DNA of 64,000 nucleotides. Source: Furfurilactobacillus milii (GTDB lineage Bacteria > Bacillota > Bacilli > Lactobacillales > Lactobacillaceae). A program made the translations under genes and the position numbers. Position 1 is the first letter of the stretch. Each line of letters begins with the position of its first letter. Below, one piece after another: positions 1 to 64,000 of the stretch. The stretch covers positions 124,001-188,000 of the forward strand of contig NZ_WEZQ01000001.1 in the NCBI RefSeq assembly GCF_009864005.1, written 5' to 3'. The notes beneath the pieces are model-generated. The model searched no databases. It had not been told where the DNA came from and saw only the letters and a list, made by a program, of their open reading frames with translations.

Positions 1-2297
1 TGAATCATATAAGAACTGCCTTTTATAACATTTGTGATAACAAAGTCGTTACGATTTAAATCTGTTGGCATTTGAAGATTTTGTTCACTTTGAAATTGGA
101 TTGTTGGTAGTTCAGCAGTGCCATCATAAACTTTGCTAAATTTGACAATCGATACAGTCGCTACGGCAGGCGTGATCGTAAAAATTCCGTTGGTATTGGT
201 AATAGTGTAATTACGGAGTGTTTGTAAATCTGCATTCACTTGCGATGTGACGCTGTAAGTACCAACTGATTCGCCAGCATCTCGACTGGTAGAAACCGTA
301 ATCACGTCGCTACCCTTTGTCCCAGTGATTGTAGCGGTTAGTTGTGGGTCCTTTTCGCCGAAAACCTTTGTCTTGTTAGTAGTGGTCACAATCAGATTAG
401 CTGGCGTAATTTCATAATGACCTGAAATGTTAGTTAAGTCAGTTTGGGTAAATGCAGTTCCAAGCTGCGTTTGCACATGTTGAATACCGGTAGAAGTAAG
501 GTGCCATGTGTATTGGCCGGCGTTACTTTCAGTTGTTGGGTCAACGTTTTGAGCAGATTCATTGGTAAAGGTGTAATCTTCTGCGGCTAATGAGACATTT
601 GGAACAGTGCCGTTGTATGCCGTATTTACTGGTTGAATCTGCAATGTCGGCACATACTTGGATGAAATTGAGGCACCTTCATAGGAGCTTGAAGATGATC
701 CGGTTGTTGGTGTTGCTTTATAGTCGATGGTGTAATAGTAGTTTACATCATCATTAGTCGTGGCGAAGATACCAGTAGCATTTGTTGGTGTTTCAATTAG
801 CGTGTAACCGTCAATTTGTGCGGCACTCGTTGTGTATTGACTATTAAAATTACCACTCACAATCTTTGTAGCAGCAATTTTGTTGGTTGTGCCCGCAACG
901 TAATAGTTAGCACTAACAGTTTCTTGAAGGGGTACATATTCGTAATTAACTTCTGCAGTATTTGTACCAAACGTGCCGTTGGCATTTGCGGGCGTAATGG
1001 CTAATTTATAACCGTCAACATTGGCCGCTGCGGCTGAGTACTTGCCATCAAAGAAACCATTCACAGTCGTTGACGCTGTAACCTTACTCGTAGTGCCCTT
1101 AAGGTAGTAGTTAACGCTAACTGATTCCGGAAGTGGCGCATATTCGTAAATAACTGGCGCGTTAGTAATGCCAAATGTGCCAGTAGCGTTTGCTGGTGTC
1201 CCAACTAATTTATAGCCGACGATATCTTTAGAAGCTGTCGTGTACTGAGTGTTGAAGTCACCTTTTACTGTAGCTGAATCTGCGAGTGCAGTTTCTGTAC
1301 CTTGAACAAGATAGCGAGACTCCACGGATTCATTATCGGCCGTGTAGAAGTAATCAACGTCTGTGTTTGTTGTACCAAACGTCCCAGTGGCATTTGCCGG
1401 CGTTTCATCGAGTGTGTATCCAGCAACTTGAGCGGCAGGGGCCGCGTATTGAGTATTGAAATCACCATTTATAATCGTTGAATCTTTAATCTTGTTGGTC
1501 GTGCCTTTAAGGTAATAGTTAACGTTTACCGATTCTGACAGTGGTGTGTAGACGACGTTAACTGTGACCCCAGGGGTATCAGGAACAGCGGGCATGGTTT
1601 CTGGTAATGCATAACCCGAAATTGCCGGTAGGTTAACGCTAGTCTGAATTGATTGACCAGGTGTGCCTGTGCCAAGCAGTCCGTTAGCGATTTTATTACC
1701 CTTACTGTCGACTGGCAAAGCCGTGTAATTAACGGTGTAATAGTAATTAACGGTGTTTCCCGTTGGGGCGTAGATACCTTGGGCATTATCAGGTGTGGCT
1801 ACTAACGTATAGCCATCAACGTCTGCAGCAGAAGTTTGATAATTTAAACCCGCGGCACCATTCGTAATGATTGAATCGACAATTTTAGTCGTCGTACCGT
1901 TGACATAATAATTAGCAGTGACAGTCGTATTTTGACGATATTTAACTGTTACCGACTGGTTTCCCTGATCCGTCAACGTATAACTGGTTGGTTGACTAGG
2001 TACAAGTGAGTACCCAACGACAGTGGGCTGTTCAATTGAGATGGTATTTCCTACCTGTTGGTCATTAACTGTCTTAGCAGGTACAGTTGCCAGTTGATTG
2101 CCGCCCTGGTCAACATAAGATACTGTCACGATTGGCGTAATTGTCAGTGTTCCATCAGCAGTCGTCACCGTGTAATTAGGATTTAGGCCATTGGTAACAG
2201 AAATTTTGTAGTTGCCAGGTTTTTCTCCTGTTTCACGTGTAACACTCACGCTTAAACTAAAATGCTTTGATACCAAGGAATCTAGCGTGTTCCAGAA
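1..2297 (-). pseudogene. Downstream part of MBG/MucBP adhesin gene, cut off from its start by the ICE
   Basis: The frame is open from 2297 to the window edge and encodes the middle of a large lactobacillus surface protein. In order it shows the second half of an MBG domain (motif RETGEKPGNY onwards, ending LTITP), then about five MucBP-type repeats of roughly 65 residues (hallmarks such as VNYYLKGTT, DFNTQY and GYTL.ETP), then a further MBG domain with TKVFGEKDP. No start codon with a ribosome binding site lies upstream: the frame meets a TGA at 2298-2300, inside ICE sequence. The first half of the MBG domain is at the other end of the element (62259 onwards). I infer that this part is not translated while the ICE is integrated. 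The C-terminus and any anchor lie outside the window. Confidence 0.85.
2229..2244. other. attL, overlapping a full parS consensus match
   Basis: On the minus strand the 16 bases read TGTTACACGTGAAACA, a full match to the Bacillus subtilis ParB/Spo0J site TGTTnCACGTGAAACA (consensus known from the literature). The core shared with the right end is 2229-2239. Bases right of the core belong to the ICE and bases left of it to the interrupted adhesin gene, where they encode R-E-T-G of an MBG domain. Confidence 0.75.
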
Positions 2298-2302
2298 TCA
2301 CG

Positions 2303-2323
2303 GTGGCACAGTTTTGGCACACC
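2303..2323. repeat. Left copy of terminal direct repeat (probable integrase arm site)
   Basis: GTGGCACAGTTTTGGCACAC occurs here and, in the same orientation, at 62163-62182; the next base (C) is shared too. It contains two TGGCACA half-sites in direct orientation, separated by four bases. Short direct repeats just inside both ends are typical of arm-type binding sites of Tn916-like integrases, so this is the likely site of the integrase N-terminal domain. Function is inferred from position. Confidence 0.7.
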
Positions 2324-2337
2324 GGCACGCTATCAAA

Positions 2338-3471
2338 TTATTTAACATTTTGCGGGGCCATAATGAGATTTCCAAGCCTCTCAGCAATCTCAACATTACT
2401 GTTAGGATATAGGTGCCCGTAAATACCTAAAGTGGTTCTAACATCAGCATGTCCTAAACGTTCTTTAATACGCAACGGATTCTCACCCATATGGATTAAT
2501 AAAGACGCATGTGAATGTCGTAAAGCATGAACTGTTATACGATGCACATGCGCTTTTTCTGCTGCACTGTCGACCATTTTAGCTAAGCTGGATTGGGCTA
2601 AGGGGAGTCCATCCATGCTTAAAATAAAACTGGATTTATTCATGATGCGCTGGTCTTCGTACCAAGCCAACAGAATATCCATTGTTTGTTGGTCAAGACT
2701 CAGTGTTCGATAACCTGATTTAGTTTTAGGTGTGGAAAAAAAGAACTTATCTATGCCTTTACGAATGACGGTCTTATTGACTGTGATTGTATGATTATCC
2801 CAATCCAAATCTTCCCATTGCAAAGCTTTCGCTTCACCAGAACGTAAACCAGTCATGAATGAGATCCAGACACATACAAAAGTGAAATGATCGGGGAAAC
2901 TATCAACTGATGCCGCCGCAATTACTTTTTCAAATTCTTCTTTAGTCCAAAAATCAATTTCGGGTTGATAAGCTTTGATGTTACCAACGATGCGGGCCGG
3001 ATTCTTAGGAATAACTTCTAACGTTACAGCGCGCTGTAAAACCATAGACAGTGTCATAAAGATGCGACGAGCGTACAACGCCGAATGTCCTTCAAGTAAA
3101 CTGTTTTGCCACTTTTGAACGGTTAACGAATCAAATGCCGTGATTTTCATATTCCAGAACTCTTTGAAATAGCGTTTCATCAATCTAGAACGATCATCAA
3201 AAGTCTGAATTTTAACCTGTGTCTTATACCAAGGTTTGAAGGTATTTTCGACAAAATCTTCAAAATTCACCAAATGCTCTTCTTTTTGACGCAATGTTTT
3301 AAAATCTGTGGCTAAAAGTTTGTAGTAGGCATCCTTTGCTTCAGCCTTAGTTCTAAAACCGCTACGTCGTCTTTGAATTCTTTTGCCAGTTTTGGGGTCA
3401 AATTTTAAGCTAGCTCGAAAAGCCCAGGTACCGTTTTCTTGTTTCTTAATAACTGCATTCATATTTGACAT
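2338..3471 (-). CDS. int: Tyrosine recombinase, ICE integrase
   Basis: This 377-residue site-specific recombinase catalyses integration and excision of the element. The N-terminal 60 residues form an AP2-like arm-binding domain (WAFRASLKFDPKTGKR), followed by a SAM-like core-binding domain (about 65-165) and the catalytic domain. Visible catalytic residues are Arg210 (TGLRSGE), Lys251 (PKTKSG), His315 and Arg318 (HALRHS), His341 (LGHA) and the nucleophile Tyr351 (IYGHLYP); all are intact. The start has AGGAG eight bases upstream. The gene ends about 100 bp from the left core and follows the excisionase candidate with an 11-bp gap, as xis-int do in Tn916. It is transcribed towards the left end, so in the circular form its transcript would run through attP towards the transfer genes. 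Confidence 0.96.
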   Translation of the reverse strand: MSNMNAVIKKQENGTWAFRASLKFDPKTGKRIQRRRSGFRTKAEAKDAYYKLLATDFKTLRQKEEHLVNFEDFVENTFKPWYKTQVKIQTFDDRSRLMKRYFKEFWNMKITAFDSLTVQKWQNSLLEGHSALYARRIFMTLSMVLQRAVTLEVIPKNPARIVGNIKAYQPEIDFWTKEEFEKVIAAASVDSFPDHFTFVCVWISFMTGLRSGEAKALQWEDLDWDNHTITVNKTVIRKGIDKFFFSTPKTKSGYRTLSLDQQTMDILLAWYEDQRIMNKSSFILSMDGLPLAQSSLAKMVDSAAEKAHVHRITVHALRHSHASLLIHMGENPLRIKERLGHADVRTTLGIYGHLYPNSNVEIAERLGNLIMAPQNVK

Positions 3472-3482
3472 TGATAAAACTC

Positions 3483-3719
3483 CTATCTTGTTGGGATAGG
3501 CGTATTACCCGCCAAACCTTCTTGGACTGGAATGCCAAGAATTTCTTCAACTGCTGAAACTGGGACGCGTCCGAGTTTTCTCGTTCGATAATAGCCGTAG
3601 CCTTTCTCTACCATCAGTGCTTTTGCCTGACGGATAATGTCAGCAGAAAAACCGGGGCCATAACCTAAACTAATCAGCTCACGCTTTGTCAGTGTAATGG
3701 GCAAAATAGGCGCGTTCAT
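3483..3719 (-). CDS. DUF3173-type small DNA-binding protein, probable excisionase
   Basis: This 78-residue basic protein carries the pattern of DUF3173 (LTKRELISLGYGPGF, IIRQAKALMVEKGYGYY, LGRVPVSAVEEILG), a family found beside integrases in streptococcal and lactobacillar ICEs. The pattern suggests a helix-turn-helix that reads DNA at the element ends, and position and size fit a recombination directionality factor. The start is supported by GGAGA seven to eight bases upstream. It is probably cotranscribed with int. It is not an obvious relative of Tn916 Xis itself, so the excisionase role rests on context and family. Confidence 0.75.
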   Translation of the reverse strand: MNAPILPITLTKRELISLGYGPGFSADIIRQAKALMVEKGYGYYRTRKLGRVPVSAVEEILGIPVQEGLAGNTPIPTR

Positions 3720-3765
3720 AAAAAGTCTCCTTCCAGATGACGCTTGAAAGTAAACTTACAAGCTC

Positions 3766-3795
3766 ATTGTACAAAATATAGTTAACAAGTGACAC
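3766..3795 (-). promoter_or_regulatory. Possible promoter of the xis-int operon
   Basis: On the minus strand GTGTCA (3790-3795) and TACAAT (3766-3771) are 18 bp apart, about 45 bp upstream of the xis start. The -35 match is weak. No better pair was seen in the gap. Confidence 0.35.
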
Positions 3796-3952
3796 AGTAG
3801 AACCGGGTATGCCCGGTCAGTTATTAGTAGTTTAATGACTAGTTAAACCGCACAAAGCGCATGGGAATTTCACCCCTACTCGTTACGTGGTAGCCTCGCG
3901 GAAGTATCATTATTTATTTTTTTGTGGCACATTTTGGGTCTAAGAAATGTGA
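3796..3952. other. Gap between xis and upstream small genes, with short palindromes
   Basis: No gene was recognised. The stretch holds ACCGGGTATGCCCGGT at 3802-3817 and a second inverted repeat, GTTTA/TAAAC, around 3830-3847. These could be protein-binding sites or short hairpins in the int leader. A single TGGCACA half-site like that of the terminal repeats occurs near 3925. Confidence 0.4.
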
Positions 3953-4087
3953 TTAATAGCTGTTGATCGCTCGTACCCACAATTTGGCGGCAGTCATGGC
4001 GCAAATAGTAATCAACACAAAAAATAGGAAAGTATTTAACCAGTCTATGTAGTTTTCAAAGATCAGGGTCTTAAATATGACCTTCAT
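3953..4087 (-). CDS. Possible 44-residue single-span membrane peptide
   Basis: A short frame encodes MKVIFKTLIFENYIDWLNTF followed by a hydrophobic segment (about residues 19-35) and a basic tail (KLWVRAINSY). Size and layout (short amphipathic start, one membrane span, positive end) resemble small membrane peptides such as type I toxins, but no ribosome binding site is seen close to the ATG and no antisense RNA gene was identified. It could equally be chance coding in an AT-rich gap. Confidence 0.3.
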   Translation of the reverse strand: MKVIFKTLIFENYIDWLNTFLFFVLITICAMTAAKLWVRAINSY

Positions 4088-4203
4088 ACTTAATAAAGAG
4101 TAATTTTGACGCAAAAATGCAACCTCTCATTAAAGTTTTATTTAGACTCAGTAATATGAAATTTATCTGAAATTACCGTTGAAAGGCACACGTATGCTGT
4201 ACT

Positions 4204-4250
4204 CAAAAAAACAGCCGTAACTTCCAATTACTTGAAAGCTACGGCTGTTT
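4204..4250 (-). terminator. Rho-independent terminator after the DUF3781 gene
   Basis: A perfect 11-bp stem (AAACAGCCGTA at 4209-4219 with TACGGCTGTTT at 4240-4250) is followed on the minus strand by a run of T. It lies directly downstream of the DUF3781 stop codon and ends the small operon that begins at 5072. Confidence 0.85.
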
Positions 4251-4257
4251 CAGTTTA

Positions 4258-4511
4258 TTACCCTTTATGGGCAGTGATTATCGTATAACTGTGAGCATTG
4301 ATTGTTAAAACAACCTCATTAAGTCGAATATACCAATTTTTACCGATTCGTTCGCTTGTCGCATCCGGATTCAACAGAAGTCCCACACACACCAATCAAC
4401 CACATCTTTATCTGGAATGGTTAGTCCAAGATTCCGTTTGATTCGTCCTACTCCAAGAGTGGTGGAGTGAATTAAGGTTTTGCGATCCACCAGTTCACTA
4501 GCTGTAGACAT
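4258..4511 (-). pseudogene. DUF3781 family gene, frameshifted at a GT repeat
   Basis: The start is good (AAGGAG upstream of ATG at 4509-4511). The first frame encodes about 45 residues ending VVDWCVWDFC and a TGA. The other frame continues the family pattern (LLLNPDATSERIGKNWYIRL, then TINAHSYTIITAHKG) to TAA at 4258. Together they read as a complete DUF3781 protein of about 84 residues. The break lies in a short (GT)n run at about 4382-4392, and a change of one GT unit would restore the frame. DUF3781 proteins are small and of unknown function. The gene is either dead or switchable by slippage; the repeat is short, so a fixed mutation or a sequencing error is also possible. Confidence 0.75.
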
Positions 4512-4533
4512 TTAAAACTCCTTTACATTAGGG

Positions 4534-4857
4534 CTAGTCTTCATCCCAACGTTTTTTGAACTGAATCTCTTTTTGCGCCACCGGCCAGCGTTGTCCCATG
4601 AAACCTGTAAATTCGATACTCAGCTGTGTACGCTGTTTAATAGCCTTTATAACCGTTTCTAGATAGCCTAAGTCATAAGTATGCACACTATGCAATGGAA
4701 TTGAGTGGGGACGTTTATGTTGAGGCTGTGTAATGAAAAAGAAGTTATAGACCTGGTCGTATTTGTTGTTCACACATTGAATGTGATACATGGTTCTTGG
4801 GACACGTTTAAACAGTGGCTCAATTCGTTCAATAATAGTATCAGCATCATTTTTCAT
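4534..4857 (-). CDS. Hypothetical 107-residue protein
   Basis: No family was recognised. The protein is soluble, mixed alpha/beta in appearance and rich in aromatic residues, with no signal peptide, membrane span or clear motif. Its ATG overlaps the stop codon of the upstream gene (TAATG at 4855-4859), so the two are probably translationally coupled. The frameshifted DUF3781 gene follows 22 bp downstream, making a three-gene operon ended by the terminator at 4204-4250. Such clusters of tiny genes beside the ICE integrase are often stability or defence modules, but nothing in this sequence shows that. Confidence 0.6.
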   Translation of the reverse strand: MKNDADTIIERIEPLFKRVPRTMYHIQCVNNKYDQVYNFFFITQPQHKRPHSIPLHSVHTYDLGYLETVIKAIKQRTQLSIEFTGFMGQRWPVAQKEIQFKKRWDED

Positions 4858-5072
4858 TACTTAACCCTCAAGTAATTTGTGCCACCTTTACTGACATATT
4901 GTGCATTTGTTTCGTCTATCCAAGCATCAAACGATTTTTGAAATTGAACTAACCTTTCAGGGTCCGTCTTAGCAACTTGATAAAAAGGTAAGTCAGAAAG
5001 ATGAAAAGTTGATCCACGACTGATCGATAGAAGTTGCGTTAGCCACCGCTGGTTGTTGTTTGTTAATGACAT
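4857..5072 (-). CDS. Small protein, possibly DUF1413-like (71 residues)
   Basis: I chose the ATG at 5070-5072 (MSLTNNNQRW) because GGAGGT lies eight bases upstream; the frame also runs upstream without ribosome binding support. The pattern LLSISRGSTFHLSDLP, a central aromatic/Arg stretch with F.K.F, and a C-terminal GTNYLRV loosely follows DUF1413, a family of small proteins of unknown function. It is the first gene of the operon with the 107-residue protein and the DUF3781 relic. Family assignment is by eye only. Confidence 0.55.
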   Translation of the reverse strand: MSLTNNNQRWLTQLLSISRGSTFHLSDLPFYQVAKTDPERLVQFQKSFDAWIDETNAQYVSKGGTNYLRVK

Positions 5073-5140
5073 TCTTGTTACCTCCGTACAGAAATGATTA
5101 AACAAATTATACGAATGTACGTTCGCTTAGTCAAGAAAAC

Positions 5141-5179
5141 AAAAACAGCAAAACCACATTTACATATATGGTTTTGCTG
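5141..5179 (-). terminator. Terminator of the redox operon
   Basis: CAGCAAAACCACAT (5146-5159) pairs with ATATGGTTTTGCTG (5166-5179), with one mismatch region; on the minus strand a T-rich run follows. It lies 30 bp after the end of the DJ-1/PfpI gene and ends the operon that begins at 8739. Confidence 0.8.
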
Positions 5180-5209
5180 CCGATTACTTTTAAACAACGA
5201 AAATATATT

Positions 5210-5719
5210 TTATTTAGCGAGTGCCTGCAAAATCGCTGGTACAAACTGTGGCAAATCATCTGGAGTTCGGCTTGAAATTAAATTGCCATCTTCAACCACT
5301 GGTTGATCAAGTGTGATTGCGCCAGCCAAGTACAAGTCAGGACGAATTGATTCGTAACTTGTCAGCTTACGACCATTGATTAAACCAGATTGAATAAAGA
5401 ATTGTGGCCCATGGCAAATTGTAAATAAAGAACGGTTATTGATTAAGAAATACCGCACAAAACTTACAAAGCGTTCATCCGTCCGGAGCTGGTCAGGCGA
5501 GAAACCACCCGGCAAAAACAGAGCATCGAAATCTTCAGGCTTAACATCATCAATAGCTGCATCAATGGAAAAACTTCTGCCCATGACACCACTAATATCG
5601 TCTGTAGAGCCATTGATTAACGTGACACTGTAACCAGCTTGGCGCATAGCGTCTGTGGGTACTGCAAGTTCGTCATCTTGAACCATGTTTGTTACTAAAA
5701 CCGCAATTTTCTTTTCCAT
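5210..5719 (-). CDS. DJ-1/PfpI family protein (cysteine hydrolase or deglycase-like)
   Basis: This 169-residue protein covers the whole DJ-1/PfpI fold. The nucleophile elbow FTICHGPQFF carries Cys102 followed by His103, and the conserved acidic residue near the N-terminus is Glu17 (DDELAVP). The family includes the protein deglycase/glyoxalase YhbO and stress protein YfkM-type members, which act on glyoxal-type aldehydes or their protein adducts. The start has AGGAGG in place. It is the last gene of an operon with an unknown protein and a quinone-type oxidoreductase, with an HxlR regulator divergent, so the group looks like a response to reactive aldehydes or quinones. The exact substrate cannot be told. 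Confidence 0.9.
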   Translation of the reverse strand: MEKKIAVLVTNMVQDDELAVPTDAMRQAGYSVTLINGSTDDISGVMGRSFSIDAAIDDVKPEDFDALFLPGGFSPDQLRTDERFVSFVRYFLINNRSLFTICHGPQFFIQSGLINGRKLTSYESIRPDLYLAGAITLDQPVVEDGNLISSRTPDDLPQFVPAILQALAK

Positions 5720-5731
5720 TTTCGTTTCCTC

Positions 5732-7687
5732 CTAATTATTTACCAGTAAATGAATATCACGAGTTATCGCTACTTCCTTTAATCGATGCAATACATCGGC
5801 TAACTGTTCATAATCGTGATGCTCAATATTGAGTTCAAGTTCCTCAATAAATCTGTTCTTCGTGTCTTTATTCATTCCATTAAACGCTAAGCAAGTATCC
5901 TTATGGTCAACAATACGCTGACCCCACGCTACCAACGGGTGTACCAAGTCAATACTGATTTTAGAAACATCCGCAGCCTTCTTAATCAGAATTTCGACAG
6001 TTGCCTCATTCTTTTCATACAGTGCTTTATATAGGCCACTTCGCAGATCTTGTAGTTCTTGTGGCAATGACAGTTCATAGTACATACGATCTAAACGGCA
6101 TAACAGAATAGTTCCTTGCCCTAGCGTTGAAGAGGCAGTTTTGCGATTGATTTCCAATATTTTTTCAACATTCAGCTGTTTAAAGGGACCCTGATTACCA
6201 TTTTCGTGATCCATGAAGCGTAAGATTTGGGCGCCACCGAGTCCAATGCCATCTGTGCCAGATAATACGATATCAGGCAAATGTTTGAATCTGAATCCTG
6301 CAGAAAAATACGTTAGCAATCCTTGTTCATGAGCTAGGTGCACCAGTTCCAGAGCATTCTGGTAGCCTAATTGTTCCATGATTGGGTCACTTGGATACCA
6401 GTCAGCCGTGCCATCAAATGTAACTTTTTCAAAACGTCCAGCTTTAGCTATTTCGATACCAAGTCTTGCAATATCCATGCGATCAGTGACTTTAACGGGC
6501 TGACCGTTGTTCTTAGCCATGACCGCTGGTCGATCATCAATCAATGGATAGTTGACACAAAAGGCAGCTGCTAGCACTTGTAAGTTACGGTCACGAACGA
6601 CATTGGCGGACACCGCCTGCATATACTTAATTGCTTGCATGACCGTCATGCGTTCAATAGCAACTTTACATTCGGATAAACCATTCATAAAGATAGCTGA
6701 ACAAACGCCCACAGTTGTGTGCACACTCTTAATAAACGAATTTTCAAATGTATCTTCGAACATCGGTCGGCCAACGTAACTGGAAACTGACGTATCCCGG
6801 CCAACTGCCATCTTCACTTTTCCCATCGTTGCTAAATCAGGCAGCCGATATGGCTCCACTTTTTCGCGGTTTGTTTCTGCTCCTCGTTCCAAGAACTCCA
6901 CATGTACATTGGTACCATTGATGTATCGCATACTGTTTACTGTGCCGGTTAAATGACCTAATCCGGGATCAGTAATTGAAGCCTGCGTTTGAATCGCGCG
7001 GAAACCACTATTTCCCCAAGGAACAATCGGTGACTCCGCATATCCACGAAAGCCGACCATTTCAAAACCTACCTGAATTGCGATGTACTCAGCAATCGTT
7101 GGTTTGCGCTCTTCGTGTCTGATATGTTGAAACAAAACACTAGCGACATTAATAAAACGGTTATTGTCTAAACGCGGATACTCAAGAGTTTGAGTGTTAT
7201 TTGTATCGTCGACAACGTCAACCAACAGCAGTGTACTGCTTTCTCTCAAAACTATTGATGCGTTTCCAGAATGGCGTGTCTGTAAGAAATCAATGATTTG
7301 GTCAGACAGGCGTAAAATATCACCAAAAACACGAATTAAAACACGAGTGTCATTATATGAATTGACCATTTCAAGTTTTCCTAGGAGCTCTTCAATAATG
7401 GGTTCCGTTTGTTGATCCCCGTAGTTTGCTTGCAAACGCTCAAACCGTTGTGTCAGTTCTTCGCTCATTTCATTGTTAACACGGCTAAACACTGGGCGAT
7501 ATTGTTGGTTGTCTGTAAAGCTTTCATCGGTTAGCTCTCGCTTTTCAACTAACTTACTTTCTAAACGGTATTGAATTTCAATTAAGGTATCGTAGATGGT
7601 TGATTTCAAAAATCCAGATGTTAACACTGTGTAACCTGATAAAATTTCAGGAACATAACGTCTGTAATACCGATCGTTACCTAGCAT
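5732..7687 (-). CDS. Unrecognised 651-residue cytoplasmic protein
   Basis: I do not recognise a family. There is no signal peptide and no membrane span. Residues 1-180 are helical and charged. The middle is rich in Gly and aromatic residues. The segment from about 420 to 500 (FDGTADWYPSDP, then DIVLSGTDGIGLGGAQIL) looks like the last strands of a phosphate-binding alpha/beta barrel. The C-terminal 90 residues are again helical. The start is supported by GGGGAG eight bases upstream. It sits 12 bp upstream of the DJ-1/PfpI gene and 20 bp after the oxidoreductase gene, so all three are very likely one transcript. An enzyme linked to aldehyde or quinone metabolism is a guess from context only. 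Confidence 0.7.
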   Translation of the reverse strand: MLGNDRYYRRYVPEILSGYTVLTSGFLKSTIYDTLIEIQYRLESKLVEKRELTDESFTDNQQYRPVFSRVNNEMSEELTQRFERLQANYGDQQTEPIIEELLGKLEMVNSYNDTRVLIRVFGDILRLSDQIIDFLQTRHSGNASIVLRESSTLLLVDVVDDTNNTQTLEYPRLDNNRFINVASVLFQHIRHEERKPTIAEYIAIQVGFEMVGFRGYAESPIVPWGNSGFRAIQTQASITDPGLGHLTGTVNSMRYINGTNVHVEFLERGAETNREKVEPYRLPDLATMGKVKMAVGRDTSVSSYVGRPMFEDTFENSFIKSVHTTVGVCSAIFMNGLSECKVAIERMTVMQAIKYMQAVSANVVRDRNLQVLAAAFCVNYPLIDDRPAVMAKNNGQPVKVTDRMDIARLGIEIAKAGRFEKVTFDGTADWYPSDPIMEQLGYQNALELVHLAHEQGLLTYFSAGFRFKHLPDIVLSGTDGIGLGGAQILRFMDHENGNQGPFKQLNVEKILEINRKTASSTLGQGTILLCRLDRMYYELSLPQELQDLRSGLYKALYEKNEATVEILIKKAADVSKISIDLVHPLVAWGQRIVDHKDTCLAFNGMNKDTKNRFIEELELNIEHHDYEQLADVLHRLKEVAITRDIHLLVNN

Positions 7688-7707
7688 TTCATTTTCTCCC
7701 CATTTTT

Positions 7708-8739
7708 TTAATCATTCGTAACAACAATCTTGCCAATATTGTGATTCGTTTCAATAATCCTGTGAGCTTCTCTTAAATTAGCTGCGTTAATCGGTGACAA
7801 AGTTTTCGTTAATGTCGACTTAACAATCCCTTGATCCATTAGATTAGCGATTGCATTGAGAATTTCGTGTTGTGAGCTCATATCTTCTGTTTGAAAATAT
7901 GATTTTGAATACATCCACTCCCAAGCAAAAGTAGCTCGCTTCTTAGTTAGCTTCTTTAAATCAATCGGACGTCTATTTTCTGTAATAGACGCAATACGAC
8001 CATGCGGTTTAATCAAACTAGCGATTTCATTCCAATGTTCATCCAAATGACTGAGACCTAAAATATAATCCACGTCTTGAAACTCAAGATTGTGTAGTTG
8101 CTTAACTAAGTCTGTTGAATGATCAACAACAAAATCGGCTCCGTGATCCAAGACCCATTGATTAGATTCTTCATTTGAAGCGGTGGCAATAACCTTTAGT
8201 CCGGCAAAATGTGCTAATTGTGTAGCAATTGATCCAACTCCACCGGCACCGTTAATAATCAATATTGTATGTTGAGAATTTGTGTCACGATCCATGTAGT
8301 CAATTTGCAGTTGTTCAAAGAGTGCTTCCCAGGCCGTTAATGATGTTAGCGGCATTGCAGCAACCTGAGCATCATTAAATGCTTTGGGTGCATTACCAAC
8401 AATGCGTTCATCAACGAGTTGATATTCACTATCACTGCCAGGGCGTTTAAAGGAGCCAGCGTAGAAAACACGGTCTCCTGGTTTAAAGAGTGTAACCTTT
8501 TCACCGACTGATTCGACAATGCCTTCAGCATCCCAGCCAATGACCTTTGGAGTTTCGAGAATTGCGTGTCCACCGCGGCGAACCCCAATATCGACTGGGT
8601 TGACCGACGTAGCGTGGACATGGACTAACAAATCATGACCTTTGGAGATAGGCATAGGTTCTGTAAAATCAATTAGTGATTCTTGATCCTCAATCGGCAA
8701 ATGTTTCTTAAAACCGATTGCATTCATAGTCTTTAGCAT
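7708..8739 (-). CDS. Zinc-type alcohol dehydrogenase/quinone oxidoreductase family (MDR) enzyme
   Basis: This 343-residue medium-chain dehydrogenase/reductase has a GroES-like N-terminal half (SVNPVDIGVRRGG, VIGWDAEGIVESVG, FKPGDRVFYAG) and a Rossmann NADP-binding half (INGAGGVGSIATQLAHFAGLK). It fits the subfamily of 'zinc-binding' alcohol dehydrogenase-like proteins, but the usual catalytic Cys and structural Cys cluster are not seen, so it probably acts as an NADPH-dependent quinone or enal reductase. It is the first gene of the operon, with GGGAGG upstream of ATG and a recognisable promoter facing the HxlR gene. Confidence 0.9.
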   Translation of the reverse strand: MLKTMNAIGFKKHLPIEDQESLIDFTEPMPISKGHDLLVHVHATSVNPVDIGVRRGGHAILETPKVIGWDAEGIVESVGEKVTLFKPGDRVFYAGSFKRPGSDSEYQLVDERIVGNAPKAFNDAQVAAMPLTSLTAWEALFEQLQIDYMDRDTNSQHTILIINGAGGVGSIATQLAHFAGLKVIATASNEESNQWVLDHGADFVVDHSTDLVKQLHNLEFQDVDYILGLSHLDEHWNEIASLIKPHGRIASITENRRPIDLKKLTKKRATFAWEWMYSKSYFQTEDMSSQHEILNAIANLMDQGIVKSTLTKTLSPINAANLREAHRIIETNHNIGKIVVTND

Positions 8740-8767
8740 TTTTATTCTTCCTCCCTTTCACCAATTG

Positions 8768-8795
8768 AGTATAGTGGCTTCATTTTTAACAACAA
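8768..8795 (-). promoter_or_regulatory. Promoter of the redox operon in the HxlR divergent region
   Basis: On the minus strand TTGTTG (8790-8795) and TATACT (8768-8773) are 16 bp apart, about 30 bp upstream of the dehydrogenase start. The region between the divergent genes (8740-8924) is where an HxlR dimer would be expected to bind; no clean palindrome was picked out by eye. Confidence 0.5.
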
Positions 8796-8924
8796 TCGTG
8801 AATTTTTAATTACATAGTCACAAAAATGTTACTTGAGGCTAAATTAGAATTCAGAGTTGTGGTGATTTTTTATTCAGAGGATTACACTAACCCTGTTGCA
8901 GACATTTGAAATGAGGAGAATGAA

Positions 8925-9300
8925 GATGAAACGCCATATTTATAATTGCGAAGAAGGTTGTCCTGTCGAGAGTACCTTGCAGATTATTTCTGGAAAATGG
9001 AAAAGCGTTATTTTATATCACATCATTCAAGAAAACATTTGTCGTTTTAGTCAATTTCAACGCTGGATGCCGGAGTGCTCACATCGTATGCTAGCTCTTC
9101 AACTGGCAGAACTAGAGGAAGATGGTGTTGTTCAAAAACGAGTGTACCCAGTTATTCCGCCAAAAACCGAATATCGATTAACAGACTTTGGGAAAACCTT
9201 AGTACCCGTGATTGACGCAATGGAAAAGTGGGGCAACTTTTATAATCAAGTACATGAAGAGGATTATTCAGCGCCTCTGGATCAGACAATTAAAAACTAG
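8925..9300 (+). CDS. HxlR-family winged-helix regulator
   Basis: This 124-residue DNA-binding protein has the HxlR signature (CPVESTLQIISGKWKSVILYHI, then FSQFQRWMPECSHRMLALQL and KTEYRLTDFGKTL). Family members such as YodB and HypR of Bacillus sense quinones, diamide or aldehydes through N-terminal cysteines; here Cys8 and Cys12 are in the expected place (YNCEEGCPVE). I chose the ATG at 8925 because GAGGAG lies six bases upstream; an in-frame ATG at 8920 is too close to it. It is divergent from the dehydrogenase/DJ-1 operon and is inferred to repress that operon and to release it on thiol modification. Confidence 0.9.
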
Positions 9301-9385
9301 ATAGAATGCTAGCTGAATAAAAGTTTGGTTGTTATCAGTTATGCATTGAGCGTGATTTGGTTCTAAAACTTAAAAATATAACTCA

Positions 9386-9429
9386 AAAAGCAGCGCGACT
9401 CCCGAAGTAAAAGGAATCGTGCTGCTTTT
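9386..9429. terminator. Bidirectional terminator between HxlR gene and adhesin
   Basis: AAAAGCAGCGCGACTCC pairs with GGAATCGTGCTGCTTTT, with two mismatches and flanking A and T runs. It can stop the HxlR transcript (plus) and the adhesin operon (minus). Confidence 0.85.
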
Positions 9430-9466
9430 GATGTACAACCGAAGCAAATGCGATTGTATTCAGTAT

Positions 9467-12400
9467 TTAATTCTTACGCTTCTTAGAAATACCAAATACT
9501 GCTAATAAGCTCATCAAACCTGCGCCAACCATGCCAAGAATGCCAGTCTGATTTTCGCTGGTTTGTGGTAATGCCTGCGCATGCTTCATCGCAGCTGGCA
9601 CCTCAGCCTTAACAGGGCGAAGATCGTCACTTTTAACTGGCTTTTGCGGTTCAGTCAAGTTAACGCTCTTGTTGCTGCTCTTAGCTACTTTCTGGGCTAA
9701 CGGCAAAGCAATCGAAGGGGTGGATTGTTTTACAGTCGTTGATTGAGTAGTTTCAGATAACTTAGGTGTTTTCGCTGTTTCAACATGACCAGTTGTTTGC
9801 GTTTGAACATCAGCTGGTACGGCATGAACAACAGGCTGTGCGATAAATGATACTGGTTTACCATTAACTGTCCCTGTCACAACATAACTTGGTTCATTAG
9901 ACGCAACTTGAACAGTTGGCTGTGTAGCAGCGCCGTTTGGTTGTGTCGTTGCAGTTTGTGCTGGTAACTTGATGTAATACAAGTTTATTGCATTACCCTT
10001 AGTTGCCTCATCAGCCACCGTATAAGTTGGATCACCAGTCATTGAGACTAATTCATAGCCTGTAATTTGATCGTTAGGAATATCGTAGTCTCCACCAACG
10101 GTCCCAAACAAATTGTCGTCAGTGCCAATTTCACCAACAATATGGTGAGCAGCATCAATCAGATAATGGTGCACTGCCAAATGAGCTTCTTGACCAACAT
10201 AAGCCATCATCGAATCTGGCAAAGCATCGTTCAAAGTTGCTTTTAGCGATTCACCAATATAACCGTCGATCGTTGGTGTCTGTTCTGTCACATCCTGACC
10301 GTATAGTCCGCTAAATGTCAGGTTCGAAAGTTCAATCGTGTGCCACTGATTGTGATAGTCACGAACCGTAGCCAACAATTTAACCGTCTTGCTGAAGGAA
10401 TCTGGTGTTAAGACCACTTCATAGACATTGTCATTAGTCGGTTTAACAGTCTGTGGTTGGTTAACCTGCTTAGAACTTGGTGCCAAGTGATAGTGAGGGC
10501 TTAAGGCTTGATCAATTACCCCAGTCGTGCTTGGCGTAACCTTAGAATCAACCTTAACTGTCACCTCATGTGTCCCTTGCAACGGCAATTTGTCTTCCGG
10601 ATTAGTGGAGACAACCTTGATTGTGACCGGTTGTTCCTTCTTTTGGATCTCAACCGTCATGGTATTGGACTTGGTGTTCTCAATATCAGCACTTGGATAA
10701 CTCTTGTAAACATACCCAGTTGGCAAAGCCGGTAAGCCCTTTTCGTGACCAGTAAAGACATACGTTGAGTTAAATGGCACTGCAACACTGACTTTAGCGG
10801 CATTCAGCGCGTCCGCGGCAGTACTGTTGTCTAACGCACTGAACTTCAAATCAAGAGTTTCACTGTCAGGTGCCAAGTAAACGGTAAATGTTGACGAACC
10901 ATTGCCAGCCACTGTCACATCTGGATCAGCCTTTTCAGCCGTGGTTGCTACGTGATAGCCGTTGACTGTCAGCTTATTACCTAACAAACTTTGCGCATCA
11001 GCTAATGTGTACTTTGTATCAGTTGTCGCCGTTGTCTCTTGATCAGCTGGTAGCGTCACTGGCTGCTTGCCAGACTGCGTCAAGGCCGTTTTCACCGTGA
11101 CTTTAGTATCCGTCTTAGGTGCCAACAAGACTTGATACGTGTCCTTAGTCTCATCGTTATTAACGGTAATAGTCTTAGCTTGCTTGTCTTTAGCAACCAA
11201 TTGATACCCAGCTGGAACCGTAAACTTCGTCTGATCAACATCGCCATAGCCAAAGGTGGCGTCAACCGCACTCGTTTGGCTGAATGCTGGAATATTCAAA
11301 TCCGCATTGTTTGTTGCCGCAACAGAAACTGCCACTGTCTTGACATCTGGGGCAATCAGCACGTTGTACGCATTGTCAGACGTCTTGATAGTTTCATCAG
11401 CAGCTTGCTTATTATCAGCGACTAATGAGTAACCAGTTGGTACATCAACCTTCAGCTTGGTCAAATCGGCCTTAGCCTGGGTGATACCGTATGAGCTATT
11501 CATATTAGCGCTGGTAGTTGCTGACTTATAGACTTTGCCACTGTCATTCGTCTTGACTAAGTTAAGCGTTACATTTTCAGCATCTGGTGCCTCAACAACT
11601 TGGTAAATATTCTTCGTGGCATCAGTTCCAATCGTCTTGCCAGTTGCCTGTTTATCAGCAGTTGCCAATGTGTAGCCTGGAATAGCAGTAATCTTCGCCA
11701 CTGGAACATCAGCATAGCCAAAAGTACTGTCCATCTTTGCCGTAAACGGAATACTTTGTTGCACAGTCTTCGTTGGATCATCGCCACGAACTACTTGCAC
11801 AGTCCCATTTTCATCTTGAGCGACCAACTGAACCACATAATTATTGTTGGCAGTGCCCACCGTAATGTCATCATTCTGTTTGGCTGCATAGTCATAACCA
11901 GCAAAGGTTGGTAACCCAGGAAGTGCCTTAACATCTTTAATGCCGAAGGTCGAATTGTAATTGGCTTTTACATCGCCATTCACTTTAAGTTTCGCAATAG
12001 TGGCATTTTTATTATCAGCGACAAATGACACAGTGATTGGTTCTGAATCGGGGCTAAGTTTCAAGGTGTAACTGTTGCCCGTTGTGGCAACGGTAATGTC
12101 TGGATTTTGCTTGTCCTTTGATTCAACTGTATAACCAGTCTCCGCTGGCATAGTTGTAATATTGCCAAAGCCGAACTGACTGTCCATCTTGGCCGTCGCA
12201 GTTGTTGGCGTGCCAGTCGCCATTGTGGTTGCCTTGCCATCAGTGTTTTCATAAGTCAGCGTCACGGTTTCATCTTTAGGTGCAATCGTTGCCGTGTAAT
12301 TATTAGTCCCAGATAGACCAACTTTGTTGGTTGGCGTCACACTATCCAATGAGTAACCATCAGGAACGCTGATACTGCTCAATTGATCCTTACCAAAGGT

Positions 12401-14362
12401 AGTATTGTAATCGGCATTCGTGGTGTAAGTCCCGCTCGTACCCATTTTCTCTGCTTTAGTAATCCCTTTATTGCCATTGTTAGCCGTAAAGGTCACGGAT
12501 ACTGGTTCACTGATCGGTGCAATCATAACCTTGTAAGTGTTCTTAGTCGCATCGGTTCCAACTGTAATAAATGAGCTCTGTTGGGCAGCCTTGGCTAGTT
12601 CATAGCCAGTTGGCATATCAGGTACAATCACGTTGGTGTAATCAAAATGGGAGCCTGTATCGACCGAAGGTGTCTGAGTGGCAGGTAGGGTCGTTGCGCC
12701 ATCAGTGGCGCCAAATGTAACCTGAACATTTTCCGCCGAAATATTTGTTGGCTTGATTGTTCCGTTGACAGCCGTCCCAACTGGCGTAGCCCCATCATTT
12801 GGCGCATTGTATAGCGTATAATTCAGGCCGCCAGAGTTTTGATAGTCGTCTTTTTTGGCATAGCCAATCAGAATTTCTTTGGGCAGCCCAGTTGTTGGAT
12901 CATTGACAAACGAATGAACAGGCACGTAAGTGGTCAAAGGTGTCGATTGATCATTTGAACCCGGCAACGACTGTGGATCAATGGGAATTTCATTAGTAAA
13001 ATGATCGATTCCAACTTTAGGTGCCTGATAAACGATTTTGCCATCAGGTTGAACGATAGGTTTCTGATAACTATCTTCAGATGGTTCAGCGGTATTTAAG
13101 TTGTTCAGTGAAACATCTGAAAGTTTGTCCAGTCCAAAACTCTTAAAAATGTTAGCAATTGGAGAATCCTTAAGAACATTGCTATCCAAAGAAGTCTTTA
13201 GCTGCGCATCGGTTAATTTTGTATCAGGTGTTGTCACAATCGGTGACACTTCTGATTCAGGCACAGGACCAAGTTCTTTACCAGTATCATCGACTAGCGT
13301 AGCTGTGTACAAATCAGTTGGGTCTGATGGATTAACCACTGTCCCAGAAAATTGTTTAGCTTGTGTGAACTTAAACCGTAAATACTTGCCTACATATTTA
13401 GATAAATCAATTCCGGTATTTTCGTCTCCGTAGATAGGCACATCAACGTAAAATCCCAAAGTTTGTCGATCTGTAATTCGCACTAACATGCGACCTAGTT
13501 TAGCGCTATCACGTTGATCAACCGCATTCTGATCACCGAAAGTCGGTGTAGCGGGTTGACTAGCATCGTACGGAGCATAGACGGCGCTAGTATAGGGCTT
13601 TACAGCTGAATTGGAACTATCGTAAACCGCATTAGTATCTACAGAAATCTGACCTGTCTTATTATCTAAATCGAACGATTTTGTCTGTGTTGTCATACTA
13701 TCTTGTGAGGAAGCATTTGTAGTTGCAGCTGCCGTGGTGTTGGTAACAACAAAGGAATAATTTGTAGCCCGTTTTGACACAGCCTTAGTCACATTAGACG
13801 TGGCCGTTTCTTTATTATTTGAAATTGGTGCTACGACCTGATTAGCACTAGCAGGTGTTGACTGGACTGCCACTGACACAGGTTTATTAGCAATGCTCTT
13901 TGCTGCTGTGGAATCGTTGGCCGGGGCAGTACTGTTGCTGGCCTGGCTAGGCACAGCTGAACTGTTACTGATTACTCTACGTGTAACAGTTGATGAAGCC
14001 GAAGCCTGAGAGACGGGCGCAACTGATGCTGTGTTAGCACTCTGTGAAGTCTGATTCATTTTGCTAGTTTGCGAATCGCTAGGTGAAACCGACTTTGCAG
14101 CACTAGCAGAGTTGGCTTGTGAATCTGCTTTGAGCGGCATCGAATTATTACTAGTAGCTTGACTAGTCGCACTTGTATTACCGCGCGTAATTTGCACAGT
14201 CGTATCAGGGTCACTTGGACGGCCCGCATTTTGAGGAACCGCATCAGCTTCAGCAACTGGAATCGTACCAAAAACGATAATTGTTCCAGTCACAATTGTG
14301 CCCACGACCCAATGCCGGCCCTTTTTATACATTTTCTTACGTTCAACAGTCTCAGCTGTCAT
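9467..14362 (-). CDS. LPQTS-anchored repeat adhesin (1631 residues)
   Basis: A secreted wall-anchored protein. The signal peptide is of KxYKxGKxW type (KKMYKKGRHW, about residues 9-41). A Ser/Thr/Ala-rich linker follows to about 200, then a unique domain (about 215-480) and roughly a dozen tandem repeats of 70-85 residues with motifs such as VTFTANN, TFG and V..GY.L (to about 1500). The C-terminal sorting signal is LPQTSENQTG at about 1598, a membrane span and KKRKN. Ser replaces the usual Gly in the sortase motif. The gene starts 4 bp after the stop of the anchorless Big_2-like gene, so the two are one operon. Ligand unknown; repeats like these usually project a binding head from the wall. 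Confidence 0.9.
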   Translation of the reverse strand: MTAETVERKKMYKKGRHWVVGTIVTGTIIVFGTIPVAEADAVPQNAGRPSDPDTTVQITRGNTSATSQATSNNSMPLKADSQANSASAAKSVSPSDSQTSKMNQTSQSANTASVAPVSQASASSTVTRRVISNSSAVPSQASNSTAPANDSTAAKSIANKPVSVAVQSTPASANQVVAPISNNKETATSNVTKAVSKRATNYSFVVTNTTAAATTNASSQDSMTTQTKSFDLDNKTGQISVDTNAVYDSSNSAVKPYTSAVYAPYDASQPATPTFGDQNAVDQRDSAKLGRMLVRITDRQTLGFYVDVPIYGDENTGIDLSKYVGKYLRFKFTQAKQFSGTVVNPSDPTDLYTATLVDDTGKELGPVPESEVSPIVTTPDTKLTDAQLKTSLDSNVLKDSPIANIFKSFGLDKLSDVSLNNLNTAEPSEDSYQKPIVQPDGKIVYQAPKVGIDHFTNEIPIDPQSLPGSNDQSTPLTTYVPVHSFVNDPTTGLPKEILIGYAKKDDYQNSGGLNYTLYNAPNDGATPVGTAVNGTIKPTNISAENVQVTFGATDGATTLPATQTPSVDTGSHFDYTNVIVPDMPTGYELAKAAQQSSFITVGTDATKNTYKVMIAPISEPVSVTFTANNGNKGITKAEKMGTSGTYTTNADYNTTFGKDQLSSISVPDGYSLDSVTPTNKVGLSGTNNYTATIAPKDETVTLTYENTDGKATTMATGTPTTATAKMDSQFGFGNITTMPAETGYTVESKDKQNPDITVATTGNSYTLKLSPDSEPITVSFVADNKNATIAKLKVNGDVKANYNSTFGIKDVKALPGLPTFAGYDYAAKQNDDITVGTANNNYVVQLVAQDENGTVQVVRGDDPTKTVQQSIPFTAKMDSTFGYADVPVAKITAIPGYTLATADKQATGKTIGTDATKNIYQVVEAPDAENVTLNLVKTNDSGKVYKSATTSANMNSSYGITQAKADLTKLKVDVPTGYSLVADNKQAADETIKTSDNAYNVLIAPDVKTVAVSVAATNNADLNIPAFSQTSAVDATFGYGDVDQTKFTVPAGYQLVAKDKQAKTITVNNDETKDTYQVLLAPKTDTKVTVKTALTQSGKQPVTLPADQETTATTDTKYTLADAQSLLGNKLTVNGYHVATTAEKADPDVTVAGNGSSTFTVYLAPDSETLDLKFSALDNSTAADALNAAKVSVAVPFNSTYVFTGHEKGLPALPTGYVYKSYPSADIENTKSNTMTVEIQKKEQPVTIKVVSTNPEDKLPLQGTHEVTVKVDSKVTPSTTGVIDQALSPHYHLAPSSKQVNQPQTVKPTNDNVYEVVLTPDSFSKTVKLLATVRDYHNQWHTIELSNLTFSGLYGQDVTEQTPTIDGYIGESLKATLNDALPDSMMAYVGQEAHLAVHHYLIDAAHHIVGEIGTDDNLFGTVGGDYDIPNDQITGYELVSMTGDPTYTVADEATKGNAINLYYIKLPAQTATTQPNGAATQPTVQVASNEPSYVVTGTVNGKPVSFIAQPVVHAVPADVQTQTTGHVETAKTPKLSETTQSTTVKQSTPSIALPLAQKVAKSSNKSVNLTEPQKPVKSDDLRPVKAEVPAAMKHAQALPQTSENQTGILGMVGAGLMSLLAVFGISKKRKN

Positions 14363-14365
14363 AAT

Positions 14366-17300
14366 CTAGACCCCCATCGCGCTACTATTGATACTATTAC
14401 CCAAAATGTATCGTAAGTTTAAGGCCAGTAAATCGTTGTCATTCGTGGCTCCGGTCATTTGATCATTTGTCGTATTACCTTGGTCCGCCGGATAAATCAG
14501 ACCATTATGAGCTAAGATAACATGTTCAATCAGGTTGACTACTTGCGTCTTTGTTAACTCAGTCTCTTGGTTGCTAATTTTCAATTCAGTGCCTTTGACA
14601 GTCCAACCAGTCACCGTATTGTAATCGCCGGTGCCAACAAGATTGCCACCAATAATTGTTGTGTCTGCACTATTTCCAATCGCAAAACTCAGTTTATTGA
14701 TAGTAGGGTTGCTATTTGCTAATTCATTGAGTTGTGAAACAGCATCCTGTAACAAGCTACTGATAGTGAAGCTACCATCATGAGTGACAATTGATCCATC
14801 TCCAGCCTTGACATTAATTATGGCTGGAACAGCATTCTTTTCAGTGGTAAACCCGGTCAACTGGTCCAAAGACTTTCCAATAGTCTTCAACGCCTTGGCA
14901 TAGTCATTGATCTGACTCTCATATTTTTCAATATCTAAAGTGGAGTAGAGCATACTGGTAATTCCAGCAGTATTCAGACCAACGGTCAACGACTTCGTGG
15001 CAGTAAACGTCTTACCTGTAACATCCTTCACGGTACTAGTGATTGTGGTCGTTCCTGGAAGGAGTGCTTTAACAATGCCTTGATCGTTAACAGTGGCAAC
15101 ATCCGGATTACTTGATGTCCAAGTCATACTTTGATACCCAGGATCAACCGGATTAAAGTTGTTCGTTGGCGTCAAAACATTACCCATTAAGGCCGTGTTA
15201 TCTGTGAGGTTAGCGTAGTCAAAACTAAAACTATTAATACTCTTAGCCGGATTAATAGTAATTGTTTTCACTTCTTGTGTCCCGAAGGAATTGAAGTGAA
15301 TTTCGACTTTGCCGGCCTTTAAGGCCGTAAATGTTCCTGTATCTGTCAAAGATGCTTCGCCGTCTAATTCTTTTAAACTCAAGTCAGTTAAGTGACTCAA
15401 ATTGAAATTAGTTACATCGCCAACAGTGGTACTAAAGTCGCCGGCTGACATTGGCATTTCCAACTCCAGGTCGCCCTTTTTCAATTCGGTAACTTGGAAG
15501 ATGTACCATTTTCCTGACAACTCAGCTGAAAGTAAAATATCTTTTTGACTGGATAAGTTCTTATCCACAAATAGCGTACCTGCGTTATTAACAGGACTTG
15601 TTAATGGGTCACTAGAAGTCCAAGCATCTGCTGTTACAGCTTTGCCGTTTGCATCAATAAGCTGATAGTTATTTGCTGTACCGGCAAAAGCAAACAGTGG
15701 ACCACTAATTTTAGTCACATTCGTAATTGGTACCGATTTAACAACCTTTAAATCAAATTGCTTGGTGACTGGGTTATTACCTTCTTGACTTGAGACAACA
15801 GTAATCGTAACTGTGCCTGGTTTCAGACCAGTAATAGTAGCTGGCCCATTATCAGCGTTGGAATCAAACGTAATAGAAGCAACTGACGGATCAGAACTCG
15901 TCCAAGTGTTTGTAAAGTGTGCGTTTACCGGGTCAATTGATTGAACAGTTGCAACAAAACTACCATTAACTTCGATTTGTTTATCAGCACTGACCTGTGT
16001 TGACTTCAGAGGAGCGTAATCAACGACATGAATTTTGGCCGTCTGAGAGCCAAGGTAGATCGTCCGCTTATCTGTAACTTGAGCCTGAATCTGGAAATCT
16101 CCCGGCTTCAAGAATGTAAAGACAGGATTGTGTGCGTCAGAACCAGTGGACATCGTGTAAATAGTTCCGTTATTAACTACTGGAACTGTTTTGCCAAATT
16201 GATTAGTTTGAACGACTTGCCATTGATAAGGTGCCAAATACTTTAATGCGTCGCCAGGCTCAACCGTAACTGATAATGGTGCTAACGCCGTATTCACATA
16301 AGCAAGTCGTGGAACATTGGTAACAACAACGTCTTTGGCTTGAATCAAATCAATAACGTTGACATTCTTAACAACTTTTTGAATATTGCCGGCCGCATCA
16401 GTGTAGTTCCAAATCAAATGTGCAAAGGTACTACCATCTTGTGGTGTTGCTTTAAGTGCTGTTACCAAATATTGGGTCTGGTTTTGCACATTTGATTGCC
16501 CAGAATAGTTCACAGACAGATACTGTGGGGTATCGGTAGTTACACCATTAAACGTCCAACCCAAATCACTGTCTGTATATGGATTAGTAATGTTGTAGTT
16601 TGAAACATATTGTTCATCATTTAATGCCATCGTATCTTTTGGCAATACAGTTTGAAAAATATCTGCTAATTTTGAAATATTGACAACAACATCTTCAAAG
16701 CTGGCAGTCACTGTCGCTCCCATGGGGTTAGTGGCCGTCCAGTTTGTGGTTATTTCTCCAGTTTTATAAAACTCAATCGAGAACTTATTATTTCCGAGAC
16801 TAGTAATCTTACCATCAGCTGGGTTAATGGATCCTGTGAAATTATACTTAGTTGAATCTGGGACTGGGTAATTATTGGTTCCATCATTAGATGGGACATT
16901 ATATAAATTGCTTAGGTCCATCGTTACTACTTTAGGAACATTTGCGTACCAACCATCATTATTGTTAATAGAGTCCCCGTAATTAAGTTCCCAACGAGTA
17001 TCATGAATATAATAATAATCTTTAGGAGCTTCAACCGTTACGGTCACAGCCTTAGACAGGATTTGCCTACCGGTTGTTTTATCTGTAACCGTAATATCAA
17101 TTGTCCCTTGTCCAGGCTCGACTCCAGTTAGTTTTCCGTTCACATCTGTAACAATATCCGGAGTTTCATTTTTATATGCAACATTATAAGTTCCATCTTT
17201 TAAACCGCCCTTACCGTGAAGTCCATCATTTCGATAATAACCGGCCGGAACAACCGCCTCACCAACACCACTAAATAAATCAACGTCGGGTTTGTTGACA

Positions 17301-18649
17301 GTCATTGTGCTGTTATAACTAAATTTTTGACCTTCATCAGTTAGGAACATTGTAATTACAGATGTTCCTGGCTTTAACGAAGTGAGTGTATGCCCAGATA
17401 CGGAAACAACTGTGGGATCACTCGAAGTCAGTGTGTATTCATCTTGACTGAGCCGTGCTGTATCTTTAACAAGACCACCAAATGAATATACGCCATCAGG
17501 CTGTTGCACAGTGCCTGGATCATTCTCCCAATATGGTAGTCCAAAGTACATGCTCGTCATCTTTTCAGGAGTGTGCACTGACTGTTCAAAAGACACGATA
17601 CTTGTCTTATTATTATTTCTTAACAGGCTAACCTGAACTGTTGTATGTCCAGACTTTAAGGCTTTAATTGCAATTTCTTTGGTTACGGGATCAAGAGTAG
17701 CAGTTGCTACCGTAGGATCGGAGCTTGTAACTGATAAATTATGATAAGTTGCATCACTCGGATTGGTGAAGGCTTGAACATTATACTGATTACCAACCCA
17801 AGTGTCTGCATTTTGTTGCCAGTCGTTTGAAATTCCCCAGTTTGTAATATTATCTGTCGTAGCAGGCTTGTAGTCAGATACTGTGTCCACAGAATTTGCT
17901 GGTGAAGCATTACTTGTGGAACTTTCAGAAGTGTTCGATGTACTGGTTGTTGAAACTGGTGATGCAGAGTTAGGCTCAGCGAGTAACTCAATGGTATTGG
18001 CCTGAGACGCTGGCTGATCAGTTTTTACATCAGTCTTTGATACGTTTGAAGTAGCTTTAGGTGCGGAAGCAGTAGCCGTCGTTCTGGCCTGACTAGCAGG
18101 AGCACTCGAAGCTGTTGTAGTTGTAGAACTAGTAACGGTTGTATTAGTCTTGACCGCGACAGAATTTGCTCGCTGTTGACTAGCCGGTGCGCTGCTATTA
18201 TTGTTTGCTTTAGTCGCTTTACTAGTTGATACATAAACTGATTTAGCGGCTTCACTATTTGTCGAAAAAGTGGAAGTTTGACTAGTTACATTAGAGACGG
18301 AACTCTTTGCAGTTGACATTAGTGACGCTTGTGATTTAGCGGCAGGCATTGCACTAACAGGTGCCGCTGATTTTTGCGTATTAGTAGAGCTTGCTTGTGA
18401 ACCTGCTGTTGAATCTTGGCTTGTGACCGTCGAAGTAGGAGCTACTTTATCAGTATTATCAGTAGTCGCTGTCTTTGTTTGAACAACCTGTGGCTGCTGG
18501 TTAGCAGTATCAGCTTGAGCAGTAGAAACAAAGCCGCCGAAACTTAACACGGCCGCAAAAATCCCCGCAAATAGCCACTTTTTGCCGGCTTTGTACATCT
18601 TATAGTGTTCTTTAACAGATGAATCAATATTTCCATTGTGCTTTAACAT
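14366..18649 (-). CDS. Secreted Big_2-like repeat protein without anchor (1427 residues)
   Basis: The N-terminus is a KxYKxGKxW signal peptide (YKMYKAGKKWLFAG) cleaved after AQADT, followed by a Ser/Thr/Ala-rich low-complexity stretch to about residue 260. From about 290 on, Ig-like bacterial domains of Big_2 type recur, with motifs such as SSDPTVATATLD, WTSSDPSVASITFD and WTSSNPDVATVNDQGIVKAL. The C-terminus (about 1250-1427) is a different globular region. There is no LPxTG motif and no C-terminal membrane span, so it is probably released or held by its operon partner, the LPQTS adhesin encoded 4 bp downstream. The start follows a GGAGGGG ribosome binding site. An adhesion or matrix role is inferred. 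Confidence 0.9.
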   Translation of the reverse strand: MLKHNGNIDSSVKEHYKMYKAGKKWLFAGIFAAVLSFGGFVSTAQADTANQQPQVVQTKTATTDNTDKVAPTSTVTSQDSTAGSQASSTNTQKSAAPVSAMPAAKSQASLMSTAKSSVSNVTSQTSTFSTNSEAAKSVYVSTSKATKANNNSSAPASQQRANSVAVKTNTTVTSSTTTTASSAPASQARTTATASAPKATSNVSKTDVKTDQPASQANTIELLAEPNSASPVSTTSTSNTSESSTSNASPANSVDTVSDYKPATTDNITNWGISNDWQQNADTWVGNQYNVQAFTNPSDATYHNLSVTSSDPTVATATLDPVTKEIAIKALKSGHTTVQVSLLRNNNKTSIVSFEQSVHTPEKMTSMYFGLPYWENDPGTVQQPDGVYSFGGLVKDTARLSQDEYTLTSSDPTVVSVSGHTLTSLKPGTSVITMFLTDEGQKFSYNSTMTVNKPDVDLFSGVGEAVVPAGYYRNDGLHGKGGLKDGTYNVAYKNETPDIVTDVNGKLTGVEPGQGTIDITVTDKTTGRQILSKAVTVTVEAPKDYYYIHDTRWELNYGDSINNNDGWYANVPKVVTMDLSNLYNVPSNDGTNNYPVPDSTKYNFTGSINPADGKITSLGNNKFSIEFYKTGEITTNWTATNPMGATVTASFEDVVVNISKLADIFQTVLPKDTMALNDEQYVSNYNITNPYTDSDLGWTFNGVTTDTPQYLSVNYSGQSNVQNQTQYLVTALKATPQDGSTFAHLIWNYTDAAGNIQKVVKNVNVIDLIQAKDVVVTNVPRLAYVNTALAPLSVTVEPGDALKYLAPYQWQVVQTNQFGKTVPVVNNGTIYTMSTGSDAHNPVFTFLKPGDFQIQAQVTDKRTIYLGSQTAKIHVVDYAPLKSTQVSADKQIEVNGSFVATVQSIDPVNAHFTNTWTSSDPSVASITFDSNADNGPATITGLKPGTVTITVVSSQEGNNPVTKQFDLKVVKSVPITNVTKISGPLFAFAGTANNYQLIDANGKAVTADAWTSSDPLTSPVNNAGTLFVDKNLSSQKDILLSAELSGKWYIFQVTELKKGDLELEMPMSAGDFSTTVGDVTNFNLSHLTDLSLKELDGEASLTDTGTFTALKAGKVEIHFNSFGTQEVKTITINPAKSINSFSFDYANLTDNTALMGNVLTPTNNFNPVDPGYQSMTWTSSNPDVATVNDQGIVKALLPGTTTITSTVKDVTGKTFTATKSLTVGLNTAGITSMLYSTLDIEKYESQINDYAKALKTIGKSLDQLTGFTTEKNAVPAIINVKAGDGSIVTHDGSFTISSLLQDAVSQLNELANSNPTINKLSFAIGNSADTTIIGGNLVGTGDYNTVTGWTVKGTELKISNQETELTKTQVVNLIEHVILAHNGLIYPADQGNTTNDQMTGATNDNDLLALNLRYILGNSINSSAMGV

Positions 18650-18933
18650 GGTAATTCCCCTCCTGATTTTAAATATCTAGGCTTGGGGTGTTAGCAGCTC
18701 AACATGAAATTTGCTGTGTTGTCAGCACTTAAAGTCGCTTTAATACTCTTACGCCTTTATATTAGTTCCTTGAATAAATAATTGTCAAAGAAAGTATCAC
18801 TATATTTTTCAAATCGATATTTATAAAGCAATCTAACAAAGAAGTAACTTCCTTGCCGGCTTATCGTGCAGTTTCACAATAAAGAATGAGACTATACAAA
18901 ATTAGAAGTAAATTCCATTACAAGTAAAAAATA
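18650..18933. other. Leader/promoter gap upstream of the Big_2-like gene
   Basis: Besides the ribosome binding site of the downstream gene, the stretch is AT-rich and must hold its promoter. Several weak -10-like sequences are visible but no convincing -35/-10 pair was chosen. Confidence 0.4.
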
Positions 18934-18964
18934 AAAACACGATCTCAAAAAAGATCGTGTTTTT
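18934..18964. terminator. Rho-independent terminator, either direction
   Basis: AAAACACGATCT and AGATCGTGTTTT form a perfect 12-bp stem with a six-base loop, flanked by A and T runs. Confidence 0.85.
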
Positions 18965-18967
18965 CGT

Positions 18968-19190
18968 TCAGCATTTCACCATCAGTCTGTTCGCTTTGAG
19001 GGGCGGTCTCTTGGCTTCTGAATTCTGTAAAATATCCAATATAGCCAGAAAACCCATGATTTTCAAACCAATCATGGCAAGAACATCATTATTATCTTCA
19101 TCGATTTGTGGTAATGTTTGAATCTGTTTCATTGCGACTAATGAGTTGGAAGGGCTTAATAGACTGTTTACGTTAACTTTTCATCAAAAA
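18968..19190 (-). pseudogene. Relic of an LPxTG-anchored surface protein C-terminus
   Basis: The minus strand is open from about 19190 to TGA at 18968 and ends in a decayed sorting signal: LPQIDEDNND, then a hydrophobic span (VLAMIGLKIMGFLAILDIL) and a basic tail (AKRPPLKANR). LPQID in place of LPQTG would not be expected to work with sortase. There is no start codon with a ribosome binding site, and the upstream frame is closed by a stop. This is best read as the last remnant of a deleted adhesin gene in the surface-protein cluster, kept with its terminator (18934-18964). Confidence 0.65.
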
Positions 19191-19298
19191 TAAGCCCCTT
19201 TGCGAAGTAATTAACCATCAGAATGTCACAATTGATTTTTTAATATCAAAGAATCAAAGTTCGTTACCCCGGTGAGAATATGCTTTTCCATAGATTAA

Positions 19299-20270
19299 TT
19301 AACTATTTAAAAGCTTCTTTGCTGTCCCACTCAAAAGCATTTTGCGTTCTTCTTTCGAAAGCTTTAGTCCCTTTAAAATGTCCGTAGGCAATTGATCTCC
19401 AAAAGGATAGTCAGATCCGGCCATATAAGGACTTGTTCCATACCGGTCAAATAACATTTGAAGTGTCTTTTGATCGTACAGGCATAAATCATAATGAAAA
19501 TGCGTAATGTAGTCTGATGGGAATGGCAATTCCACATTCATCATTGTTTCCTCAGGTCGATAAATTGCGTTACGGTCAACACGACCGGGATAGAGAGGCA
19601 GTGTGCCACCACCGTGTGTGAGCACAATATCCACATCACTAAATTTATCCATTTTTCCCTCATAAATCATAGAGGTCATAAACTTAGTTTCCTCAATGTT
19701 TTGACCAATGGAATTCCACATCACATATTTGCGATACCAAGGATCGCGAATGCCATCTGGATGCACAAAAGCAACCAACTTATACTTTTCAATCAATTTC
19801 CACAGATAGTCAAACGAGTTGTCGCTTAAATAAGTGTCACCAACACGCACAGGGAGTTCGACTACCTTCGTATGATAATCACGTACCATACGTTCCAACT
19901 CTTTACGAGTAGCATCCGGATTATTTAATGGCAGAATCATTGTCCCAATAAAACGTTTTGGATACTTCTTTACCCATTGCTGATACAAAAAGTCATTTAG
20001 TTTGCGAACGGCTTTGGGTTCATCTTTGCTAGACAGATAAAAGGTGCCTTGCATAACTGTTGACGATGAAATCACATGCTTTGTAACCCCGCGTTTGTCC
20101 ATATCCTGAATTCGAACTTTGGGATCAAACACATTGTCAAAGCGACCGTCATCATTAAAAGGTGGGACGGGACCGTCACCAAAGTTTGCTAACGCATTAT
20201 GTGGTAATGCTTGCTTAAGAAAATCGGCTTGCAAAAAGTGCGTATGAAAATCAATAATTTCTTCTGTCAT
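19299..20270 (-). CDS. Amidohydrolase-2 family metal-dependent hydrolase/decarboxylase
   Basis: This 323-residue cytoplasmic TIM-barrel enzyme matches the ACMSD-like branch of the amidohydrolases. Metal ligands visible in order are the HTH motif (His9, His11; IIDFHTHF), a His in AFVHPDG, a His in VLTHGGGTLP and the Asp of GSDYPFGD. The family decarboxylates or hydrolyses small carboxylates such as 2-amino-3-carboxymuconate semialdehyde or resorcylates; the substrate is not evident. It stands alone between surface-protein genes, with a terminator at 20325-20360 upstream, so it is probably transcribed from its own promoter. Its cargo role is unclear; a related metabolic partner was not found nearby. 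Confidence 0.88.
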   Translation of the reverse strand: MTEEIIDFHTHFLQADFLKQALPHNALANFGDGPVPPFNDDGRFDNVFDPKVRIQDMDKRGVTKHVISSSTVMQGTFYLSSKDEPKAVRKLNDFLYQQWVKKYPKRFIGTMILPLNNPDATRKELERMVRDYHTKVVELPVRVGDTYLSDNSFDYLWKLIEKYKLVAFVHPDGIRDPWYRKYVMWNSIGQNIEETKFMTSMIYEGKMDKFSDVDIVLTHGGGTLPLYPGRVDRNAIYRPEETMMNVELPFPSDYITHFHYDLCLYDQKTLQMLFDRYGTSPYMAGSDYPFGDQLPTDILKGLKLSKEERKMLLSGTAKKLLNS

Positions 20271-20324
20271 TACAACTACCTCCTATTTTTGTTATAGAAT
20301 CACTCACACATTAATTTAGAAAGT

Positions 20325-20360
20325 AAAACGGCGACCATTTTAATTAATGATCGTCGTTTT
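20325..20360. terminator. Terminator downstream of the giant adhesin
   Basis: AAAACGGCGACCATT pairs with AATGATCGTCGTTTT (one mismatch), with a six-base loop. It ends the minus-strand transcript of the 3579-residue adhesin. Confidence 0.85.
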
Positions 20361-20377
20361 ACTAGGTAATATTGTTT

Positions 20378-23300
20378 TTAAAACTTACGACCAGTTTCAT
20401 CTTCACGACTACCTAAATCGTGTTTGTGTCGATACTTCTTGATACCAAGCAACGCTAGACTACTAGTAATAATACTTAATCCAGCTACCACCAATGAGCT
20501 AGAATTTTGCTCGCCAGTTTGTGGCAAACGAGAGGTACGTTGCTTTGACCCAGCTGTTGCCGCATGTCGCGGTGCATGACTGCGACGTAACTGCGTCATT
20601 GGTTGTTCTGTTAACTTAATGCCATGTGATGATTCAACTTGTTCAACTGGTGTTGATACTGGGTCGACGAGATCAGAAGGATCATCAACCACGGGCGGAT
20701 CAACAGGATTGGCAGCCAAGACATCCGGATAATTTGGCATTTGAGTCGGCGTTACTTGAGGGACATCAGGATTGACAGGATCTGTTGGCACTATACCACC
20801 ATCTGGGTCAATCGGACTGACAGGTGTACCAAAACCAGTAGTCGTTGGGGCATGTGGATCAGCTGGTTGTACAGTGTTGACCACACAATAGTAGTAATTA
20901 ACCGTGATACCACCAACTTGATAAGTTCCATCAGCATTTGTTGGCATCGCAACCAGACGATAACCGGAAAATGACTTAGCTTGTGTCTGGTATGAATCAC
21001 CGAAATCACCCGTTAAAGTGACTGTCGAATTGCCATCAACGGGCGTTGAACTATTCACAACATAATAGTGAACGGTAACAGTCTCAGTTTCAGGTGTGTA
21101 AACTACCTTAACTTGTCCTGGTTTATCCGGCACATTAGGAACGGTCGTAACTGTGTAGCCAGGAATCTTAGGCAAAGACGTCTTCGAATTAACTGGTTCA
21201 CCAGGTGTCCCAGTTCCAGTCTGTGGTTTTACAGGTGGCGTATAACCAATAGGCGTCTTGCCACTTGGTGTCTCAATAACTGGTGTGTAATCAACTGTGT
21301 AATAGTAATTGACTGGTTTATTTGTGTCGCCAAGCGTCCCAGAAGCATTTTGGGGAGTCGCAACTAATGTGTAACCCGTAAGATCAAGCGCCGTAGTGGT
21401 GTATGCTAATCCAACCCCACTATCTGTCGTCTTAGATTTTGCAATCGGTGTATCTGTACCAACTAGGAAGTAATTAGCGATTACCGAGGCATTTTTACGG
21501 TACTTCAAGGTAACTGTCTGCTGGCTATCACTCGTGATTGTGTAACTAGTTGGCTGACCAATTTCAATCGTATACCCGTTAATCGACTTTTGCGTAACTG
21601 TAACCGTCGTATCAGGCTTATCGGTACTAGTCAGCGAGGTATCTGATTCTCCTGCAATTGGCTTGCCGTCTTGGTCTTCAATATGCAACGTGACAACTGG
21701 TGTAATGCTCAGCTTTCCGCCAGTATCTGTCAAAGTATAGTTTGGATTAGTACCATCTGTAACCGAAATTGCGTAATCACCCGGTGTTTCACCCCTAGCA
21801 CGTGAAAGCGTGTAATTCAAGGTATCACCCTTAACTAGTCCCGATACAGACTTACCAACAACTGTACCTGTAGTAGCTGTTAATGTTGGATCAGTCGCAC
21901 CAACAGACTTAGTTTGATCTTTGACAGTAACACTCACTGGTCGTGGTGTGATGGTAAACAACCCATCTTGAATATCATCGTCATCAACGGTGAAGTTCAA
22001 GTTTGCGGCTCGCAGTTTCTTGAGCCCGGCAGCGCTCAACTTAACAGCATATGAACCGACATTCTGGCTGTTAATTCCAGTCGTGTCGAAATCAGCGGCC
22101 GTGAATGTTTTTGGAATCGTGAAGGTACTGTAATCACTTGGTCCTTCCACAGTATATGTGGTTGGATCAGAGGCGGCCGTTCCATCGTAGACCTTAGTAG
22201 CCCCGATAATTGTCAAACTCTTTTTAGCCTGTGGCGTATCTGTCTTCGGCTTATTGTCGTTTGGCACACTAGGATTAGCCGGGTTCGTTGGCGTATTTGG
22301 TTTCGCCGTCGTCAGCGCTTGTGGATCAATCTCCAATAATCCAGCTGTCACAGTGATTGTGTAATTAGGATTGTCAGTATCCTTGGCCGTAATCGTCATT
22401 GGATAACTGCCAACATCCTTATCACTGGAAATATCTGTCAGACTATAAGTCAACGCCGCTCCATTAGCTGGCTTCCCAGTAACTGTGGCTGCATCATCAG
22501 TACCAGTATAAGCATTGCCGTCATACGTCTTCTTCAAAGTTGGTGCGGCAATCGTCACAGCGACCTTGTTAATCGTATACGTTCCCGTTAATTGCGTGTC
22601 ATCAATTGAGAAGTTAGCGGCTTGCGTAACTTTACCACTGGCATCCTTGACTTCACCCAGTTGAGCGTCAATCTTGGCTTTACCGGTATCATTCACAGTC
22701 CAAGTGTACGTGCCAGCATCCTTGACTGAGGTGTAAGGAACCACATCGCCTTTAGCGTCCTTATAGGTAAAGTCAGTTTTAGGATCTAAAGAAATTGAGT
22801 CAGGCACCTTAGTCGTATCACTCTTTTGATTCTTGAAAGTGATGTTCGTAAAGTCCTTCTTGTCGGTACTTGAATCGTCAGTCCCAATATCGTTGCCGTT
22901 ATAATCACGAATGCCATTGTTAACAGCAACATCCAACGGATCAGCTGTAATCGTATACTTGCCACTCTCTAAAGAATCATCAGATAACAAGAAGTTTAAG
23001 TTCTTATCATCACCATCTACATTCCCCAGTCGTTGATAAAGCACTTTTTTACCAGCAGCATTCAGCTTCCAGACATACGTCCCAACATTCTTAGCAGCAC
23101 TCGCGGCAATTGGCGTTGTGCCATCGGCTAAAAAGTAATCATAATCTTGTGAATCAGTTAACTGTAGATCTTTAGGGATAACCGTTGATTTAGGATTACT
23201 TGACGTAAAGACTTCTGTTGGCACATAAGCTGAACCATCTGAATTAGTGCTATCGGCTGCAATTGATTTACTGCTATAAACTCTTGTTGTGTCCTGAGTT

Positions 23301-26300
23301 GTTGACTTAATTGGTGCTGGATTAATTGTTAACTTTCCAGCCACAATCTTATCGACAGTCGATTTGCCAGTAGCGTCAGTAATCGTGTAATCCGGGTTAG
23401 CGGCCTGCAAATCCTTAATACCTTGGTCACTAAGGGTGACAGTATAATCACCAACCGGATCTTGGGTTGGATCATTAGCAGTATTCGTTTTAGCATAGGT
23501 CCGCGTAAAATCGGCAGATTGCCAACCGGCCGCTGGCGCTTTCAACCATGATGACAAACCAGTCACAGTATACGGCGTTGTTGGATCGGTCATTCCATAA
23601 AACTTGGATTGCGTTCCGATTGTGGCCGCCACTTTTGCTGGGCCATAAGTCCATACCAGATTGTCGGCTACAGTGGCGCCACTATTATCGCCCCAGCCAT
23701 GAGTGGCTGTATAAGTCGCTGTACCGTCAGCGTTCATTTTCAATTCTGATGCTGGAACCGCAGTGCCATTAAAGGTCGCACCAGTAACCACGTAACCGGC
23801 GACTGGTTTGGAGGTAACATCATCTGTACTCTTCAAGTTTTTACCAGTTAAGTCAGGATAAACCGGTTTGGTAATTCCTGCGGGCAGACCAGTGCTGTTT
23901 TGCGTCAAGTCATTGGTCAACGTCAAAGCTAAGTGAATCCCAGAATCAGCTGGTGAATCACTACTGGTACCGGCAATCAAAATCGCGCCATTTTGCAAAC
24001 TGCTTTCTGGCGTTGAACTCGTATCTAACGTTGCCACGACATGCGCCGTACCATCCGTATTTAACGAGATGGTCATGGACTTAACGCTGCCCCAATTGTC
24101 AGAGCTGTACGAAGAATAGCCCTTTGCGACATCAGTTGCTGAAGAATCATTCGTCAATACTAAATTTTGACCTTGAGCTAATAACGTTAATTCTTGCGTG
24201 CTCAAAGCACTCGTTGGCACATCAAATGTGTAAGTGTGCGCTGTCGCATCATAGCCTGAACCACTCTTGGACACATCAATCGTGGCCGCTTTCGTGTAAT
24301 TCTCTAAAGCAGGTTCAGCTTTTGTTTCAACATATAAGGCATTGTTTAAAACTGGAGTCGTACTGCCAGTGACTGTCTTTTGATCAGTTAACCAGCCGTT
24401 TAATGGCAGCCCTTCTTGATAAGCATCAGCCATGAAGTCCAGATCATCAGCCCGTGTTTTGGGTGTAAAGGTGACGGTGACCGTTTTGGCAGCTTTGTTC
24501 ACAACCGTTTTAACATCATACTTCGTTGAAGTATTGGCGTCAGGTGTAAAGGTGACCGTATTCCAATCATAATCTGCAGCTTCTTTGCTCAGATCAATGG
24601 TTTCAGTCACACCATCAGCAATTGCTGCCGTCTTATTAACAGTAACCGTTGGCTTGTTAGGCGTCACGCCTTGAATAACCCCAACCGTCTTGGCGTACAG
24701 ATATGTCTTGTCGTTTGTGCCAAACTCAACGGTGGCATTATCAATTTTGACAGCAGTTGGGTCGTTAGTTGCTGTTCCGTTAATTAGTTTGTAAGTAGCA
24801 CCATCGAAGTTAGCTGTCTTATCAGCCGCAATTGTAGCGGGAACAGTAACTGTGTACGTACTGCCAAGAACGGCATTTGTCAGAGTATAAGCAGTTTTAA
24901 TATCAGTGCCTGTAGCCGCATATGAAACATTTGTTGACTGATCATTTTGTTTAACCGTTGTATTAGCACCGCCCGCAGCGGCCTTGTACGCTACTGTGAC
25001 ATTGCCCTGCATGTTCATATTAAGAGTCAAGCCAGCTAAAGGCGGTACCGGATTGTCAGTACTATCTTTTGTGGTATCTGTGCCAGTATTCGAAGTAGTA
25101 CTAGTTGCATCAGTAGTCTGTTTTTTCTTTAACGTTTCATCTGGCACATACTTATCACCTTTTGCATCGACAGTGAATGGCAACACTAGTTTAATAACAT
25201 TAGTATTTGTCTTAACCTTGTAATTACTAGTGGCTTCATCGTCATCATAGGTAACGACAATATCACCGTCAGATTTTAGCGTAACGGCAGCAACACCTTG
25301 AGGCAGCGGCATTCCATTCATTGTACCGGTATAAGTTCTTGAGGTTGAGCCAGCTGATGTAGCCCATTTTTCAATAAACTTTGTGACCAAGTCATTAGGA
25401 TCACTGGGTTTACTTGGATCTGAATTAACTAGTTTTTCCAGTGCTTCGTGAGTAAAGGTGTACTGATTATTGGTCACATCAGTCGTTGAAACATTGACAT
25501 CTTTCGTGACAGCATTTTCTGATTTGACGTTGGCAGTAATAACTAAGTTCATGACATCGCCATATTTATCAACCATTGCCGCACGCGTAGCATCCTTAGC
25601 ACCAGACCAATTAATTGTAATAGGACCGTTAGTTGCTGCAGCTAGCAAGGCTGCAATGTCGGCTTTATTCGTTGGTGTGTAGGTTAGCGTTTTAGTATTA
25701 TCGTCATATGTCCAATTTTCATTGTTTAAAGCAGCTTTGTTAGCCTGATACCAACTCGTCCAGTCAAAGATAGCCGTCCCAATATTATCGCTAGCTGCTT
25801 TAACTGCTACATCTTTGCTTGCAGCTCGAACTGCTGGTGTGATAACCCCATCAGCATCAAAGGACGAAGTCGAAATCACTTGTCCAGCATTAACACCATC
25901 AGTATATTTACCTAACGCAATTGTCAGTGTTGGAGTTGACGTATCGATATTAATCGTCGCAGTTGTACCAGTCCCAGCGTTAGAAACGTTATTAGCAACG
26001 TATTGCAAAGTTGTGGTCGTGTTACGTGCTTGCCCATAATCCAAGCTCATGTCAGTAGCTCTCAATGCTGCTCGAAGATTATTAGTGGCCGTATCTTTGT
26101 CACTAGCATCATTAAAGAGTACCGACTTACCATTGGCGTCTTTTACCAAATTTATATCAGGACCAGTTGGATCAATAACTGTCCCTTGATATTGCAGACC
26201 ATTAGTATTGGTACTGCCGTCATCATCATACGTACTGGTGATACCGTCCTTATTGATACCAACTGTCGTATCTGCACTAAAGACAACCCCTGGATGTAAC

Positions 26301-29300
26301 GCACTAACAGGCGTCACAATCGTAGTTGACGTAAATGATGGTTCAACATTATTACCGACTGTGACACTGACATCCGCAGTAGTAGCCTGGTTTTGAACAT
26401 TCAACTTATTCGCCATTGTTGACTGAACGCCGGTTTCACTAATCGTAATCGCGTCGTTAGCAGTTCGTGTAATTGTAACTGAAGAAGGCTTGGTCACAAT
26501 TGCTGAGTCAGGAGTTCCATCGACAATTGGTGTAGCGGGGGCATCATCATTAGTAACAGTAATCAGTTTGTCATTAGCTTTTAAAATTAATTCGCCGGTT
26601 GGATTCGTTGTCGTTATGTTCTGTTTGTTGGCCGGTGACAGATTTCCTTTAGTGTCATAGACCGTATAGCCAATATCACCGTTTACATACAAAGTGACCA
26701 CAGTATACGAACCATCCAAATTTGTGACCGTCTTTTGCGTATAAGAACCATAATGGTTGTTAACGTCACTACTTGGAATCAATTGAACAGACTGGTTTTT
26801 AATCACTTCACCCTTTGAATTTTTACTTTCAAAGAAACCAGCATATGTTTGGTCGGTTGTTAACTTATTGGTTGCTTGTCCATTTTTATCTGTGACATCA
26901 GGATTTTTAAAATCTGGATCAGCAACTTGTTGAATAATTGTGTTATATGCAATAAACGACTTGCGATAATCCCAACCATCCTGATACAAGTTACCTTTAT
27001 TTGTTCCATCAACATCAACAACATTAGCCGTTTTTGCTTTGGCAGCTAAACTAGCAACATTGGCATTAGTGAAACGATAGCCAATTGTGCCATCTGGATT
27101 GGGAGTAAAACTGATTGTCGTTAATTTAGTTTTATCTGTCGGGTCTGTCGGATAAGCAGTAACTAGTGCTGTACCAATTGGCGCTTTGATGAGACCTGTG
27201 TCCACAGGCGTGGTTAAACTGCCACCACTAGTTACCACTTCCATCGTTGTGATATCACCGATTTTTTCACTATCAACCGGCTTAGCCCGATTCAAGGTCA
27301 CCAAACTGGTCGTGCCATCGGCGTTATTATATGAAACTGAATAACTAGTCGATCCATCCGTGTTTGACGTAGTTGCCACATTAGGTTTTAAAGTATCAAT
27401 AATTGCTGGTTGTGTGCCAGTTGTAACTGTATTGAGAGCAACCCGATTAAAGTTATAGGAAACTGTCCCATCATCATTCACTGTGGCTTTGACAGTTGTG
27501 TTTTCTTTACCATCGGTTGTTACACCAGCATGCAAGCCGATACTTGGATAACTTACGCTCGTCGTGTTTGTCGTTTGTGGAGTGCTGTCTTTTGATGTTG
27601 TCGAGCCATCAGCAGCTGTGATGTTATTAACAACGGTTTCAATCGTTGTCACTTGACCAATCTTCTGTTCAGTCTCTTGCAGGGCTGTCAGTTTACCAGT
27701 CGCCGGGTCTGGTTTTAGGTTAAGTACAGGTGCCGTTCGATTAATTGTAATGATCGTACTAGAGCCATCTGCGTTGGTGTAATTGACAGTCCAGACAGTT
27801 GAACCATCAGGATTAGTTGTCGTCAAAACAGGTGTTAAATTATCGGTGACATTACTAGTGTTTTCAAACGTATAGGTATCACCATCATTTGGTCCACTTA
27901 AAGCCGATTGTTTATCTGCAGGGGTGACATTAAGAGTCATTTGCACTTTAGCATAACCAGCTTCATAAGCCGGAATTGCCATGGCTTCTTCGTGAACATA
28001 ACCATAATCAACCGCATTTTGAATCGTTCTAGTGGCAGCAGTATTTTCACCCTGTAGTTCGGTACCGGCAATTGTGGTTTGCGCCGTTGGCGTGACTACG
28101 GTCGCCATAGAAGCATTGCCATTCAGATCTTCCGAGTAAGGCGTAGTGTAGGTAGTATCACCATTCAAGATAGTATTTTGTGTGGCATCAATATGCGCAG
28201 TTAACTCTGGTTGTGGGTTTTTGCCATCGGATGCAATATATTGACCGATTGCAGTTTCGATAGCTCTGGCTTTTTCAATATCTTGTGCTACTGGGTCACC
28301 ATAGTGTGAGTCACCATCTTGTTGAACGTAGTTATCAGCATCTTTAACAACTGAATCAATAACACTGACCAAATGATCCTCAGCATCTTTAACAACCAAA
28401 TAGCCCTTGTATAAAGTGCTAAATACTTTGTAATAGACATAAGAGTTCTGCTTATAATAAGCCCATTGTTGAGCAGTCAAAATTCCTGGTTTGTCCGCAC
28501 TTGGTAGCATATCTGCAAGATCGGCAAGTTTGGCACTATCTCCCTTGTTGACTGCTAGTTGAACATCCGCTAAGAAGTCGAGTTTAGCTTGGTTGGCAAC
28601 ATTCCACGCTATCTGATACATATCATTTTGGGCAGCAGTGGCAATCCAGTCAGCATTAGTATCGGAGTATCCCTGAGACTGAAAGTTCGTTCCAACACTC
28701 GCACTCTTGTTAACGCCATTTTCTGTATTAATACCATTGCGAGCAGTATTAAAGGTGTAACTTGTCCCTGTTAAAACTGAATAAATTGCTAAATCCAGAG
28801 GTGACTCCACACTGTTTGCATCAGTTATGACATTAAGTGGCGTGTTGCCACTCCCGAAGCTGCCAAGATGAGTTGTGGCGTCGTTGTCTGACTTTGGTTC
28901 ATGACCAGTCAAGTATGCCTTGGCGAATCTATAAGCATTCTGATAGAGCGCTTGTTGATGTGTGTTTAAACTGTATTGATGCCCATTATAAGAATAGACA
29001 GGATAAGTTATATTACTGCCTACGGCGTCAGATGCATTCAATGCAAGGCTATTCCCAGCAAGAGCATCGGATGTAGCCTTGGCAAAAGCATCGTTAACAA
29101 TGGTTTCCCACTCGTCATAATATGCGTGAAATGTAGCATTCGTTAAATCCTTTTCCAGTTGCGTTAAATTATCTACACTTGCAGCGCCTGTTAGTGCATT
29201 GACCGCAAAATTTGAAGAATTAGCCAAAAAGTTTTCATGAATTTTATCAAAAGTAATAAAGTACTGTGCTGGTATACCTTGTTGCATTTGAATCGTGGGT

Positions 29301-31117
29301 CCAGTTGTAATATTTTGCAGCGTAGACGCGTCTTTAGTTTCAGTACCAGCCGTAGTTATTGGGCTGCCTGATATAGTTCCTACTTGATATAAAAGCGTAT
29401 CATTGCCGTAATCATCCGTATCCAAAGGATTGTTTTGCGGATTGAGTGTACTTAAAACAATTTTGCGTTCACTGTCCTGACCAGAAATCCAAAATAACGT
29501 CATCGCACGCCCGGCCTGATAAGCATCCTTAAGTTTAGAATCTGTTTCAGTATCAGTACTAAAACTATTAACTGCATTTAAAAGAGTCGCAAAATGCGGT
29601 AATACATTCCCGCTCGAATCAGTGCCTGCATCATTATAGCCCTGGGTCCCATAATATAAACTGTTGTCAGTATTATCAGTACTAGTTACTAGCCATAAAT
29701 AGTCAGCTTCCGTTGTCAATGAGCCCTTGATGAACTCGCGAATTGTATCAGTATATCCATTTTGAATATCTGTGTTTGTTAGCTTATCATCACCCAATGC
29801 GGCAAAAGCATTACTGGATTTAATTTGTGTCCAGTTGATGCTAGACATAATATTATTGATCCAATTTTTGATAGTGTTCTGGGCCGAAGTAGTGGCTACG
29901 TTCAAATTTTCTTCAGTAGCACCCTTTGAAATAATCTTCTGAGCAGCGGTAAAGTCTGGTTTTTGAATATTAGTACCAATCCAATCAGATAAGGCTCCTC
30001 CAGCCGAATGACCACCTGTCCAGAACCCCTGTCCTAAGTCTGAAATAGCCGCATCAACGCCAGTAGTGTAATCTGTGTTAGTTGCCGCATCTATAATATT
30101 AATTACTGCTTTTTTTACATGTGCTTCAGATAATACTTTTTTTGCCTGTCGAATATCTTCGATGGAAGCTCCGCTTGGAAGACTTACAATCAACGTATCA
30201 TTATTTGAATCTTCAATTTTTGTACCCTTAACAAACTTATTTGGATCAATCAAACTCAGTGTTTGCATGTTTTTGTTAGCAGACGAAGCTATCGCCACTA
30301 AGCTCATTGGGACTGATGACGATGCAGAATTTACCGTCACAGAAGACGTCGTAGCAATCTCCATCGTTTGAGAAGTTTCACTTTTGCGATTAACAACGGG
30401 GGTTGTTGTATCAGTCCATGCAGTATTTGTAGCAATGCTTTTAGCTAATGGAGCAGTACTAGTAGGTTGAACTGTTTGTAGCGAGGAAACAGTTGCCGCC
30501 GTGCTTTGAGTATTGTCCGCGGAAGCAGAGCTAGAATTAGACTTTGCCTGTCCTTTATTAGTTGAGTCATTCGAACTAACAGATGTAGCGGATTGTGAGC
30601 CTTCTGCCGCTTTATTTTCAGTACTGCTGTTAGAAGTATTACTTGATGCTAAAGAAGCCGCCTGAACTTTCTTGGCGACTGAGGTACTTGTTTCATTTGT
30701 TTGGCTTGCCTGAGAGTTAGCCTGACTAGCCGAACTAACACTTTTTGATTGTTCTGATGATGCCTTAGTTGAACTTGTGTCCTGTGAGCCGGTAGTCGCG
30801 GCATCACTTGAACTATAATTACTTGATATTACTGATTTTTCGTTACTTGTTTTGTTTAAATCTGCTGACGAGCTGATACTACTTGCTTTTGTTGATGACT
30901 GAATCACGGCGCTATTTTGCTGTGCGCTTGAACTGCCATTAGGCGATTCAGTATCTGTGTTAGCTTCTTCATCAGCTTTAACAGGCTTGATGGTTGACGT
31001 GGCTACAGCCGCGCCTAAACTTAGGATCACGATGTTCGCGAACAACCAAGTCTTGCCAGCCTTATACATCTTGTAATGATTTTTCTCAGCTACGTGTCTA
31101 AACTTGCTTTTTAGCAT
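20378..31117 (-). CDS. Giant LPQTG-anchored adhesin with MBG and MucBP domains (3579 residues)
   Basis: Order of parts: KxYKxGKxW signal peptide (YKMYKAGKTWLFAN, cleaved near VKADE); Ser-rich stretch to about 285; a helical globular domain at about 290-1060 (landmarks SPLDLAIYSVLTGTSY and YYKQNSYVYYKVFSTLYKGY); a long beta-rich region of diverse repeats (about 1060-2490); MBG/YDG domains (about 2490-3140, motifs KFYGMTDP, KTYDGNAYTG, KVYDGTA); MucBP repeats (about 3140-3420); a Pro/Asp-rich linker; and LPQTGEQ at 3531 with a membrane span. The cytoplasmic tail after the span is unusually long (about 19 residues, ending REDETGRKF). GGGAGG precedes the ATG. It is inferred to bind mucus or host glycans. 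Its N-terminal domain is duplicated in the neighbouring gene. Confidence 0.92.
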   Translation of the reverse strand: MLKSKFRHVAEKNHYKMYKAGKTWLFANIVILSLGAAVATSTIKPVKADEEANTDTESPNGSSSAQQNSAVIQSSTKASSISSSADLNKTSNEKSVISSNYSSSDAATTGSQDTSSTKASSEQSKSVSSASQANSQASQTNETSTSVAKKVQAASLASSNTSNSSTENKAAEGSQSATSVSSNDSTNKGQAKSNSSSASADNTQSTAATVSSLQTVQPTSTAPLAKSIATNTAWTDTTTPVVNRKSETSQTMEIATTSSVTVNSASSSVPMSLVAIASSANKNMQTLSLIDPNKFVKGTKIEDSNNDTLIVSLPSGASIEDIRQAKKVLSEAHVKKAVINIIDAATNTDYTTGVDAAISDLGQGFWTGGHSAGGALSDWIGTNIQKPDFTAAQKIISKGATEENLNVATTSAQNTIKNWINNIMSSINWTQIKSSNAFAALGDDKLTNTDIQNGYTDTIREFIKGSLTTEADYLWLVTSTDNTDNSLYYGTQGYNDAGTDSSGNVLPHFATLLNAVNSFSTDTETDSKLKDAYQAGRAMTLFWISGQDSERKIVLSTLNPQNNPLDTDDYGNDTLLYQVGTISGSPITTAGTETKDASTLQNITTGPTIQMQQGIPAQYFITFDKIHENFLANSSNFAVNALTGAASVDNLTQLEKDLTNATFHAYYDEWETIVNDAFAKATSDALAGNSLALNASDAVGSNITYPVYSYNGHQYSLNTHQQALYQNAYRFAKAYLTGHEPKSDNDATTHLGSFGSGNTPLNVITDANSVESPLDLAIYSVLTGTSYTFNTARNGINTENGVNKSASVGTNFQSQGYSDTNADWIATAAQNDMYQIAWNVANQAKLDFLADVQLAVNKGDSAKLADLADMLPSADKPGILTAQQWAYYKQNSYVYYKVFSTLYKGYLVVKDAEDHLVSVIDSVVKDADNYVQQDGDSHYGDPVAQDIEKARAIETAIGQYIASDGKNPQPELTAHIDATQNTILNGDTTYTTPYSEDLNGNASMATVVTPTAQTTIAGTELQGENTAATRTIQNAVDYGYVHEEAMAIPAYEAGYAKVQMTLNVTPADKQSALSGPNDGDTYTFENTSNVTDNLTPVLTTTNPDGSTVWTVNYTNADGSSTIITINRTAPVLNLKPDPATGKLTALQETEQKIGQVTTIETVVNNITAADGSTTSKDSTPQTTNTTSVSYPSIGLHAGVTTDGKENTTVKATVNDDGTVSYNFNRVALNTVTTGTQPAIIDTLKPNVATTSNTDGSTSYSVSYNNADGTTSLVTLNRAKPVDSEKIGDITTMEVVTSGGSLTTPVDTGLIKAPIGTALVTAYPTDPTDKTKLTTISFTPNPDGTIGYRFTNANVASLAAKAKTANVVDVDGTNKGNLYQDGWDYRKSFIAYNTIIQQVADPDFKNPDVTDKNGQATNKLTTDQTYAGFFESKNSKGEVIKNQSVQLIPSSDVNNHYGSYTQKTVTNLDGSYTVVTLYVNGDIGYTVYDTKGNLSPANKQNITTTNPTGELILKANDKLITVTNDDAPATPIVDGTPDSAIVTKPSSVTITRTANDAITISETGVQSTMANKLNVQNQATTADVSVTVGNNVEPSFTSTTIVTPVSALHPGVVFSADTTVGINKDGITSTYDDDGSTNTNGLQYQGTVIDPTGPDINLVKDANGKSVLFNDASDKDTATNNLRAALRATDMSLDYGQARNTTTTLQYVANNVSNAGTGTTATINIDTSTPTLTIALGKYTDGVNAGQVISTSSFDADGVITPAVRAASKDVAVKAASDNIGTAIFDWTSWYQANKAALNNENWTYDDNTKTLTYTPTNKADIAALLAAATNGPITINWSGAKDATRAAMVDKYGDVMNLVITANVKSENAVTKDVNVSTTDVTNNQYTFTHEALEKLVNSDPSKPSDPNDLVTKFIEKWATSAGSTSRTYTGTMNGMPLPQGVAAVTLKSDGDIVVTYDDDEATSNYKVKTNTNVIKLVLPFTVDAKGDKYVPDETLKKKQTTDATSTTSNTGTDTTKDSTDNPVPPLAGLTLNMNMQGNVTVAYKAAAGGANTTVKQNDQSTNVSYAATGTDIKTAYTLTNAVLGSTYTVTVPATIAADKTANFDGATYKLINGTATNDPTAVKIDNATVEFGTNDKTYLYAKTVGVIQGVTPNKPTVTVNKTAAIADGVTETIDLSKEAADYDWNTVTFTPDANTSTKYDVKTVVNKAAKTVTVTFTPKTRADDLDFMADAYQEGLPLNGWLTDQKTVTGSTTPVLNNALYVETKAEPALENYTKAATIDVSKSGSGYDATAHTYTFDVPTSALSTQELTLLAQGQNLVLTNDSSATDVAKGYSSYSSDNWGSVKSMTISLNTDGTAHVVATLDTSSTPESSLQNGAILIAGTSSDSPADSGIHLALTLTNDLTQNSTGLPAGITKPVYPDLTGKNLKSTDDVTSKPVAGYVVTGATFNGTAVPASELKMNADGTATYTATHGWGDNSGATVADNLVWTYGPAKVAATIGTQSKFYGMTDPTTPYTVTGLSSWLKAPAAGWQSADFTRTYAKTNTANDPTQDPVGDYTVTLSDQGIKDLQAANPDYTITDATGKSTVDKIVAGKLTINPAPIKSTTQDTTRVYSSKSIAADSTNSDGSAYVPTEVFTSSNPKSTVIPKDLQLTDSQDYDYFLADGTTPIAASAAKNVGTYVWKLNAAGKKVLYQRLGNVDGDDKNLNFLLSDDSLESGKYTITADPLDVAVNNGIRDYNGNDIGTDDSSTDKKDFTNITFKNQKSDTTKVPDSISLDPKTDFTYKDAKGDVVPYTSVKDAGTYTWTVNDTGKAKIDAQLGEVKDASGKVTQAANFSIDDTQLTGTYTINKVAVTIAAPTLKKTYDGNAYTGTDDAATVTGKPANGAALTYSLTDISSDKDVGSYPMTITAKDTDNPNYTITVTAGLLEIDPQALTTAKPNTPTNPANPSVPNDNKPKTDTPQAKKSLTIIGATKVYDGTAASDPTTYTVEGPSDYSTFTIPKTFTAADFDTTGINSQNVGSYAVKLSAAGLKKLRAANLNFTVDDDDIQDGLFTITPRPVSVTVKDQTKSVGATDPTLTATTGTVVGKSVSGLVKGDTLNYTLSRARGETPGDYAISVTDGTNPNYTLTDTGGKLSITPVVTLHIEDQDGKPIAGESDTSLTSTDKPDTTVTVTQKSINGYTIEIGQPTSYTITSDSQQTVTLKYRKNASVIANYFLVGTDTPIAKSKTTDSGVGLAYTTTALDLTGYTLVATPQNASGTLGDTNKPVNYYYTVDYTPVIETPSGKTPIGYTPPVKPQTGTGTPGEPVNSKTSLPKIPGYTVTTVPNVPDKPGQVKVVYTPETETVTVHYYVVNSSTPVDGNSTVTLTGDFGDSYQTQAKSFSGYRLVAMPTNADGTYQVGGITVNYYYCVVNTVQPADPHAPTTTGFGTPVSPIDPDGGIVPTDPVNPDVPQVTPTQMPNYPDVLAANPVDPPVVDDPSDLVDPVSTPVEQVESSHGIKLTEQPMTQLRRSHAPRHAATAGSKQRTSRLPQTGEQNSSSLVVAGLSIITSSLALLGIKKYRHKHDLGSREDETGRKF

Positions 31118-31238
31118 AACTGGCCTCCCAAATGAAACTCTGGATTCTCTTTGACTCTGACAAATATTTTCTTTTGGATTACACGTATGTGAAATTTTGA
31201 CTGTTTAACATTTGCTAAACCTATATTTTTTGTCTGAC

Positions 31239-33869
31239 TCATTTCGCCAATCGCATAATTGCAGCTTTTTCTTCTTGTTCGAATTCTTGTTTCATTTCAT
31301 TTTGTAAGACACCTTGGACAGATGTTGAAATATCGGCGCTAAGTTCGATGTTATTAAAGTTGCTTTCCGCCGTTGGCGTAATTACTGTTCCCGTGTTGTC
31401 ATTGGAATAGGCTCCAGTATAAGTTCGGTCAGCATTAAGTTTTAGATTAGTTGAAGTGTTTATCTTGACAGTCAAATCAGTGTATACAGATTGTGCTTTC
31501 TCAAAACTAATAAATGGAACATTGCCTTTATTTTGGTGAGTTATAGCAACATAGTTATCTGCGTCTTTAATAATTTCTTGTTTCAGTGTTCCTAAAGATT
31601 TATTAGTCAAATAAGTTTCAACTAACGTCTCAAATACCTTGTAATAAACATAGGAGTTCTGCTTATAAAAACTATATTGGGAACTAGTTAATATGCCTTG
31701 GTTGTTTTCTGATGGCAAAATGTTGTCGTTCAATATCAGCTCGGAACCCTGTTGATTCATAACTTTTGCATTTATATCGGTGAGAAAATCATTTTTTGCT
31801 TGCTGTGCTACTTCATAAATTTGTTCATACATATTTTTTTCAATCGGATTACTTAACCAATCTGTATTCGAATTCGATATTTTTCCAATCTGAAACGGTT
31901 TTGAGACTATTAAACTACTTCCGTTTATTGAATATTTATATGGCTTACCTGTTAATGTGGAGTAGATTGCAAGATCAAGTGGTGAAACTATTTTAAAACC
32001 GTTCTCAGTATTCTTTGCCTCTTGATTAATTGGTGTATTCCCGATGCCAATCGGGAATCCTTCCTGTGTAGAATAGTTGTAACCTGTTAGGTACATTTTT
32101 GCTAATCCATATGAATACATAAAAAGCCCTGAACGATCGTACCTAATGTTGCCTTGAATGTAATTTTGAGGCATGATTTCTTTTGCGCGTTCCGTTACAT
32201 TATTGTTTCCGCGTTGTGTCAACAAAGCGGCACTATTACCAGCAAGTGCATCCTTTGTAGCAGCATCGACACCTTGTGTCACGATGTTCTGTAAGCTGCT
32301 GTAGTATGCGTCGAACACTGTCCTATAAACCAATTTTTCAAGTGAGTTATAGTTGTCAAAAGAGTTGTTTGTATCTGTCATAGAATAAGGCATTTGTCTG
32401 TTTGGATCAGAGACAGTGGCCGTTTTCCAAAGATAATCATGATTAGGGAAGCTTCGTCCAAAGAAAATTTGGTTTTCGACTAATGATAAATTCATTTCTG
32501 GCGTGCCATACAAACTAGCGATATTTCCAATCAATGAATCGTCAGTATCCACGAAGGATGTAAGCACTCGTGCGTTTAAAAAATCATCTACTTTTTGTAT
32601 TGAGGTAGAATTTGCACATATTGCAGCGATGACAGCCTCAAATCCGGCGTTGAAGCTTGTGGCTAGGTTGGTAGCAATTGGAAATGTGCTTTCCATTGTC
32701 AACATTTGTGATCTCAACGTTGCAAACTTATCTACATAACCATCTATTCCATAGAAATTACTGCTATCAGACTCTGATATAGCATTCAATAGCCACAAGT
32801 AGTATGCATTCGCCGTCAATTGGCCTTCAAAGACACTCTTTAGGGTGTCTACGTAGCCGTTTTTTTCATCATCCGTAGCTAAAACCAGAGGATTATATTC
32901 GTCATATGCGGCTTTAAATGCATCGCTAGAGGACAACTGAGTCCAATTTACGTTCTTCGTTTGGTCTATAACCCAAGTTGCAATTCTTTGTTTAGCCTTT
33001 GCATCAGAATCTTGATTAATTGATCCATCAGCATTTAAAGATAACCCATTAAAACTAGAGCATAACTGACTCGCATCTACATCTCCCATCCATGACTTAA
33101 TATCATAATTACCAGCATAACCACCATAAAAATTCCAGGTAAGAGCTTGAATAGCCTTTTGTTTGCCACTGTTATAAGCGGCATTAACGACCGCTTTAAG
33201 CGGTTCAACGGTGTCAGAACTATTTGTACCGCGCATATTTACAGACTGATTGTTTGATTGAATTGAATTAGATAATGCGTTATTCGCAGAAGAGTCAGCT
33301 TCTGTACCATCTTTGCCTGTCGCAGCGTTGCTGTCGTTGTTTGCCACACTAGTGAAAGCTTTCGATTTCAGGCTCGTCGCTTCATAAGTAGAATTAGCAG
33401 ATGCAGATTTTGCAGCTGAACTAGAAAATGTCGGCTGAGAAGCGTTTTTGACACTTTCATTGCTTTGATTATCTTGCACATTAGTTGCATTTTCATTTGA
33501 AGATTGTTGACTACTTTTAACTGTTGGCACACTATTCTGAATAATCACTGGCGTCGTCGATTGAGGGGTAATAGCAACAGTAGAGGAGGAACTTGTTTGT
33601 ATGGAAGTAGTTACGCTCTGCGCCATACTACTGGACGCAGCAGGCTGAGCACTACTTGAACTACTAGCAGAAGAGTCAGTCTTTGACACAGTCTGTTTTG
33701 TTGTAACAGCTTGTGTTGTTGGCGTTTCATCTGCTTGTGCAATTGTCGGTTTAGATGTGCTGACTGCTAGTCCAAGACTAAATGTAGCAATTCCAGCAAA
33801 TAGCCAAAACTTTCCCGCCTTGTACATCTTGATATGTTCTTGTCGATTAGAATTTTGAATTTTGCTCAT
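31239..33869 (-). CDS. Anchorless paralogue of the giant adhesin's N-terminal part (876 residues)
   Basis: It has the same KxYKxGKxW signal peptide (IKMYKAGKFWLFAG), Ser-rich linker (about 45-215) and helical domain (about 220-876) as the giant adhesin downstream. Shared landmarks are SPLDLAIYSTLTGKPY, FYKQNSYVYYKVFETLVETY, KDADNYV and VITPTAESNF. It ends in EEKAAIMRLAK, near the point where the giant protein goes on into its repeats, so it lacks repeats and any sorting signal and should be released. The two genes lie head to tail, 121 bp apart, and look like a tandem duplication in which this copy lost, or never had, the wall stalk. The domain itself belongs to no family I recognise. Confidence 0.88.
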   Translation of the reverse strand: MSKIQNSNRQEHIKMYKAGKFWLFAGIATFSLGLAVSTSKPTIAQADETPTTQAVTTKQTVSKTDSSASSSSSAQPAASSSMAQSVTTSIQTSSSSTVAITPQSTTPVIIQNSVPTVKSSQQSSNENATNVQDNQSNESVKNASQPTFSSSAAKSASANSTYEATSLKSKAFTSVANNDSNAATGKDGTEADSSANNALSNSIQSNNQSVNMRGTNSSDTVEPLKAVVNAAYNSGKQKAIQALTWNFYGGYAGNYDIKSWMGDVDASQLCSSFNGLSLNADGSINQDSDAKAKQRIATWVIDQTKNVNWTQLSSSDAFKAAYDEYNPLVLATDDEKNGYVDTLKSVFEGQLTANAYYLWLLNAISESDSSNFYGIDGYVDKFATLRSQMLTMESTFPIATNLATSFNAGFEAVIAAICANSTSIQKVDDFLNARVLTSFVDTDDSLIGNIASLYGTPEMNLSLVENQIFFGRSFPNHDYLWKTATVSDPNRQMPYSMTDTNNSFDNYNSLEKLVYRTVFDAYYSSLQNIVTQGVDAATKDALAGNSAALLTQRGNNNVTERAKEIMPQNYIQGNIRYDRSGLFMYSYGLAKMYLTGYNYSTQEGFPIGIGNTPINQEAKNTENGFKIVSPLDLAIYSTLTGKPYKYSINGSSLIVSKPFQIGKISNSNTDWLSNPIEKNMYEQIYEVAQQAKNDFLTDINAKVMNQQGSELILNDNILPSENNQGILTSSQYSFYKQNSYVYYKVFETLVETYLTNKSLGTLKQEIIKDADNYVAITHQNKGNVPFISFEKAQSVYTDLTVKINTSTNLKLNADRTYTGAYSNDNTGTVITPTAESNFNNIELSADISTSVQGVLQNEMKQEFEQEEKAAIMRLAK

Positions 33870-34305
33870 TGTTGGTGCCCCCGTATGTAAAGACTTTTTA
33901 TTGTTTAAAAATTAACAAGGAGATACTGATTCGTACTTGAAGCTAATTGCGTCTCAGGTCAACAAAATGGTGACTTTGATGAAATTCAACCCATATTTAT
34001 TTTTTCAATGACACAGTGAACTAATCGAACATGCAGGTTCCAAATTGACGTTGAAAGTATTAGCTTTAAAAGTTCATTTAAAAAGCTCATTTTTGAAAAG
34101 TATATAAATCAAACAATAATTACTTTCACAATAGGTCAACTTGTTAACAATTTCAAGGACAAGGACGCATTATATTCACTAATTGCACTCAATTGTTAAT
34201 GCTTACCAGGCTTGTTAGGTTAGCAATATAAGCAATCTATACCGGCCTAGAATAATTAATTTCATATTTTAAATATTCGTAGGTAAAACTAATTTCATTT
34301 TAATT
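33870..34305. other. AT-rich gap upstream of the short adhesin paralogue
   Basis: No gene was recognised. It must hold the promoter of the gene ending at 31239, whose ribosome binding site is weak (GGGGGCACC before ATG). No certain promoter was chosen. Confidence 0.4.
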
Positions 34306-34350
34306 CAAAAAAGCCGGTAACCAAAATCATTCGGTCATCGGCAAATTTTA
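34306..34350 (-). terminator. Terminator of the Orf7/Orf8-like operon
   Basis: AAAAGCCGGTAACC (34308-34321) faces GGTCATCGGC (34333-34342), an imperfect stem flanked by A and T runs, 40 bp after the end of the 75-residue gene. Confidence 0.6.
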
Positions 34351-34390
34351 ATTATTGTGCGATACAGAAATACTTGGATTGAACATATTT

Positions 34391-34618
34391 CTACAAGTCT
34401 GCATTATCACAATGCTTATCAATATTGAATTTACGCACTAGATAAACAAATAGCTCTCTTAGATCTTGATAACAGTCTTCATCAAATTGATTGTTGATAA
34501 ATGCGTGTTTAATCAATAACGCGTCAAACCGCTTTAGAAGAAATGCCAAGGACTCTGTATCTCCATTTTGTGCTTCTTTAATGTATGGCAACAAGTCGAT
34601 ATATTCTCTCTTATTCAT
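34391..34618 (-). CDS. HTH_16-type small protein, Tn916 Orf8-like
   Basis: This 75-residue protein (KEAQNGDTESLAFLLKRFDA, then DEDCYQDLRELFVYLVRKFN) has the pattern of the short conjugative-transposon proteins related to sigma factor regions 1-2, such as Orf8 of Tn916. Its ATG overlaps the stop of the Orf7-like sigma gene (ATGA-type overlap at 34615-34618), so both are made together. In Tn916 the pair raises expression of the transfer genes. The pair here is 30 kb from int, separated by the adhesin cargo, and likely still feeds ICE regulation; that role is inferred. Confidence 0.78.
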   Translation of the reverse strand: MNKREYIDLLPYIKEAQNGDTESLAFLLKRFDALLIKHAFINNQFDEDCYQDLRELFVYLVRKFNIDKHCDNADL

Positions 34619-35019
34619 TTAGTTTCCTCTTGATACATGTTCAAGATTTTCGCCAATGTTTGATGTCGCCTTTTCGCAACTGCTTGCCGAGAGAGTCCTA
34701 ATCCTAAAGCAATTTCAGCATCACTTCGCTTGGTAACGTATTTATCATACATAAGTTGTTTTTCTTCCTTAGTGATAGTACTAATGCACCAGGCTAACCG
34801 ATCATTGGCAATATAATCTTCCATGTGTGCGATATTATTCTCAGTGAGCATTTCTAAATCTTTTATTTTTTCTTTACTCACCAGTTGATTAGCAATTCTT
34901 TCATTAAGTTCAACCTGAATAACCTGATTACTTCGTTTCCAATGATGGATAGCATGGTTGATGATTGATCTTTCAATATACTTCACAAATCTTTTATTAA
35001 CCTCGCGTTCCTTAGACAT
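34615..35019 (-). CDS. Sigma-70 region 4-like regulator, Tn916 Orf7-like
   Basis: This 134-residue protein resembles Orf7 of Tn916-type elements. The C-terminal part carries a sigma region 4 helix-turn-helix (TKRSDAEIALGLGLSRQAVA, about residues 96-115, followed by KRRHQTLAKIL). Region 2-like helices at the start include INHAIHHWKRSNQ. The start codon follows AGGAGAAC. With the 75-residue partner it would form a split sigma factor-like activator. It is the only sigma-type regulator seen in the element and so a candidate master switch for transfer. Confidence 0.8.
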   Translation of the reverse strand: MSKEREVNKRFVKYIERSIINHAIHHWKRSNQVIQVELNERIANQLVSKEKIKDLEMLTENNIAHMEDYIANDRLAWCISTITKEEKQLMYDKYVTKRSDAEIALGLGLSRQAVAKRRHQTLAKILNMYQEETK

Positions 35020-35055
35020 AGTGTTCTCCTTTTACATACGCAATTTGTTGGCATA

Positions 35056-35607
35056 TCACGCTGCAATCCGTAACAATAATTGAAAGATATTTGCCATTTG
35101 CGCTGGGGTCTCTTCGAAGTTTTGGGATTCCCAACTAAAAGTCAGTGCCGATAAGCCATTGGCAAGATAATCAACTTCGTAATTAGTTGGAACATCCAAG
35201 GACAGGACAATGTTGTGGTGCATGAGATAGGGTAGATATTCGATCATACATTGTGTCAAAATGTGTTCACGTTGATTGATTCTCAAAAGGTGAATTAACT
35301 CAGAGTGATGCATCATGAAATTGAAATAATACTTGTACAGTTCATTTGGAGTCTTTCTGGAAAGTGACTCTACTCGCTCAAACAGCAACTCAAAGTGGCT
35401 ATCAAAATAAAGTTCGATAACTTGTTCTTTGGATTCAAAGTTTCTGTGGAAAGTACTTCGAGAAACCCCAGCTACACGACATAACTCTTTAATACGGATA
35501 TCATCTATTTTCTTTTGGCGCATCAACGTGAGTAAAGCTGACAAAATAGAATTGCGTGCAACCTTGTTTTCATTATCCATCGGAAACATGTATAAAAGTG
35601 GAAACAT
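35056..35607 (-). CDS. TetR/AcrR family transcriptional regulator
   Basis: The protein has an N-terminal TetR helix-turn-helix (SILSALLTLMRQKKIDDIRI, then KELCRVAGVSRSTFHRNF) and an all-helical C-terminal ligand domain of about 110 residues. I place the start at ATG 35605-35607 (MFPLLYMFP, 183 residues), because AGGAG lies eight bases upstream; the longer frame from 35673 has no such signal. It lies 36 bp upstream of the Orf7-like gene in the same direction, so the three genes could be one operon. Its target and ligand are unknown; no transporter or enzyme gene is adjacent. Confidence 0.85.
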   Translation of the reverse strand: MFPLLYMFPMDNENKVARNSILSALLTLMRQKKIDDIRIKELCRVAGVSRSTFHRNFESKEQVIELYFDSHFELLFERVESLSRKTPNELYKYYFNFMMHHSELIHLLRINQREHILTQCMIEYLPYLMHHNIVLSLDVPTNYEVDYLANGLSALTFSWESQNFEETPAQMANIFQLLLRIAA

Positions 35608-35747
35608 GCGATCATCTCCTAAAAGTGTTGCATCATCGAATAATTTTGGGCAATCAAGTGCAAATTTCATCACGTCTGATGCGGTTTACACACAAATATC
35701 TGACTTTATTAATGCAATAATTAAGATTATAATAAGTGGCATATTCT

Positions 35748-35784
35748 AAAAAAATAGCCGCACATCACTGTATTGATGTGCAGG
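35748..35784 (-). terminator. Second hairpin downstream of the secreted peptide gene
   Basis: GCACATCA and TGATGTGC (35760-35767, 35774-35781) form a stem followed on the minus strand by GCC and a T-rich run. It lies 60 bp beyond a stronger terminator, so it may be a back-up. Confidence 0.55.
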
Positions 35785-35807
35785 CCAAAATTTCTAAAAT
35801 ATTTCAA

Positions 35808-35851
35808 ATAAAAAATCACAAAAGTTAGCTCGACGGCCATCTTTTGTGATT
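35808..35851 (-). terminator. Terminator of the secreted peptide gene
   Basis: AATCACAAAAG (35814-35824) and CTTTTGTGATT (35841-35851) form a perfect 11-bp stem, followed on the minus strand by a T run. It starts 21 bp after the peptide stop codon. Confidence 0.8.
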
Positions 35852-35871
35852 CAACGAAAATTGATTTACTT

Positions 35872-36051
35872 TTAATGCATTGGCATGCTAACGAACTCTA
35901 AATTAATTGGTCTGTTAGCATGTGAAACTTGGGCCGTAGTCTGGTTAGAATTTTCATTTTTTGTAACCTCTGCATTAGCACTCACAGTGCCAGCTAAGCC
36001 AACGCCTAATGCGACAGTCATTACTACCATAAGTTTGTTGAATTTTTTCAT
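35872..36051 (-). CDS. Secreted small peptide, candidate pheromone precursor (59 residues)
   Basis: The start is the ATG at 36049-36051, behind a GGGGTGGAG ribosome binding site. Residues 1-27 form a classic Sec signal peptide (MKKFNKL, hydrophobic core, cleavage near SANA/EV). The mature part is about 32 residues, polar (TKNENSNQTTAQVSHANRP), and ends INLEFVSMPMH. Size, signal peptide and position divergent from an XRE-TPR regulator match PapR- or SHP-type precursors of RRNPP quorum sensing, where a short C-terminal peptide is released and re-imported. It has its own consensus promoter and terminator, so it is a single-gene unit. The pheromone role is an inference; a small secreted bacteriocin-like or stress peptide is the alternative. 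Confidence 0.72.
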   Translation of the reverse strand: MKKFNKLMVVMTVALGVGLAGTVSANAEVTKNENSNQTTAQVSHANRPINLEFVSMPMH

Positions 36052-36101
36052 TGTCTCCACCCCTGTAATGTTTTTATTAGTAAATCCTTAAATCCGCGTC
36101 A

Positions 36102-36131
36102 ATTATAGCACGTTATGATAATTTTTGTCAT
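36102..36131 (-). promoter_or_regulatory. Consensus promoter of the secreted peptide gene
   Basis: On the minus strand ATGACA (36126-36131) and a perfect TATAAT (36102-36107) are 18 bp apart, about 50 bp upstream of the peptide start. Confidence 0.75.
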
Positions 36132-36132
36132 A
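36114..36132. promoter_or_regulatory. Palindrome over the peptide promoter, candidate RRNPP operator
   Basis: TATGATAATTTTTGTCATA has arms TATGA/TCATA separated by nine bases and covers the -35 box of the peptide promoter, 38 bp upstream of the first regulator's start. A dimeric XRE regulator bound here could control both divergent genes. Confidence 0.5.
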
Positions 36133-36169
36133 TTATCAATATTTATATTATTTTCTAGGAAGTGATTTT

Positions 36170-37036
36170 GTGATTGACGGTTCTATTATTCGTAAAAAAA
36201 GAAGATCAATGCACCTATCTCAAAGAGACCTTGCTGCCAACATCACAACGCAAACTACTATTAGTAACTTAGAGAATTCAAGTGGAATCCCTAACAGTGA
36301 GCTCTTTAATAAGATTCTTCGGCGACTAGGATTATCAATGGATGATGTATTCACCGAAGATACTGCCGAACCAGGTCCTTATTTGTCTAAAGCAGACGAC
36401 GCTTCTAAAAATTTTGACCACCAGGGGGTTCTTGATATTCTAAAAAAGATTGAACCCAATGAGAATTTTACTGATGAAGATACTCTCCACTATGACTTTC
36501 TAAAAGCTGACGCAGAGATGTGGCTCACAAAAGACTACATGGGTGCAATTTTTAATTACAATAAAATGCAAGAGTTTGCGCGAAATAAAACTGACCTCAG
36601 CATATATTCTGTTCTTGCAGTATGTCAGCTTGGCACGGCATACTATTATTCCGAAAGAGTTGATTCAGCAATTCATTATTTTAATGAACTGCCAAAGTTA
36701 CTTGAACAAATTGATATAGAGAACAATCTTTATTGGACACTATTCATCATGGATAATTTGACCAATTTTTGGTCCAAACAGCATGAATTCAAAAAGAGCA
36801 TTGACTTTGGACAAAGGGCACTGGAAATAACCGAAAAGTATCACACCATCGATTTCGCTGATACTCTGAGTTTTACTGTGGGTGAAAACTATGCTTATTT
36901 AAAAGGTTGGGACAATAAAAAAGCTCAGGAATATCTAGCCCAGTCCTATTTTCTTGTTAAGTACACTGGTAGCAAAGTTGCTCAAAAAGTTATTAAAGAA
37001 AGACTAACTGAACATCATATTAGTTTTCAATGGTAG
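36170..37036 (+). CDS. RRNPP-type regulator 1 of 6 (XRE HTH plus TPR)
   Basis: I chose the GTG at 36170-36172 (288 residues, MIDGSIIRKKRRSMHLSQRD), preceded by AGGA nine bases away; its five neighbours start in the same way. Residues 1-60 are an XRE helix-turn-helix (SQRDLAANITTQTTISNLEN). The rest is helical TPR-like repeats (for example SVLAVCQLGTAYYYSERVDS, then HYFNELPKLLEQ), the layout of PlcR/Rgg-type pheromone receptors. It is divergent from the secreted peptide, 118 bp away, with a palindrome over the peptide promoter, making it the most likely receptor. A strong terminator (37112-37139) follows, so it is a single transcription unit apart from the other five. Confidence 0.88.
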   Translation: MIDGSIIRKKRRSMHLSQRDLAANITTQTTISNLENSSGIPNSELFNKILRRLGLSMDDVFTEDTAEPGPYLSKADDASKNFDHQGVLDILKKIEPNENFTDEDTLHYDFLKADAEMWLTKDYMGAIFNYNKMQEFARNKTDLSIYSVLAVCQLGTAYYYSERVDSAIHYFNELPKLLEQIDIENNLYWTLFIMDNLTNFWSKQHEFKKSIDFGQRALEITEKYHTIDFADTLSFTVGENYAYLKGWDNKKAQEYLAQSYFLVKYTGSKVAQKVIKERLTEHHISFQW

Positions 37037-37549
37037 TTGATTGTATCAGGATAGCGAAAATGATCATATATACTAACCATGGTTCATCGCTCAATTAGTT
37101 AAATACTATGAAATCCCCGCAATGCGGGGATTTTTTTTTGCAAAGATCATGGTCCGTTTAACATCCTTGATAATAATATTTAAAATGCAATCAACTATAA
37201 ACCAAATAAACAATAAAAGTATCTCGGCTACTCGTGCATATTTCTGTCACATTATGGTTTTCATCAAAGCAGTTGTTGGTCTTATTGAGAAGCTGCATCC
37301 TTTTTTGAAGAATTTTTTCATCACACAAACAAGTGCTAAAACGCGCTATTAATAGCAAAACAAGATAAATAAGTTCTGCTGACTTTTAAAAAGAGACGAG
37401 GCGTATTTTATTTAATTCATGATTAGTATTACAATCATATATAAATTACCTACGTTAATCATCCGAATAATGGACAAGCGGAAAGCTTCTCTTAGCATAA
37501 ATCGCATACACTGATTAATTCCATCATTTTGACAAAGGACGTGACCAAA
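37037..37549. other. Gap between RRNPP regulators 1 and 2
   Basis: It holds the terminator at 37112-37139 and then an AT-rich stretch that must contain the promoter for regulators 2-6. Short open frames occur but none has a ribosome binding site, and no secreted peptide was found. Confidence 0.45.
37112..37139 (+). terminator. Strong terminator after RRNPP regulator 1
   Basis: AATCCCCGCA and TGCGGGGATT form a tight GC stem with almost no loop, followed by nine T. Confidence 0.9.
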
Positions 37550-38452
37550 TTGATTGATGGTAAAAGAGTAAAGATCACACGAATGAAACAACACGTTTCT
37601 CAACGCGCCTTAGCTGAGGGAATCACCAGTCAATCAACAATCAGCAAACTTGAAAATGAAAGTGTGGCACCAAATCCTGATGTGTTGGCACAAATCGCTG
37701 ACAGACTAAACTTGAGCATGAGCGATATAGTCATGGACAATCTAAAATCTGCTGATACCTTACTGAAAGATACAGATTTAGCAATCGGCAAGCATGAACC
37801 CAAACGGGCTAACAAGTATTTAAACCAAATTAATATCGATGACATTTACACAAGTCATACAAAACTACATTACTTATTTTTGAAAAATGATATTAACTTT
37901 CTGCTCACGCAAGATGCCGATGAAGCCATTTTTAACTTTACACGATTACTTGATCAGGCTGATGCATTTAAGAGTACAGATAGTATTTATACGCATTTAG
38001 CACATTGTCAATTAGCAGAACTATATTTCTCTAAAGGTAATTTTGAAGCCACTCAATACTATCTAAAGCTTGTTCCTAAGAAATTCAGTCAAGTGGAAAT
38101 TAGTGTCAATATGCATTGGATTATCTATCTCAAGCAACATGTTGCTCAGACTTTGTTTAACCTTCATCAATATTCGTCGAGCTTTGACTATGCTAAGCAA
38201 GCTTTAAGTCTTGCTAAGAAACGCGACACATTGGATTTAGTGGATTCATTAACGTTTCTAATTAGTCTTAACCTTAGTCATATGAATAACGGGTGGAAAA
38301 ACATTCAGGCAGAACACTATCTAATGCAAGCCTGGGCATTAGCCGAATATACAGAAAATCGGGAACTTCAAAAAAAAATTTATGCAGTACTAAATAGTAA
38401 TGAGTTAACAGCCGATTTCTCAATACAAGCTTTTGCAAAAGGTTCCCTATAA
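37550..38452 (+). CDS. RRNPP-type regulator 2 of 6 (XRE HTH plus TPR)
   Basis: A 300-residue protein with an XRE helix-turn-helix (SQRALAEGITSQSTISKLEN) and a TPR-like C-terminal domain (YTHLAHCQLAELYFSKGNFE, then YYLKLVPKKFSQV). I chose the TTG start at 37550 (MIDGKRVKITRMKQ) since AAAGGA precedes it with the same spacing as in the neighbours; the frame could begin seven codons earlier at an unsupported codon. It opens a tight run of five genes reading to 41926. Its TPR domain differs clearly from regulator 1, which suggests a different ligand. Confidence 0.87.
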   Translation: MIDGKRVKITRMKQHVSQRALAEGITSQSTISKLENESVAPNPDVLAQIADRLNLSMSDIVMDNLKSADTLLKDTDLAIGKHEPKRANKYLNQINIDDIYTSHTKLHYLFLKNDINFLLTQDADEAIFNFTRLLDQADAFKSTDSIYTHLAHCQLAELYFSKGNFEATQYYLKLVPKKFSQVEISVNMHWIIYLKQHVAQTLFNLHQYSSSFDYAKQALSLAKKRDTLDLVDSLTFLISLNLSHMNNGWKNIQAEHYLMQAWALAEYTENRELQKKIYAVLNSNELTADFSIQAFAKGSL

Positions 38453-38538
38453 TCTGCTGGTGACTTTTCAAAAGATCATTTGACGTAAATTTAAGACTTC
38501 AAAACAAACATTCTATCTTCTTACAGGAAGTGATTCAT

Positions 38539-39405
38539 TTGATCAACAAGGAAATCGTACGAGCTGCTCGTAAAAGGCTATCTCTATCACAATATGATTT
38601 AGCAGCAGACATTACTACTCAGTCCACGGTTAGTCGCATGGAACGTGAAGGGGTGGCTCCTGCACCAGAAGTCACAGCTAAACTACTAAGTCGACTTCAG
38701 CTCAGATTAAGTGACGTGCTAATTAACCCAGTACCTGATTTCAAACTTTATTTCGATCAGGCTGATGAAGCTGCCATAGCATTTAATTATGAAAAGGTAT
38801 TAGAAAACATTAATAAAATCGATCTAAACAAGCTTGTAACTGAGAACGATCGGCTGCATCTTGAATTTTTAAGGGCCAATGCCACTATGTGGACTAGTAA
38901 GGACTTCATGCAAGGCATGTTTGATTTTAAAAAATTACTAGACTCTGCCAAACATAATACGACCAGTATTTATTATGTCCTTTCTGTTTGTCAGTTGGGA
39001 AAAGCCTATTTTACCAATCAAAAAAATGACGCAGCAAAATATTATTTTGATCAACTGCCCGCGCTTCTCGATTATATGGATGTCTCTAAAAATTTATTCT
39101 GGGTCTTATCCATTTATGACAACCTAATAGACTTTTTATCAAAGATAGAAAAATATGATCAAAGTCTCAAATACGCAAAAGATGCGTTAACAATCAGTGA
39201 AAAGTATCAAACCTACGCTTTCGTTGCCAGCATCAGTGAAAATATTGGTCGAGATTATGCCATTTGCGAGAGTTGGAATTCTAAAAACACTCAGAGGTAC
39301 TTCCTTCAATCGTGGGTATTCGCGCAAATAGAACATAATAATACGATGCTCCAAACTCTTAAAAATGAGTTTCAAAATCATGGTGGTTTGCTAATTTCAC
39401 TGTAG
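38539..39405 (+). CDS. RRNPP-type regulator 3 of 6 (XRE HTH plus TPR)
   Basis: A 288-residue protein starting at TTG 38539 (MINKEIVRAARKRLSLSQYD) behind AGGAAGTGA. The helix-turn-helix reads SQYDLAADITTQSTVSRMER. The TPR part (VLSVCQLGKAYFTNQKNDA, then YYFDQLPALLDYM) is closest by eye to regulator 1, so the two may be recent duplicates. It lies 86 bp after regulator 2. The function is probably peptide-gated DNA binding, as for the family; its target is unknown. Confidence 0.87.
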   Translation: MINKEIVRAARKRLSLSQYDLAADITTQSTVSRMEREGVAPAPEVTAKLLSRLQLRLSDVLINPVPDFKLYFDQADEAAIAFNYEKVLENINKIDLNKLVTENDRLHLEFLRANATMWTSKDFMQGMFDFKKLLDSAKHNTTSIYYVLSVCQLGKAYFTNQKNDAAKYYFDQLPALLDYMDVSKNLFWVLSIYDNLIDFLSKIEKYDQSLKYAKDALTISEKYQTYAFVASISENIGRDYAICESWNSKNTQRYFLQSWVFAQIEHNNTMLQTLKNEFQNHGGLLISL

Positions 39406-39467
39406 GAAATCAAAAAAACAATCGCAAAAAGCATGATTTTTATGGGTTTAGAGAGGGGCTAATCAAC

Positions 39468-40127
39468 ATGTTAAATGGTCATATTATCCGTGATGCTCGC
39501 CTAAAGCTGCATTTAAGCCAAGCTGAGCTAGCTAAAGGTGTAACAAACAAAGAAACTGTCGGTTTTATTGAGCACAACATGGTTACACCACGCGCAAAAA
39601 CAATTAATGGGATTTTAAAACGCTTAAACCTCAAATACGAGGACGTTGTGGCTGAGAAAAATCATGACGCCAATTTTGCCTTAAAAGATATTGAAAAGTT
39701 AATTATGAATCGACAGTATCAGGCCGCTTTATCGCGGTTAAAATCATTAAACGTTCAAACCTTAACCAGTCATACAAAACTAGAAGTTGACTTTCTGACC
39801 GCATTTGCCGATTTAAAGCTAACTCAAAACTACAATCAAGCCATCTTTGAATACAATCGGTCAATCACTGGTAGTAACACAAAATCGACTGATATTTTTA
39901 GCATTCTGATTATTGAACAATTGGGCATGATTTACTCGAAACAAGGGAAAAAAAGCAACGCAAGATTTTATCTTGATCAGATCCCCAGACTTTTACAAAA
40001 CTCCGGTATTGATTCAAGTTCTTATTGGTTTAAATTTATTTACCACGATTTGTCTCAGTTTTACGCACAGGCCAACAAGAAACAAGGTAAACATTCGATT
40101 TTAAATGTTGTCCAAAAGTCCGTATAA
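39468..40127 (+). CDS. RRNPP-type regulator 4 of 6, C-terminally truncated
   Basis: ATG start with a GAGGGG-type ribosome binding site; 219 residues against 283-300 in its neighbours. The helix-turn-helix reads SQAELAKGVTNKETVGFIEH, with TPR-like repeats after it (FSILIIEQLGMIYSKQGKKS). The pattern follows its neighbours up to YHDLSQFYAQANKK and then turns into an unrelated end (QGKHSILNVVQKSV), so about the last 65 residues, covering the final TPR helices, are lost. It may act as a dominant-negative or constitutive DNA binder, or be a decaying copy. It lies 34 bp before regulator 5. Confidence 0.8.
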   Translation: MLNGHIIRDARLKLHLSQAELAKGVTNKETVGFIEHNMVTPRAKTINGILKRLNLKYEDVVAEKNHDANFALKDIEKLIMNRQYQAALSRLKSLNVQTLTSHTKLEVDFLTAFADLKLTQNYNQAIFEYNRSITGSNTKSTDIFSILIIEQLGMIYSKQGKKSNARFYLDQIPRLLQNSGIDSSSYWFKFIYHDLSQFYAQANKKQGKHSILNVVQKSV

Positions 40128-40160
40128 CAAAAATTTCATTTTATTGGGAAGTGAACTGCT

Positions 40161-41012
40161 ATGATTGACGGTCACAAAATTCGTAAAGCCAGATTGGCAA
40201 TGCACTTAACACAAATACAACTTGCAAAAGGTATTACCGACCGCTTAATAATTGGAAAAATTGAGAACAACAAAGAGGTTCCCCACGATAAGTTACTGCG
40301 AGCAATACTCACGCGACTCAATATCGATTACACTGACGTCTATTTTGATAGCAATCAAGTTGAGTTAGAGAAGTTAGATCAACTAATCATAGATGGACAT
40401 TACATCTCAGCTAAAAATGCACTACCAGGAATCATGAAAAATATTGAAAATGAACACGATGAGTTACATGCAAAATTCTTAGAGTCTTATGTGTCATTCC
40501 GCCTGCGTTCAGACCATTATAATCAGGACTTACTTAATTTTCGCCAGTTAGCCGCGATTGAGGGCAAACATCCAGAGGACGTTTTTTCTTTTTTAGCAAT
40601 TGATCAATTGGGCATGGTCAACGAGCGATTAGGAAATACTAAGCAGGCTGAAGCATTCTTTAAACAAGTAATTGAGTTTTTGCCACAAATCAAAGAAAAA
40701 GCCAATATTAATTGGATTGCATTCATCTATCGTGACCTAGCAGATCATTACAGTAACATTGAAGACTATGGACTCAGCAATAAATATGCAAAACAAGGAT
40801 TGGAGCTAGCAAGCGAGCATAACAGCACCGTTCTAGCAGATTCATTGAGCTATGAAATTGCTCAAAATACCGCAAAATTAAACAGTTGGAATGATCCAAA
40901 GGCGATTGATTATTTAATTCAAGCATGGACTTTTGCAAATTTCACACTCAATTATGCCAATACAAAATTCTTTAAACACATTTTGGATACACATCATGTT
41001 GCAGTCTGTTAA
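40161..41012 (+). CDS. RRNPP-type regulator 5 of 6 (XRE HTH plus TPR)
   Basis: 283 residues from ATG (GGGAAGTGA upstream). The N-terminal domain (MIDGHKIRKARLAMHLTQIQ, then GITDRLIIGKIENN) is XRE-like. The TPR part includes FSFLAIDQLGMVNERLGNTK, FIYRDLADHYSNIEDY and SDSLSYEI-type motifs. It groups by eye with regulators 4 and 6. It is probably part of the same transcript as regulators 2-6 (gaps 34-86 bp). Confidence 0.87.
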   Translation: MIDGHKIRKARLAMHLTQIQLAKGITDRLIIGKIENNKEVPHDKLLRAILTRLNIDYTDVYFDSNQVELEKLDQLIIDGHYISAKNALPGIMKNIENEHDELHAKFLESYVSFRLRSDHYNQDLLNFRQLAAIEGKHPEDVFSFLAIDQLGMVNERLGNTKQAEAFFKQVIEFLPQIKEKANINWIAFIYRDLADHYSNIEDYGLSNKYAKQGLELASEHNSTVLADSLSYEIAQNTAKLNSWNDPKAIDYLIQAWTFANFTLNYANTKFFKHILDTHHVAVC

Positions 41013-41062
41013 GCCTCAGTGTCTTATGACAATCATAAATTGAACTGAAAGGATTGATGGCT

Positions 41063-41926
41063 TTGTACAATGGTCGTGTCATTCGTGACGCTCGTCTGGC
41101 TCAGCATTTAACACAAGCAGAACTAGGGGCTGGCATCTGTGACCAGCCCGCTATTAGTCACATTGAGAACAGCAATGAGTTACCCTCAGATCGCATTATC
41201 AAGATCCTTCTTAACCGCTTGAACTTACGCTATTCAGATGTTATAGACAACAAAAACGTCAATGCAAATTATGCACTGCCAGAAATTGAAGAGCTTATAA
41301 GCAAGCAGCAATATCAACTGGCAACGGAACGTTTAAAAGCTTTGGACAGAGACACATTAACGACTCACACCACCCTGGAAGCCGATTTTCTGATCGCATA
41401 TGTGAACTTTCATTTAAATAAGAATTATGACCAGGCAATTTTTGAATTTAATCGTAATATCCTCGGTGACGAAAAACAATTGATTGATCCTTTCGAAATT
41501 CTGTCTTTGGATCAGTTAGGGCTTATTTATTGTTTAAAAAAAGAACTCGATAATGCCAGATTTTATTTTCAGCAAATACCTGACCTACTATCAAAAGCAA
41601 ATATTGCTTCTAACACCTATTGGATTACACTAATTTATCATGACCTGGCCTTCTTTTATTCACGCACACACGAATATAAACTCAGCAATCACTATGCTAA
41701 ACGCGGACTAGAGCTGCTTAAAGAAAATCATCAGAGTCAGTTCGTGGATTCACTCAGCTTTACGATTGGAAAAAACTATGCCAACACAACGCAGGACTGG
41801 AAGAAATCGAGTGCCAAACATTTTTTACAGCAAGCTATTACTTTTGGGAAATTCAAAGGCAACCTCGATTTAGTAAAACGTGCAGAAGCAATTATTGTGC
41901 AGCATGAACAATCGTATACAAATTAG
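41063..41926 (+). CDS. RRNPP-type regulator 6 of 6 (XRE HTH plus TPR)
   Basis: 287 residues if the TTG at 41063 is used (MYNGRVIRDARLAQHLTQAE), which gives the same nine-base spacing to AAGGA as in the paralogues; an ATG two codons upstream (41057) is possible. The helix-turn-helix is GICDQPAISHIENS; the TPR motifs include EILSLDQLGLIYCLKKELDN and YHDLAFFYSRTHEYKLSNHY. It is the last gene of the array and ends at a strong bidirectional terminator shared with the convergent transfer operon. Confidence 0.87.
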   Translation: MYNGRVIRDARLAQHLTQAELGAGICDQPAISHIENSNELPSDRIIKILLNRLNLRYSDVIDNKNVNANYALPEIEELISKQQYQLATERLKALDRDTLTTHTTLEADFLIAYVNFHLNKNYDQAIFEFNRNILGDEKQLIDPFEILSLDQLGLIYCLKKELDNARFYFQQIPDLLSKANIASNTYWITLIYHDLAFFYSRTHEYKLSNHYAKRGLELLKENHQSQFVDSLSFTIGKNYANTTQDWKKSSAKHFLQQAITFGKFKGNLDLVKRAEAIIVQHEQSYTN

Positions 41927-41929
41927 TCG

Positions 41930-41984
41930 AACAGTCGTTGAATATCAGTCTAAATACCTGACTGAATATTCCAACGATTGTTTT
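41930..41984. terminator. Bidirectional terminator between RRNPP array and transfer operon
   Basis: A long hairpin (ACAGTCGTTGAATATCAGTC against GACTGAATATTCCAACGATTGT, near perfect) ends in TTTTCTTTT on the plus strand. It overlaps the last codons of the tcpC gene, so it serves the array and probably also ends the transfer transcript. Confidence 0.85.
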
Positions 41985-42936
41985 CTTTTATTAGGTGTAG
42001 CTCAAATTGCGAAAGTTGCGTCATATTAGTCTCATTATCCAGGTATTTAACGGTAACACTGACCCTTAATCCCTGCTTTTCCTTGTGGAAGATTGGATTA
42101 ACCAAGTCATCAAGCTTGTAGTCCTTATGCAGTGGCTGAATATTTTGATCGGCCACGTAGTACTTCAATTCATTCTGTGACCCTTGTGGATAGAGTGCGA
42201 AAAAGGTCTTGAGGAATTTCGTTGCGTCAGCCACGGTGTCTGGATTCACTGAGTTGTCGGTTTGTGACTGGGTTTCCTTAATATTGGCCTTACTTGGCGC
42301 CGCCGCAATCGTTGGATTCTTGGTAATGACTAAATTGCCTTGGTTACTTTCTTGCACGTTAACACTATAAGTACTTTGAACATGTTTGATTGACGGTTCG
42401 GACTTCTTGTCCTTATCGTCTTTTTTGTCGTCCTTTGGTCCTTTATCATGATCCACTTTCAAGGTTTGATTGATGGCAAATAGGACTTCGAATTGCTGCT
42501 TAGCAAGCTGTTTTACACGCCAAATCTTAACTTGGTCGATTGATGAGGTTGATGGAATATCGCTGCGCACCGTGTCGGCATCCAGTGTTTGTAAACTATT
42601 AGTGAGATAGTCTTTTAAATTAGCTTGCCGTTGGTCTAAGGCTTCGTGACTTGGTTCCCAGCTAAAGTAAACTTTCGCAAAGTCAGATACAAAGGTCGTC
42701 ACGGCGTGTGTATCAACCACCACGGTACGCACCACTTCATGTTCATGAACGGTGTGCGTGTCAATTGCTGTAAAACTTTTATAGACACCAAAACTAGTGC
42801 CTAGTATTAAGACACTCCAACACAAGACGACTGTCTTCTTGCGCAAGCCAATGCGTTTGAACCGCAAACGCGGTTGTGGTGGTTTGACTTCTTTAGTTTC
42901 GCTGGTCTTTGCTACGGGTTTGTGTTTTTTAAACAT
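41950..42936 (-). CDS. tcpC: Conjugation protein TcpC (Tn916 Orf13-like)
   Basis: 328 residues from the ATG at 42934-42936, behind AAAGGAG; the longer upstream frame is not supported. The N-terminus is cytoplasmic and basic, followed by one membrane span (VVLCWSVLILGTSFGVYKSF, about residues 34-53) and an extracellular part with two NTF2-like TcpC domains separated by a Lys/Asp-rich linker (GPKDDKKDDKDKKSE). TcpC/Orf13/VirB8-like proteins are core parts of the mating channel. The gene overlaps the preceding one by eight bases and is the last gene of the transfer operon. Confidence 0.9.
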   Translation of the reverse strand: MFKKHKPVAKTSETKEVKPPQPRLRFKRIGLRKKTVVLCWSVLILGTSFGVYKSFTAIDTHTVHEHEVVRTVVVDTHAVTTFVSDFAKVYFSWEPSHEALDQRQANLKDYLTNSLQTLDADTVRSDIPSTSSIDQVKIWRVKQLAKQQFEVLFAINQTLKVDHDKGPKDDKKDDKDKKSEPSIKHVQSTYSVNVQESNQGNLVITKNPTIAAAPSKANIKETQSQTDNSVNPDTVADATKFLKTFFALYPQGSQNELKYYVADQNIQPLHKDYKLDDLVNPIFHKEKQGLRVSVTVKYLDNETNMTQLSQFELHLIKENNRWNIQSGI

Positions 42937-43462
42937 TTTGATTGACTCCTTTTTGTTCGTAGGGTTTGTAGTAAGCTGGGTAATCACGTAAAAATCGTTT
43001 GAAGATTGTTTGGAGACGTAACCGTACATAATCGGCGGCGTCCATTGCCATATATTCGTCATACATATCGTCTTCTAAGAAAAATTTCTCAGCCATGAAG
43101 TGTTCACGCCCAATGATGAAATCATAATCACCTTTGATGAAGTGCTTATTCGCCAGCCATTCTTCGACATGGGTCACATGTTCATCAGCCATCAAATATT
43201 CTTGTCGATGACCAGCCTTTAACGTGGGTAATTGCGCTGCCAAGTATTCCAACTCTGTAGAAAGGTCATCCGTATTAGGCAGGCGTTGCTCAAAGAAGTG
43301 GATTCGTTCCCAAGTTGACGAAAAGTGATCGGTAATTTGTTTTTTTAGTAACTGATTATCGCCGTAGGATAAATCGATTTTTTCATCTTTGATGGTGGTA
43401 ATCAGCGTTTCAGTCAACAGTCCCAACCAAGCTACATAGGAGTAGCCTTCGGTGTCTATCAT
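42929..43462 (-). CDS. Transfer-operon protein of unknown function (177 residues)
   Basis: I start it at the ATG at 43460-43462 (MIDTEGYSYV), with GTAGGTG a short distance upstream. The protein is acidic, helical and cytoplasmic, without membrane span or known motif. It overlaps tcpC by eight bases and follows the orf14 frame by ten, so it is fully inside the transfer operon. Tn916 has no gene at this position; this is an accessory of the lactobacillar branch or an insertion. Function unknown. Confidence 0.75.
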   Translation of the reverse strand: MIDTEGYSYVAWLGLLTETLITTIKDEKIDLSYGDNQLLKKQITDHFSSTWERIHFFEQRLPNTDDLSTELEYLAAQLPTLKAGHRQEYLMADEHVTHVEEWLANKHFIKGDYDFIIGREHFMAEKFFLEDDMYDEYMAMDAADYVRLRLQTIFKRFLRDYPAYYKPYEQKGVNQNV

Positions 43463-43471
43463 CAAATGCAC

Positions 43472-44482
43472 CTACTTTCTTAACCGGCCAGCACCGATTA
43501 AATGAGCTTGCCAGTATGCATTATTTAAGTCGGCATAGTCTAGTGGATCACCAGCGTTGTACATCTGGTTATGACCAACGTAAATACCCACGTGAGTCAC
43601 GTAATCAGGGCAGACATAAGTTGAGTGGAAGAAGACTAAATCGCCTGGTTTTGCATCCTTTAAGCTAATGTGCTGGGTGACATCATATTGTTGTTGCGCT
43701 GTTCGAGGTAACTTGATGCCAACTTTACCAAAGGCCCATTGCGTAATGCCGGAACAGTCAAACCCAGTGGAAGGATTGCTACCACCAAAGACATAAGGCG
43801 TGCCTTTATATTTAACGGCCTACGCCATGACTTCTTTGACGGTTTTATCAGTAAACGTAAAATTGCCACTGACTTTACCCAGATATTGGGAAACTAGTTT
43901 GGCGTAAAACATATTGCCATAGGCATAACGCCACTTTTCCGGTGCAATCGGATTGGTATAAGTGACCCGACGCCCGCCAGCTTTTTCTTTCGCGAAGTCG
44001 GACCCGACATCAAACGTGTATTTACTGCCATGTTTAATCACGTAGTCTAAGAAGCCGCCGCCGTAGTTATAAGCCTGAATGGCCGCTTCAATCGCAATGT
44101 TATGTGATTTGGCATTGGTTGCTATTTCTGAGAAATACTTCACACCTTGTCTGACAGAAGCCTCAGTACTCAAACTACCTGGTGATTGACCTAATGATTC
44201 ACTAGACTGCATGACATCACCACCTTTGCCACCGGATTCAACTTGAATGATGGCAAGAATGGTCATCACATCCTCTGGAATCCCAAACTGTTTACAATAC
44301 TTTTCAACCATGTTTTTAAGCTTAAGGACTTCCGGCGACAACGCCTGACCACCACCGACTAGCTCTGTTGCCGGACCCGAACCAGAGTCGTCATCGTCGT
44401 CACTCGTAATGACAGCAAATAAAAGCCCGCCAATGAGAATCAGCGGGACAATAGCTGCTAAGAGCCATTTATTTAGTTTCAT
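43472..44482 (-). pseudogene. Peptidoglycan hydrolase (Tn916 Orf14-like) with in-frame amber codon
   Basis: The start at 44480-44482 (MKLNKWLLAA) has AAAGGA eight bases upstream. The first part, to 43820, is 220 residues: signal-anchor helix, Asp/Ser linker, and a lysozyme-like/lytic transglycosylase domain with catalytic Glu in IIQVESGGKGG and AIQAYNYGGGF. A TAG codon at 43820-43822 (after KEVMA) is followed in the same frame by an entire NlpC/P60 endopeptidase domain to 43472: GTPYVFGGSNPSTGFDCSG (catalytic Cys), then THVGIYVG (His). In Tn916 the two domains form one protein that opens the wall for mating. One base change restores the frame. No start codon serves the second part, so only the lysozyme part is made unless the stop is read through. 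Confidence 0.85.
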
Positions 44483-46916
44483 GTCGCCGATCCTTTCTGC
44501 CATTCACTAATCGTGGATTGATTTTACGTTTGAGCGTTGTGCGTGGTTTGACCATTGGCTGTCGCTCAGTAGTTACTTTAGTCGCTACTGGTTTCGGTTG
44601 CACTGGTTGACTAGGCACGATAGACTTTTGTGCCTGTATCTTACGTGCAGACTTGTCTTGTGCATCAGTAGTTGGTAGTGACTTATTTTTAGTATCTTTT
44701 GGCAATACCTTGTTAGTCACTGGTCGCTGCTTGTTTTGTTGCTGCTGGTCGCGCTCCTCACGTTGCGTTGACTTAGGGAGCTGCTTCTTGCCATTTTGGA
44801 TATGATAACGGCGCGGATTCTTTGTTTCAGAATCTTTTATTTTGTCTGACTTAACCGGAATTGGCGGTGTCTGTGAATTAGGTTGCCGGTACAGCTTTTT
44901 ATTGTCGTGACTCTTAGGACGATTAGCTTTAGGCGGTTGGTCAGTTCTTTTGAAGGGCACTGGAATAGGCATGATCCCTGGACGTTTATGCGGCTTCTGA
45001 GATGATTCAACAGATGAAGTTGGCCGTTTGGAGAATTGACGGCGATGTTTATCATCAATTGGATCAACCACCGGTACTTTTGCTTGCGGTTCTTGTTGTC
45101 GCTTAGTTAAGGCCAATTTGCGATCCTTAATTGTTTGACGGCGCCGCCGGTTAGCTTGATCACGTGCCAGTTCGTTCTCAATGCGTTGGTCCATTGCAGA
45201 TTGTTTGAAGTCTTGCAGACCTTTTTTCGTTGCTTCTTTTTTCTTTTGCAGGCCATATTTCGTGTTGATCGGTAAATCCTTGAGCTGGTCTTTAGCTTTG
45301 AGTGCCTTGTCTTTCAGGCGTTCCTTAGTATCCATGAATTGACCGACTTTAGAACCAAACTGTTCGGCTTTACTCCGTGGATTGACTGGTGGTGTCTGTT
45401 GACCGGTCTGCTTATTACCAGTTGTCTGTGCCTGCGGGACTGCTTGTGGTCGGGCATGGGGACTAACTGGCGTTGTCGGACTGTTATTGACTGTTGCTGG
45501 TGAAGCCTTTCGTCTGGCTAAACTACTGAGTCCCTGACCAGCTAAAGCACCTAAACCAACTTTGGTCATGAAACGCCGTACTGTATTTTGACCGCGCCGA
45601 TGGAGTTGACTCGCACCATTCTGAACGTCACTGCTGTGCAACGACATTAAGCCCATTAAATCTGACAGTTTGAGATAAATGCCGCCGAATACCACAATTT
45701 GTAAAAACGCGACTAAGAAGAATGGAGTAGTAGCGGACAGTCCATAAATCAAGGTGGACAGACAAAAGGCCATCGTCAGCACTAGCGTGATACCAGCGCG
45801 CATCATAATGACGTTAAATAGCTTCATAATGGTCGTTTTTAACATGCCATTGAAACTGGGTATCATCGCTAACAAACAGGCTATCGGTAAAAAGATGGCA
45901 TAGATGATGAAGAGCACCTGACTGAAAATCATGATGGCTGTCAGGATAAACACAAAGATGGTAATCACGATATTAAATAAGACTATGAAGACCGTCACGC
46001 CCAAGCGATTAATGGTTTTCACCGCCGACAAGTTGTCATTATCTTTCTTCTCAATTTCATCCTTAACAAGTTCTGTTCGCGCTTTACCTTTATCTTTGAA
46101 GGGACTCGTTTTTGCTAACTTATCAATGCGATCCTGTCCGACCTTTTTCGGGTCGGAATCGCCGAACTGTAGTAGTGTCCACGGCTGCTTGACCTGAACG
46201 GTGAATAAGGTGTCCCGAATGGCATCCACGCCATTTTGTGAGTGCCCCTTATCATTTTGCATGATAAGCTTTGATCCGGTGTTCAGCGCTGAGGTCGCAA
46301 TATCCGATGAAAAACCGTTCACTTTATCAATATAATTCGGCGCAAAGGCAATAAAACTAGCGGATACGATGAAAATCGTGACAAAGTTGACGATTGCCGA
46401 GATGGCTTTAGAGGTTTCATGCTTCAACATGCCGACATAAGCGACATAAACACCTAAAACTAAAATCAGTAATAACATCATGCCAGGGTAAAACCCAGTG
46501 CTAGAAAAGCCATGTTGACTAACACCAGCAAGGGTCTGGACGTTCTTGCCAATGGCATCACTGGTGTCTTTAATGAAGTCTAACGAATAAGCTTCTGACA
46601 CCAGATAACCAGTAGCTGAAGACAGATAGACAGAGACTAACCACAGAAAGTTGGTAATGGCATAGACGCCAAACATCACGGACTTACCAATCCCATCACC
46701 CCAGTTCCACGGCAGCCAATCCCAACTAGAGTCCACGAAATAATCCAATTGATAATTATTTAACGGGTATTTGGAATACTCATTGTGCGTGTTGATTGTC
46801 TCTTCAACTAAACCACTGGCTTGAACTGTAATTCCAGTGGCTAACACAATTAAGAATGCGCATAGCAGCACTAACATGCTGATTTTAAGAACTCGCTTCC
46901 ATTTGACTCGGTGCAT
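44469..46916 (-). CDS. Polytopic mating-channel protein (Tn916 Orf15/TcpH-like)
   Basis: 815 residues. The N-terminal 430 hold a signal-like first helix, a short external loop and about six to eight membrane spans (for example TVFIVLFNIVITIFVFILTA and LVLTMAFCLSTLIYGL), as in the Orf15/TcpH/VirB6-like channel protein. The C-terminal 385 residues are hydrophilic and very rich in Lys, Arg, Gln and Pro, with no clear domain, and probably extend into the cytoplasm. The ATG directly follows the VirB4-like gene's stop (TAGATG), with GGAGGTGAT supplied by the end of that gene. It overlaps the start of the orf14 gene by 14 bases. Confidence 0.9.
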   Translation of the reverse strand: MHRVKWKRVLKISMLVLLCAFLIVLATGITVQASGLVEETINTHNEYSKYPLNNYQLDYFVDSSWDWLPWNWGDGIGKSVMFGVYAITNFLWLVSVYLSSATGYLVSEAYSLDFIKDTSDAIGKNVQTLAGVSQHGFSSTGFYPGMMLLLILVLGVYVAYVGMLKHETSKAISAIVNFVTIFIVSASFIAFAPNYIDKVNGFSSDIATSALNTGSKLIMQNDKGHSQNGVDAIRDTLFTVQVKQPWTLLQFGDSDPKKVGQDRIDKLAKTSPFKDKGKARTELVKDEIEKKDNDNLSAVKTINRLGVTVFIVLFNIVITIFVFILTAIMIFSQVLFIIYAIFLPIACLLAMIPSFNGMLKTTIMKLFNVIMMRAGITLVLTMAFCLSTLIYGLSATTPFFLVAFLQIVVFGGIYLKLSDLMGLMSLHSSDVQNGASQLHRRGQNTVRRFMTKVGLGALAGQGLSSLARRKASPATVNNSPTTPVSPHARPQAVPQAQTTGNKQTGQQTPPVNPRSKAEQFGSKVGQFMDTKERLKDKALKAKDQLKDLPINTKYGLQKKKEATKKGLQDFKQSAMDQRIENELARDQANRRRRQTIKDRKLALTKRQQEPQAKVPVVDPIDDKHRRQFSKRPTSSVESSQKPHKRPGIMPIPVPFKRTDQPPKANRPKSHDNKKLYRQPNSQTPPIPVKSDKIKDSETKNPRRYHIQNGKKQLPKSTQREERDQQQQNKQRPVTNKVLPKDTKNKSLPTTDAQDKSARKIQAQKSIVPSQPVQPKPVATKVTTERQPMVKPRTTLKRKINPRLVNGRKDRRHETK

Positions 46917-49370
46917 CTAATCACCTCCGATAGCTGCTTGTGGTGGCCGGGTATCAAAAGCCCGATAGAGATGTTCAAAGATATATTCAAAGTGCAGTAC
47001 GCCGACGTGTCCCCAGATATCTTGAAAGAGACATTCGCCGTTATCCAAGCTACGTAGACGGTTTTGATTCGCTTCGTCTTCTGCATCAAGGCCAAAGAAG
47101 GTCAATGTGTGCTTAATTTCATTGATATCAGTAGAACGAAAAGCGAACTTCATGCCGATATTGTTCTTCATTTTTTCGTCCAGTAAGTCATTGGCGTTCT
47201 GTGTGACCAGATAAACTCCGGCGTTCATGGAACGACCCTCACGAATGAGCTTCATCGACAAGGTTTTGCCTTGAGCGACATTCAAAAACGCCCACGCTTC
47301 GTCAAGGTCAACAATCTTGAAGCGTGAGCGGTCACTATGAATAAAGTCGATGGCAAAGGTTGAGATAATCATCAACATCGCCACAGACAACATTTCCACG
47401 GTAATATATTCATCTTGTGTTTTATCAGCATCCGGCAATACTAAGTCGGCAATCTGAATGATGTTAATATTCTTATCCAAAGAGATTGAATTATTGCTGG
47501 TACCATCGCTGAACAGGAGTGTGGCAAAATCATAATCCGTAAAAGACTCAATGTGGTCGGCAATGTGTTTGCTGATTGGCGTATCTTCTTTTCGTAGTTC
47601 ATCAATGACTTTCAAAAGCCCGGGTTGTTCTCCTTGGGTGACGTTCCGAATTGCCTTACGCAACGTGGGAAATTTTTCCGCATCACGACTGGAAATCCCG
47701 GTTAAAAACGTCAATGTGTCAACCGCTAAGCTTTCTGAATCTTTGAGATTGTCCAAAATCTGATAAGGATCAAGTAGCCCACGGTTCTTATCATCACTGG
47801 TTAGGTTGACGACATTAATGTCATCCTTCATAAAGTCGAGTTCGTCACGCCAACCGGTTCGTTCAGATTTGGGGTCCAAGATCAGTGCCTGGGCACCATA
47901 TAAAGTGGCGTAATAGACTAGCAGGTTATTACTAAAGGATTTCCCACCACCCAACGACCCCAGAAAGGCAGCCGATAAAGCATTCGTTACCGTGCCTTTG
48001 ACACCCTGAGCGGCCAAATCTGGCTTGATGTACACATTCCGACCAGTATCAACGTTATACCCCACATAGATACCTTCCTTTTCGCCGAGCGCTTGCGTCG
48101 CCCCAAAACCAAGCGAAGCAATGAAATCACTGGTGACATATTGAATATAGTCATTGATGTAACGCTTTGAAGCTGGGATAAACTCTCCATGCAGTCCTAG
48201 CATGTCACCAAACGGACGAATGAGCTTGATGTTCAAGCTGTCGTAGAAGTCCATAATCTGATTGGCACGTTTGACCATTTCATCTTTTGTCTTGCCTGAC
48301 ACGCGAATCACATAAGAAATCTTGTACATGGCGTCTTTCGTCTGATCAAGGTTTGCTTCCAGTTCATCAACCGAGTCTAAGGCTTCACTCACACCACGTG
48401 ACGTTTCGTTGTTCGATTCATAAGCGTGGTTATCAAGATCGCGCAATTCCTTTTTCTTATTGCGCACCTTCGTCAAAGCCCGTTTGTTGGTCACAATTTC
48501 CACATTCAGACTAGTGTCAATTGGAAAATTGAACTGTTGTTGTTGGAAGTAGAAGATTTCTGATCCTGGAAATTCTAATTCACCGACAATGTCGGACAAT
48601 ACCATGTACGTGACATAAGTGGTGTCCCAGCCATTAGTAATCTCGAGATAACGCTGCTTTTGATTAATCATGGCACGGGTTGGTTTAATGAGGTCATACC
48701 GTTTAATCCGCGTAGTTTTCTTCGTTTTGACCTGTGGTAAATGGTATTGGTAATCGTCATAGTCCTGTCCGGTCACACCGTACAAGTGATCCATCAAATA
48801 GCCAAAATCATTCTTGTCTAACTTGCGAATCTTAAAGCGGCGATTGACCTTATCTTCAAGGAAATGGGCGACTTTCATAAACCGTTCGACTTCATCATTA
48901 TTCATCACCATGAAATCCCCAGCGAATTGTTCGTTAAAGGTATGCATAAAGTCCTGTAATCCCAGCACGAAATCATTCCAAACCGACTTTACAGTGACTT
49001 CGGTTTCTTTGAGCAGCAGTTTGAAACCCACAAAGAAGCGATAATCAACTTGGTTCTCACCAATCAGTTCAGTTAACGCTTCGACTTGTCCGTCAATGTG
49101 TTGGACGGCCGTTTCTTTTAAGCTGCCTTTGACCAATTGTTTTGACCGCTCCATCGTTTCTTTGATGCTGGCCTCGGTAGCCAGTTGCAGAAAATGCAGC
49201 TTGCCGTCGCGGTTTTGCGCCACTAGTTGACGAAAGTTTTCGTGCACCTGTTGTTTTTGATCCGGTGACAAAAACGAGTAATTGTATGGAACGAGTTCAT
49301 AGTAGGCGAAACATTCGTTGTCTTGATTAAAGACAAGGTTGTTTTCGATATATTTAATTGGAAATTTCAT
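46917..49370 (-). CDS. VirB4-like conjugation ATPase (Tn916 Orf16/TcpF-like)
   Basis: About 817 residues from ATG 49368-49370 (MKFPIKYIENN); GGAG lies eight bases upstream, and a GTG three codons earlier is possible. Walker A is at about residue 475 (GSLGGGKSFSN), Walker B at about 690 (FKIVDLDEAWAFL). The N-terminal half is the usual VirB4/TraC dimerisation part. This ATPase energises the mating channel from the cytoplasmic face. The gene overlaps tcpE at its start and abuts the channel gene at its end, consistent with tight coupling. All key motifs are intact. Confidence 0.95.
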   Translation of the reverse strand: MKFPIKYIENNLVFNQDNECFAYYELVPYNYSFLSPDQKQQVHENFRQLVAQNRDGKLHFLQLATEASIKETMERSKQLVKGSLKETAVQHIDGQVEALTELIGENQVDYRFFVGFKLLLKETEVTVKSVWNDFVLGLQDFMHTFNEQFAGDFMVMNNDEVERFMKVAHFLEDKVNRRFKIRKLDKNDFGYLMDHLYGVTGQDYDDYQYHLPQVKTKKTTRIKRYDLIKPTRAMINQKQRYLEITNGWDTTYVTYMVLSDIVGELEFPGSEIFYFQQQQFNFPIDTSLNVEIVTNKRALTKVRNKKKELRDLDNHAYESNNETSRGVSEALDSVDELEANLDQTKDAMYKISYVIRVSGKTKDEMVKRANQIMDFYDSLNIKLIRPFGDMLGLHGEFIPASKRYINDYIQYVTSDFIASLGFGATQALGEKEGIYVGYNVDTGRNVYIKPDLAAQGVKGTVTNALSAAFLGSLGGGKSFSNNLLVYYATLYGAQALILDPKSERTGWRDELDFMKDDINVVNLTSDDKNRGLLDPYQILDNLKDSESLAVDTLTFLTGISSRDAEKFPTLRKAIRNVTQGEQPGLLKVIDELRKEDTPISKHIADHIESFTDYDFATLLFSDGTSNNSISLDKNINIIQIADLVLPDADKTQDEYITVEMLSVAMLMIISTFAIDFIHSDRSRFKIVDLDEAWAFLNVAQGKTLSMKLIREGRSMNAGVYLVTQNANDLLDEKMKNNIGMKFAFRSTDINEIKHTLTFFGLDAEDEANQNRLRSLDNGECLFQDIWGHVGVLHFEYIFEHLYRAFDTRPPQAAIGGD

Positions 49371-49746
49371 TTTTAACACTCCAAACGTAAGTAACTTTTA
49401 CAGGGGATAGTTCTTGGGTTAACTTCACATGTCGATTGGCAAACGTTGTTTTTGCGGCAATTACGTATTGAATTACTGATCGACAGAAGCCAATTGGTTT
49501 CTTGCCATCAAATGTTTTTTGACTCATAAACCACGTGATTGCTGCGGGGATACCTAAAAACTTCAGGAATACACCATCGATCAAGCTGAGTGGCGGAATG
49601 TTGGCAAAAATCATGACGAAAAATAGTGACAAGATAAACCATGTCATTTGGGTAAAGGTCACAGGAAACGGCAGGTTTAAATCATTGATGGCGTAGAGCA
49701 CCTTTTCAACAGACCAGATTGACGTATAACTACGAACTTTTTTCAT
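49354..49746 (-). CDS. tcpE: Conjugation membrane protein TcpE (Tn916 Orf17-like)
   Basis: 130 residues with two central membrane spans (WFILSLFFVMIFANI and FLKFLGIPAAITWFM) and short cytoplasmic ends, as typical of TcpE, a partner of the mating channel. GGAGG precedes the ATG. Overlaps the VirB4-like gene by 17 bases. It lies 65 bp downstream of ardA; a short inverted repeat in that gap (around 49775-49800) may be a weak terminator or processing site. Confidence 0.9.
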   Translation of the reverse strand: MKKVRSYTSIWSVEKVLYAINDLNLPFPVTFTQMTWFILSLFFVMIFANIPPLSLIDGVFLKFLGIPAAITWFMSQKTFDGKKPIGFCRSVIQYVIAAKTTFANRHVKLTQELSPVKVTYVWSVKNEISN

Positions 49747-49811
49747 GGGTTGTACCTCCTTTCATTTGGGTAAAGAAAAGCCAGCCCTTTGACAGACTGA
49801 CTCTCATGAAT

Positions 49812-50306
49812 CTAACCGGAATATTCAACTAAACCGGCAGTGGTTTCGAGATAGTTGCCATCGATTAACATGACTTCGCCAAGTCGTTGAAAATCGATAT
49901 AAAACTTCAAATTGTCACTTACATCGCCAAAAACACCTTCGTCTACAATACGACGGGCCAAGTCAGTAACATCACCTTGATACATGTGTAGTTCATCCAG
50001 ATTTTCAGCAAGATCTTCAATACTAGTAAACCAGGCTTCTACCAGATCATTAATGATCGGATAAAATGGTGTTTCTGAAATGGTCGTCGCCGCATGGTAA
50101 ATCCGATTCAAGCGTTCTAAACTTTCATATTCCGAGATCTTGATTGGCAATTCGTAATCGTGAATGGCGTATTCTTCGTGAGTTGCATCCAACTTTAGTG
50201 TTTCACGCACTTGGTCATAATCTAGCGGCAGCGTGAACCACGCTCCGGTAGGTTCATTTTCGTTGTATCGCCCCAAGTTGACGAGATAGACTTTGAGTTC
50301 ATCCAT
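49812..50306 (-). CDS. ardA: Antirestriction protein ArdA (Tn916 Orf18-like)
   Basis: 164 acidic residues. ArdA is a DNA mimic that blocks type I restriction enzymes so that incoming ICE DNA survives. The N-terminal segment (VYLVNLGRYNENEPTGAWFT) and the acidic helices (DLVEAWFTSIEDLAENLDEL) match the family. GGAG lies seven to eight bases before ATG, overlapping the end of the tcpD gene. It is full length. Confidence 0.93.
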   Translation of the reverse strand: MDELKVYLVNLGRYNENEPTGAWFTLPLDYDQVRETLKLDATHEEYAIHDYELPIKISEYESLERLNRIYHAATTISETPFYPIINDLVEAWFTSIEDLAENLDELHMYQGDVTDLARRIVDEGVFGDVSDNLKFYIDFQRLGEVMLIDGNYLETTAGLVEYSG

Positions 50307-50309
50307 CAG

Positions 50310-50531
50310 TTAGGCTCCGACTACTCGGTTGAATAAGCTGAGTAAGACATCCTTAACGCCGCCGGTGTTAAAGACTAGTCCAACCGCAACTGCTGCGATA
50401 ATTAAGAAACCAATCAACTTTGAAAACTCCCGTTTGAAACCTAAATAAATCCCGATAACAGCAATTGCCATTAACACCAAACTCTGGGCGTTACTCGTAA
50501 ACCAAGTAAATAAATTTTGTCCGAAATTCAT
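50310..50531 (-). CDS. tcpD: Small membrane conjugation protein TcpD (Tn916 Orf19-like)
   Basis: 73 residues with two hydrophobic spans (VLMAIAVIGIYLGF and LIGFLIIAAVAVGLVF). Size, topology and place between relaxase and ardA fit TcpD/Orf19, a channel component. AAAGGAG lies upstream of the ATG. Confidence 0.85.
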   Translation of the reverse strand: MNFGQNLFTWFTSNAQSLVLMAIAVIGIYLGFKREFSKLIGFLIIAAVAVGLVFNTGGVKDVLLSLFNRVVGA

Positions 50532-50545
50532 AAATGATCACTCCT

Positions 50546-50830
50546 TTAGTGGTGGCGAGGAAAAGAAAAAGCATCTAAGTAATCGCAATAATGACCAACT
50601 CGGTTGACCAATTGCGACATCGTTAGATGCTCGGCATAAACAACGTATTTAGTTGTGTGGTGCGGTAAAAAGGTAGCCTTATAAAACTGATATTCATAGT
50701 AACTGTGGCTAATGATCACCCCCTCAATGTAGAGTGTGGTTCGAGGACCTAAATCACGGTAATAACAAAGACGCTCAATACCGCAGTTGAAATACTTCGT
50801 GGCTAAATAGCTAGTCAAACGGCTACTCAT
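50546..50830 (-). CDS. Hypothetical transfer-operon protein (94 residues)
   Basis: Soluble, rich in Tyr and His (ISHSYYEYQFYKATFLPHHT), no recognised family. I start it at ATG 50828-50830 (MSSRLTSYLAT); the ribosome binding site (GGTAACC) is weak, and its start overlaps the end of the upstream gene by eight bases, so translation is probably coupled. No counterpart in Tn916. Function unknown. Confidence 0.7.
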   Translation of the reverse strand: MSSRLTSYLATKYFNCGIERLCYYRDLGPRTTLYIEGVIISHSYYEYQFYKATFLPHHTTKYVVYAEHLTMSQLVNRVGHYCDYLDAFSFPRHH

Positions 50831-51152
50831 TTTGGTTACCAAATAGTCGACTAGTCAGTAGTGGCAAGCCACGTTCATGCGCCGCTTGTGAGATGAGGGA
50901 TTGCAAAGGATCACGCCGTGGCGCTGGGCGAGCGTTAACGTTCCATAAATTTGCCGTCCAGTATTTTTGAATCCACTCATCAATAATTTCAGTCGGGGTG
51001 CCAAATCGCTGCATATGTGCGAGATAGTTGTACTGTGGATCTTCAATCACACCGACTACATAAATGCCGTGAACGCGATAGACATTGCAGACATAATCAC
51101 TTTCAAAAACGAGACAATTGGTTAAGGGTTCGAAGTTATCAACGATCGCCAT
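50823..51152 (-). CDS. Hypothetical transfer-operon protein (109 residues)
   Basis: I start at ATG 51150-51152 (MAIVDNFEPLTNC), behind GGGAGAG; the upstream in-frame Met has no such site. Mixed alpha/beta, cytoplasmic, with a Pro/Arg segment (NARPAPRRDPLQ). It overlaps the relaxase gene end by 14 bases. No family recognised; its place beside the relaxase could mean a processing accessory, but nothing in the sequence proves this. Confidence 0.72.
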   Translation of the reverse strand: MAIVDNFEPLTNCLVFESDYVCNVYRVHGIYVVGVIEDPQYNYLAHMQRFGTPTEIIDEWIQKYWTANLWNVNARPAPRRDPLQSLISQAAHERGLPLLTSRLFGNQNE

Positions 51153-52314
51153 ATTTTTCTCTCCCAACGGTATACTGTTCAATCAATTGTTCATGGCGTT
51201 CTTCTAACTCAATGTTGTTAATCATGTTGAGCGTGTCGGAATTATGATGAAACGCATCAATCTCAAACAACACTTTCAACATTGGCGCGACTTGTTTGCG
51301 AATCCAGTTACGTGTCAGGTTTAAGTCGAAGGGCTCAGGCGCTATCGTTAGTCGTAATGGCAGCCGATTTTGTCCACAAAAATAGGCCCATCTTGGATTG
51401 ATAGGCCAGTCTTCACGTTCCATATTTGGTTTTTGATCAACAAAGCGGACATAGCGGGTAATAATGCCAAACGCCGTTTGTTCAACATTCCTAAAACTCA
51501 GCAAGTCTTCGACAGCTTTTTCTGCCCGCGCATTCTTCAAACGAATTTCAAACCGGTTCTTAACTGGGACATCTTCAACCGCAATGCCTTTCTTTTGGGC
51601 CTGTTCATACGCTTTTTCGTAAACACAAAAGTAAATTTCACTTCGCATTGAACCAAGGTACAGGGTAGCGCCATGAGAACCTTGAACTTCTTCACGAACC
51701 CCGCCGGAACGAATGCCCTGGTAGTTACGAAGTACGGAGATACATTCATTTCGTTCACACTTTTTAATCAGTTCAGGAATGGAAAGCAAACCCACAGTGT
51801 CATTAATTGCTAAGTCTAGACGCTTAAACGTGACATTATAAGCTAAACATTGCTGGAAAAAGTCATACCAGGTTCGATCTTGCTTTAGCAGCAAGCCTTC
51901 CATTTCACGGCAGCCTTGACCCTTTAGTTCGACTAACGTGCCAAGATTTTCATGCGGTAGGGACACCATGACGACGATATTGCTGAAAACATATTGGGCA
52001 GAGTAACCGTTAAACGCCCAATCTTCAAAGGCCATGAACTCGCGTTGAATACCTAAGACTTCATCAATGACGAGTTGGTAATCAGCAGTTGGAAAACGCA
52101 ATCGTACATAGTCGAACTGTAAAAACAGTTCATTTTCACTCGACCAATTATCAAGTGTCTCGTCAATCAGTTCTTGCAGGGCTGGACTCGCATTGCGAGT
52201 CCCACGTTCAATCCGGCTTAGATGCTCACGCGTAATGCTAAGCCGAACGGCTAAATCTTTTTGTGTAACTTGTTTTGCCAAGCGGCGTTGGCTGATGGTT
52301 TCAAACCAGCGCAT
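51139..52314 (-). CDS. MobT/Rep_trans-type relaxase (Tn916 Orf20-like)
   Basis: 391 residues. Residues 8-50 are an XRE helix-turn-helix (VTQKDLAVRLSITREHLSRI). The rest matches the replication-initiator-like relaxases of Tn916 and ICEBs1 (NicK): FLQFDYVRLRFPT, FKRLDLAINDTVGLL and the region with EIRLKNARAEKAVEDLL. These enzymes nick oriT through a tyrosine and also start rolling-circle replication of the excised ICE. TTGGAGG precedes the ATG. oriT lies just upstream (52427-52520), as in Tn916 and ICEBs1. Confidence 0.92.
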   Translation of the reverse strand: MRWFETISQRRLAKQVTQKDLAVRLSITREHLSRIERGTRNASPALQELIDETLDNWSSENELFLQFDYVRLRFPTADYQLVIDEVLGIQREFMAFEDWAFNGYSAQYVFSNIVVMVSLPHENLGTLVELKGQGCREMEGLLLKQDRTWYDFFQQCLAYNVTFKRLDLAINDTVGLLSIPELIKKCERNECISVLRNYQGIRSGGVREEVQGSHGATLYLGSMRSEIYFCVYEKAYEQAQKKGIAVEDVPVKNRFEIRLKNARAEKAVEDLLSFRNVEQTAFGIITRYVRFVDQKPNMEREDWPINPRWAYFCGQNRLPLRLTIAPEPFDLNLTRNWIRKQVAPMLKVLFEIDAFHHNSDTLNMINNIELEERHEQLIEQYTVGREKYGDR

Positions 52315-52426
52315 TTTCTACCTCCAAAATAAAAGGTCACGGCCAAATTTGCTTGGTCACGACCAGTTGATAGCTGCTCAAGCCTTGGTATTTCTACGTT
52401 ACTCGAGCAGTCAGTGTTCTATTTGT

Positions 52427-52450
52427 ACCCCCCTGTTAGTATACGGGGGT
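52427..52450 (-). other. oriT nick-region inverted repeat
   Basis: On the minus strand the 24 bases begin ACCCCCGTATA and end CTAACAGGGGGGT. This agrees closely with the oriT repeat of ICEBs1, as I remember it (same C/G arms and the CTAACAG loop side), and with the Tn916 oriT. It lies 113 bp upstream of the relaxase start, the position of oriT in both relatives. Nicking is expected within this repeat. Confidence 0.85.
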
Positions 52451-52455
52451 TAAAG

Positions 52456-52520
52456 GTCGGCTAACGCCGACCACACGCTACGCTTACGCCTTTCGCTCCG
52501 CACGGCGCCACGTAGCGTGT
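52456..52520. repeat. Further inverted repeats of the oriT region
   Basis: GGTCGG/CCGACC (52456-52472) forms a small hairpin, and ACACGCTACG (52473-52482) pairs with CGTAGCGTGT (52511-52520) over a 28-base loop rich in GCTCC/GGCGCC. Such nested structures beside the nick site are typical of oriT and of single-strand origins. Confidence 0.7.
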
Positions 52521-52535
52521 TGTTCAATAGTGAAC

Positions 52536-52541
52536 TATAAT
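52536..52541 (+). promoter_or_regulatory. -10 box upstream of the SEFIR gene
   Basis: TATAAT lies 33 bp before the ATG at 52574; no good -35 box is at the right distance, where the oriT hairpin ends. Confidence 0.4.
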
Positions 52542-52573
52542 TTAGTTAAATAATTTAGAAGGAACTGATAAGT

Positions 52574-53779
52574 ATGACAAAACCTAACGACCTTCCTGAA
52601 AACAGTGTTTTTATTTCTTATAGCAGTGACCCCGTTGAAGATGCTACTAAAGTTGCCGCAATAGTTAAAAAATTAACCAATGCAGGATTCTTTTGTATTT
52701 TTGATCAAAAGGATTTGCATATTGGCAATTATTTAGACTTTTTTATGCATCAAGGCCTGAGGACAGGTAAAAAAGTACTAGTTTTTACTAATAATACCTA
52801 CGTGCAAAAAGCTAATCAAATGAAAGGCGGTGTATCAAAAGAAACGCGTATTATAGCCGATTTTATAGCAGATAACCCTGACCAAACGCGCGTGCTATTT
52901 TATTCTTTCGGACACGAACCTAATACTAAAAAACCATTATTACCTGATTATGCAAAAGGAATTTTTGCAAGAGATATTGGTAATCTTTCTTCTGATGATG
53001 CTGCAGAACTTATAATTAAAGACTTGTTACCAACCAGAGAAATAAAGAGTGTTATTAAAAAATCAGCACCGCAAATTGACATTGAAAGACAGTTAGCTAG
53101 GGATCTTTGGAAAGAAGTTAAAGATAGGCTATTTGATTTACACGATGCAAATAGTGTTTTTACAAATGAATTTTTACATCAAATACTAAATAACTCCTCC
53201 CTAAAATTTCTCATTAACCGAATGATCATCGACAAAAAGAGCACCACCACACAAGATTGGGCTATGGCTCTCAAACTGGAAGAAACCGATAGTCATAAAT
53301 CAACTTTTAGTTTTAGTGTAGATAACTATAATTTAGCGTTAATAACAATTTCCTTGTGTCAATTCATTAATGCGCATCTAGATTCAGTAACTCCACAAAT
53401 TAAAATTGACGATCCCTCTGTGTTGTCTTCATGGCTATCGACAACATTTAGTAATCCTTTTGTACTTCGGAAAAAGTGGCTATTACAATATTCAAATACA
53501 TCTTCAGCAGAATATACATTACAAGTTTTCACACCAAACCAAGATGGTGTCGACGACTGGGCGTCTGATAAATATACCGTTACTATTCCTGTTAAGGCTT
53601 TCGCACCAATAGAGGTCGGACTGTTCAGATTTAGTTACGACTATCGTCTACTCATTCCCAATATGTCATATAAAGGTTTGTGGGCAGTATTAGAAAATGA
53701 TTTTGGCGTCCAAATGGACTTTAACGGCCAAATTTTAGGTGATCCCAATTTTAAAGGCCATGTGGTTTGGCAAGCGTAG
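52574..53779 (+). CDS. SEFIR/TIR-domain protein, candidate anti-phage effector
   Basis: 401 residues. The first 140 form a SEFIR/TIR-like domain: VFISYSSDP at the start, FFCIFDQKDLHIGNY, KKVLVFTNNTYVQKANQMKG and GGVSKETRIIADFI, the usual SEFIR hallmark with its conserved Glu. A short linker follows (to about 185), then an unrecognised C-terminal domain of about 215 residues. SEFIR and TIR domains in bacteria act in abortive anti-phage defence, often by NAD depletion. AAGGA lies ten bases before the ATG. The gene is on the strand opposite to all transfer genes, directly beside oriT, and its 3' end abuts a relic of tcpA, so it is an inserted cargo gene. Enzyme activity is not provable from the sequence. 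Confidence 0.8.
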   Translation: MTKPNDLPENSVFISYSSDPVEDATKVAAIVKKLTNAGFFCIFDQKDLHIGNYLDFFMHQGLRTGKKVLVFTNNTYVQKANQMKGGVSKETRIIADFIADNPDQTRVLFYSFGHEPNTKKPLLPDYAKGIFARDIGNLSSDDAAELIIKDLLPTREIKSVIKKSAPQIDIERQLARDLWKEVKDRLFDLHDANSVFTNEFLHQILNNSSLKFLINRMIIDKKSTTTQDWAMALKLEETDSHKSTFSFSVDNYNLALITISLCQFINAHLDSVTPQIKIDDPSVLSSWLSTTFSNPFVLRKKWLLQYSNTSSAEYTLQVFTPNQDGVDDWASDKYTVTIPVKAFAPIEVGLFRFSYDYRLLIPNMSYKGLWAVLENDFGVQMDFNGQILGDPNFKGHVVWQA

Positions 53780-53847
53780 TTGGTCACGAATTCCATCACA
53801 TGGGCATTTTGCATCGGTACCTTTTCACGCAAATATCAATAGAAGAA
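53780..53847 (-). pseudogene. Relic of the tcpA (orf21) gene
   Basis: The 20 bases TTGGTCACGAATTCCATCAC at 53780-53799 are identical to 55214-55233 inside tcpA. After 26 less similar bases, the next stretch (near CACGCAAATATCAA) again matches tcpA with the same spacing. In tcpA this encodes the segment around ACQRPDAKYLGDGIRDQF. The relic begins at the base after the SEFIR stop codon. Confidence 0.8.
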
Positions 53848-54087
53848 TATGAATGATAAAGAGATAAATCTACTAAAATAAGTAACTCAAGCAAAAGGCT
53901 ATGATATTTTAGAAACAAATTAGTCAATTCCGTGATTTAACTCATTCTGCTTAATTAAGATATCAACGATTTTTGATTTTCTTTTTTTGTGAGACCATTT
54001 ATCCATAGTTAGGAATTTACATTTCATAACTAAATTGTGAAAAGCACAATGGTTATTCGATCAAATACAAATATGGAGATGATATTT
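53848..54087. other. Gap before the CoiA-like gene
   Basis: An AT-rich stretch without a recognised gene or clear terminator. It must contain the promoter of the next plus-strand gene; none was chosen with confidence. Confidence 0.4.
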
Positions 54088-55029
54088 ATGGAAACTAATT
54101 ATGCAGTTTTGTCGATTGGTAAAAGAAAGGGCGATACAGTTTCTATTAAAGACGCCGTGGACATTGTTCTACAAGGCTATGATGCACATAATTTTGTTTG
54201 TGGACGAGATCGGCAAGATAGAACTGGAAAATGTCAGCTAGCACTAACGCTATGTGCAGTGGGTAGCACTCATTGTCATGCATATTTTCGACAGTCTCAC
54301 GCAAATGATGAGCATACTTGTAATATTAAATCAGACTCACATAGTGACGAAACTACTGATAAAAATGCTGCTATACAATATGAATCGGGACAGGCTGTCC
54401 TTGATTTTCCCGTCGATGGTCACGATAACGACATAAAGGTACAGAAAAAAACAAACAGTACAGAGAAAAAATCTACACCAAGAACCAAGACATCAGGTGC
54501 TTCTGGGAAACGTCGGACAGTAATAACTCATACGCCTATCAGTGTTCTTGAAAGTATTGTAGCTAACAGATACACTCGTCAACCACTTAAAAATAGTGAT
54601 AAACAAATTTATTTAGACGAATTATTCTATCCAATTGAAAAAATTAAGTCTGATGTTCATATTAAATATCCATTTTTGAAAGTCGTCTGGTTTGGTACTG
54701 CTGTTCTTAATGCTTATGATGAGAGAGATGAGGCTAATAATCCTTACGTTTTATATAGAATAGTTTTCCCTTATCAAAGTATTGATGGGAAGCCAATTTC
54801 AATTTTTTTCAACGAAATTCAAATTGAAACTTTGCTACCCGATTATAAAAACTTGATTTCCAAATTTGTTAAGAATGGACATTCGATTACACATCTTTTA
54901 CGTGTCTACACCACGGAAGAGACAACTACTAGCAATGATGGTCATTACGAAAATATCATAGTTGATCCACAACAAGAATGGAAAACTTTGAAAGAACACA
55001 TTCTCATTCTAGATTATCTTCACCATTAA
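54088..55029 (+). CDS. Unknown cargo protein with CoiA-like Cys/His N-terminus (313 residues)
   Basis: I start at ATG 54088 (METNYAVLSIGKRKGD), with GGAG eight to nine bases upstream. Residues 25-75 hold a Cys/His pattern (FVCGRDRQDRTGKCQ, CAVGSTHCHAYFRQSH, DEHTCNI) reminiscent of the zinc-binding start of CoiA-like and other nucleic-acid-linked proteins. A low-complexity Lys/Thr/Ser linker follows (about 115-155), then a C-terminal globular domain (PFLKVVWFGTAVLNAYDE). No catalytic motif is obvious. It runs convergent to tcpA and overlaps its end by 26 bp. It may work with the SEFIR gene or be an independent insertion. Confidence 0.65.
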   Translation: METNYAVLSIGKRKGDTVSIKDAVDIVLQGYDAHNFVCGRDRQDRTGKCQLALTLCAVGSTHCHAYFRQSHANDEHTCNIKSDSHSDETTDKNAAIQYESGQAVLDFPVDGHDNDIKVQKKTNSTEKKSTPRTKTSGASGKRRTVITHTPISVLESIVANRYTRQPLKNSDKQIYLDELFYPIEKIKSDVHIKYPFLKVVWFGTAVLNAYDERDEANNPYVLYRIVFPYQSIDGKPISIFFNEIQIETLLPDYKNLISKFVKNGHSITHLLRVYTTEETTTSNDGHYENIIVDPQQEWKTLKEHILILDYLHH

Positions 55030-56359
55030 TTTCTGAAAGAAAATCAAAGCTTTTCGGTACCAATGGTGTGTAAAATTCACTAATGACACTGCCACCAGTA
55101 TCAACGTAACCACGGCCTTTGATGGGTTTGTTGAAGTAATCCTTGTTCTGTTCACCAAACATCATTGCGTAGCCCATTTCAGACATGCGGCCTAAAGCTA
55201 CTCGGAACATGAATTGGTCACGAATTCCATCACCAAGATACTTTGCGTCTGGACGTTGACACGCCAATATCAAGAAGAAACCAGATTGTCGTCCTAACAT
55301 GACAATCTGTTTTAGTTTATTCATCACCTGAATGGCATCGCGTCCCAGCATGTCCATAAAAGCGACGTATTCATCGAAGATTAAAAAGTGGGCTGGTAGG
55401 CCCAGATAAGCATAGTTTTCACCAGTTTTATAACCATCCATCTGCTTCATTTGGTCATTTCGCGCCATCATTTCCGCATAGAAGGCATCTAGCGCTGCTA
55501 GCATGTCTTCTTTTTTTGAATGGACATCTGGTAAAACCGTGGCTAAATCCGCTAAGTCAGCGTTCTTAGGGTCAAGAATTGTAAGCTTGGCGTTGGTTTT
55601 AACTAAGGCGTTAATCAACGTCAAAATGAAGTACGTTTTACCGCCACCAGTCCCACCCGCAATCAACATATGTGGCAGTGAATCGTACTTCCAATACACA
55701 TCGTCCATGAGGCGCATAGCGCCATTTTCACACGTCACCTGATCAATCGTAATCCGGTTGGCTAAAGTGTCGTACAGCAGCACGTATTCAACAAACGAGT
55801 CATGCAACATCTTATCAACGAGTTCACAGTACAGGCCGCTTTCTAACTTGCTTTCAAGCGTTAGTAACTGATCCTGATAACTCGACATAACCACTTCGAC
55901 ATTGATGTGAATGAGCCCGTGACTTCTCCGATAATACACACGGGGAAAATAGCGGACTTTTTCCTTAGTCTTGCCCTTGGATAAATCCTTGAAGAAGCCG
56001 CCACTCTCAACTTTTTGTGTTTCGTACCAGTTGTTATCGAAAAACATGCGGGCAATCTTTTGAATGTGTTGTAACTGTTTATATGAATCCGCAAACCAAT
56101 ACGTCCAGGCCACAAAACCAGCAGTCATGACTATGATAGTTGTTATAATGCTGACAATAATCGGCGTCAATGTCCATGGCAGACTTTGAATAAACGGCCA
56201 AGAGGCCGTCTGGTAGTTAATCCGAGATAAATTAGGCCAATACCCAATCACCAACATGGTTAAAAACAGGATTAATGCTATGGCCGTCATAGTTCGAAAA
56301 ATAATATACCGGTCATTGAGTCTGATCCGACGACCACGATAAATGAATAGACTACGCAT
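55004..56359 (-). CDS. tcpA: FtsK/SpoIIIE-type coupling protein TcpA (Tn916 Orf21-like)
   Basis: 451 residues from ATG 56357-56359 (MRSLFIYRGRRIRLND), which matches the start of Orf21; the longer frame from 56419 overlaps the upstream gene fully. Two membrane spans in the first 110 residues; Walker A at about 235 (MLIAGGTGGGKTYFILTL); Walker B at about 330 (FLIFDEYVAFM); and the conserved segment ACQRPDAKYLGDGIRDQF. It delivers the relaxase-DNA complex to the channel. The 3' end overlaps the convergent cargo gene. A partial second copy lies at 53780. Confidence 0.95.
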   Translation of the reverse strand: MRSLFIYRGRRIRLNDRYIIFRTMTAIALILFLTMLVIGYWPNLSRINYQTASWPFIQSLPWTLTPIIVSIITTIIVMTAGFVAWTYWFADSYKQLQHIQKIARMFFDNNWYETQKVESGGFFKDLSKGKTKEKVRYFPRVYYRRSHGLIHINVEVVMSSYQDQLLTLESKLESGLYCELVDKMLHDSFVEYVLLYDTLANRITIDQVTCENGAMRLMDDVYWKYDSLPHMLIAGGTGGGKTYFILTLINALVKTNAKLTILDPKNADLADLATVLPDVHSKKEDMLAALDAFYAEMMARNDQMKQMDGYKTGENYAYLGLPAHFLIFDEYVAFMDMLGRDAIQVMNKLKQIVMLGRQSGFFLILACQRPDAKYLGDGIRDQFMFRVALGRMSEMGYAMMFGEQNKDYFNKPIKGRGYVDTGGSVISEFYTPLVPKSFDFLSEINGEDNLE

Positions 56360-56612
56360 TGCCAACACCACAGTAGTAAATCTCGAGCCCATACTCGGTT
56401 TGAAATCCAGTAAACGCAAATCGCTTATTCATACCATCGTAAATGTCTTTACCCTGAACGATGATTTCATGGTGCTTGTTTTTGCTTTCTAGAAGAGACT
56501 GAACAATGCCTTCTAGCAGTGCGTAACAATCTTGCCAAGAATCCGGCCTAACGTGTTTCAAATAATCGTCGATAAATGTTTCCTGCTTGTTGATGCGTGC
56601 TGTAAAGTTCAT
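56352..56612 (-). CDS. Small transfer-region protein, paralogue 1 of 3 (86 residues)
   Basis: Acidic cytoplasmic protein without known family. It shares with the next two genes the same length and the pattern FIDDYL..V near residues 13-20, HEIIV..., DG..K.F.F.....E.GL.I.Y near the end. Its end overlaps the tcpA start by eight bases. The three copies occupy the place between orf22 and orf21 of Tn916. Confidence 0.75.
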   Translation of the reverse strand: MNFTARINKQETFIDDYLKHVRPDSWQDCYALLEGIVQSLLESKNKHHEIIVQGKDIYDGMNKRFAFTGFQTEYGLEIYYCGVGNA

Positions 56613-56643
56613 TAGCCACCTCTGTGTTGTTAAATTTATTTGC

Positions 56644-56904
56644 TTATTCGTCGTTTACACTGATGTATCGAATATCTAAACCATCTTCCCAGTGATAATC
56701 CACAAAGATAAAAATTTTCCCGATACCGTCCTTGCAACATTCACCTTTAACTATGATTTCGTGGTAATTATCAGGATTGTTTTTAAAGAAGCTAATAACT
56801 TCTTCGAGGATCTCATAACTATCCCGTTGGAAAGTTAGCAGGACATTGTTCAAATAGTCATCAATAAAACCAACGTAGTTATCGACAGTAGCGCCAATTT
56901 CCAT
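56644..56904 (-). CDS. Small transfer-region protein, paralogue 2 of 3 (86 residues)
   Basis: Same length as its two neighbours; shared motifs are GFIDDYLNNV, YHEIIVKGE, CKDGIGKIFIFVDYH and EDGLDIRYISVNDE. Acidic and probably a dimerising or partner-binding protein. Function unknown. It lies 31 bp upstream of copy 1. Confidence 0.75.
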   Translation of the reverse strand: MEIGATVDNYVGFIDDYLNNVLLTFQRDSYEILEEVISFFKNNPDNYHEIIVKGECCKDGIGKIFIFVDYHWEDGLDIRYISVNDE

Positions 56905-56938
56905 AAGTTACCTTCGTATGATTACTCTTTTTCGATTT

Positions 56939-57199
56939 TTATTCATCAGTCATGCCAATATAGAAAACTTGAATGCCTTCATCGCCCTGATAGCCGACAA
57001 ATGTAAAGAATTTAGCGATTCCGTCAACCGTGCAGTCATTCAAAATCCGAATTTGTTGGAAACTATCAGGATTTTCTAAAATATAAGCACCAAGTTCAGA
57101 TATAAGTTCCTCAGTGTTGTGCTGATATTGTGCTTTTACATTCTTGACGTAGTCTTCAACAAAATCTTCGTAGTGAACTACGTTTAACGCAATATCCAT
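56939..57199 (-). CDS. Small transfer-region protein, paralogue 3 of 3 (86 residues)
   Basis: I start at ATG 57197-57199 (MDIALNVVHYED), with AGGAG nine bases upstream; this gives the same 86-residue length as its paralogues, while the longer upstream frame adds an unrelated start. Motifs: DFVEDYVKNV, CTVDGIAKFFTFVGYQ, DEGIQVFYIGMTDE. Three diverged copies in a row suggest selection for variants, for example as anti-defence or decoy proteins, but this is only a guess. Confidence 0.75.
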   Translation of the reverse strand: MDIALNVVHYEDFVEDYVKNVKAQYQHNTEELISELGAYILENPDSFQQIRILNDCTVDGIAKFFTFVGYQGDEGIQVFYIGMTDE

Positions 57200-57270
57200 A
57201 TAGTCAGCTCCTTGTTTAGTTTTCTGATTTGTGGTGAACCGTGTCTGGTCCACGAATAGGGGAGTAGGCA

Positions 57271-57639
57271 TTAGGCTTTATCATTTAACGGTTTGCCTTT
57301 CTGAGCACTTGATGCGCTCTTTGCAACTAAATCGTCAGCTTTCATATACCAGGTCGCGGTGGCGGTCCGATATTCAATGTTGGCGACCGTATCTAAGACT
57401 GGGTTCACCAACTCAACAACTTGGTTGTAATCAAAGTTCTTTTCACCGGCACTGGCCGGAATTGAAACCTGCACCATCATGCCTTGACCGAGGCTCTTTA
57501 AATCAAAAGTCCGTTCTTTAATGTCGGTCGTTAATGCACCATCTTCGTCAACATTGAAGCGTTCACGACGCATCGCTGAAAATTTCAAGGTGCCAAAAGT
57601 GGCTTCTGGATCAATCTGAATGCCTTCTGGTAATCTCAT
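57271..57639 (-). CDS. YdcP/DUF961-family protein (Tn916 Orf22-like)
   Basis: 122 residues of the DUF961 family, found as the pair Orf22/Orf23 at the start of Tn916-type transfer operons and as HelP-like helicase processivity factors in ICEBs1. Motifs: FGTLKFSAMRRERFN, YNQVVELVNPVLDTVANIEY. GGAGG overlaps the stop of the upstream gene. Role: auxiliary to unwinding and replication of the ICE circle, by family. Confidence 0.9.
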   Translation of the reverse strand: MRLPEGIQIDPEATFGTLKFSAMRRERFNVDEDGALTTDIKERTFDLKSLGQGMMVQVSIPASAGEKNFDYNQVVELVNPVLDTVANIEYRTATATWYMKADDLVAKSASSAQKGKPLNDKA

Positions 57640-57651
57640 TTGTAGTTCCTC

Positions 57652-57969
57652 CTAGAGTTTGACAACGTCGTCCGCATAGCAGTTGTAACGGGTAAAGGCT
57701 TGTTCGCCAATTCGATACCCAATCGCAACAACCCGTGGGTTTACAAGTTTCACTCGATCTTCAATTTTCAACGTTTGTTTCTTATCACCTGCGGTCGCTG
57801 GAATCGTGACTTCAATTTCATCAGCACGTTGTTTGTCAGAAAAGAGATTGTAGGTACGACTCACGACTTTAGTGTTAGTACCACGTTCATGTTCCACTGA
57901 CTTCTCGCTAGCAAATTCTAAGTTGCCAAAAGTTTCGCGAACCTTGGGTACGACATATTTTAAATCCAT
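57652..57969 (-). CDS. YdcP/DUF961-family protein (Tn916 Orf23-like)
   Basis: 105 residues, second DUF961 member (FGNLEFASEKSVEHERGTN, IEDRVKLVNPRVVAIGYRIG). First gene of the transfer operon proper, preceded by a terminator (57995-58034) that separates it from the adhesin gene; it therefore needs a promoter in the short leader, or read-through. GAGGAA lies upstream of its ATG. Confidence 0.9.
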   Translation of the reverse strand: MDLKYVVPKVRETFGNLEFASEKSVEHERGTNTKVVSRTYNLFSDKQRADEIEVTIPATAGDKKQTLKIEDRVKLVNPRVVAIGYRIGEQAFTRYNCYADDVVKL

Positions 57970-57994
57970 AATTTTTCCTCACTTTTTGACGTAA

Positions 57995-58035
57995 AAAAGC
58001 CGTTAATGAGAAATTGAGACCCACTAACGGCTTTG
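57995..58035 (-). terminator. Terminator between the thioester adhesin and orf23
   Basis: AAAGCCGTTA and TAACGGCTTT (57996-58005, 58025-58034) form a ten-base stem followed on the minus strand by T residues. Confidence 0.8.
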
Positions 58036-58072
58036 ACGTACGTATTTAATTTTATTTTTAACGCGCAATTTG

Positions 58073-61000
58073 TTATTTCTTTTTCTTACCAGCGAAGTAT
58101 AGGTAAAGTGAACTACCGGCAACTAGCACGACCATCCCAATGATTGCTAAAACAACTGAACTAGCTTCACCAGTCTGTGGTAAGGATTGAATCATCTTCT
58201 GCACCGGCTTTGGTAATGCTTTTACGATTGGTGACGTTACCTTTGGTTGTTCTGGTTTTGGTGCTTGTGGTTGTTGTGGCTTAGGTGCTGCCGGGACTTT
58301 TGGTTGTTCTGGTGTCTTTGGTGTTTCTGGCTGCTTTGGAGCAGGTTTAGTTGGGGTTGGTTTCTTATGGTCAACCATTTTTGCCTTAACGATTTCACCG
58401 TCAGTCTTAATTTCGAACTTCACAGGTTCTGGGTTAATCTCATAACCTTTCGGAGCGTCGTATTCAATAAATTCATATTGACCGACTGGTAAATCGCCAA
58501 ATTTAACCACACCGTGAGCGTCAGTTTTACCTTCAAAGACCACTTCGTGCTTGTCGTTGATCAGTTTTACCTTGGTGTCTGGCAATAATTCACCCGTTGA
58601 AACGTCACTCTTGGTTAATTCAACTGAACCTTTAGCCAAGTAGTTCTTGAGTTCAAAGAGTGGCAATGAACCATCCTTGCCAGCCTGATCATTTAGCTTT
58701 TGACCGTCAGCATCGAAAACTGTCACACCGTTTTTCGTTGAAACTAACTTAACAAGTTTCGTTGATAACACGTGGTGACTGTCAGCCGTATGAGTTTCTT
58801 TCAGATAGAAGGTCCCAACTGGTAACTGCTTGATGCTGCCAAGCGAATCTTCATTGATGGTAATTGAACGAAGCACCTTTTGCTTGTCATCTAACAGGTC
58901 AAAGGTAGCACCCTTGGCGTTATCGTCCATGCTGTATTGATAACCTTTTTTCTCAATTAACTTAGCCGCTTCATTCAATTTACGGAACGTAATTTGGTTA
59001 AAATGCAACTTGTTAAGGATTGGGGCTCCCGTTTTACTGTTAATTTCAAAACTCTTCGTGTCGTTGTTGTCACTAGCCTTGAAATCGAAAGCGTAAGTTT
59101 CGTTATCGTTATCAAATAGTGCCCCAGCATCAAGTTCTTTAACGTAATAACTGCCTTCTGGTAATTGCATGTCAGCAAAAGCGGCCTTGCCATCTTTAAC
59201 CGTCGCGGTTGCTAAGAGAGCGTTAGCTGGAACATCCATGTTCTTGTCATTGAAGGCATCTTTAGTAAATAAACCGAAGACTTGACCGTTGGCTGCAACT
59301 GTGCGTAGTGCAGGTGCGTTATGTTCCCAACGTTCAACCTGTTCTTCTTGTTTATGGATATTCACATTGATCTTTTGGAACTCGTTGTTAACTTCTAAAC
59401 TCGTTGAAGTCACTTGTACCAGTTGACCAGCGTACTTCAATTCAAAGTTCAATGGATCTTTATTCACAATAAAACCATTTGGTGCAATTTTTTCAATGGC
59501 ACTGTACTTACCAAGATAAAGTTCAGGCGTTTTAATATGCCCGTTCTTATCAGTGGTTGCGGAGGCAACGACGCTGCCTTTCTTCGCACGAAGTGTGCCA
59601 TCATGAGTCTTGATATCTTCACGAGCCACAAAGTTAAATTTAGCACCAGCTAAAGGCTGTTTGTCGTACTTAAATTGGTATTGTGGACCAAACTTAGTAT
59701 TGTGTTTCTCAACGCCAACTGGCTTTTGACCAGTCTTATCCAACATCACAATCCCTTTTTGCGACTTATCAACAAACTTAATGTCGATTGTCTTATCAAC
59801 GTGCTTACCATCAACGGTAAACGGCATTTTTTCTTTAGATAGAACGTAACCCTCGGGTGCCTGAACTTCTTCTAGTTCATATTTACCGTATGGTAAAGCC
59901 TCCGTTGTTAACAAGTAGCCATTATGATTTGTATAGAACGTATCCGTATAGCCATCATGATTTGGCTTAGGCATTGTGACATAACGTTTTGTCTGCAATG
60001 ACTTAATCTTAAAAGCAGCGTCAGCACGTGGAATTGTATGCCCAGTTTCAACATCAGCTTTGACCACGCGTAACTTTTCTTCTAAGACCTTGTTTTCAAC
60101 CGTGTAATGGTGGCTTTCGTTTTGTTCGTGAACCGTCACTTGGAAGGACTTGCTTCCTTGATAGCCTTCAGGAGTACCAGTTTCATCAACTGTATAAGTG
60201 TCATAAGGTAGGTCGTTAAAGCGTAAATAACCTTCATCGTTAGTAACGCCACTCGCCACGATCTTGTGAGTTGTGTTGCTAGTCACTTTGAATTCGACCC
60301 CTTTGAGCACTTTCATTTCATTGGACTTACCAGTCAACTTGTTTGATAAAGCGGTATGCCAATCATAGTTACCGAACTTAATCAGATCAAAACCACCCGT
60401 AATGACGTGTTCTTTGACATTCATGACGTTCATAGTTGAATGTTCAGTTTGATTAGGAATCTTAATCTGGAAATGATGTTTTTCAGTGTCTTTTAAATAG
60501 CCAACTGGTGCCTTTGTTTCAATCCAGTAGTAGTCATCCAGTGGCAATTCTGCCATGATCGTACCGCCATTTTTAACAACTTTGGTGTCCATTAATTTAT
60601 CGTCAGAAGTCCGGCGAATTTCGTAAACAGCACCATTCACGGTGGCAGCACCACGGCCTTGAGAACCATCTTGACTGTCGGCTTTGTTTAAAAAGACCAT
60701 TCCATTTTGTTCATCGTCGACAGCTTTAATCGCCGCGCTGGTAACTTCGACATTTTGATCATCAGTGTTCAAGGTAAAGTTAAGATGTGTCTTGCTAAGT
60801 TCATAACCAGCAGGCGCTTTTTCTTCTTGTGCATAGTAAGAACCAAGTGGTAAGTTCTTGAATTCAGCATGACCACCAGCATCAGTCGTCATCGTACCCA
60901 TTTTCTTACCATCAGCAGAGAAGACACCATAGATCGCACCGTTTAATGAGTAATATTTGTTATACATATTGGTGCCATATTCACGACCAATTTTAGATAG

Positions 61001-62065
61001 TGTCACGTTACCTAGCTGACGTTTATCGCCAAATTCGGCGGTGATTGTCTTGCCAGATTCAACCGTGACCGTCTTCTTTTCGTGACGGTTGTGATAACCG
61101 TGTGGTGCTTGAACTTCTTCAATCGTCACTGGCGTACCGGCTTTATATTCACCAAGGTCAGCATCACCATTACCATCAGTTTTTACCGTTTGTTTGTTGT
61201 GTTCTGGTGTCGTGACATCAAAACTAACACCGGGTAATGGTTGTTTAGTCTGTTCATCAATCTTATGAATACGGACACGACCCAGTGGGTGAACGCGGAC
61301 ATGCACGTTGAATTCACCACCATTTGATAGTTTGAAATCAACCAACTTTTGTTGGGCGCCTTTGGTGTACATAAATGATTCACCAATGTCATTACCATGG
61401 GCGATGGCGTATTTCAAATTGCCATCTTGCTTAGAATCTTTAGTTGCGGTCAATGTCAGGCTATTACCGTTCTTTTGAACTTGTAAGCCAGTTGAATCTT
61501 CAACTAATGAACCATACTTACTAAGCACGCCGTTGGCGTCATTCAAGACCAATTTGTCGCCGACATTTAAGTCGATGGTTTGACCATTAAAAGATGGCTT
61601 ACGGTCATGATCATTAACCTTTTGCATGACGGCCGCTTTGAATGAATAGAAGTCGGTATTGGTTTTGACTAATTCGTCACCCAAGGCTTCCCAAATCATC
61701 ATTTGAGTTAGCGCATAGTTGTGCTTAGTGGGATTAACGCGATAGCCGTAATAGGCAATCTTCGTCAGCAATTCTTTCTTTTCAGATGAATAAGCCTGTG
61801 GTTGATAACCAGAACCGGCCATATCCAACGGAATCCCATGTTCAATACAGAAAGCAATACGATTACCATCAATTTGTTTCTGGTAAATCCCGTATTCAGT
61901 ATCAAGGGACATGCCAAGCAAGTGAAATTTCCAAGTGTTTTGTAATGGATAATGGTTCACGTTTTCCATTGAGGCAGCCAGCGCAGTCATGGGAGCCATA
62001 AACAGGGAAATTATGACGGTCAACAGCGTAAAAATAGCTGCTGACCGTTGATGATTAATTTTCAA
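58073..62065 (-). CDS. Thioester-domain/SpaA-repeat LPQTG adhesin (1330 residues)
   Basis: The start is TTG (62063-62065) with GGAGG eight bases upstream. A Sec signal peptide spans residues 1-31. A thioester domain follows: Cys73 in FCIEHG and Gln121 in LTQMMIWEAL, the Cys-Gln pair that forms a reactive thioester able to bind host surfaces covalently. About ten SpaA/Cna-B type domains follow (VRIHKIDEQTKQPLPGVSF, LSKIGREYG, VELTKSDVSTGELLPDTK), which are usually locked by isopeptide bonds. A Pro/Lys linker (about 1230-1275) leads to LPQTGEASS at 1295, a membrane span and KKKK. It is the first gene inside the right end and lies in the transfer orientation, so it may aid mating contact as well as colonisation. 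Confidence 0.92.
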   Translation of the reverse strand: MKINHQRSAAIFTLLTVIISLFMAPMTALAASMENVNHYPLQNTWKFHLLGMSLDTEYGIYQKQIDGNRIAFCIEHGIPLDMAGSGYQPQAYSSEKKELLTKIAYYGYRVNPTKHNYALTQMMIWEALGDELVKTNTDFYSFKAAVMQKVNDHDRKPSFNGQTIDLNVGDKLVLNDANGVLSKYGSLVEDSTGLQVQKNGNSLTLTATKDSKQDGNLKYAIAHGNDIGESFMYTKGAQQKLVDFKLSNGGEFNVHVRVHPLGRVRIHKIDEQTKQPLPGVSFDVTTPEHNKQTVKTDGNGDADLGEYKAGTPVTIEEVQAPHGYHNRHEKKTVTVESGKTITAEFGDKRQLGNVTLSKIGREYGTNMYNKYYSLNGAIYGVFSADGKKMGTMTTDAGGHAEFKNLPLGSYYAQEEKAPAGYELSKTHLNFTLNTDDQNVEVTSAAIKAVDDEQNGMVFLNKADSQDGSQGRGAATVNGAVYEIRRTSDDKLMDTKVVKNGGTIMAELPLDDYYWIETKAPVGYLKDTEKHHFQIKIPNQTEHSTMNVMNVKEHVITGGFDLIKFGNYDWHTALSNKLTGKSNEMKVLKGVEFKVTSNTTHKIVASGVTNDEGYLRFNDLPYDTYTVDETGTPEGYQGSKSFQVTVHEQNESHHYTVENKVLEEKLRVVKADVETGHTIPRADAAFKIKSLQTKRYVTMPKPNHDGYTDTFYTNHNGYLLTTEALPYGKYELEEVQAPEGYVLSKEKMPFTVDGKHVDKTIDIKFVDKSQKGIVMLDKTGQKPVGVEKHNTKFGPQYQFKYDKQPLAGAKFNFVAREDIKTHDGTLRAKKGSVVASATTDKNGHIKTPELYLGKYSAIEKIAPNGFIVNKDPLNFELKYAGQLVQVTSTSLEVNNEFQKINVNIHKQEEQVERWEHNAPALRTVAANGQVFGLFTKDAFNDKNMDVPANALLATATVKDGKAAFADMQLPEGSYYVKELDAGALFDNDNETYAFDFKASDNNDTKSFEINSKTGAPILNKLHFNQITFRKLNEAAKLIEKKGYQYSMDDNAKGATFDLLDDKQKVLRSITINEDSLGSIKQLPVGTFYLKETHTADSHHVLSTKLVKLVSTKNGVTVFDADGQKLNDQAGKDGSLPLFELKNYLAKGSVELTKSDVSTGELLPDTKVKLINDKHEVVFEGKTDAHGVVKFGDLPVGQYEFIEYDAPKGYEINPEPVKFEIKTDGEIVKAKMVDHKKPTPTKPAPKQPETPKTPEQPKVPAAPKPQQPQAPKPEQPKVTSPIVKALPKPVQKMIQSLPQTGEASSVVLAIIGMVVLVAGSSLYLYFAGKKKK

Positions 62066-62087
62066 TGTTGTTTCCTCCGATTTTTAA

Positions 62088-62128
62088 GCAAAAAAGTAGC
62101 CGATCTAAGTTAATAGACCGGCTACTTT
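62088..62128 (-). terminator. Terminator/attenuator in the adhesin leader
   Basis: AAAGTAGCCG and CGGCTACTTT, extended by TCTA/TAGA, form a strong stem (62093-62107 with 62114-62128), followed on the minus strand by a run of T. It ends 25 bp before the TTG start of the adhesin, leaving no room for a promoter between. Confidence 0.85.
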
Positions 62129-62258
62129 CAGCAGTTGAAGTTGGTGGATAATGCGCCATATAGTGGCACAGTTTTGGCACACCTGACACAGATTTTATGA
62201 ACTTTTGACAAATTACGTGTATTGGGAATGCTGGTATAACAGCATTCGTGTTAATAAA
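62129..62258. other. Right-end leader of the ICE
   Basis: Non-coding. It contains the right terminal repeat (62163-62183) and must hold the promoter that serves the adhesin through the attenuator; no clear -35/-10 pair was chosen. An imperfect inverted repeat, GAATGCTGGTATAACAGCATTC, lies at 62226-62247. Confidence 0.5.
62163..62183. repeat. Right copy of terminal direct repeat
   Basis: GTGGCACAGTTTTGGCACAC plus C, identical to the left copy at 2303-2323 and in the same orientation; 87 bp from the right core. Confidence 0.7.
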
Positions 62259-64000
62259 TTAATTATGCGTTGTTTCACGTGAAACGGTGTAACTTAATTG
62301 ATCATTGTTTACAAGACCAGATACCGGGTTGCCGCCAATTGCACTCCCTGTTGCTGAAAATGTTGGATCATCATTTCCATATACTTTCGTGGTGTTGTTT
62401 GCTGTGATCAGAATTGGTCGTGGTGTAATCGTAAATGTCGCAGAATCACCAGGCACCAAGATGTAATTTGGATTAGGATTTTCTGCAGCAGATACAGATA
62501 TTGTGTAAGTGCCAACGCTATCTTTGCCATCGGCGCTTGAGGTTCGTTTGACCTGATAAATATTGTCATCACCAATTACGATGCCAATGTTAGGGTCACC
62601 GTTCAGTGCCTCAGGTGTATTAACGTTGAAGATATCACTAGGGTCAGGTTGACCATAAACTTTTGAACCCGGTTTCGGTGTAACGCGCACCTTTTTAGGC
62701 ATAATAGTGAAAATGCCAGTTGGAAGTTCACTCAGATTAACATTACTAAAGTCGTACGTTGGGTTTGCTTGTCTGAGGGCATCCAAGCCTAACTGATTTA
62801 GTGACAACACATAAGTCCCAACATCTTTACCTGCTGTGCGGGTGAAGTCTGCTGATGTTAAGGAACCACTATTCATCAGTGTGGTTGTAGTACCACTGAC
62901 GTCGTTTAAAGTCACAGTATATTGAGTATCAAGTTGATTATCATCGGTCGTTTTACCGTCGTAGACTTTCGAACCACTGAGGGTAACTTTGAGCCAATGT
63001 CCATATAATGTGACGTTATTAGCGCCAGTGGCAATGTCATTAAGGCTTGGCGTAGTCGTCGCAGTTGTTGTTTCAGAAGTGCTCCAGCCGAGTAATGGCA
63101 AGTTGAAAACATTGAGTGAACTTTGTGTTAAGGCACGAACGGTGCTGTTCTTTTCGGCCGAAATAACTTGGTTAGGAATACTTTGATTGTCTGGATCGTT
63201 TGGTACAAAGGTGACGCTGATGGTTGATTCTTTGGTTGCGTACCGTTCGGTGAAGGTTAACGTTTGATCGGCAGAGGCAGCACTGACATTAACTAAGTTA
63301 TGGTCGATTTTGACGAAGTCGCCAGGTAGGTAGTTGTGCTTTTTGCCATCTTGATCCGTGTATGACCATCCGAGAAAGACCTCGTCAGAGTTTGCAGACC
63401 AATTAGCTGGTTCATCTGCCAAACGGATGGTAGTCCCTAAGCCATATTTACTGTTGTCAGAAACTGGAGATTTATGGTCGCTACCGACTTGATAAGCAAT
63501 ATTGAAATGCACAGCGTCATAGGACCCGAAAACGTTGTAATCACGGGTAATTAAAAGTCCATTTTTAAGAGCAACAGCAGAGCTACCAACCATGTAGTTC
63601 CAGTTTAAAAAGCGACCACGGTCAGGATCAATTGTGCTTGCGTTATAGGTTGCTGGCGTCTTTGCTTCGTCATTTTGGGCGTAAGCTTGTGCCAAACCAG
63701 TTAGCTCTTTACCATTAACCATGTCATTGTAATCGGCGTAGTAGTGGATGTGATAAGTTGACTCAGTCCATTTGGCGAATAACGTGACATTACGAGCGGG
63801 CATTGTTGAAAATTCTGGTTGCCCATTTTGGGTAAACGGTTGTGTCCCATTGGCATCAACATACCAGCCATCGAAGACATAGCCAGCGCGTGAAGGTGTT
63901 GGGAAGTTGGCAGAGGAGATGTTGGAGCCAAATACGTAATCTCTTGAAGTAGGCGATGCAATAGGTGTCTGCTCATCAAAAGAAAGTGTGTAGCGTTGAC
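62259..64000 (-). pseudogene. Upstream part of the split MBG/MucBP adhesin gene
   Basis: The frame is open from the window edge to TAA at 62259-62261. It encodes InlB-type (Flg_new) repeats (SRAGYVFDGWYVDANG, then RNVTLFAKW), a beta-rich stretch, and MBG domains (KVYDGKTTDDNQ, KVYGQPDPSD, TTKVYGNDDPTFSATG). The last MBG domain breaks off in LSYTVSRET, which then runs into four ICE-encoded residues and a stop. The missing half of the domain is at the left junction (1-2297). In the integrated state the protein would be released without repeats or anchor. Its start lies outside the window. Confidence 0.85.
62271..62286. other. attR, overlapping a parS-like site
   Basis: TGTTTCACGTGAAACG contains the 14-base palindrome GTTTCACGTGAAAC and matches the parS consensus at 15 of 16 positions. 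The shared core is 62271-62281. The bases to the right belong to the host gene and encode V-S-R-E-T of the MBG domain. Confidence 0.75.

Follow-up and report, generated by a model that had tools for sequence, protein, structure and literature searches.

Six same-strand ORFs that stand head to tail at 36170-41926 of a 64,000-nt stretch of the Furfurilactobacillus milii genome (contig NZ_WEZQ01000001.1, here the window) encode XRE-plus-TPR regulators, termed R1 to R6 (Table 1). On balance, we lean toward the interpretation that the locus comprises a PlcR/PapR-like receptor-peptide pair and five old receptor duplicates in tandem, and that it is cargo of a Tn916-type ICE that also carries giant surface-protein genes.

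The receptor array and its ICE setting

HTH_3 was detected above the Pfam cut-off in all six ORFs, and TPR matches were found in all six as well, each under the Pfam cut-off. These results bear out the preliminary description of this DNA as six head-to-tail XRE-plus-TPR genes, including its report of one truncated copy (R4, with 219 aa against 283-300 aa in the other five, probably a decayed copy) and of mostly GTG or TTG starts, which apply to four of the six. The single fixed spacing that it also described was not observed, the intergenic gaps from R1 to R6 being 513, 86, 62, 33, and 47 bp.

The placement of the array inside an ICE proved correct, with TcpC, AAA_10, Rep_trans, FtsK-type, and integrase genes all found in the window. 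The combination of TcpC, a VirB4-type ATPase, an FtsK-type coupling protein, a Rep_trans relaxase, and a tyrosine integrase places the element in the Tn916 superfamily. The array occupies its cargo slot, between TcpC and genes resembling orf7 and orf8 of Tn916.

Table 1. Features of the array and its surroundings (window coordinates)
Feature	Coordinates	Strand	Remarks
Giant adhesin-like surface protein	20378..31117	-	3579 aa; label by eye
Adhesin-like surface protein	31239..33869	-	876 aa; label by eye
orf8-like and orf7-like (sigma-70 type) genes	34391..35019	-	one boundary of the cargo slot
TetR-family regulator	35056..35673	-	flanked by the sigma-like and propeptide genes
Propeptide gene	35872..36051	-	59 aa; signal-peptide-like start; C-terminus ...SHANRPINLEFVSMPMH; putative secreted PapR-like pheromone
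Divergent promoter region	36052..36169	.	between the propeptide gene and R1; putative operator
R1	36170..37036	+	PlcR-like HTH+TPR receptor; GTG start; 288 aa
Terminator-like hairpin	37110..37134	+	11 pairs, T run; 3' of R1, separates R1 from R2-R6
R1-R2 gap ORF	37122..37352	+	hydrophobic start; begins inside the terminator-like hairpin; no ribosome-binding site by our motif list
R1-R2 gap ORF	37412..37498	-	hydrophobic start; no ribosome-binding site by our motif list
R2	37550..38452	+	TTG start; 300 aa
R3	38539..39405	+	TTG start; 288 aa
R4	39468..40127	+	ATG start; 219 aa; no C-terminal repeats
R5	40161..41012	+	ATG start; 283 aa
R6	41063..41926	+	TTG start (41054 alternative); 287 aa
TcpC conjugation gene	41950..43062	-	other boundary of the cargo slot

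Receptor family and predicted fold

The best full-length PDB match to the family profile was PlcR (2qfc; hmmsearch E 2e-21, positions 4-280); in the same search Rgg2 chains reached 1e-5 in a match confined to the first 100 positions, and ComR 0.002 over the whole length. AF2 models were obtained for R1 (pLDDT 92.3) and R6 (pLDDT 89.7). Foldseek with the R1 model ranked PlcR first and Rgg chains lower down, and the VIA Z scores of R1 were 22.9 with PlcR (278 aligned, rmsd 8.8), 19.4 with Rap, and 16.1 with ComR; R6 scored 21.7 with PlcR (276 aligned, rmsd 7.2). The PlcR fold is predicted to be retained in both proteins. The profile search and the fold scores favored PlcR and ruled out Rgg as the closest family.

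The assignment to RRNPP-type receptors is thus upheld: an N-terminal HTH (HTH_3 in all six) precedes a C-terminal TPR superhelix in the R1 and R6 models, R4 missing the C-terminal part, and PlcR is closest in both sequence and fold. An adjacent small secreted propeptide gene was found for R1 only. The preliminary description had considered that the TPR parts might lack peptide-binding pockets or that all six genes might be degenerate. The predicted fold of R1 and R6 argues against the former, and a pN/pS below 1 for every array pair, at saturated pS, against the latter.

The peptide gene and the R1 upstream region

The propeptide gene, divergent from R1 and ending FVSMPMH, is the only convincing one in the array region, in agreement with the single visible peptide gene reported before. 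R1 and this gene look like an ordinary signal/receptor pair, since relatives show the same divergent layout (L060, L063, L067, L069, L055, L073, and L050), some with PapR-like ends. At 23 receptor starts, the filter alone passed divergent ORFs in 11 cases; on inspection a divergent signal-peptide ORF was judged convincing at seven starts and at none of the other 16. The seven propeptides end in ELPYH, DIPYH, QLPYH (twice), DDLEYR, DDLGYR, and INFDEE. Compared with the PapR-like core x-[LIM]-P-[FYM], four of them end in LPYH or IPYH, and the window peptide ends SMPMH; its MPMH resembles LPYH or PapR only in part. The heptapeptides given for the Bacillus systems are ADLPFEF (PapR7) and CSIPYEY (PapRa7) (PMC3519770).

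Two further ORFs were left out of the count. One, hydrophobic and 35 codons long, runs divergently from the receptor in the other F. milii receptor region; the other, of 42 codons, is divergent from the second receptor of L055, has a ribosome site, and ends SIPPMHYV, but its hydrophobic stretch resembles a membrane anchor. Another propeptide gene of the genome under study (L050 1256-1444) belongs to a receptor (G000:C23) that is frameshifted in the assembly; this could be an assembly error. A propeptide search of 397 family genomes gave matches at E ≤ 0.1 in 84 genomes, and the rest were judged by E-values and long frames to be signal-peptide matches, with a closer look at one genome (G012). 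On plasmids the same search returned one weak unrelated match.

The filter for hydrophobic starts, run over the other array gaps, yielded no convincing peptide gene for R2-R6. It returned two ORFs, both between R1 and R2, which were left uncounted because neither has a ribosome-binding site by our motif list; one of them could be a second peptide gene.

Upstream of R1, a promoter-like ATGACA-18-TATAAT lies on the minus strand (36131-36102) with its -35 element within an imperfect palindrome (36114-36132). The palindrome of this intergenic region, equalled or beaten in 27 of 300 mononucleotide shuffles, is a putative operator without statistical support. The hairpin behind R1 is the strongest of seven terminator-like sites in 8.3 kb (shuffles expect 5.2 ± 2.5), and another such site follows the peptide gene (35783-35758). 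Promoter-like sites (35 against a shuffle mean of 31.2), like the terminator-like ones, are about as numerous as in shuffles.

Duplication history and distribution

In a tree of 32 rows, R1-R6 formed a clade with a single receptor of F. milii/F. rossiae (support 97/95); with seven distant or partial rows dropped (25 rows), R1-R6 and the F. milii receptor alone were joined at 100/98. The six are old local duplicates and share 25-45% identity. Recent duplication or an assembly artefact was ruled out, as no direct repeats of at least 40 nt in the array exceed 77% identity.

A broad profile (E ≤ 1e-30) matched in at least 248 of 397 genomes, where up to six best candidates per genome were scored. 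Among the matches listed, which reach to about 7e-51, only this genome has at least two receptors within 5 kb. Among six genomes searched at E ≤ 1e-20, G003 carries two receptors 1.7 kb apart (C28), and broken receptors of the same family were found in G003:C19 and G000:C23. Plasmid searches gave no DNA relatives of the array, and a search of genome contigs confirmed no relatives of R6. On plasmids of Enterococcus and Carnobacterium, R1 has distant homologues at 22-28% identity (14 records), with a replication initiator gene adjoining in one of the two regions viewed. Our literature searches, which covered open-licence papers, showed no tandem RRNPP receptor array among the papers listed.

Changes in the recognition helix and the peptide pocket

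In a MAFFT alignment R1, R2, and R3 keep all three conserved recognition-helix residues, two of which are changed in R4, all three in R5, and one in R6. The pairing of similar DNA-binding domains with diverged TPR domains in the preliminary description is not special to the array: HTH and TPR identities average 40 and 28% here, compared with 50 and 34% among ten unlinked single receptors.

The column of PlcR Asn201, which MAFFT aligns with a conserved Asn and the HMMER PlcR alignment sets one column off, holds Asn in R1 and R3, His in R2, and Asp in R4, R5, and R6. The same Asp occurs in the frameshifted L050 receptor and its intact G003 relative. Lys at the PlcR Lys204 column (PlcRa Lys208) is found in none of the six array receptors and in five of 16 others, and conservation is likewise absent at Lys89 and Tyr275 of PlcR. 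The columns for PlcR Lys87 and Tyr275 were chosen as likely pocket positions. Given these unconserved pocket columns, the ligand may be held differently than in PlcR. The ligand residues of PlcRa, which derive from a docking model (PMC3519770), presumably correspond to PlcR N201 and K204.

Surface proteins as candidate targets

The gene next to the closest chromosomal receptor, that of F. milii, and divergent from it encodes a homologue of two giant surface proteins of the window, an arrangement that favors control of surface-protein genes. The encoded protein matches the 876-aa product at 35% over 531 aa (E 1e-80) and the 3579-aa product at 32% over 694 aa (E 1e-78). With distances taken from match coordinates, this adjacency counts as a single independent case, G002:C11, whose ortholog in G003:C19 is broken; the genus has five further loci for homologous surface proteins, none with a receptor (E ≤ 1e-20) within 60 kb.

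No operator common to the R1, R2, and surface-protein promoters was found beyond shuffles; with the F. milii regulatory region included, the best shared 18-mers were at most one letter above six-shuffle sets. The consensus of the R1-peptide palindrome had no further site in the window below three mismatches. The PlcR box TATGNAN4TNCATA has no exact site in the window, and its one-mismatch sites number 1 against 3.53 expected. The earlier proposal of adhesin control is given some support by the F. milii arrangement and weakened by the lack of a shared operator.

Proposed mechanism and alternative explanations

In the favored interpretation, the propeptide would be secreted and trimmed to a short peptide from its C-terminus, of about FVSMPMH. 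An oligopeptide permease would bring this peptide back into the cell, where it would bind in the TPR groove of R1. The divergent promoter would then be a target of R1, as most likely would the surface-protein genes. Modulation via similar DNA sites is a possible role of R2 and R3. R4-R6, of which R4 is truncated, would be either rewired or decaying, because their pocket and, to differing degrees, their DNA recognition have diverged.

Reception of several peptides, as suggested in the preliminary description, lost ground with the missing C-terminal repeats of R4 and the absence of Asn from the Asn201 column in four of the six receptors. A related possibility, which we regard as unlikely, is that R2-R6 eavesdrop, sensing and combining peptides of other systems in the same cell or in neighbors. 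These receptors lack a convincing adjoining peptide gene, and receptors without pheromone genes have been proposed as eavesdroppers (PMC9765709); the R2, R3, R5, and R6 frames are full-length despite deep divergence (pN/pS 0.54-0.77 among these four), and the second propeptide of this genome belongs to a frameshifted receptor that shares Asp with R4-R6. However, no ligand can be assigned to R2-R6, R4 is truncated, simple duplication accounts for the tandem position, and the R1-R2 gap ORFs could be peptide genes undervalued by the filter. It is more doubtful still that R1 reads its own peptide while R2, R3, and rewired R4-R6 read those of others and act on different operators, several signals being weighed before adhesins are expressed; in such a scheme the propeptide L050 1256-1444 would be a candidate foreign signal.

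We are likewise skeptical that only R1 and its peptide work, R2-R6 being leftovers of birth-and-death evolution. The truncation of R4, the altered recognition helices of R4-R6, the Asn lost by R2 and R4-R6 at the Asn201 column, and the two broken receptors elsewhere in the family would agree with decay, but neutral decay should not leave five of six frames intact at saturated synonymous change, and the R6 model retains the PlcR fold. Least probable, in our judgment, is that the array governs excision and conjugation of the ICE, as had also been suggested. Its position beside the sigma-like orf7/orf8 genes, the control of plasmid transfer by PrgX (PMC5552905), and the plasmid-borne distant R1 homologues point that way. 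Nevertheless, an array-type receptor was found in none of 20 related ICE stretches, and transfer control is therefore disfavored: seven of these span both slot markers, all seven have orf7-like genes without a receptor, and in the six with readable contents other genes fill the slot. Moreover, the closest receptor is chromosomal and lies beside a surface-protein gene.

Relation to known systems

The array most resembles PlcR/PapR and PlcRa/PapRa of the Bacillus cereus group, with which it shares the HTH and TPR fold, a small secreted propeptide gene adjoining the receptor and, in some relatives, the C-terminal x-[LIM]-P-[FYM] core. In Bacillales the PlcR pheromone gene lies directly downstream of the receptor (PMC9765709), whereas papRa is upstream of plcRa (PMC3519770); here the peptide gene is upstream and divergent. 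The tail of five duplicates, the lactobacillus ICE, the absence of a PlcR box, and several unconserved pocket columns also set it apart. TprA/PhrA and PapR/TprA-like streptococcal systems, comparable by description, are PlcR-family receptors in Lactobacillales, but TprA generally occurs once per genome, two copies being reported for 3 of 204 genomes of S. salivarius (PMC12445099), unlike the six tandem receptors found here. PrgX/TraA of enterococcal pheromone plasmids are also HTH and TPR receptors on mobile elements, and R1 matches proteins encoded on enterococcal plasmids with an identity near 26%; PrgX controls transfer, whereas the array has a cargo position and surface-protein neighbors. 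The same genome contains a second head-to-tail regulator array, of five Rgg-like genes (G000:C2; L049 6938-11807), which the R1-R6 profile missed; the two genes tested both match Rgg/GadR/MutR TIGR01716, one passing the cut-off.

One survey recorded no PlcR systems in Lactobacillales (PMC9765709), although PapR/TprA systems of streptococci are known (PMC12445099), and the present analysis adds PlcR-like receptor-peptide pairs for Lactobacillaceae. As graded paralogues, some keeping and others losing residues of DNA recognition and of the pocket, R1-R6 provide a natural series on the change of partner and target after duplication.

Family identity and predicted fold

All six array genes, R1 to R6, encode an HTH_3 domain scoring above the Pfam cut-off, with TPR matches behind it that lie under the cut-off. 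We used a profile of 18 receptors for comparison with characterized peptide receptors. The profile matched the Bacillus cereus-group pheromone receptor PlcR (2qfc) over its full length with an E value of 2e-21, ComR over its full length at 0.002, and Rgg2 over the first 100 positions only (1e-5). PlcR was also the top Foldseek hit of the R1 model (mean pLDDT 92.3), aligning in VIA with a Z score of 22.9 over 278 residues (rmsd 8.8); the best row other than PlcR was a Rap (19.4), and ComR scored 16.1. The R6 model (pLDDT 89.7) gave a Z score of 21.7 to PlcR over 276 residues (rmsd 7.2), followed by Rap at 18.7. The large rmsd values probably reflect a differing arrangement of the HTH and TPR parts.

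R1, R2 and R3 retain the recognition-helix residues Q28, T30 and S32 (R1 numbering), which 15, 14 and 15, respectively, of the 15 other receptors with data also have. These positions read K/T/G in R4, R/I/G in R5 and Q/A/S in R6. The column of PlcR Asn201 holds Asn in R1 and R3, His in R2 and Asp in R4-R6; among 16 other receptors it holds Asn in 11, Asp in two, and Ser, Phe and Gln in one each. The two Asp-bearing relatives are a receptor of F. rossiae DSM 15814 (contig G003:C28) and its frameshifted counterpart in the window's genome. Since a clear divergent propeptide adjoins the former, Asp alone is no sign of lost peptide binding. All six array receptors lack Lys at the Lys204 column, where 5 of the 16 other receptors have it, and neither the Lys89 nor the Tyr275 column is conserved; as read from the alignment, these three columns would speak against a simple PlcR-like pocket. 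Gln153 of TPR2 is identical across all six array receptors.

Layout and origin of the array

The intergenic gaps, from R1 to R6 in order, are 513, 86, 62, 33 and 47 bp. R4 (219 aa) is without the C-terminal repeats, and with just 33 bp left before R5 begins, the missing part was deleted rather than moved to another frame. The hairpins behind R1 and behind the peptide gene suggest that these two genes are one-gene units each and R2-R6 a separate further unit; terminator-like sites in the region number seven versus 5.2 ± 2.5 in shuffles, which is near shuffle level.

In a 32-row tree, R1-R6 share a clade with the F. milii/F. rossiae receptor (support 97/95); in a 25-row tree, only the F. milii receptor joins them (100/98). 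The groupings (R4,R6) and (R5,(R4,R6)) are well supported, R2 joins R4-R6 at 91/76 and 90/82 in the two trees, and no supported branching order emerges among the F. milii receptor, R1 and R3. This grouping, with pairwise identities of 25-45%, indicates that ancient tandem duplication within this lineage gave rise to the array. The pN/pS values of the 15 within-array pairs (0.46-0.77, with pS saturated at 0.68-0.85) show only long constraint on the reading frames. A second head-to-tail regulator array, of Rgg-like genes, occurs in the window's genome (L049); both genes tested matched TIGR01716, one above the cut-off.

Features of the window and of related stretches
Feature	Stretch	Positions	Strand	Details
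Receptor array R1-R6	window	36170-41926	plus	
Propeptide ORF	window	35872-36051	minus	59 aa; ribosome-binding motif, lysine-rich start, hydrophobic stretch, end LEFVSMPMH
Terminator-like hairpin behind peptide gene	window	35783-35758		10 pairs
Terminator-like hairpin behind R1	window	37110-37134		11 pairs
Four large surface proteins	window	9467-33869		integrase on one side, orf7/orf8 on other
TIR/SEFIR-domain protein	window	52574-53779		amid ICE genes
Receptor/surface-protein junction	L048 (G003:C19, F. rossiae DSM 15814)	~3380-3490		both N-termini absent
Rgg-like array	L049 (G000:C2:64000-80000)	6938-11807		five tandem genes, 22-47% identical
Receptor and propeptide	L050 (G000:C23)	296-1444		receptor frameshifted within HTH; propeptide gene intact
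Second, distant receptor	L055 (G003:C28)	6330-7415		divergent hydrophobic ORF, end SIPPMHYV
Two divergent HTH regulators	L124 (Enterococcus faecalis pMP8-1)	3924-5843		adjoin replication initiator gene

Propeptides

Divergent ORFs passed a hydrophobic-start filter at 11 of 23 receptor starts, and seven were judged convincing (L060, L063, L067, L069, the first receptor of L055, L073 and L050). As L067 and L069 are near-identical and L050 and L055 related, these represent five distinct systems. Four of the seven propeptides end in [LI]PYH; the window peptide ends in SMPMH and shares NRPxN..F with those of L050 and L055. PapR7 is given as ADLPFEF and PapRa7 as CSIPYEY in PMC3519770. The R1-R2 gap holds two hydrophobic ORFs, both without a ribosome motif. 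The L050 propeptide ends in HNRPTNYYFSLKDDLGYR, and intact relatives of this receptor and propeptide pair are present in L055; because the L050 contig is short, the receptor frameshift is possibly an assembly error. The end of the ORF beside the second L055 receptor faintly resembles the SMPMH end of the window peptide.

Surface-protein neighbours and ICE setting

The F. milii receptor and a giant surface-protein gene form a divergent pair, separated by a small ORF that looks RHH-like by eye. This surface protein is 35% identical over 531 aa to the 31239-33869 product and 32% over 694 aa to the 20378-31117 product; 'adhesin' is a by-eye label based on signal and cell-wall-anchor sequences. In F. 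rossiae, the N-terminus of the orthologous receptor is gone at a junction with a surface-protein fragment (L048), as if it and that of the divergent surface protein had been lost in one deletion. Domains homologous to these surface proteins occur in four of the six genomes of the genus Furfurilactobacillus. No receptor (E <= 1e-20) was found within 60 kb of five homologous surface-protein loci of the genus, so the receptor/surface-protein link counts as one independent case. Among the window's four large surface proteins, two are homologous (31% over 730 aa), and the signal motif is YKAGKxW in three and YKKGRHW in one.

The ICE encodes TcpC, AAA_10, Rep_trans, FtsK-type and integrase proteins. 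Of 397 genomes of the family, 37 have a TcpC match, the window's included, and we compared stretches from 20 of the 36 others. TcpC and an orf7-like gene are both present in seven of these, and six readable stretches spanning the slot between TcpC and the orf7-like/orf8-like genes carry other genes there. With a receptor in 0 of the 20 stretches and the slot otherwise filled, the array is cargo. The TIR/SEFIR-domain protein is possibly a defence or counter-defence gene. One of the two L124 regulators is a distant R1 homologue.

Peptide processing, uptake and binding, and the targets of the locus, would by analogy follow PlcR/PapR, and the array is possibly a multi-signal sensor.
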